Part shown: positions 1-21,937 of the stretch, in pieces | Position numbering within the stretch: the stretch's first letter is position 1 | Layout: each line of letters begins with the position of its first letter | From: Actinomycetes bacterium | GTDB lineage: Bacteria > Actinomycetota > Acidimicrobiia > Acidimicrobiales > RAAP-2 | Length of the DNA: 21,937 nt | Direction: 5' to 3' | NCBI GenBank assembly: GCA_021799915.1 | Contig: JAJYZN010000021.1 | Coordinates: forward strand, 1 to 21,937 | The notes under the pieces: model-generated | The model's database searches: none | The model's input: the letters and a program-made list of their open reading frames with translations, nothing else | What the model was told of the DNA's origin: nothing | Position numbers and translations under genes: made by a program

Positions 1-2
1 CG

Positions 3-131
3 CACACGCCGCAGGGTTCCAACTTCTCAACGAACTCCTTTACGCTTGATCAAAACCAGGATGAATACAACTTCAATTACAACCAGGGATTTTTGACCGG
101 TACGTCGATAGCCGCCACCTTCGACATGTCG
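3..131 (+). pseudogene. Fragment of a TolC-family outer-membrane efflux protein (chimeric edge)
   Basis: Read on the + strand in the frame starting at base 3, the sequence gives a peptide rich in Asn, Gln, Ser and Thr containing NYNQGFLTGTSIAATFDMSR. The pattern QGF-x-TGT-x-hydrophobic-x-x-x-F(N/D)-x-SR resembles a recurrent beta-strand segment of TolC-like outer-membrane proteins, especially those of Acidobacteria-type diderms. The stretch is visibly AT-richer than all the DNA to the right. The frame stays open to a TAG at 270-272, but after about base 131 it is only the antisense of the neighbouring hydrolase. No start or end of the TolC gene lies here. Family recognition is from memory of the motif; the fragment is short, so confidence is moderate. 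Confidence 0.4.
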
Positions 132-802
132 AGATGTCCCGACCACGGGCTCGCTCCTGGAGCGTTCTCGTGGGCCATCAGCGCCAGCACTGCCTCCCCC
201 TCCTTCAGGTCGGCTGTCGTCGTGACGGAAAGATGGCCGCTCAGCACCGCCGTGAGGTCCGTCGCGAGGTAGTCGGGAGCCGCGACGACGAACCCCCAGG
301 TAGCCAGACGTGAGGTGAGGAAGGTCGACTGGTCTCGAAAGCCGGCGAAGCCGTGGCTGAAGAGCACGAGCGGGAACCGCCCCGTCGCCACCGGGAGGCC
401 GCGATAGGCGCCGGTGCGGTAACGCACACCGAACCCAGGTGGCAGCGTCTTCTTGAGCGACGCCGGCAGCCATGTTGCGACGTTGTACACCGCCTGGGCG
501 TGACCTCGAGCTGACGAGTGTGGGGCCGGGTACCAGATCTCCACCGGCGCTCCGTCGTACGGCAGGGTGAGAGTGGCCTCACCGGCGGCGTAGGGTCCAG
601 GGTCCACAAAGCTGGTCGGGCCGAGCGACGTGACCGTCGGCACCGTGTCCCCCTGCACCACCGACACCAGCGGGGCGATCGCCGACACCGTGGTTGATCC
701 TGCCATTGCCACACCGATGGCCGCCCCGCCGGCGGCGAGGGCAAGCAGCAGCACCAGCACGGCCCACGGGATGGCGCGACGGGTCCGAGCCGAAGCGGCC
801 AT
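77..802 (-). CDS. Alpha/beta hydrolase with N-terminal membrane anchor, 3' end lost
   Basis: 241 codons. Residues ~12-34 form one hydrophobic segment after an Arg-rich start (signal peptide or anchor), so the enzyme should act outside the membrane. The body resembles PAF-acetylhydrolase / dienelactone-hydrolase-like alpha/beta hydrolases: a VEIWYPAP strand, then PLVLFSHGFAG (oxyanion-hole region) and VVAAPDYLATD. The frame ends after DMSKVAAI, exactly where this family normally continues with the GHSxGG nucleophile elbow. Instead it runs nine residues through the AT-rich left edge to TAA. The catalytic Ser, Asp and His are therefore missing, and the gene is truncated by the junction near 100-131. 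Its ATG lies 1 bp after the stop of the MFS gene, so it is the last gene of the minus-strand operon. The substrate is unknown; an ester linked to the acyl-CoA pathway upstream would fit. Confidence 0.75.
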   Translation of the reverse strand: MAASARTRRAIPWAVLVLLLALAAGGAAIGVAMAGSTTVSAIAPLVSVVQGDTVPTVTSLGPTSFVDPGPYAAGEATLTLPYDGAPVEIWYPAPHSSARGHAQAVYNVATWLPASLKKTLPPGFGVRYRTGAYRGLPVATGRFPLVLFSHGFAGFRDQSTFLTSRLATWGFVVAAPDYLATDLTAVLSGHLSVTTTADLKEGEAVLALMAHENAPGASPWSGHLDMSKVAAIDVPVKNPWL

Positions 803-803
803 C

Positions 804-2633
804 TCAGGTGGCAGGGGTGGCGGTGCCTTCGGCCCGGAGAAGTCGGTCGAGCTCCTCGGTCACGGCCCGATCGTGCTCTTGCTCATCCTGCCTTGCCTTC
901 TTCGGGCTCCACCGGCCTCTGTTGAGCCAGATCGTCGGGATGAAGATGACCATGCCGGCTACGTCCACCCAGAACCAGTGCTTCCACTGATTGGGCGACT
1001 GCTTCGCACCCTTTGTCAGGGCCTCGAACTGCGACTGGTGAGCGGCCAGGTAGTCGAGTTGCGCCGTGTACGGGACCACCAGCGTCTTGAGCTGGACCTG
1101 GTACTTCACCAGTGTGGCGAATGTCTTGCCCAGCGCGGCCGACGCCGCGTCGATGTTTGCCAACGTCTCACCGCCCGGGGCCGAAAGCCGCGTGATGATG
1201 GGCTTGATATCCGGCTCGTTGAGCTTGGCCAAGAACGCGGCGTGGGCCGAAGCGAAGTCCACCGACGCCTTGTGGACGACGGCGAAGTTCTGCATGGGCA
1301 CGCCGTCGATCACGTGGATGGCCACCGGCTGGTTGTCGACCACCGGGTTCACGCTGGTGATCACGATCGGCAGGAAGATGAACGAGATGCCGACCACCAG
1401 TCGCAGGATCCACCCCCACAGCGCCAAGCCCGTCCCTACGAGTGCCGGGTTCTTCGCTTCGACCGTCTCGGTGTACGCCGCCATCCACGGCGCGTAGGCC
1501 AGCGACAGGCAGACGGCCAGGATCACGGTGGTGATGATGATCGTGTCGAAGCCGGTATGGGGATTGCCCGCAAACCTCAGGAAGACGATGAGCGAGGCGA
1601 TCGCCCCAAAGCTTCCCACCAGCATGAATGGCTTGCGCACCCGCAGCACGTCGGAGAGGAGGCCGACCACGATGAGGGCAACGATGTCGGCCCCCCAGAA
1701 CCAGATGTTGAGCCCGTTGACCTCGGAGGTCGACAACGGCGTCCCGTTCCGGTTCACGAAGGTCACCGCGTAGTAGATGGTGAAGAAACCCGCTGCCGCG
1801 TAGTAGATCAGCAAGAACACTGCGATCCCGAACGACGACCCGACCAGGTCCCATTTGCCGATCTGCCGCCAGGGGTTCTTGGTCGCTGCTGCGACCTCGT
1901 CCGGCGAGAGCCCCCGGGCGCGTGCTTCCACCAGCGCCCGGTCCTGGGCGGTCACCATGAGCTGGTCCCGGAGCTTGGGAGAGAGGTCTTTCATGAAGAG
2001 CAGCGCGATCGCGAACACCACCAACGCGGTGATGCCCGAGATGATGAACTGGCTCTGCCAGTCCACGAAGTGGCTGAGGGTGCGGTTGGCGACGATGCTC
2101 GTGATGAGGCTCCCAGCCACCGGTCCCACGGTCCAGAAGCCCATGGCCGATGCCCGGCCGAGCTGCGGACTGAAGTCACGGACCATGGCAGGGGTGGCGA
2201 CCAGGATCGCTCCTTCGACCAGGCCAATGGCCGAGATCACGATGGCAAAGCCCCACTCCGTACCGACGTTGGGGACTCCGATGGCCACCAGGAGACCGAT
2301 GATGAGCAGCCCGTAGATGATGACGTTGGCGCGTCCCAGCTTGTCGGTCTTGCTGGCGGGCAGGGAAGCGAATGCACCGAGGAGGTTCGAGATGATGACG
2401 ATCCACACGTAGAACGAGAACGACATGTGGTACGTCCGCAGGATGTTCGGCGTCACCCCGGTCTGGGTGTAGTACGTGTAGTACAGGACGATGGTGGCCA
2501 GGACGGCCACCATCAGGTACCCGGTGCGCTTCCCGGTCCCGGGGTACTCGTCGATCTGATGCCCGAACAGGAAGCGGTACACCGGCCCCCGCTGTCGTGC
2601 TCCGTTCCCGGTAGTGGGTGCCTGCTGTGCCAT
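804..2633 (-). CDS. MFS transporter with large extracytoplasmic loop
   Basis: 609 aa. Twelve hydrophobic segments can be picked out (about residues 38-55, 72-90, 103-120, 128-148, 164-182, 196-214, 265-290, 309-326, 336-352, 364-387, 400-426, 551-570), and the MFS-style loop after TM2 reads SKTDKLGR. Two parts are unusual: a ~50-residue cytoplasmic linker between TM6 and TM7, and a ~120-residue hydrophilic, helix-rich stretch (about 427-550) between TM11 and TM12, predicted outside the cell. The tail (571-609) is charged. The start is supported by GGAGGGG 8 nt upstream of ATG. The gene follows the AtuA-like gene after 61 bp and precedes the hydrolase by 1 bp. Uptake of the compound degraded by the operon is the likely role; the substrate is not visible from sequence. 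Confidence 0.88.
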   Translation of the reverse strand: MAQQAPTTGNGARQRGPVYRFLFGHQIDEYPGTGKRTGYLMVAVLATIVLYYTYYTQTGVTPNILRTYHMSFSFYVWIVIISNLLGAFASLPASKTDKLGRANVIIYGLLIIGLLVAIGVPNVGTEWGFAIVISAIGLVEGAILVATPAMVRDFSPQLGRASAMGFWTVGPVAGSLITSIVANRTLSHFVDWQSQFIISGITALVVFAIALLFMKDLSPKLRDQLMVTAQDRALVEARARGLSPDEVAAATKNPWRQIGKWDLVGSSFGIAVFLLIYYAAAGFFTIYYAVTFVNRNGTPLSTSEVNGLNIWFWGADIVALIVVGLLSDVLRVRKPFMLVGSFGAIASLIVFLRFAGNPHTGFDTIIITTVILAVCLSLAYAPWMAAYTETVEAKNPALVGTGLALWGWILRLVVGISFIFLPIVITSVNPVVDNQPVAIHVIDGVPMQNFAVVHKASVDFASAHAAFLAKLNEPDIKPIITRLSAPGGETLANIDAASAALGKTFATLVKYQVQLKTLVVPYTAQLDYLAAHQSQFEALTKGAKQSPNQWKHWFWVDVAGMVIFIPTIWLNRGRWSPKKARQDEQEHDRAVTEELDRLLRAEGTATPAT

Positions 2634-2694
2634 CGCGTACCCCTCCGTTCACCGACGTCGCGAACCGTTCGCTCGCAACTGCTCGACGTCGAAC

Positions 2695-4584
2695 TTATCC
2701 CACCCCGGGCGCCGGGAGGTGACTCCACCCTCGCAGCCTCCGGGCCGGGGGTCCCGTCGACACCAGCGCACCCGGAACCGTCACGGTGCGCGACCTGAGC
2801 AGCTCTCCGAGCCCCTTTCCCTGGGAGTCGAGCCAGAGGTTGGATGCCACCCCCCATCCGAGCACGCCGTGGATGACGAAATTCACGGCTCGCAAGTTGG
2901 CCAGGACGAAGCGTTCGACGAACAGATCGCCGATCTCGGGCGCCAAGCGGCGCAGGAGGCCCACGTCGAGCTCGGACTCCATCCACCTGTACACCGCATC
3001 GCTGTCGGTCCACAGGCCCACGTTGGCATCACCGCCCTTGTCGCCCGAACGAGCACCGACCAGGACACCCAGGGGAACCGTCACCGGGTGGACGTCACCA
3101 GGCAGGTCAACACGACGATCCAGGGGATCAGCGAGCCCGCCATGCCGCGCCGGGTTGCCCGAAGCCGGCGGACCAGCAGGCTCCGGGTCACTCCGCGCAC
3201 CGTAAGTTCTCTCGAGCCATTCCGCGGGCACCGAGACGGGCTCCCCGCTCACGAGCACCTCGGGACGCACCAGAGCGCTGGCAATCGTGGTCGGCCAGTA
3301 GCGGGCAACCTCCTGGGCGCCGGTGGGCGCGCCGGCAGCGAACGCCCCGGGGTAGCTGGCGAGCGTGGTCTCGACCACGGCCGCGGAGAATGCCCGACCG
3401 ACCAATGCTTCGTCGTCTCCGCGCACTGCGAGACGCAGGCACGCGACCCCCGAGCCGGTCAGGTCGCCGTAGAGCTGGGCGGACGTCTCGGAGAACGCCT
3501 CCTGGCCGCCCGGAACCGCCGCCCAGACAGCTCGCTCGGCGAGGTCCGCCTTGGCCTGGGGATGCGGCCCCGAGAGCACCATCGTCATCGAGTTGCGCCA
3601 CCCTCCCGCCAGGTTCGCCGTGACCTTCAGGGTCGGCGGCGGCGGTTCCCCCCTGACACCGCTCACTCGTACCCGATCAGGTCCGTCGTCGGACAGCTCG
3701 ATCGTGTCGAAGCGGGCAACTGCGTCAGGGCTCAGGTAGCAGGGCCCGCCGATCTCGTAGAGGAGCTGTGCGGTGACCGTGCCCAAGGTCACCGCTCCCC
3801 CGGTCCCCGGGTGCTTCGTGATGACCGCCGAGCCGTCGGCGGACAGCTCGGCCAAGGGGAACCCCACCCGCTCCATCCCAGGCACCTCGTCGAAGAACGA
3901 GTAATTCCCGCCGCAGCACTGCGCTCCGCACTCGATGACGTGCCCTGCCACCACGGCACCGGCAAGCTGGTCGAGGTCACCTGGTCCCCACCCGAACGCC
4001 CATATCCCCGGGCCCACCACCAGCGAGGCGTCGGTCACCCTCCCCGTGACGACAACGTCGGCCCCCGCGGCCAACGCGGCAGCGATCGGGGCGCCCCCGA
4101 GATAGGCGTTGGCGGTGACGACCGCAGCCCCGGACGGGAGGTCCTCGCGGGTGTCCAAGTTGACGAAACGCTCGCCACCTCGCATCAGGTCCTGAACCCG
4201 CGGCGTGATGTCGTCGCCGGCGACCGACGCGACCGTCACCGTCACCCCTTGGGCGGCCGCGAGCTGACGGACGGCATCCGCGAGCCCCGCGGGGTCGAGG
4301 CCGCCCGCGTTGGCAACCACCTTGATGCCCCGCTCCACACACCGAGGAAGGACCTCTTCCATCTGGCGCACGAACGTCCGGGCATACCCGGCGCCGCCAG
4401 GACGGCTCCGGGTCTTGTGCAGGATGTACATGGTCAGTTCGGCCAGCCAGTCGCCGGTCAGCACGTCGATCGGACCGCCTTCGACCATCTCCTCGGCGGC
4501 CGAGACGCGGTCGCCGAAGAACCCGCTGCAATTCGCGACCCGCAGAGGCCGGGTGCTCAACCGATGACCCCGTGCGGCCGTCAT
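2695..4584 (-). CDS. AtuA-like acyclic terpene utilization family protein (DUF1446 + C-terminal AtuA-like domain)
   Basis: 629 aa. The large N-terminal domain (about 15-460) starts RVANCSGFFGDR and carries DVLTGDWLAELTM, VVANAGGLDP, VVVTGRVTDASLVVGP and HVIECGAQCCGGNYS, all typical of the AtuA/DUF1446 family. The C-terminal ~100 residues (VLVGARSGDKGGDANVGLW onward) match the small AtuA-like domain often fused or encoded beside it. AtuA is required for growth on citronellol/geraniol in Pseudomonas, but its reaction is not established. The start chosen is the ATG overlapping the carboxylase stop (ATGA); the frame is open further upstream, but that part is antisense-like and lacks family similarity. 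The gene ends with TAA, unlike most TGA-ending neighbours. It is the fourth gene of a tightly coupled operon. Confidence 0.88.
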   Translation of the reverse strand: MTAARGHRLSTRPLRVANCSGFFGDRVSAAEEMVEGGPIDVLTGDWLAELTMYILHKTRSRPGGAGYARTFVRQMEEVLPRCVERGIKVVANAGGLDPAGLADAVRQLAAAQGVTVTVASVAGDDITPRVQDLMRGGERFVNLDTREDLPSGAAVVTANAYLGGAPIAAALAAGADVVVTGRVTDASLVVGPGIWAFGWGPGDLDQLAGAVVAGHVIECGAQCCGGNYSFFDEVPGMERVGFPLAELSADGSAVITKHPGTGGAVTLGTVTAQLLYEIGGPCYLSPDAVARFDTIELSDDGPDRVRVSGVRGEPPPPTLKVTANLAGGWRNSMTMVLSGPHPQAKADLAERAVWAAVPGGQEAFSETSAQLYGDLTGSGVACLRLAVRGDDEALVGRAFSAAVVETTLASYPGAFAAGAPTGAQEVARYWPTTIASALVRPEVLVSGEPVSVPAEWLERTYGARSDPEPAGPPASGNPARHGGLADPLDRRVDLPGDVHPVTVPLGVLVGARSGDKGGDANVGLWTDSDAVYRWMESELDVGLLRRLAPEIGDLFVERFVLANLRAVNFVIHGVLGWGVASNLWLDSQGKGLGELLRSRTVTVPGALVSTGPPARRLRGWSHLPAPGVG

Positions 4585-6623
4585 CGGGGCTCGACCACCA
4601 CGAGAAGCGCCCCGGCGTCGACCTGCCGGCCTGCTTGCACGCACACTGCTCCCACCGTTCCCGGCCCACCAGCGCGCAAGGTGTGCTCCATCTTCATGGC
4701 TTCGAGCACGATCAGCGGCTCGCCCTCTTCCACGGTGTCGCCAGGGTTCACGAGCACCCGGACCACCGACCCCGGCAGCGGCGCCCGGTGCTCGCCCGAC
4801 GCCGTCCCGGCGGCCGTCTCCGCGTCTTCGGCAACCAACGTGAACGTCGTCTGCCCCTGGGGTGAGGACACCGCGAGGCACGACGCATGGGCTCGTACCC
4901 GGTGACGGATCACCACTCCGGCGGCCTCGATGTCCAGGGCAACCCCACCGTGTCGCTCGAGTCGCGGCGCAGCCCCGTGCATGCCGTCGGCTCCCAGCGC
5001 GCCGACGGTTGCCGAGAGCTCCACACCGTCCACTGTGAGCTCCCACGTCCGTGCCCTCCCGGTCGCCGACACCGGCCAGCGGAGGCCGTGGGCTTCGAAG
5101 CAGTCGACGTGCGAAGGGAGGCCGACGTTCCTCCAGTTCCCGAGGGATCCGGGAACCACCGAGCTCCTCGCTCTCCTCCACGAGACGAACGCGCCGGCGG
5201 CCGCGGCATGGAGGCGGCAGACCTCGTCGCCGGGTCGCGCTCGGACCACTTCGGGGTGCGTGTCCAAGAAGTCGGTCGACGGGCGCCCGTCGCGGAAAGT
5301 GGCATCGTCGAGCACTGCCGCCAGCATGTCCCGGTTGGTCTCGAGCCCGTCGAGCTCCAGGCTCCCTGCGAGCGCGGCTCGCAGGCGGGCGATCGCCGTG
5401 CCGCGATCAGGCCCCGCGGCCATGATCTTGGCAACGAGGCTGTCGTAGGTGGAGGTCACTGACGAGCCCGTCTCGACCCCGGCGTCGACCCGGACTCCTT
5501 CACCACGAGGCCATCGGGCATGGAGCACCGGGCCTGGAGCAGGTCGGTAGTCCTCGGACGGCCGCTCGGCACAGAGGCGGACCTCGATGGCGTGGCCGAC
5601 GAGCGCCACGTCATCCTGGGTGATCTCGAGCGGCTCGCCCGCAGCCATCCGAAGCTGGAGCACGACCAAGTCGACGCCGGTCACCAGCTCGGTGATCCCG
5701 TGCTCGACTTGGAGCCGGGTGTTCATCTCCAAGAACGCGCTGGTGGCATCACCTGGTCCTCCCACGATGAACTCGACGGTCCCGACCCCTTCGTAGTGGA
5801 CCGCTTGGGCAGCAGCGACGGCTGCCTGCCACATGACGCGCCGGGTCTCGATGGGGACACGCGACGCCGGCGCCTCTTCGAGGACTTTCTGATGACGGCG
5901 CTGGATGGAGCACTCGCGATCGTAGAGGTGGATCACCCGCCCGTAGGCATCGGCGACCACTTGCACCTCCACGTGGCGCGGCGAGACCACGTAGCGCTCC
6001 AAGAACACGTCTGGCGAACCGAACGACACCAGCGCTTCCCGGCGTGCCGCCTGGACCGCGTCGGCGAGCGCACGGGGATCTTCCACCAGGCGCATCCCGC
6101 GCCCGCCACCCCCCGCGCATGCCTTGACCAGGAGAGGGAAGCCCACTTCCTCGCCCAGAGCCCCAAGAGCTGCCTCGTCACCGGCGACGTCGTCGCCCAC
6201 GACACGATCCTCGAGCACCGGCACCCCGACGGCCGCCACTGCGGACTTGGCCAAGGCCTTGTGGCCCATGGTCGCCATCGCCTCGGGCGGCGGGCCCACC
6301 CAGAGGACCCCGGCGTCGAGGCAGGCGCGAGCGAGGCGGGGGTCCTCGGACAAGAACCCGTAGCCGGGGTGCACGGCATCGGCACCGGCGGTGATCGCGG
6401 CATCGACGATCCGGTCGACCGACAAGTAGGTACCCGCGACCGGCCCTCCCCCGAGGCTCACGGCCCGGTCGGCTTCGGTCACGTGGGGGGCGCCGCGATC
6501 GTCCTCGGCGAACACCGCGACGGTCTCGATCCCGAGAGCACGGGCTGCACGCTCGACCCGGCGAGCGATCTCACCGCGGTTCGCGACGAGCAGGCGCCGG
6601 ATCGGTCTGGGGGATCCCGTCAT
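4581..6623 (-). CDS. Acyl-CoA carboxylase alpha subunit (biotin carboxylase + BCCP)
   Basis: 680 aa. The biotin carboxylase domain occupies about 8-450: LLVANRGEIARRV, ADAVHPGYGFLSED, an ATP-grasp glycine loop KACAGGGGRGMR, and FLEMNTRLQVEHGITE. The middle holds a linker / BT-like region (about 500-600). The C-terminus is a biotinyl carrier domain with EAMKMEH, so the biotin-accepting lysine is about K644. It carboxylates biotin with bicarbonate and ATP for the beta subunit encoded upstream. Size and order match methylcrotonyl-, geranyl- and other acyl-CoA carboxylase alpha subunits. The usual QVEHPVTE is QVEHGITE here (Gly at ~309). The ATG overlaps the stop of the beta gene as TGATG, and the stop overlaps the AtuA start, so translation is probably coupled on both sides. 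Confidence 0.93.
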   Translation of the reverse strand: MTGSPRPIRRLLVANRGEIARRVERAARALGIETVAVFAEDDRGAPHVTEADRAVSLGGGPVAGTYLSVDRIVDAAITAGADAVHPGYGFLSEDPRLARACLDAGVLWVGPPPEAMATMGHKALAKSAVAAVGVPVLEDRVVGDDVAGDEAALGALGEEVGFPLLVKACAGGGGRGMRLVEDPRALADAVQAARREALVSFGSPDVFLERYVVSPRHVEVQVVADAYGRVIHLYDRECSIQRRHQKVLEEAPASRVPIETRRVMWQAAVAAAQAVHYEGVGTVEFIVGGPGDATSAFLEMNTRLQVEHGITELVTGVDLVVLQLRMAAGEPLEITQDDVALVGHAIEVRLCAERPSEDYRPAPGPVLHARWPRGEGVRVDAGVETGSSVTSTYDSLVAKIMAAGPDRGTAIARLRAALAGSLELDGLETNRDMLAAVLDDATFRDGRPSTDFLDTHPEVVRARPGDEVCRLHAAAAGAFVSWRRARSSVVPGSLGNWRNVGLPSHVDCFEAHGLRWPVSATGRARTWELTVDGVELSATVGALGADGMHGAAPRLERHGGVALDIEAAGVVIRHRVRAHASCLAVSSPQGQTTFTLVAEDAETAAGTASGEHRAPLPGSVVRVLVNPGDTVEEGEPLIVLEAMKMEHTLRAGGPGTVGAVCVQAGRQVDAGALLVVVEPR

Positions 6624-8260
6624 CAGTGACGCACCACGCCGAGTCGCGACGTCCCGGCCACAGGAGCCGAGTGCACGGCAGCCATGGCGACGGCCAGCAC
6701 GTCCCGGGTGCTCCGAGGGTCGATGATGCCGTCGTCCCACAGACGGCCGGTGGCGAAGAGCGCGGTGGACTCGGCGTCGATCTGGGCTTCGGTGGCAGCA
6801 GTGAGCTTGGCGTCCTCAGCCTCGTCGAACGGCCGACCGGCTGATTCGGCAGCGTTGCGCCGCACGATGGACAGCACTCCGGCAAGCTGCTTGGGGCCCA
6901 TGACAGCGATCCGGTGGTTCGGCCAGGTGAAGACGAAACGCGGCCGGTACGCTCGACCTGCCATCGCGTAGTTGCCGGCTCCGTAGCTCGCACCGATCAT
7001 CACGGTGAGGTGCGGGACAGTCGAGTTGGACACGGCATTGATGAGCTTGGCGCCGTCTTTGATGATCCCCTCCTGCTCATAGCGGGTCCCGACCATGAAC
7101 CCGGTGATGTTCTGGACGAACAGGATCGGGGTGTCGATCCGGTTGCACAAGTCGATGAACTGCGCTCCTTTGCGGGCCTCGGCCGAGAAGAGGATGCCGT
7201 TGTTGGCCACGACGCCTACCGGGTACCCCGCCAGGGTCGCCCAACCGCAGACGAGCTGCGTGCCGTAAAGCGCTTTGAACTCTTCGAACCTCGAGCCGTC
7301 GAGGATGCGCAAGAGCACTTCTCGGACATCGACGGGGACGCGCACGTCGGCGGGAGCCACGCCCATGAGCTCCTCTGGATCGCGCAAGGGGAGGTCGGGC
7401 GGGCCGGCCTGGCTCGGAGCGCTCCCCGAGCGACGCCAGTGCAGATGCGCGACGACATGCCGAGCGCGTCGTAGCGCGTCCCGCTCGTCGGCAGCCAGGT
7501 AGTCGCAGAGCCCCGAGACGCGCGCGTGCATCGCCGCTCCGCCCAGCTCTTCCTCGTCGGCATCCTCCCCGATCGCCATCTTGACCAACGGAGGCCCCCC
7601 GAGGAAGACGCGCGCCCTCCCCTCGACGAAGATCGTGTAATCGCTCATGCCTGGCAAGTAGGCGCCTCCGGCGGTGGACGACCCAAACACGACACACACC
7701 GACGGGATCCCAGCGGCAGAGAGCTGGGTGATCCGGCGGAACTGCTCCCCTCCCGGCACGAAGACGTCAGCTTGGCGCGGCAAGTCGGCGCCTCCCGACT
7801 CGACGAGCAAGACGAGAGGAAGCCGGTTGGTCTCGGCCACGTCCATCGCTCTCAGGAGCTTCTTGATCGTCGTCGGGCTCGTCGTCCCGCCGCGCACGGT
7901 GGGATCGTTGGCGACGATCAGACATTGGGTCCCTGCCACCTCTCCGATGGCGACGACCACGCCCCCTCCCAGGGGATCGTCGGTGTGGGCACCGGCCAGC
8001 GGGGAGAGCTCGAGGAGGGGGGTGCATGGGTCCACGAGGGCCTCGACGCGTTGGCGGACGAGAAGCTTGCCCCGGGCAACGTGACGAGCGACGTAACGCT
8101 CGCCACCCCCCTCGACGACCTGGCCGCACAGCGCGTCCACGTCGGACACCATCGCCTCCATCACGGCACGATTGGCGGCAAACTCCGAGCTCGCCGTGTC
8201 CAGATGGGATGCCAGGACGGTCCCCACCGGCCACGTGGCTGCGGTCGTCCGCGAACTCAT
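6623..8260 (-). CDS. Acyl-CoA carboxylase beta subunit (carboxyltransferase)
   Basis: 545 aa, the usual size for MccB/AtuC/AccD-type carboxyltransferases. The N-half has the acyl-CoA-binding crotonase-like fold with VESGGADLPRQADVF, GSSTAGGAYLPGMSDY and GPPLVKMAIGEDADEEELGG. The C-half has NNGILFSAEARKGAQFI, FVQNITGFMVG and GASYGAGNYAMAGRAY, the oxyanion-forming glycine motifs of carboxybiotin binding. It transfers CO2 from biotin on the alpha subunit to an enoyl- or acyl-CoA. The motif after the first CoA loop reads GGTTSPTTIKK where methylcrotonyl enzymes usually have YYP in place of TSP, so substrate preference may differ. The ATG overlaps the stop of the enoyl-CoA hydratase (ATGA). Position between a hydratase and the alpha subunit points to a branched/isoprenoid acyl-CoA; the exact substrate cannot be told. 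Confidence 0.92.
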   Translation of the reverse strand: MSSRTTAATWPVGTVLASHLDTASSEFAANRAVMEAMVSDVDALCGQVVEGGGERYVARHVARGKLLVRQRVEALVDPCTPLLELSPLAGAHTDDPLGGGVVVAIGEVAGTQCLIVANDPTVRGGTTSPTTIKKLLRAMDVAETNRLPLVLLVESGGADLPRQADVFVPGGEQFRRITQLSAAGIPSVCVVFGSSTAGGAYLPGMSDYTIFVEGRARVFLGGPPLVKMAIGEDADEEELGGAAMHARVSGLCDYLAADERDALRRARHVVAHLHWRRSGSAPSQAGPPDLPLRDPEELMGVAPADVRVPVDVREVLLRILDGSRFEEFKALYGTQLVCGWATLAGYPVGVVANNGILFSAEARKGAQFIDLCNRIDTPILFVQNITGFMVGTRYEQEGIIKDGAKLINAVSNSTVPHLTVMIGASYGAGNYAMAGRAYRPRFVFTWPNHRIAVMGPKQLAGVLSIVRRNAAESAGRPFDEAEDAKLTAATEAQIDAESTALFATGRLWDDGIIDPRSTRDVLAVAMAAVHSAPVAGTSRLGVVRH

Positions 8261-9282
8261 CTCGATCCTTGTCCGCCCGGCGCACCGGGCTCATGAGGGA
8301 CCGGAGCGGTCCAACCCACAGGGTGCCTCCCGGCCCACGACGGCGAGCGGTGCTCGAAGAACGCAGCCATGCCCTCGGCCGCCTCGCTTGAGCGGAAGAG
8401 CTCGTCGGAGAGGGCTTCGGCACTCGCCATCGCCGGTTCCCACTCTCGCCCGATCAAGCCTTCCACCAGGCTCTTGGTTGCCGCCATTGCCAAGGGAGAC
8501 GACTTGTGAAAGGACGCAAGCACCTCGGTGACCCATGTGTCGACGAGCCCATCCTCCACGACTGCCGAGAGCAGGCCGGCGGCCGCGGCGTCGGCGGCGG
8601 AGAACGTGTCACCGGTGAGTGCCCAGCGGACGAACGACCTGCGGTCCATGATCCGCAGGACCGGGACCGCGATCATCGCCGGCGCCACCCCCACTCGCAC
8701 CTCTTTGAAGGCGAAGGTCGCCGACGCCGGCGCGACGGCCAGGTCACACGAAGCCACGAGGCCGATGCCGCCGCCTCGCACATGCCCGTTCACCCGGGCG
8801 ACGACCGGCTGGGGCAGCTCGGCCAGGCAGGAGAGGACTTCGGCGAACGTGGCACCGCTCTCCTCGGGGCCGTCTTCAAGGTCAGGGGAACCACCCTCAC
8901 CGTCCCGCCGGAGAGCGTCCCGCCGGAGAGCGTCCCGCCGGAGAGCGTCCTGCCGGAGCCCGTCCTGCCGGAGCCCGTCCTGCCGGAGAGCGTCCTGACG
9001 GAGAGCGTCCTGACGGAGAGCGTCCTGCCGGCGTTCGCTCAGGTCGGCGCCGGAACAGAACACCTCACCGGTCCCGGTGAGGACCACGGCGCGAACGTCG
9101 GGGTCGGAGCGGGCTTCGTGAAGGGCCACGAGGAGCTCGGAGACGAGCGCAGCGGACAGGGCATTGCGATTATGGGGCGAGTCCAGGGCGACGGTCATCA
9201 CCTCTCCCATGCGCTGCACGCGCACGAGCCCCGGCCCGGACCCAGTGGCCGGGTCGGCTCTGTCGCGATCTCCGGGCGTCAC
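8257..9282 (-). CDS. Enoyl-CoA hydratase (LiuC/AtuE-like) with RQDAL repeat insertion
   Basis: 341 aa from a GTG. Crotonase fold: VALDSPHNRNAL (CoA-binding strand), FCSGADL (first oxyanion glycine region, about 75-81), NGHVRGGGIGLVASCDLAVA (about 166-185) and FAFKEVRVGVAPAM (about 190-203). One catalytic Glu is kept (E194, equivalent to Glu164 of rat hydratase), while the Glu144 position is Gly. That GGxGLVAxCD...EVRxG pattern is the one seen in methylglutaconyl- and isohexenylglutaconyl-type hydratases. Directly after GADLSER come nine pentapeptides of the form RQDAL/RRDAL/RQDGL (about 85-127), followed by an acidic linker, which lengthens the protein from ~265 to 341 aa. The GTG is chosen because TACACT lies 8 nt upstream; the frame is open further up, and an ATG at residue 25 (RM-GEV) is the fallback. 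First gene of the operon. Confidence 0.9.
   Translation of the reverse strand: MTPGDRDRADPATGSGPGLVRVQRMGEVMTVALDSPHNRNALSAALVSELLVALHEARSDPDVRAVVLTGTGEVFCSGADLSERRQDALRQDALRQDALRQDGLRQDGLRQDALRRDALRRDALRRDGEGGSPDLEDGPEESGATFAEVLSCLAELPQPVVARVNGHVRGGGIGLVASCDLAVAPASATFAFKEVRVGVAPAMIAVPVLRIMDRRSFVRWALTGDTFSAADAAAAGLLSAVVEDGLVDTWVTEVLASFHKSSPLAMAATKSLVEGLIGREWEPAMASAEALSDELFRSSEAAEGMAAFFEHRSPSWAGRHPVGWTAPVPHEPGAPGGQGSR
8901..9035. repeat. 15-bp tandem array, nine units, in frame within the hydratase gene
   Basis: Nine consecutive 15-bp units begin at 8901, 8916, 8931, 8946, 8961, 8976, 8991, 9006 and 9021. The + strand consensus is CGTCCTGCCGGAGAG with one to three substitutions per unit (CCG/CTG/CTGACG variants, GAGCC in two units). 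The last unit is degenerate at its end. The minus-strand reading is the pentapeptide RQDAL/RRDAL. The unit length keeps the reading frame, and substitutions are partly clustered, with neighbouring units sharing variants, as expected of slippage or unequal crossover. Confidence 0.95.
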
Positions 9283-9290
9283 GGCATCGC

Positions 9291-9296
9291 AGTGTA
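9291..9296 (-). promoter_or_regulatory. Predicted -10 of a leaderless promoter for the hydratase-carboxylase operon
   Basis: On the minus strand TACACT is followed by 8 nt and then the GTG at 9282. A transcript starting about 7 nt after the -10 would begin at or near the start codon, and no Shine-Dalgarno sequence is seen. No convincing -35 is visible. Confidence 0.45.
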
Positions 9297-9335
9297 GGCG
9301 TGCGAGCGCCGGCAGCCCGCTGGCGGGGAGGGTGG

Positions 9336-9341
9336 TACGTT
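9336..9341 (+). promoter_or_regulatory. Predicted -10 of a leaderless promoter for the acyl-CoA dehydrogenase
   Basis: TACGTT lies 6 nt before the ATG at 9348. A GGGGAGGG at 9325-9332 is 15 nt from the ATG, too far for a normal ribosome site, and would lie upstream of the expected transcript start. The two divergent -10 elements of this 65-bp region lie about 40 bp apart, so both promoters would share control sequence. Confidence 0.45.
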
Positions 9342-9347
9342 GCGCCA

Positions 9348-10496
9348 ATGATCGAGACCGAGGAGCATCGGCTGTTCCGCGCCTCACTCCGCGAACTGTT
9401 CGCGCGAGAGATCGGACCGAACATCGACCAGTGGGAGCAGGCCGGGACGTTCCCTGCCCACGACCTCTTCCCGAAGCTCGCCGCGGTGGGCCTGCTCGGC
9501 TTGGAGTACGACGAGGCGTACGGCGGCATGGGCGCCGACCACTCGTTCACCGTGGTCGCCGGGGAAGAGATGGGGAAGGTCGACTGCGCGGGCGTGCCGA
9601 TGGCCATCGCCGTCCAGATGGCCATGGCCACCCCGGCCCTCCACCGTTATGGCTCCGAGGAGCTCAAATCCAAGTACCTGGCTCCGGCGATCCGAGGCGA
9701 GATGGTGGCGTCGATCGCGGTGACCGAGGCCGACGCCGGAAGCGACGTCGCCGGCATCCGGACGCGTGCGGTGCGTGACGGCGACGAGTGGGTCATCAAC
9801 GGGTCGAAGCTCTACATCACCAACGGCACCCAGGCCGACTGGCTGTGCCTGCTGGCCCGCACCGGCGACGGCGACGGCCACCGCGACATGTCGCTCATCG
9901 TGGTGCCCACTTCACTGCCCGGTGTAGAAGTCTCTCGCAAACTGGAGAAGCTGGGCACGTGGTCGAGCGACACGGCCGAGCTCTCCTTCAGCGACGTGCG
10001 GGTGCCGGTCGACCACACCATCGGCGAGATCGGGCGGGGGTTCCAGCAGCAGATGGTGCAATTCCAGGCCGAACGGCTCATCACCGTCTACCGCCATATC
10101 GGCTCCATCGGCCAGGCGCTCGAACGGACCCGCAGGTATCTGGGTGAGCGTCAGGCGTTCGGCCGCCCACTCCTGGCAAACCAGCACATCGGGTTCACGT
10201 TGGCCGAGCTGGCGGCGCGCCACGACATGCTGCGCCACTATGCCTACGCTGCTGCGGCCGCCGTCCAGCGGGGAGAGGACGCCACCCGCTTCGCCACCAT
10301 CGCCAAGCTCATGGGTGCCCGGCTCCAGCGGGAGGTTGCCGATGCATGCCTCCAGTTCCACGGCGGCATGGGCTACATGGCCGAGCACTGGACGTCGCGC
10401 TTCTACCGTGACGCCCGCCTGGACTCGATCGGCGCAGGAGCCGACGAAGTGATGCTGCGGATCCTCGCCCGGATGGACGGCTTCACCGCCGAGTAG
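9348..10496 (+). CDS. Acyl-CoA dehydrogenase (FAD), possible AtuD/FadE type
   Basis: 382 aa, standard length. N-terminal helical domain 1-120, beta domain with ASIAVTEADAGSDVAG (about 121-136) and YITNGTQADW, and a C-terminal helical domain with RQAFGRPL (about 268-275) and QFHGGMGYMAEHW (about 336-348). It oxidises an acyl-CoA to the 2-enoyl-CoA, passing electrons through FAD to ETF. The Glu found in medium-chain enzymes near the C-terminus (YEGT) is replaced by GAGAD. Instead E242 in FQAERL sits where isovaleryl-CoA-type enzymes place their base, which fits a branched-chain substrate. The gene diverges from the hydratase-carboxylase operon and would supply its enoyl-CoA substrate. ATG 9348 is preferred over an in-frame ATG at 9300 because family similarity starts at IETEEHRLFR and a -10 element lies between them. 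Confidence 0.93.
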   Translation: MIETEEHRLFRASLRELFAREIGPNIDQWEQAGTFPAHDLFPKLAAVGLLGLEYDEAYGGMGADHSFTVVAGEEMGKVDCAGVPMAIAVQMAMATPALHRYGSEELKSKYLAPAIRGEMVASIAVTEADAGSDVAGIRTRAVRDGDEWVINGSKLYITNGTQADWLCLLARTGDGDGHRDMSLIVVPTSLPGVEVSRKLEKLGTWSSDTAELSFSDVRVPVDHTIGEIGRGFQQQMVQFQAERLITVYRHIGSIGQALERTRRYLGERQAFGRPLLANQHIGFTLAELAARHDMLRHYAYAAAAAVQRGEDATRFATIAKLMGARLQREVADACLQFHGGMGYMAEHWTSRFYRDARLDSIGAGADEVMLRILARMDGFTAE

Positions 10497-10537
10497 CGAT
10501 CGCGCCCGCCCGCCGAAGTCGGCGCACGCCTCTCAAG

Positions 10538-10858
10538 TCAGCCGAGCGGGAGCTGGGGGGCCTCGGCGAAGGATGGGGACGTGGGGTTGCCGGCACGACG
10601 GCGCCCGGGAGGGAACACCTGCTCGGGGCGGAAGGATCGAGTGTTGCGGTCGCCGGGGCGACCGCCGACGACCTCGACCCACACCTCACCGGTCTTCGTG
10701 TTGCGGACGAACGCCGAGAACGACCAGGAGGCGGACCGCAGCCGGGTGCCCGTCACCATCACCGGGTCGCCGGCCCGCAAGCCCGCCCAGGTCACGGAGC
10801 GCTCCAAATGTGCCGGAGAGGCAGGCACGTCGAGCTTGGCTGGTCGAGTACGCGGCAT
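10538..10858 (-). CDS. Small conserved-looking hypothetical protein
   Basis: 106 aa, family not recognised with certainty. The core (about 25-82) reads like a small all-beta domain: LRAGDPVMVTGTRLRSASWSF, then FVRNTKTGEVWVEVVGG and RSFRPEQVF. The spacing of GDPV...V.G...F.A.V.N..TGE.WVEV..G resembles an SH3-like barrel found in short actinobacterial proteins. The N-terminus is basic and the C-terminal 20 residues are Pro/Arg-rich. Cysteine is absent and no membrane segment is seen. It converges with the acyl-CoA dehydrogenase (41-bp gap) and diverges from the RecB-like gene. Codon use (G/C at third positions) agrees with a real gene; a long frame on the opposite strand is its shadow. Confidence 0.65.
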   Translation of the reverse strand: MPRTRPAKLDVPASPAHLERSVTWAGLRAGDPVMVTGTRLRSASWSFSAFVRNTKTGEVWVEVVGGRPGDRNTRSFRPEQVFPPGRRRAGNPTSPSFAEAPQLPLG

Positions 10859-10966
10859 CGCTGCCCCATTCTCTACCAGGAAGACGACGATGCTCGGATC
10901 ACGTCACCGCTCGGGCGCGAGCAGGAATGACAGGACCCAGTCGCACTCTTGGCCCGGCGGTGGTCC

Positions 10967-10972
10967 TACCCT
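10967..10972 (+). promoter_or_regulatory. Predicted -10 of a leaderless promoter for the RecB-like gene
   Basis: TACCCT lies 7 nt before the ATG at 10980 and there is no Shine-Dalgarno sequence in between. This supports ATG 10980 as the true start in a frame that is open much further upstream. Confidence 0.45.
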
Positions 10973-10979
10973 GTGGCTG

Positions 10980-11774
10980 ATGCCGTTCGCCCCGCCCAGG
11001 TCGCTCTCGCCTTCCAAGGTGTCGGCGTTCACCGACTGCCCGCTCGCATTCAGGCTGTCGGTGATCGACCGCCTCCCCGAGCCGCCATCGCCGGCCGCGG
11101 TGAAAGGGACGCTGGTCCACGCGGCCCTCGAACGGCTCATCTGGAACCACCCGCCAGGTGGCCGCACGCTCGACACGGCCCGTCACGAACTGGACGCAGC
11201 CTGGGCAGCGCTGGGAGACCAGCCCGATTTCCTCCTCCTGGGACTGTCCGACACAGACGCCGAGTCGTTCAGGGCAGATGCCGCGGTGCTGATCGAGAGC
11301 TACTTCACACTGGAGGACCCCAATGGGGTCGACGCGCTCGGAGTCGAGCTGGGGATGGAGGTCCAGATCGGCCAGATGCGCCTGCGAGGAGTGATCGACC
11401 GCCTCGACCGCGGAGCGACAGGAGAGCTGGTCGTCATCGACTACAAGACCGGACGGTCTCCTTCCGCGCGTTTCGAGCAGGCACGTCTCGGGGGTGTCCA
11501 TATCTACGCCCTGCTCTGCCGTCACCTGCTCGGACGAGCCCCGGCGGAGGTCCGGCTGCTGTACCTGCGAGACCGGGTGACCATCGTCGCGAAGCCAAGC
11601 GACCAGTCGGTACAAGGGCAGATCGGTCGCACCACCGCGGTCTGGTCGGCCATCGAGCGAGCATGCTCGCACGAGGACTTCCGTCCTCGTCGCTCTCCGC
11701 TCTGCCGCTTCTGTCACTTTCAAGATCTCTGCCCCCAGTTCGGCGGCCAACCACCAGCCGGTCCGCGAATTTGA
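10980..11774 (+). CDS. RecB-family / Cas4-like PD-(D/E)XK nuclease with four Fe-S-type cysteines
   Basis: 264 aa. It starts SPSKVSAFTDCPLAFRL (C20). The nuclease signature follows: GTLVHAALER (H47), RLRGVIDRLDR (D140) and VIDYKTG (D154, K156), then a C-terminal cluster LCRFCHFQDLC (C242, C245, C251). One N-terminal plus three C-terminal cysteines is the arrangement that holds a 4Fe-4S cluster in AddB and Cas4. The protein should bind and cut single-stranded DNA ends, but has no helicase domain. No CRISPR array or cas gene is nearby, so a role in DNA repair is more likely than adaptation. Similar stand-alone proteins occur widely in Actinobacteria. Its stop overlaps a TTG that begins the PAP2 gene. 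Confidence 0.85.
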   Translation: MPFAPPRSLSPSKVSAFTDCPLAFRLSVIDRLPEPPSPAAVKGTLVHAALERLIWNHPPGGRTLDTARHELDAAWAALGDQPDFLLLGLSDTDAESFRADAAVLIESYFTLEDPNGVDALGVELGMEVQIGQMRLRGVIDRLDRGATGELVVIDYKTGRSPSARFEQARLGGVHIYALLCRHLLGRAPAEVRLLYLRDRVTIVAKPSDQSVQGQIGRTTAVWSAIERACSHEDFRPRRSPLCRFCHFQDLCPQFGGQPPAGPRI

Positions 11775-12340
11775 CGACCGCCGACTTCGATCGCGCCGTC
11801 GACATTGCCCTGGAACGATGGCGACGCCCCGGTACTGCGACGGCTCTGGCAGCCCTCATGTCCGGCGTCTCGGACTACGGGTTCGTCTGGTTTGTCCTCA
11901 CGCTGGTCAAGGCTCGCCGGCCCGGCCCTGACCGGCGCCGGGCTCTCCAGGCCCTGGCCCTGACCGGAGTCGTGTCAGCCGTCTCGAACGCTCTTCTCAA
12001 GCAGGCGGTGGGCCGGGACCGCCCCGAGCCGACGGGGGCCGAGCGTGCGAGCGACGCACCGCAGACGTCCATCCCGGTTCGGCGTCCCAGGACGAGCAGC
12101 TTTCCGAGCGGTCACACCCTGGCCTCGTTCTGCACCGCCACCGCGCTCGCGACCGGTCCTGGCGAGCTCTCCGCCTACCTGGGCCTCGCGGGTGCAGTGG
12201 CGATCAGCCGCGTCCACCTTCGCGCCCACCATGCCAGCGATGTCGTGGGCGGCGCGCTGATCGGCACCGCTCTCGGCTGCAGCTGCCGCCTCGTGCTCGG
12301 CAGGGTCGGCAGGGTCGGCAGGGTCGGCAGGTCCCAGTGA
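11771..12340 (+). CDS. PAP2-superfamily phosphatase (membrane)
   Basis: 189 aa from a TTG overlapping the RecB-like stop (TTGA). All three phosphatase motifs are present: K77-x6-RP (KQAVGRDRP), PSGH at 112-115, and SR-x5-H-x3-D at 146-157 (SRVHLRAHHASD). Hydrophobic segments flank the motifs, so this is a membrane enzyme that probably dephosphorylates a lipid or isoprenoid phosphate on the outer face. Family members begin with FDRAVD..LERWR about 25 residues before the first membrane segment; that peptide is present here, which is why the TTG is preferred to the ATG at residue 30. The C-terminus ends in GRVGRVGRVGRSQ, made by a 9-bp tandem repeat. The start codon is the least certain point. 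Confidence 0.83.
   Translation: MTTADFDRAVDIALERWRRPGTATALAALMSGVSDYGFVWFVLTLVKARRPGPDRRRALQALALTGVVSAVSNALLKQAVGRDRPEPTGAERASDAPQTSIPVRRPRTSSFPSGHTLASFCTATALATGPGELSAYLGLAGAVAISRVHLRAHHASDVVGGALIGTALGCSCRLVLGRVGRVGRVGRSQ
12299..12332. repeat. 9-bp tandem repeat at the 3' end of the PAP2 gene
   Basis: Three perfect copies of GGCAGGGTC (12299, 12308, 12317) plus a partial fourth that diverges into the last codons. It encodes the tripeptide repeat GRV at the extreme C-terminus, after the last catalytic motif. Confidence 0.9.
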
Positions 12341-12422
12341 TGACCGTCACGTACCCCGCGGGCAGCGACGGCCGGCTCGATCGGGCAGGGAATAGACCAC
12401 CGCTGCTCGTGGTTCCAGAACC

Positions 12423-13034
12423 GTGACGCAAACGACTCCATCATTCGCTGTGACCTGGGACTACCTGTGCCCGTTCGCCCGTAACGTCCACGAGCACCTC
12501 GTGGCCGGGCTCGGAGCAGGGGCGCAGTGGGATGTGACGTTCACCCCCTTTTCCCTGGTCCAGGCCCACGTGGCCGAAGGCGACCCTCCGGTGTGGGACG
12601 CGCCCGACGGCGCCACGGGTCTCCTGGCGCTCCAGACCGGGATCGCGGTGCGCGACCGGTTCCCCGACGTGTTCCCCGCCGTGCACCGGTCGCTCTTCGC
12701 CGCCCGGCACGACCACGCACGCGACCTCAACGACCGCGACGTCATCCGCGACGTGCTCTCGGCGTGCGGCGCAGACCCCGACGCCGTGCTCGGTGAGGTT
12801 GCCGAGGGATGGCCGCTCCAAGAGCTGCGACGGGCCCACGAGGATGCGGTGTCCCGCCTCGAGGTCTTCGGCGTACCGACCTTCATCGTCGGCGACCAGG
12901 CAGTCTTCGTACGGGTGATGACCCGCCCCGGCGACGACGGCGTCGCGGCCCGCTCGACCATCGACCACGTGCTCGCGCTGATCTCGGGCCACCCTGAGCT
13001 CAACGAGTTCAAGCACACGACCGTCCCGCGCTGA
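12423..13034 (+). CDS. DsbA-family thioredoxin-fold protein (FrnE/2-hydroxychromene-carboxylate-isomerase-like)
   Basis: 203 aa from a GTG; an in-frame TAG at 12393 leaves no earlier usable start. The N-terminus FAVTWDYLCPFARNVHEHL has the DsbA-like strand-helix with one cysteine (C16-P-F-A), so it is not a dithiol oxidase. An all-helical insertion (about 55-125) follows, and then FGVPTFIVGDQAVFV with the cis-proline of the thioredoxin fold. Such single-Cys proteins include glutathione- or mycothiol-linked isomerases and dehalogenase/reductase-like enzymes. The reaction is not evident. There is no signal peptide, so it is cytoplasmic. It lies 82 bp after the PAP2 gene; a short dyad GGTTC-CA-GAACC sits right before the GTG. 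It converges with the luciferase-like gene. Confidence 0.82.
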   Translation: MTQTTPSFAVTWDYLCPFARNVHEHLVAGLGAGAQWDVTFTPFSLVQAHVAEGDPPVWDAPDGATGLLALQTGIAVRDRFPDVFPAVHRSLFAARHDHARDLNDRDVIRDVLSACGADPDAVLGEVAEGWPLQELRRAHEDAVSRLEVFGVPTFIVGDQAVFVRVMTRPGDDGVAARSTIDHVLALISGHPELNEFKHTTVPR

Positions 13035-13107
13035 GGCAGCCGTCCTCTGGCGCTGGACACGCTCGACGACAAAGGGCCACCGGGGTCTCCGGCGTCACGG
13101 CCGTGCG

Positions 13108-13121
13108 CCGTCGCGCGACGG
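13108..13121. terminator. Possible short hairpin between convergent genes
   Basis: CCGTCGCGCGACGG is a perfect palindrome (5-bp stem, GCGC loop) in the 122-bp gap between the convergent DsbA-family and luciferase-like genes. There is no T-run, so intrinsic termination is uncertain. Nothing else was recognised in this gap. Confidence 0.25.
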
Positions 13122-13156
13122 TCCGGCGAGCGGGCTCGGCTCTCCCCTGTTTCCGG

Positions 13157-14065
13157 CTATCCCGCAGCCAAGGACGCCAGGACGTCCATCGTCTCGGCGC
13201 GCTCGTCGCTGCTACCCACCACCGACGCCACGAAGTCGGTCGCACCGGCCTCGGCGAGGCGTGACATACCGGCGGCAACCTCATCGGCCGTGCCAATGAT
13301 GGCCACGTCCGACGGACCCGACGCACCTTCACGGTCCAGCATTGCCCGATAGGACGGCAACGTCGGGTAGATGGCGAACGCCTGGTCGATGCGCTCGCGG
13401 GCCCGATCCGGGTCCGACGTGACGGTCACGGGCAGCGATACCCCGATGCGTGGTTCGGGGCGTCCGGCCTCTCGGGCCGCCTCGCCGATGGTGGGCACGA
13501 TGTGCTCGGCAACGGTCCGCACTCCCGTCATCCACGTCACCGTCCCTGTCGCCACTCTCCCGGCCAGCTTCAGCATCACGGGCCCCAACGCCGCGACGAG
13601 CAACCCGGGCGGTTCGGCACCGGGGACTTCCAACGGTCCGTAGGTGACCGCCGTGACCACCTCCCCGCGGGCATCGACCGTCTCGCCCCGGAGCATGGGC
13701 ACCAACGCGGCCAGGTACTCGCGCATGTACCGTGCCGGACGCTCGTAGCTCATCCCCCACAACCCTTCGACCACGACCTGATGGGACATCCCGATCCCGA
13801 GCGTCAACCTGTTGCCGGAGGCCGCCTGCACCGTCAGCGCCTGCTGTGCCATCACCTGCGGGTGCCGGCTGTACACCGGGACGACCCCGGTCCCGAGACC
13901 GATGCCGGGCACTTGCGCCCCCACCGCCGCCAGCATCGTGAGAGCGTCGTAGCCGAAGATCTGCACAGCCCAGGCCGACGCGAACCCTCGGCGCGCCAGT
14001 GTCCCTACGTGATCGACCACCTCGGCCAGCGGCTTGTCGATGTCGATCAGTGCCCCGATACGCAT
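13157..14065 (-). CDS. LLM-class (luciferase-like) oxidoreductase, probably F420-dependent
   Basis: 302 aa, a TIM-barrel flavin/F420 enzyme. Recognisable pieces are MRIGALIDIDKPL, GIGLGTGVVPVYSRHPQVMA (about 54-73), GNRLTLGIGMSHQVVVE (about 85-101), YERPARYMREYL and a C-terminal GTADEVAAGMSRLAEAGATDF. The GMSHQ and PA.YMREYL combination is typical of actinobacterial F420-linked members. It would reduce or oxidise a small substrate with hydride from F420H2 in the cytoplasm; the substrate is unknown. ATG 14065 is supported by GAGAGGAG 7 nt upstream; the frame continues upstream only through tandem repeat DNA. The gene stands alone and diverges from purK. Confidence 0.88.
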   Translation of the reverse strand: MRIGALIDIDKPLAEVVDHVGTLARRGFASAWAVQIFGYDALTMLAAVGAQVPGIGLGTGVVPVYSRHPQVMAQQALTVQAASGNRLTLGIGMSHQVVVEGLWGMSYERPARYMREYLAALVPMLRGETVDARGEVVTAVTYGPLEVPGAEPPGLLVAALGPVMLKLAGRVATGTVTWMTGVRTVAEHIVPTIGEAAREAGRPEPRIGVSLPVTVTSDPDRARERIDQAFAIYPTLPSYRAMLDREGASGPSDVAIIGTADEVAAGMSRLAEAGATDFVASVVGSSDERAETMDVLASLAAG

Positions 14066-14106
14066 TCGCGATCTCCTCTCGTCACCTGTCTGCCAGGTGG
14101 CCCCAG

Positions 14107-14250
14107 TCCCGGCAGCGGTCGGGTCCGGCAGCTCTCCGGTCCGGCAGCTCTCCGGTGTGGCAGCGGACAGGTCCGGCAGCTGTCCGGTGTGGCAGCGGAC
14201 GGGTCCGGCAGCTCTCCGGTGTGGCAGCACTCCAATGCGGCAGCGGTCGG
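14107..14250. repeat. 16-bp tandem array, nine units, between divergent genes
   Basis: GGCAGC recurs exactly every 16 bases at 14111, 14127, 14143, 14159, 14175, 14191, 14207, 14223 and 14239. Units alternate mainly between GTCCGGCAGCTCTCCG and GTGTGGCAGCGGACAG-like forms, giving a partial 32-bp higher order and short dyads (GTCCG...CGGAC). The array fills most of the 212-bp region between the luciferase-like start (14065) and purK (14278), ending 14 bp before the purK -10. A 16-bp period cannot keep a reading frame, in line with a noncoding location. Confidence 0.95.
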
Positions 14251-14264
14251 GCAAGCAGGAACGA

Positions 14265-14270
14265 TAACCT
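14265..14270 (+). promoter_or_regulatory. Predicted -10 of a leaderless promoter for purKE
   Basis: TAACCT lies 7 nt before the GTG at 14278. No Shine-Dalgarno sequence is present. This decides for GTG 14278 over the GTG at 14290. Confidence 0.45.
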
Positions 14271-14277
14271 GCCCGAC

Positions 14278-15876
14278 GTGTCCCGCCCTGTGGAGGCTAG
14301 CGGAGGTGGTGGCCGGCCACCATGGGTCGTAGGCATCGCGGGAGCCGGTCAGCTCGCCCGGATGCTGTGTGAAGCTGCGAGCGAGCTGGATATCGGCACG
14401 GTCGTGCTCGCGGAGCACGACGACGACGCCGCCTGCGACGTCGCCCGGCAGGTCATCATCGGCACGCCTCGGTCCCGAGCCGACCTCGCTGCGCTCGCCA
14501 GCGCGTGCGACGTGCTCACGTTCGACCACGAACTGGTTGACCTGGACGCTCTCGAGGAGCTCGTGCGCGAGGGAGTGGTCGTTCGCCCAGGGCCGGCTGC
14601 GCTCGAGCTGGCCGCGGACAAAGCCCGCATGCGTAGCCGTTTCACCGCCGCCGGGCTCGACGTGCCCGTGTACGCCGTGCTCGGCACGGATGGCTTTGGG
14701 GGCACGGGAGGTAGGGAGGGCGGAAGTGGCACCGGAGGCGCGAATGGGGGTGCCCGGGAGGATGCCCGAGGGGGTGCCCGGGAGGATGCCCGAGGGGGTG
14801 CCCGGGAGGATCCCTCGGAGGGTGCCCTCCAAGGCGTTGTCCGATTTGGCGCTGCCCACGGCTGGCCGCTCGTCTTGAAAGCTGCTCGGGGCGGCTACGA
14901 CGGCCGCGGCGTGTGGGTCGTCGAGAACGAGAGCCAGGCCGCTCGAGTGTGCACCGAAGCATCGGAGGCCGGTCTGTCGCTCCTCGTCGAAGAGATGGTC
15001 CCGATCGCGGCCGAGATGGCCGTCGTCCTGGCCCGACGGCCCGGTGGAGAGATGGCCGTGTGGCCCATGGTCGAGACCGTGCAACAGGACGGCATGTGCC
15101 GAGAGGTGCACTACCCCGGGCACCTCGGCACGGACGTCGCTCTCGAAGCGGAGCGGGTTGCCCGCCGGATTGCCGACGTCACCGGCGTCGTCGGCGTGCT
15201 TGCCGTCGAGCTGTTCTGGACCGGTCACGCGCTCATCGTGAACGAGATTGCCGTGCGACCGCACAACACCGGGCATTGGACGATCGAGGGGGCCGTGACG
15301 TCGCAGTTTGAAAACCATCTCCGGGCCATCCTCGACCTTCCCCTCGGCTCGACCCGACCGACCGCCCCGGTCGTCGCCAGCGTCAACATCGTCGGATCGA
15401 CCGTCGATCCTGCCCGGGACCCTGGTTCGCTGCTCCCCGCGGCTCTTGGGGTGGAAGGTGCCCACGTCCACCTGTACGGCAAGCGAGCCCGCCCCGGGAG
15501 GAAGCTGGGGCACGTGACGGTGTGCGGCACCTACGGGAGCGGCGCATCAGCCACATCAGGCACATCAGCCGGATCAGTCGCATCAGTCGCATCAGTCGCA
15601 TCAGCCGCATCAGCCGCATCGGGCATATCAGCCGCATCGGGCACATCAGCCGGATCAGCCGCATCAGCCGGATCAGCCGCCGAAGCTGGGGCCCGTGGCA
15701 CAGACGTGCGCTCCCGCGCATGGGCGGCGGCCGAAGCGCTCGGCACCCCGGGCCTGTCCGCCACCCCGTCAGGGGTACGTAGGGGCCTCGAACCACTCGG
15801 CGACACCACCGACCCGGACGATGTCGCGGCCGAACCCAGCCGGCGGGTCACCGCCGACCATGGAGCCCTGACGTGA
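14278..15876 (+). CDS. purK: N5-carboxyaminoimidazole ribonucleotide synthase (PurK) with two repeat insertions
   Basis: 532 aa, against about 360-400 for the family. It converts AIR, ATP and bicarbonate to N5-CAIR in purine synthesis. The ATP-grasp core is intact: [13 protein letters not shown] (about 18-30), [17 protein letters not shown] (about 197-213), [14 protein letters not shown] and [18 protein letters not shown] (about 322-339), [18 protein letters not shown]. Two low-complexity additions explain the length. One is a Gly/Ala/Arg/Glu/Asp loop (about 139-187) between AVLGT and the [12 protein letters not shown] helix. The other is a Ser/Ala/Gly tract (about 422-470) between GHVTVCG and the final helix ([12 protein letters not shown]), followed by a ~45-residue tail. 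Both insertions avoid the catalytic blocks. The stop overlaps purE (GTGA). Confidence 0.92.
14751..14815. repeat. 24-bp tandem repeat in purK (first insertion)
   Basis: The octamer TGCCCGGG recurs at 14751, 14775 and 14799, giving two full 24-bp units and a partial third. Each unit has an internal 12-bp half-repeat (GCCCGGGAGGAT / GCCCGAGGGGGT). It encodes GAREDARG copies. A Gly/Gly/Thr-rich stretch (14695-14750) precedes it. Confidence 0.93.
15544..15678. repeat. 9-bp tandem array, about fifteen units, in purK (second insertion)
   Basis: Fifteen 9-bp units of the form GCATCAGCC, with variants such as ACATCAGGC, GGATCAGTC and GCATCGGGC, run from 15544 to 15678 without a phase break. They encode an Ala-Ser-x / Gly-Ser-x tripeptide repeat. 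The core ATCAG is kept in nearly all units, and variants are clustered. Confidence 0.95.
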
Positions 15877-16376
15877 CCCCCGCCACCCCCAGCCACCCGC
15901 GCCAAAAGCCGTCCCCCCTAGTCGCCGTGGTCATGGGCAGCTCTTCGGACCTGCCGGTCATGCAGGGCGCCGTCGACGTCCTGGAGCAGTTCTCGGTCCC
16001 TCACGAAGTGCGCATCGTGTCGGCCCACCGGACCCCCGACGACATGCTGGCCTACGGCCACGCAGCCGCCGGCCGTGGCCTACGCGTGATCATCGCCGGG
16101 GCGGGCGGGGCAGCCCACCTGCCGGGGATGCTGGCATCGGCCACGACCCTGCCGGTCGTCGGAGTGCCCGTCGCACTGGCCAACTTGGGCGGTCTGGACT
16201 CGCTTCTCTCCATCGTGCAGATGCCGAGAGGGGTGCCGGTGGCGACGGTCGCGGTGAACGGCGCGGCCAACGCCGCCCTCCTGGCCACCCGCATCCTGGG
16301 CGTGTCAGACCCCGCACTGGCCACAGCGATGGCCGCCTACCAGGCCGAGCTGGCCGAGCAGTCCCGCCGGCAATGA
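15873..16376 (+). CDS. purE: N5-CAIR mutase, PurE class I
   Basis: 167 aa, normal length. It moves the carboxyl group of N5-CAIR to C4 giving CAIR, the step after PurK. Motifs are [11 protein letters not shown] (about 21-31), [27 protein letters not shown] and LPVVGVPV, with [21 protein letters not shown] downstream, the complete class I active-site set. The start GTG overlaps the purK stop as GTGA, so the two are translated together. The N-terminal ~14 residues (Pro/Ser-rich) are an extension before the first strand. Confidence 0.96.
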
Positions 16377-16384
16377 GGTGTGAC

Positions 16385-16423
16385 GAGGTGAGGTGAGGTG
16401 AGGTGAGGTGAGGTGAGGTGAGG
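16385..16423. repeat. 5-bp tandem array (GAGGT) after purE
   Basis: Seven uninterrupted GAGGT units (16385-16419) plus GAGG, with one more isolated copy at 16375 overlapping the purE stop. It fills the upstream half of the 100-bp gap before the YdjC-like gene and ends about 40 bp before that gene's -10. The repeat is purine/GT-rich on the + strand and resembles multiple Shine-Dalgarno cores, but it is too far from the next start to act as one. Confidence 0.95.
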
Positions 16424-16464
16424 GGCGGGCCGGGCACCTACCGGCGAGCGGGCTGACGGGGCGC

Positions 16465-16470
16465 TACCGT
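16465..16470 (+). promoter_or_regulatory. Predicted -10 of a leaderless promoter for the YdjC-like gene
   Basis: TACCGT lies 6 nt before the ATG at 16477. The CGGAGC between them contains a weak GGAG only 2-3 nt from the ATG, too close for a normal ribosome site. Confidence 0.4.
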
Positions 16471-16476
16471 CGGAGC

Positions 16477-17313
16477 ATGCCATCGCTGGTCGAACGCCTG
16501 GGCCACCCCCGAGACGCCAAGCTGCTCATCGTCAACGCCGACGATCTGGGCTTCTGCCATTCCGCCAACGTCGCCGTCTACGAGTGCCTGCGCACCGGGC
16601 TGGTCACGAGCGCCACGCTGATGGTCCCCTGCCCCTGGTCTCGCGAAGCCGCGTCGCGGTACCGGGGTGAGGACGTGGGGGTGCACCTCACCCTGAACGC
16701 CGAGTGGGACCTGTACCGCTGGGGTCCGGTCACCCATGCCCCGTCGCTCGTCGGAGGCGACGGCGGGTTCCCCCGGACGGTCGAGGACGTGTGGGAGCAC
16801 GCTGATCTCGATGAGGTCCGGCGCGAGTGCCGCGCCCAGATCGAGCGGGCCATCCTGTGGGGCTTCGACGTGAGCCACATCGACTCGCACATGGGGACGC
16901 TCCAGATCCGTCCCGAGTTCTTCGACGTCTACGTGGACCTGGCCGTCGAGTTCAGCCTGCCGCTTCGAATGGTCGGGCCCGGGCTCGACGACCTCCTCGG
17001 CTTCCCCGCCCGTCAGGTGGCCCAAGACGCCGGTGCGGTCTTTGTCGACGAGCTTGCGATCGTGCCCGGGGTCGGCAGCCGCCAGGTGATCGAGGACCAC
17101 TTGGCGGCACTCCGTCCCGGGGTGACCGAGATCTTCCTCCACCCGGCCGTCGACAGCCCCGAGCTGCGCGCCATCGCCCCGGATTGGGAGGCCCGGGTCG
17201 ACGACCACGCGATGGTGTGCCGAGACGGGTTCTTGGAGCGAGCCGTCCGGGATGCCGGCGCCACGCTCGTCGGCTACCGGGCACTGCGGGGCTTGGCCCG
17301 GGACAGCAGTTGA
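16477..17313 (+). CDS. YdjC/ChbG-family carbohydrate deacetylase
   Basis: 278 aa. The family signature is clear: LLIVNADDLGFCHSANVAV (D22/D23 of the metal site), DVGVHLTLNAEWD (H70) and VSHIDSHMGTLQI (H134, H138). Members remove an N-acetyl group from chito-oligosaccharides or other acetylated sugars using a divalent metal. There is no signal peptide, so it acts in the cytoplasm. The C-terminal part (VTEIFLHPAVDSPELRAI and ALVGYRAL-like end) is also family-typical. The gene is monocistronic at its 5' end and its stop overlaps the TTG of the next gene, so the deacetylase and the membrane protein may work together. The natural substrate cannot be read from sequence. Confidence 0.9.
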   Translation: MPSLVERLGHPRDAKLLIVNADDLGFCHSANVAVYECLRTGLVTSATLMVPCPWSREAASRYRGEDVGVHLTLNAEWDLYRWGPVTHAPSLVGGDGGFPRTVEDVWEHADLDEVRRECRAQIERAILWGFDVSHIDSHMGTLQIRPEFFDVYVDLAVEFSLPLRMVGPGLDDLLGFPARQVAQDAGAVFVDELAIVPGVGSRQVIEDHLAALRPGVTEIFLHPAVDSPELRAIAPDWEARVDDHAMVCRDGFLERAVRDAGATLVGYRALRGLARDSS

Positions 17314-18071
17314 GCACAGCAGGTCCACGTCTGCGGTTCAGCGGGGCCGTCTTTCTCCCCGCCGACCCGGGCACTCGCCCTGTCCAAGGGCTCGAGCTCG
17401 TGTTCGACCAGCATGCCGTGCTCGTCAGGTCCGTCGGGTCCGTCACGTCCGGCTCATCCGAGCCGTTTGCGACTGCGGGCACTCCCGGCACTCCCGGCAC
17501 TGCGGGCACTCCCGGCACTCCCGGCACTGCGGGCACTCCCGGCACGTCCGACCCGAAGACCGTGCCCTGGTGCGACGTCACCGGCTGGAGAGTCGACCCC
17601 TACACGCTCGCGGGCCGAGAGGGTGCGGCCGTGACGTTGCAAACCGCCGGGCGCGTGCTCCACTTCGCCATCCCCGGTGGCGATCCCGGCACGATCGAGC
17701 GTGCGTTGCGCGAGCTCGCCGAGCGCCGTCACGCCTCACCGGAGCACGCTGATCAGGGTGAAGCCGAGCCGGCTCCCATCACATCGGCTCCAGCGGACTC
17801 GCCGGACGCGCCACAGGCCGATGCGACGGCCGTTCGAGCCGCAGGCACACCGGATGCAGCGGACGCGCCACAGGCCGGTGCGACAGGGGTGCCGACGACG
17901 CGTGCACCCGGCGGCTCTTTCGCTCGGTGGCAGCCGATCCTCGTGGTGCTCCTCGTGCTGTTCCTTGCGACCGCCGTCTCGCTCGTCCTGGCGCAGAGCG
18001 CCGGTGCCATCCACCTGTCCTGGCTCGGGGGTTTCGGCTCGTCGAGCACGGTGCCAACTCCGGGCGGCTGA
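17310..18071 (+). CDS. Unrecognised single-pass membrane protein with collagen-like and Ala/Pro-rich segments
   Basis: 253 aa from a TTG overlapping the YdjC-like stop (TTGA). Four parts are visible. A beta-rich start (about 1-50; RLRFSGAVFLPAD, GLELVFDQHAVLVRSVG) continues after the repeat with VPWCDVTGWRVDPYTLAG, AAVTLQTAGRVLHFAIPGG and a helix IERALRELAERR, which together resemble a small PH-like domain split by an insertion. The insertion (about 55-79) is a run of Gly-Thr-Pro/Gly-Thr-Ala triplets. Next comes a disordered Ala/Pro/Asp region (about 145-200) with a 19-residue duplication. Last is one membrane helix (about 209-232; ILVVLLVLFLATAVSLVLA) and a short tail, giving a tail-anchored layout with the PH-like part in the cytoplasm. 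I do not recognise the family; the start codon is inferred from coupling. Confidence 0.68.
   Translation: MSTAGPRLRFSGAVFLPADPGTRPVQGLELVFDQHAVLVRSVGSVTSGSSEPFATAGTPGTPGTAGTPGTPGTAGTPGTSDPKTVPWCDVTGWRVDPYTLAGREGAAVTLQTAGRVLHFAIPGGDPGTIERALRELAERRHASPEHADQGEAEPAPITSAPADSPDAPQADATAVRAAGTPDAADAPQAGATGVPTTRAPGGSFARWQPILVVLLVLFLATAVSLVLAQSAGAIHLSWLGGFGSSSTVPTPGG
17472..17543. repeat. 9-bp / 27-bp tandem array encoding Gly-Thr-x triplets
   Basis: Eight 9-bp units, ACTCCCGGC or ACTGCGGGC, follow each other from 17472. The order is G-variant, C, C, G-variant, C, C, G-variant, C, so there is a 27-bp higher-order unit. The peptide has Gly at every third position (GTPGTPGTA), the collagen-like pattern. 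Confidence 0.95.
17804..17884. repeat. 57-bp period direct repeat in the membrane-protein gene
   Basis: A 24-bp stretch at 17804-17827 recurs at 17861-17884 with one mismatch. The 57-bp spacing equals 19 codons. Both copies read DAPQA(D/G)AT in the Ala/Pro-rich linker before the membrane helix. Confidence 0.85.
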
Positions 18072-18087
18072 TCCGCGGGCGGGAGCT

Positions 18088-18107
18088 GGAGCTCGAGTGA
18101 GAGCTCC
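18088..18107. terminator. Inverted repeat between convergent genes
   Basis: GGAGCTC and GAGCTCC pair perfectly as a 7-bp stem around a 6-nt loop (GAGTGA), in the 48-bp gap between the convergent membrane-protein and mca genes. It lacks a T-run, common in high-GC actinobacteria, and could serve both strands. Confidence 0.45.
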
Positions 18108-18119
18108 GAGCTGGAGCAG

Positions 18120-18977
18120 TCAATCGATCCCGGAGAACAGGTCGTCCTCGGTCACGTCGGTCCCCCCCACCCGGCTCCGGGCGAGCAGGAAGTCGTCGAA
18201 CGGGTGCAGACCGCGCTGCACCTCGGGGGGGAGCCCGAACCAGAACGGCGACGTGGGATCGACCTGGGTCGCGTGGGCCTTGAGCGCCTCTGCGCGCACG
18301 TCCTCGAAGCCCGTGAGGTCGATCGAGGTCGAGATGGGGTCGTCCCGGCGAAGGCGAGCCAGCCACTTCTCGTCGAAGGGCGAGGGGAGCCCCAGCTCGA
18401 GGAACTTCTCGTGCATGGCCCGCATCCGCTGGCGCGGCCACATCGTGTAGTACAGCTTGAGCGGGGCAAACGGCGGTCCAGCCTGAGGGAACCTGTCGGC
18501 ATCTCCCGCGGCCTCCCAGGCCGCCATCGAGATCTCGTGCACCCGGAGGTGATCGGGGTGCGGGTACTCGGACTGCTCTTCGGCATAGGTGATCACGACC
18601 TGCGGTCTGACGCGGCGGATCACCGCCACCAGGCGCTCGACCGCCTCGTCGGTCTCGGCCCGGGCAAAGCTCGCAGGGTTGTCGTTGGCCTCCGACCCAG
18701 GCATGCCCGAGTCGCGGTAGCCGAGCATCACGACCTCGTCGTACCCGATGATCGCCGCCGAGCGCTGCAGCTCCTCTCGGCGGACCTCGGGGAGCCGGCG
18801 CCGGACGTCGGGGGTGTCCATGGCCGGGTTGAGGATGTCGCCTTCCTCGCCGCCGGTACAGCACACGAGGACCGTGCGAACGCCCTCGGCGTGGCAGCGG
18901 GCGACCGTCCCCGCTCCCTTGGACGCCTCGTCGTCGGGATGGGCATGGACGGTGAGCAGGCAGCGGGGCTCGGGCAT
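18120..18977 (-). CDS. mca: Mycothiol S-conjugate amidase
   Basis: 285 aa, the usual length for Mca. It has the LmbE/PIG-L zinc-hydrolase fold: HAHPDDEASKGAGT (H13, D16 as metal ligands), CTGGEEGDILNPAMD (about 40-54), LGYRDSGMPGS and EQSEYPHPDHLRVHEIS with H140/H143. Mca cleaves mycothiol S-conjugates to GlcN-Ins and a mercapturic acid, in detoxification. MshB, the related GlcNAc-Ins deacetylase, is the main alternative. The EILNPAMD-like loop, the YPHPDHLRVHE stretch, the following AAWEAAGDADRFP.AG and the C-terminal ~100 residues are Mca-like. Mycothiol is essentially restricted to Actinobacteria, which supports the taxonomic call. The gene is monocistronic and diverges from pspA (113-bp gap). 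Confidence 0.88.
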   Translation of the reverse strand: MPEPRCLLTVHAHPDDEASKGAGTVARCHAEGVRTVLVCCTGGEEGDILNPAMDTPDVRRRLPEVRREELQRSAAIIGYDEVVMLGYRDSGMPGSEANDNPASFARAETDEAVERLVAVIRRVRPQVVITYAEEQSEYPHPDHLRVHEISMAAWEAAGDADRFPQAGPPFAPLKLYYTMWPRQRMRAMHEKFLELGLPSPFDEKWLARLRRDDPISTSIDLTGFEDVRAEALKAHATQVDPTSPFWFGLPPEVQRGLHPFDDFLLARSRVGGTDVTEDDLFSGID

Positions 18978-18984
18978 CGCAGCG

Positions 18985-18990
18985 AGGCTA
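18985..18990 (-). promoter_or_regulatory. Predicted -10 of a leaderless promoter for mca
   Basis: On the minus strand TAGCCT is followed by 7 nt and the ATG at 18977. There is no Shine-Dalgarno sequence in the gap. Confidence 0.45.
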
Positions 18991-19075
18991 GCGGGGCGGA
19001 GAAGAGGGCATGGCCAGGGGCGTGCCCCCTCGCGCTGTTGTGGGCCTTATGCTCTCCCCAGGGGATAACCGCCTC

Positions 19076-19083
19076 AAGGAGGG
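19076..19083 (+). promoter_or_regulatory. Strong ribosome binding site of pspA
   Basis: AAGGAGGG ends 7 nt before the GTG at 19091, the clearest Shine-Dalgarno sequence of the window. It shows this gene has a leader, unlike the leaderless-type genes around it. A TATGCT at 19048-19053 is a possible -10, without a clear -35. Confidence 0.7.
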
Positions 19084-19090
19084 CTGAAGC

Positions 19091-19900
19091 GTGCCGGGGT
19101 TGTGGCAGCGGACCAAGAACATTTTCCAGGCGAAAGCGAACAAGGTCCTCGACAGGGCCGAGGACCCGCGTGAGACCCTCGACCTGTCCTACGAGAAGCA
19201 GATCGAGAGCCTCCAGAAAGTGCGGCGCAGCGTCGCCGACGTCGCGACCGCCCGCAAGCGCATCGAGCTTCAGGCGGCCCAGCTCCAGAAGCAGGCAGAC
19301 AAGCTCCAGGGCCAGGCCAAGGCGGCCCTCGCCCAGGGCAACGAGGACCTGGCGCGCGAGGCACTGTCACGTCGGGCCGCGTTGGGCGAGCAGCTCGCCG
19401 ACCTCAAGACCCAGCACGACCAGGTCTCCGAGCAAGAGGAAAAACTGGTGGAGACCTCCCAGCGCCTGCAGGCTCAAGTCGAGCAGTTCCGGACCCGCAA
19501 GGAGACGCTGAAAGCCAGCTACACCGCGGCCGAAGCCCAGACCAAGGTAGGCGAGGCGGTGTCGGGCATCTCGACGTCCATGGGCGACGCCGGCGCCACG
19601 ATGCAGCGGGCCCAGGACAAGATCGCCGCCATGCAGGCGCGGGCCGGGGCGATCGACGAGCTGCTCGCCTCGGGTGCCCTCAACGACCTCAACACCCCCG
19701 TCGACGACATCCAGGCCCAGCTCGACAAAGTGGCCTCGACGTCGCAGGTCGATAACGAGCTCGCGGCGATGAAAGCCGAGCTGGGCGCGGCCGGACCGGC
19801 GGGCGAGCTCGGCTCGTCGGGCGCAGAGACCGACGGGGAGGTCAAGGACGCCGAGGTGGTGCCCGGACCCGAGGGAGACAGCGGAGGGAGCGCGAGCTGA
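19091..19900 (+). CDS. pspA: PspA/IM30-family membrane-stress protein
   Basis: 269 aa. Nearly the whole protein is charged heptad-rich helix, as in PspA/Vipp1. The N-terminal amphipathic helix (LWQRTKNIFQAKANKVLDRAED) is followed by the conserved ETLDLSYEKQIESLQKVRRSVADV (about 29-52, not continuous identity) and long coiled coils to about residue 190. A ~40-residue Gly/Glu/Asp/Ser-rich tail ends it. The protein polymerises on damaged membranes and protects them. Start GTG is fixed by AAGGAGGG. Its stop overlaps the htpX ATG as TGATG. The cluster pspA-htpX-pspAB is a known actinobacterial arrangement; no PspAA, PspC or ClgR gene is seen in the window. Confidence 0.92.
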   Translation: MPGLWQRTKNIFQAKANKVLDRAEDPRETLDLSYEKQIESLQKVRRSVADVATARKRIELQAAQLQKQADKLQGQAKAALAQGNEDLAREALSRRAALGEQLADLKTQHDQVSEQEEKLVETSQRLQAQVEQFRTRKETLKASYTAAEAQTKVGEAVSGISTSMGDAGATMQRAQDKIAAMQARAGAIDELLASGALNDLNTPVDDIQAQLDKVASTSQVDNELAAMKAELGAAGPAGELGSSGAETDGEVKDAEVVPGPEGDSGGSAS

Positions 19901-20841
19901 TGCCCATTGCCCGGAACATGCCAACCGATCGAGGCCTCACGGCCCGGATGTTCGTGACCGGCCTGCTCCTCGTCGTCCTCTACGGCGCGTTTGCCGCGGT
20001 GCTCTGGGCGGTGCTCCACAGCTTCGTCCTGATCTTCGTGATCGTCGCCGGCCTGCTGTTCGCCCAATACTGGTTCTCGGACCGGATCGCATTGTGGGGA
20101 ATGCACGGTCACATGGTCACCTCCGAGCAGGCGCCGGCGCTCCACGGCTCGATCGACCGGCTGTGCGCGCTGGCCGACATGCCCAAGCCCCGCGTGGCCA
20201 TCGCCGACACCGACGTGCCGAATGCCTTCGCCACCGGTCGCAGCCCGAAAGCGGCGGTGGTCTGTGTCACCACCGGGCTGCTGCGGCGGCTGGACGAGCC
20301 CGAGGTCGAGGCGGTCCTGGCCCACGAGCTCTCCCACGTCGCCCACCGCGACGTGGCAGTGATGACCATCGCCAGCTCGCTCGGGGTGATCGCCGGGCTG
20401 GCCACCCGGATGATGTTCTTCGCCGGGCTGTTCGGCGGGGGGCGTGGCGGTTCGCGCAACGGATCGCAGCTTGCGGCCATCGAGGCCATCATCATGCTCG
20501 TCTCGATCATCGTGTACGCCATCAGCTTCCTGCTCACCCGCGCGCTGTCGCGCTATCGCGAGCTGGCTGCCGACCGCTCCGGCGCGATCCTCATCGGGCG
20601 TCCGTCCTTGCTGGCCTCGGCCCTCGTGAAGATCACCGGCGAGATGGGACGGATCCCCGCACGCGATCTGCGCCACGCGGAGCCGTTCAACGCGTTCTTC
20701 TTCACCCCCGCCATCGCCCAGCGACGTGGCGGTCAGGGACAGGGCACCTCGCTCAGCGCTCTCTTCTCGACCCACCCCAAGCTCGAAGTCCGGCTCGCCC
20801 AGCTCTCGAAGCTCGAAGCTGAGCTCGGACAGGCACACTGA
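19900..20841 (+). CDS. htpX: HtpX-like M48 zinc metalloprotease
   Basis: 313 aa. Two N-terminal membrane segments (about 17-37, 39-57) precede the protease domain. The zinc motif is AHELSHVAHRD (H142, E143, H146), with the third ligand E221 in YRELAADRSGA after two further hydrophobic segments (about 153-178, 192-214). DTDVPNAFATGRSPK and a C-terminal STHPKLEVRLAQL are also typical of HtpX. It degrades misfolded membrane proteins, with the active site on the cytoplasmic side. GGAGGGAG lies 9 nt upstream of ATG. It is translationally coupled to pspA, pairing membrane repair with membrane-protein quality control. Confidence 0.95.
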   Translation: MPIARNMPTDRGLTARMFVTGLLLVVLYGAFAAVLWAVLHSFVLIFVIVAGLLFAQYWFSDRIALWGMHGHMVTSEQAPALHGSIDRLCALADMPKPRVAIADTDVPNAFATGRSPKAAVVCVTTGLLRRLDEPEVEAVLAHELSHVAHRDVAVMTIASSLGVIAGLATRMMFFAGLFGGGRGGSRNGSQLAAIEAIIMLVSIIVYAISFLLTRALSRYRELAADRSGAILIGRPSLLASALVKITGEMGRIPARDLRHAEPFNAFFFTPAIAQRRGGQGQGTSLSALFSTHPKLEVRLAQLSKLEAELGQAH

Positions 20842-20896
20842 GAGTGGCCGGCGTCACCACCGGCCGGTGGAGCTGCCGCGGGGAGCCTCGCTGAGG

Positions 20897-21559
20897 ATGG
20901 GACTGCTCGACACCCTGCTCGGGCGGACCAAACCGGTGCGGGCCAACCTCGACGCGCTCTTCGCCCTCCCGTCGGCGGCAGTCACCTTGGAGACCTCCGA
21001 GGGCCTGGTCCTCTCGGGTCGGGCCGGGGTGTGCTGGAAGCCGCCTGCCGGACGGCCTGCCGAAGACGTCCAGCGAGAGATCCGAGCGCTCCTCGACATC
21101 CCCGACGACGGCCCTCCTCCCGGCGGCGCGGGCGCTGCGCCGGACGCTGCGGCGAGCACTGCGCCCGGCGGGTCCTCTCCCGATGACGGGGCGGGATCGC
21201 TCACTGAAGCAGAGGACTCATTCGGCTACCGCTGGCTCCTGCTCGAGGACCCCGACGTGGAGAACCTGGTCACCCGCGTCCACGTGGTCAACAGCACCCT
21301 CACCGACGAGGGGTGGGGGCCGCAGCTCTTGTGCTCGGTGTTCGGCCTGGAGCCGGGTCCCACAGCCGAGTCGGGCACCCGTGCGCTCTTCCTCGTCTAC
21401 CTGTACAAGCGAGGGACGTTCTACCCGTTCGCCCCGACCGGCAAAGAGCGCCGTGACACCGAGCTCGAGCTCCGGATCAAAGCCGTGCTGGGCAGCGACC
21501 TGCCGACCGAGCCCGACCTGTCCCGCTGGTTCCCCCTGTGGGACCTTCCCGTCCGCTGA
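20897..21559 (+). CDS. pspAB: PspA-associated protein PspAB
   Basis: 220 aa. It begins MGLLDTLLGRTKPVRANLDA and LFALPSAAVTLE, the hallmark start of PspAB. The other conserved blocks are GVCWKPPAGRPAEDVQREI, FGYRWLLLEDPDVENLVTRVH, GPQLLCSVF, LVYLYKRGTFYPFAP and a RWFPLWDLP end. Its biochemical role is unknown; it co-occurs with PspA and HtpX in actinobacteria. A Gly/Ala/Pro/Ser-rich insertion (about 75-105) between DIPDDG and the FGYRW block is longer than I expect for the family. ATG 20897 is chosen because similarity starts there; a frame open upstream overlaps htpX only as antisense-phase sequence. 55 bp separate it from htpX. Confidence 0.88.
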   Translation: MGLLDTLLGRTKPVRANLDALFALPSAAVTLETSEGLVLSGRAGVCWKPPAGRPAEDVQREIRALLDIPDDGPPPGGAGAAPDAAASTAPGGSSPDDGAGSLTEAEDSFGYRWLLLEDPDVENLVTRVHVVNSTLTDEGWGPQLLCSVFGLEPGPTAESGTRALFLVYLYKRGTFYPFAPTGKERRDTELELRIKAVLGSDLPTEPDLSRWFPLWDLPVR

Positions 21560-21571
21560 GCCCGACCACCA

Positions 21572-21937
21572 GTGACCGACGTGACCGGCGTCTCTGAGCG
21601 CCACGTCGCGCTCGACGGCGCGGTGAACTTCCGTGACATCGGCGGGTACCGAGCGCACGACGGCCGGCGTGTGCGCTGGAGGAGGGTGTTCCGGGCGGAC
21701 GGGCTCTCCGGCCTCACCGCGCACGACCGCGAGGTCGTCGGCCGGCTGGGCATCGTGACGGTCATCGATCTGCGCACGACTGTCGAGCTGGAGAGCGGCA
21801 AGTTCCCCGACGGGGAGATCCCGGTCCGTTTCCACCATCTCCCCCTGCTCGATGCCGTGCCCGACGCCGAGCGCTTCGAGATGGCGCCGGGCATGCTGGC
21901 CGCCCAGTACCAGGAGATCGCCCACGACGCAGGTCCT
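21572..21937 (+). CDS. Protein tyrosine phosphatase (Y_phosphatase3-like), 5' part
   Basis: 122 codons up to the window edge, no stop. From GTG 21572, 12 bp after the pspAB stop, the frame reads VALDGAVNFRDIGGYRAHDG, then RVFRADGLSGLTAHDREVV, LGIVTVIDLRTTVELE and HHLPLLDAVPDAERF. The NFRDIGGYR and IDLRT motifs identify the LipA/PtpB-like tyrosine/serine phosphatase family common in Actinobacteria. The catalytic Cys loop (HC-x-x-GKDRT) lies beyond the window, so activity cannot be judged. A second GTG at 21581 could be the start. It may be part of the psp transcription unit by spacing alone. Confidence 0.82.
   Translation, partial: MTDVTGVSERHVALDGAVNFRDIGGYRAHDGRRVRWRRVFRADGLSGLTAHDREVVGRLGIVTVIDLRTTVELESGKFPDGEIPVRFHHLPLLDAVPDAERFEMAPGMLAAQYQEIAHDAGP

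Follow-up and report, generated by a model that had tools for sequence, protein, structure and literature searches.

Unrelated tandem arrays in genes and spacers of an actinobacterial contig, and their turnover among relatives

The tandem arrays in the window (the whole 21,937-nucleotide stretch analyzed here) are probably unrelated, lineage-private minisatellites that grew from chance duplications and were filtered by selection, with lineages differing in how often they form or persist. The arrays, the frame rule, the sites, the absence from the nearest syntenic relative, and one change in unit number between two relatives were observed directly. Each array would have started as a chance tandem duplication and grown by the addition of blocks of one or more units, through replication slippage or unequal crossover as we infer. 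Selection would retain arrays that do little harm and are presumably close to neutral: genes may keep arrays whose periods preserve the frame and that sit in variable loops, linkers, or tails, and spacers may keep arrays of any period. In this actinobacterial clade, several lineages, including that of the window, would make or keep far more arrays than others.

Arrays in the window

Seven tandem arrays with a TRF score of at least 70 lie within positions 8901-17545 (Table 1). The five arrays in genes have periods of 15, 9, 24, 9, and 27 bp and keep the frame; the two intergenic arrays have periods of 16 and 5 bp. Higher-order growth is seen from 12 to 24, 9 to 27, and 16 to 32 bp. In 200 codon-shuffled windows, the mean number of TRF rows with a score of at least 50 was 0.19, as compared with 13 observed, and a row of score at least 70 occurred in only two of the 200. 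By TRF and shuffling, the window arrays are head-to-tail copies of short units beyond chance. No RNA family matched the window over its gathering score.

The original prediction had counted eight arrays with mutually unrelated units, in-gene periods divisible by three, and ordinary enzymes as hosts. Seven arrays are clear by TRF, the in-gene periods are all divisible by three, and the unit lists differ by eye. Pfam places the arrays in a crotonase, a PAP2-family protein, PurK (two arrays), and one ORF without a family, so that the ordinary enzymes named as hosts were confirmed. The eighth array, of 57 bp, is absent from the TRF list at score 30. At lag 57, 50 of 95 bases match, as compared with 22-32 at lags 50-56 and 58-64, which makes it a genuine two-copy duplication, although a diverged one. 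A single dispersed element (one family in many places) was ruled out by the differences between units.

Table 1. Positions of the arrays and of the genes that carry them.
Feature	Positions	Strand	Evidence
Crotonase (enoyl-CoA hydratase/isomerase) gene with 15-bp array	8257..9225	-	Pfam ECH_1 3e-46 on 8257-9387 ORF
15-bp array x 8.7, (QDALR)n/(RDALR)n after FCSGADLSER	8901..9031	-	TRF score 199
PAP2-family gene, array in C-terminal tail	11771..12340	+	Pfam PAP2 1.6e-19
9-bp array x 3.9, perfect copies, close to PAP2 C-terminus	12297..12331	+	TRF
16-bp array x 8.8, 32/48/64-bp higher order	14109..14248	.	TRF
purK, two repeat-filled insertions	14278..15876	+	Three PurK-type Pfam domains; alignment with 13 relatives
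24-bp array x 3.4, (GGAREDAR)n, two diverged 12-bp subunits	14746..14827	+	TRF
9-bp array x 15.3, in VCG / VR turn of PurK C-terminal domain	15543..15680	+	TRF, alignment
5-bp TGAGG array x 10, purE-ydjC spacer	16374..16423	.	TRF
Small ORF, 9/27-bp array, hydrophobic C-terminal stretch	17310..18071	+	No Pfam family at E<=0.001
27-bp array x 2.7, identical copies, three 9-bp subunits	17472..17545	+	TRF
57-bp diverged two-copy duplication	17790..17884	+	Lag-57 comparison

The window comes from a metagenome contig, in which assembly artefacts might have produced the arrays. This is very improbable, because the copies are imperfect in most arrays, the arrays are embedded in unique sequence, and TRF found similar arrays across independent relatives. 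The crotonase cluster P0121, with four sequences on two contigs, also argues against an artefact, weakly, as its representative alone was seen.

Host genes and turnover among relatives

The crotonase start at 9225 comes from a simple gene caller, and the ORF is open to 9387. The 15-bp array corresponds to residues 66-109 of the structure model, where a helix is predicted at 62-104; the repeat is thus predicted to be mostly a long helix, not a floppy loop. Of the earlier claim that the lineage uses expansion to grow loops, growth is seen as an outcome only; the predicted helix in the crotonase speaks against the loop and counts against our preferred explanation. The array was not found in 14 aligned crotonase homologues (P0122-P0135); protein-level repeats occur in five of 120 listed crotonase homologues, the window's own among the five.

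In PurK, the 24-bp array sits between the preATP-grasp and ATP-grasp domains and covers residues 157-184, with a pLDDT below 50 at 157-166 that rises thereafter and a helix from 179. The 9-bp array covers residues of about 422-468, with a pLDDT below 50 at 424-460. In this model, whose core is confident, low-confidence, disordered-like residues make up most of the 9-bp array and the opening third of the 24-bp one; part of the 24-bp array is modelled with fair confidence, which counts against a floppy-loop picture. The same PurK loop carries different repeats in different genomes (GAAHD in G018, Ser/Thr/Ala in G001), a GST repeat occupies another loop in G013 and G056, and the database relatives P0034 and P0083 have repeats in the first loop. 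Protein-level repeats are rare, occurring in five of 120 listed PurK homologues, and this counts against our preferred explanation; the window's own PurK was not among the proteins listed by the search. The tree of relatives was built on PurK alone, with midpoint rooting for drawing only.

Gene order is kept in G001, the nearest genome found, where ACAD and YdjC are both 89% identical to those of the window; none of the window arrays is common to G001. The 16-bp array, in the divergent spacer between a luciferase-like gene and purK, was not found in the corresponding G001 spacer, and the TGAGG array, which starts inside the purE stop codon, is also absent from G001. The family-less ORF, which has a Collagen match over its repeat below the cut-off, has an orthologue at the equivalent position in G001 that is 38% identical and has a short turn in place of the 27-bp array. 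The PAP2 array was seen in none of the nine relatives aligned. The claim that the arrays grow locally agrees with these recurrent, unrelated units, none of them common to the syntenic relative.

The arrays might instead be adaptive length modulators, in which unit number would tune enzyme or promoter output. Two of them (14109-14248 and 16374-16423) occupy spacers with a gene downstream, in-frame units would make graded change possible, and the available part of PMC12817950 provides a precedent in mycobacterial promoter repeats. Against this, no window array is conserved in G001 or was seen in the other aligned relatives (six crotonases, nine PAP2, and 13 PurK), and sites and units differ from species to species; we consider length modulation distinctly improbable.

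A comparison of unit numbers, suggested earlier, was made in relatives. At the purK locus, G013 and G056 share 99.44% identity across an alignment of 3,756 bases; besides 12 mismatches, they differ by a single gap, which is one 9-bp unit of the PurK GST array. The sister pair G063 and G042 has an array without unit change; that one of two array-bearing sister pairs changed counts against our preferred explanation. The syntenic purK locus is a natural series, across different species, of unrelated repeats at few shared sites of one purine-pathway enzyme, and gives a direct view of selection filtering raw repeat growth.

Frame, density, and known repeat systems

The proposed tabulation of period modulo 3 was run on relatives. 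The 24 genome samples gave periods divisible by three for 162 of 169 arrays in coding sequence, as compared with 53 of 104 noncoding arrays (Fisher p=9e-19). These totals exclude the window itself and 22 boundary arrays set aside before the count; they include G071 and G096, which were left out of the NucS density comparison. The custom gene caller misplaces starts. The pooled test is independent of the division into array-rich and array-poor genomes. Noncoding DNA holds 104 of the 273 classified arrays, with its share of the DNA taken as 0.13, an assumed mean. The 53 of 104 noncoding periods exceed one third, which counts against a simple frame filter; this excess is probably due in part to missed gene starts, and for that reason the custom caller misfiled one coding array of the window, that of 27 bp, as noncoding. 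The frame counts, the private arrays, and the unit change between G013 and G056 give good support to local expansion with a filter for frame.

Array density is raised in several relatives, as expected from the claim of an elevated repeat tendency in the lineage. The 17 NucS-negative samples spanned densities of 0 to 2.5 arrays per 10 kb; seven of them were array-rich and ten array-poor, labels assigned after the densities were known (the HIGH group of the frame test also included G013). Each genome contributed a sample of 33-364 kb to the density figures, its contigs being selected by number and some of them because they hold purK, and the null was an order-3 Markov model with one simulation per genome. 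Single values are rough because the sister genomes G013 and G056 differ strongly in small samples (1.9 and 24 bp/kb, respectively). Six single loci (L009-L011 and L014-L016) were also measured, and five had no array; late samples of G042 and G025 are not in the density figures.

The available part of PMC6749651 describes prokaryotic satellites and minisatellites as many locally grown arrays of unique sequence, with periods mostly multiples of three and large differences between species. The window arrays share these properties; they differ in belonging to an actinobacterial clade, in residing in ordinary enzymes, and in that orthologues show turnover at the same sites. With criteria roughly modelled on those of that paper, uncalibrated against its genomes and applied to small samples, we counted 24-134 arrays per Mb in six of seven array-rich samples (G050 had 0), 0-39 in the ten poor samples, and 13-25 in the five NucS-positive samples. 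Mycobacterial VNTRs (PMC12817950, in part) are likewise actinobacterial repeats with an in-frame bias in genes, and they change in unit number, as one PurK array does between G013 and G056; as described there, they concern pe/ppe families and promoters, whereas ours lie in a crotonase, PAP2, PurK, and a family-less ORF, and NucS is missing from most relatives searched in this group. With regard to the frame switching of phase-variable contingency loci, the five gene arrays of the window keep the frame. Bacillus tandem repeats resemble ours as species-specific arrays of differing sequence; however, 66% of them fall into two constant lengths, 20-21 and 51-53, in the available part of PMC8161180, whereas here lengths vary. 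The window looks like a fresh example of an already known phenomenon, selection-filtered repeat growth that is unusually frequent in some lineages.

Repair genes

The original prediction had named weak mismatch correction as a possible cause and assumed reliance on NucS. If mismatch repair were missing, with neither MutS/MutL nor NucS present, the products of slippage would stay uncorrected and repeats would pile up. The suggested look-up of nucS and mutS was run in 42 relatives: NucS had no match in 36, the nearest ones included (the control was positive in seven of 14 reference genomes), MutL had no match over the cut-off in any of the 42, with weak partial matches in 21, and MutS_V had no match in 32, G001 and G018 among them. 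One MutS_V pair examined scored far under the MutS1/MutS2 cut-offs. Incomplete bins do not account for the absences, since xseA matched in all 30 genomes searched, 29 over the cut-off.

These absences fit a loss of repair and contradict the assumed reliance on NucS. NucS is, however, missing from array-rich and array-poor lineages alike, across the whole density range given above, and its loss is therefore ruled out as a sufficient cause. Median density did not differ between the five NucS-positive samples and the NucS-negative ones (0.64 vs 0.56 arrays per 10 kb, p=0.81), and MutS_V matches occur in three of seven array-rich and two of ten array-poor genomes (p=0.59). Mismatch repair usually handles units smaller than the 9-64 bp of these arrays, which also counts against its loss as the cause. 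NucS itself is reported as unable to correct indels in the available part of PMC8228993. Weak mismatch correction is thus not borne out as the cause, and we consider missing repair an unlikely explanation.

It is similarly unlikely that an Acidimicrobiia-like clade lost every known mismatch-repair route and that a further change in some lineages makes arrays grow throughout the genome, with PurK and other core enzymes continually acquiring re-invented loops in frame that yield real functional diversity. A clade without detected NucS or MutL, in which density varies strongly between relatives, could separate repair loss from repeat growth.

Loss of xseA as the cause of the rich/poor difference was ruled out by the matches in all genomes, and loss of RecJ likewise, with TIGR00644 unmatched in 30 of 30 (control positive in 13 of 14). 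Ku matched in 21 of 30 genomes and was absent in four of seven array-rich as compared with one of ten array-poor NucS-negative genomes (Fisher p=0.10). Genomes lacking Ku are thus commoner among the rich, the opposite of what is expected if Ku-type end joining were the driver, and that candidate was rejected. The Ku difference is too weak to claim, but it is a lead.

Arrays of the window and their growth

With the tandem-repeat finder (TRF), seven tandem arrays were found between positions 8901 and 17545 of the window; 1-8900 and 17546-21937 contained none with a score of at least 50. An eighth array had been claimed in the original prediction, but this 57-bp repeat is a duplication whose two copies have diverged, with 50 of 95 bases agreeing at lag 57. 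Chance was excluded as the source of the arrays, because 200 codon-shuffled versions of the window gave a mean of 0.19 TRF rows of score at least 50, versus 13 observed. The arrays are unrelated minisatellites of local origin, ordinary in kind and well documented here.

Tandem arrays of the window, and a pair of neighbouring MutS_V-domain ORFs in a relative
Feature	Location	Strand	Period x copies	Method
Crotonase array	within gene		15 bp x 8.7	TRF
PAP2 array	end of gene		9 bp x 3.9	TRF
Spacer array	ahead of purK		16 bp x 8.8	TRF
purK array, one of two	within gene		24 bp x 3.4	TRF
purK array, other of two	within gene		9 bp x 15.3	TRF
Spacer array	between purE and ydjC		5 bp x 10	TRF
ORF array	ORF without Pfam family		27 bp x 2.7 (three 9-bp subunits)	TRF
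MutS_V-domain ORF pair	L196 (G050:C84:27001-31500), 945-2957 and 2501-4060	minus

Lag analysis shows that growth was nested, with divergence of units first and duplication of multi-unit blocks after. Copy agreement in the 24-bp purK array is 0.91 at 24 bp spacing versus 0.71 at 12 bp; the values are 1.0 at 27 bp versus 0.85 at 9 bp for the ORF array, and 0.81 at 32 bp versus 0.73 at 16 bp for the 16-bp spacer array. Slippage or unequal crossover acting on arrays already present would fit this pattern.

The original observation that in-gene periods are multiples of three held beyond the window. Across 24 genome samples, the period was divisible by three in 162 of 169 coding arrays versus 53 of 104 noncoding ones (Fisher p=9e-19), as split by a simple gene caller with 22 boundary arrays left out. 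Noncoding DNA held 104 of the 273 classified arrays (0.38), versus an assumed noncoding share of 0.13. Given this share and the frame bias, arrays expand in genes and outside them alike, and those inside genes appear to be filtered. We infer that arrays are retained where harm is small.

Array sites in relatives and in predicted structures

The bins matched by PurK carry the labels Actinomycetes, Acidimicrobiaceae or Acidimicrobiales. The nearest, G001 (isolate FK2.bin96, locus L001; PurK identity 62% in the search and 58% in the locus comparison), has the whole block in the order of the window (crotonase-ACAD-PDDEXK-PAP2-DsbA-luciferase-like-purK-purE-ydjC-ORF). The other identities are 89% for ACAD and YdjC, 83% for the luciferase-like protein and PurE, 77% for PDDEXK, 70% for DsbA, 65% for crotonase, 63% for PAP2, and 38% for the ORF; the four lowest belong to the four array-bearing genes, and array-free DsbA is only a little higher. 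In this locus comparison, no array of the window was common to G001: its crotonase has an insert without repeats at the array site, its PAP2 tail is shorter, its ORF has a short turn in place of the 27-bp array, and both spacers lack the window's spacer arrays. G001 carries arrays of its own, among them one in the spacer between ACAD and PDDEXK (17 bp x 4.4) and one within PurK (18 bp x 2.2).

The ORF (window 17310-18071) belongs to no Pfam family, adjoins ydjC and has a hydrophobic C-terminal stretch; its position is kept in G001. A diverged counterpart in locus L003 has a different repeat (AEVAEV...) in the linker.

An alignment of 14 PurK proteins, including the window's, revealed three hypervariable places. 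The first separates the preATP-grasp from the ATP-grasp domain, and its repeats differ from protein to protein: GGAREDAR in the window, GAAHD in G018, Ser/Thr/Ala in G001, and GGVGG and AEVT in database relatives P0034 and P0083. GST repeats occupy the second in G013 and G056. The window's 9-bp array sits in the third, a C-terminal-domain turn that is short in the other 13 proteins. Similarly, the crotonase site after the FCSGADLxER motif holds different repeats in homologues P0152 and P0156. In G007, the end of purE itself is formed by a coding 30-bp array, at the place of the window's noncoding 5-bp array. Homologues with repeats are a minority: by our own criterion, a protein-level repeat anywhere in the chain was present in 5 of 120 listed PurK homologues (the window's 532-aa PurK being missing from this listing) and, counting the window's own protein, in 5 of 120 listed homologues of crotonase.

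One case of turnover was seen: at the purK locus, G013 and G056 share 99.44% identity across 3,756 aligned bases and differ by 12 mismatches and a single gap, which is one 9-bp unit of the GST array. Two comparison pairs have single-base gaps only: G063/G042 (95.7%; n=4), with an unchanged 15-bp array, and G005/G046 (94.2%; n=10), with no array.

The original prediction had the arrays growing loops; the crotonase array is predicted otherwise. In the AlphaFold model of PurK, the core is confident, and the 9-bp array (residues about 422-468) has pLDDT <50 at 424-460. In the 24-bp array (157-184), values under 50 end at 166; beyond this the block mean climbs to 77, and a helix starts at 179. Confidence is also low in the tail (497-532) and over much of the low-complexity stretch that precedes this array (from 140). 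In crotonase, a continuous helix is predicted at 62-104 (block means 65-84), covering most of the array (66-109); the array is therefore predicted to lengthen a helix, not a loop.

Array density and mismatch repair

Density was calculated as array bp/kb for arrays with a score of at least 50, a period of at most 60 and at least 2.5 copies. The window reaches 28 bp/kb. The repeat-prone lineage originally proposed finds support in seven samples, set apart as array-rich after the densities were seen: G001 (8.7 bp/kb), G018 (9.4), G003 (11.3), G007 (14.8), G050 (10.5), G056 (24.2) and G063 (15.5). The remaining ten NucS-negative samples have 0-3.0 bp/kb, and five NucS-positive samples 3.2-8.6. Arrays are unusually common in some lineages: NucS-negative samples vary among themselves beyond Poisson expectation (chi-square 65.8, 16 df, p=5.5e-8), and the array-rich genomes are scattered over the PurK tree.

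Absent mismatch repair alone does not explain this difference. Weak mismatch correction had been proposed as a cause; however, NucS-negative and NucS-positive samples did not differ in density (p=0.81), and NucS is reported not to correct indels (PMC8228993). The supposed reliance on NucS is at odds with the relatives: NucS was not found in 36 of 42 searched relatives, namely all 27 genomes searched in the PurK-tree group around the window (28 rows) and nine others. The bins are complete enough, since xseA was matched in 30 of 30 genomes. MutL had no match above the cut-off in any of the 42 relatives (weak partial matches in 21). MutS_V matches occurred in 10 of the 42, the strongest at E 8e-22, and in nine of these as two matches about 1.5 kb apart; the G050 pair, the sole pair read, scores well short of both the MutS1 and the MutS2 cut-off.

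PMC5290159 reports both mismatch-repair routes absent in some actinobacteria, and NucS present in a member of the class Acidimicrobiia, Ilumatobacter coccineus; it was the only source our literature search returned on NucS in this class. On tandem repeats in Acidimicrobi- taxa, no title or abstract opening matched the subject. Four of the 7 array-rich samples (G001, G050, G056 and G063) gave no Ku match, versus 1 of 10 array-poor ones, a difference that is not significant (p=0.10).

Other gene sets of the window

AtuA, biotin carboxylase and carboxyl transferase genes (2695-8260) lie beside those for crotonase and acyl-CoA dehydrogenase, a set which we take to resemble a cluster for acyclic terpene or branched acyl-CoA breakdown. 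A row of PspA/IM30, M48 peptidase and PspAB genes occupies 19091-21559 and is presumably envelope-stress-like.
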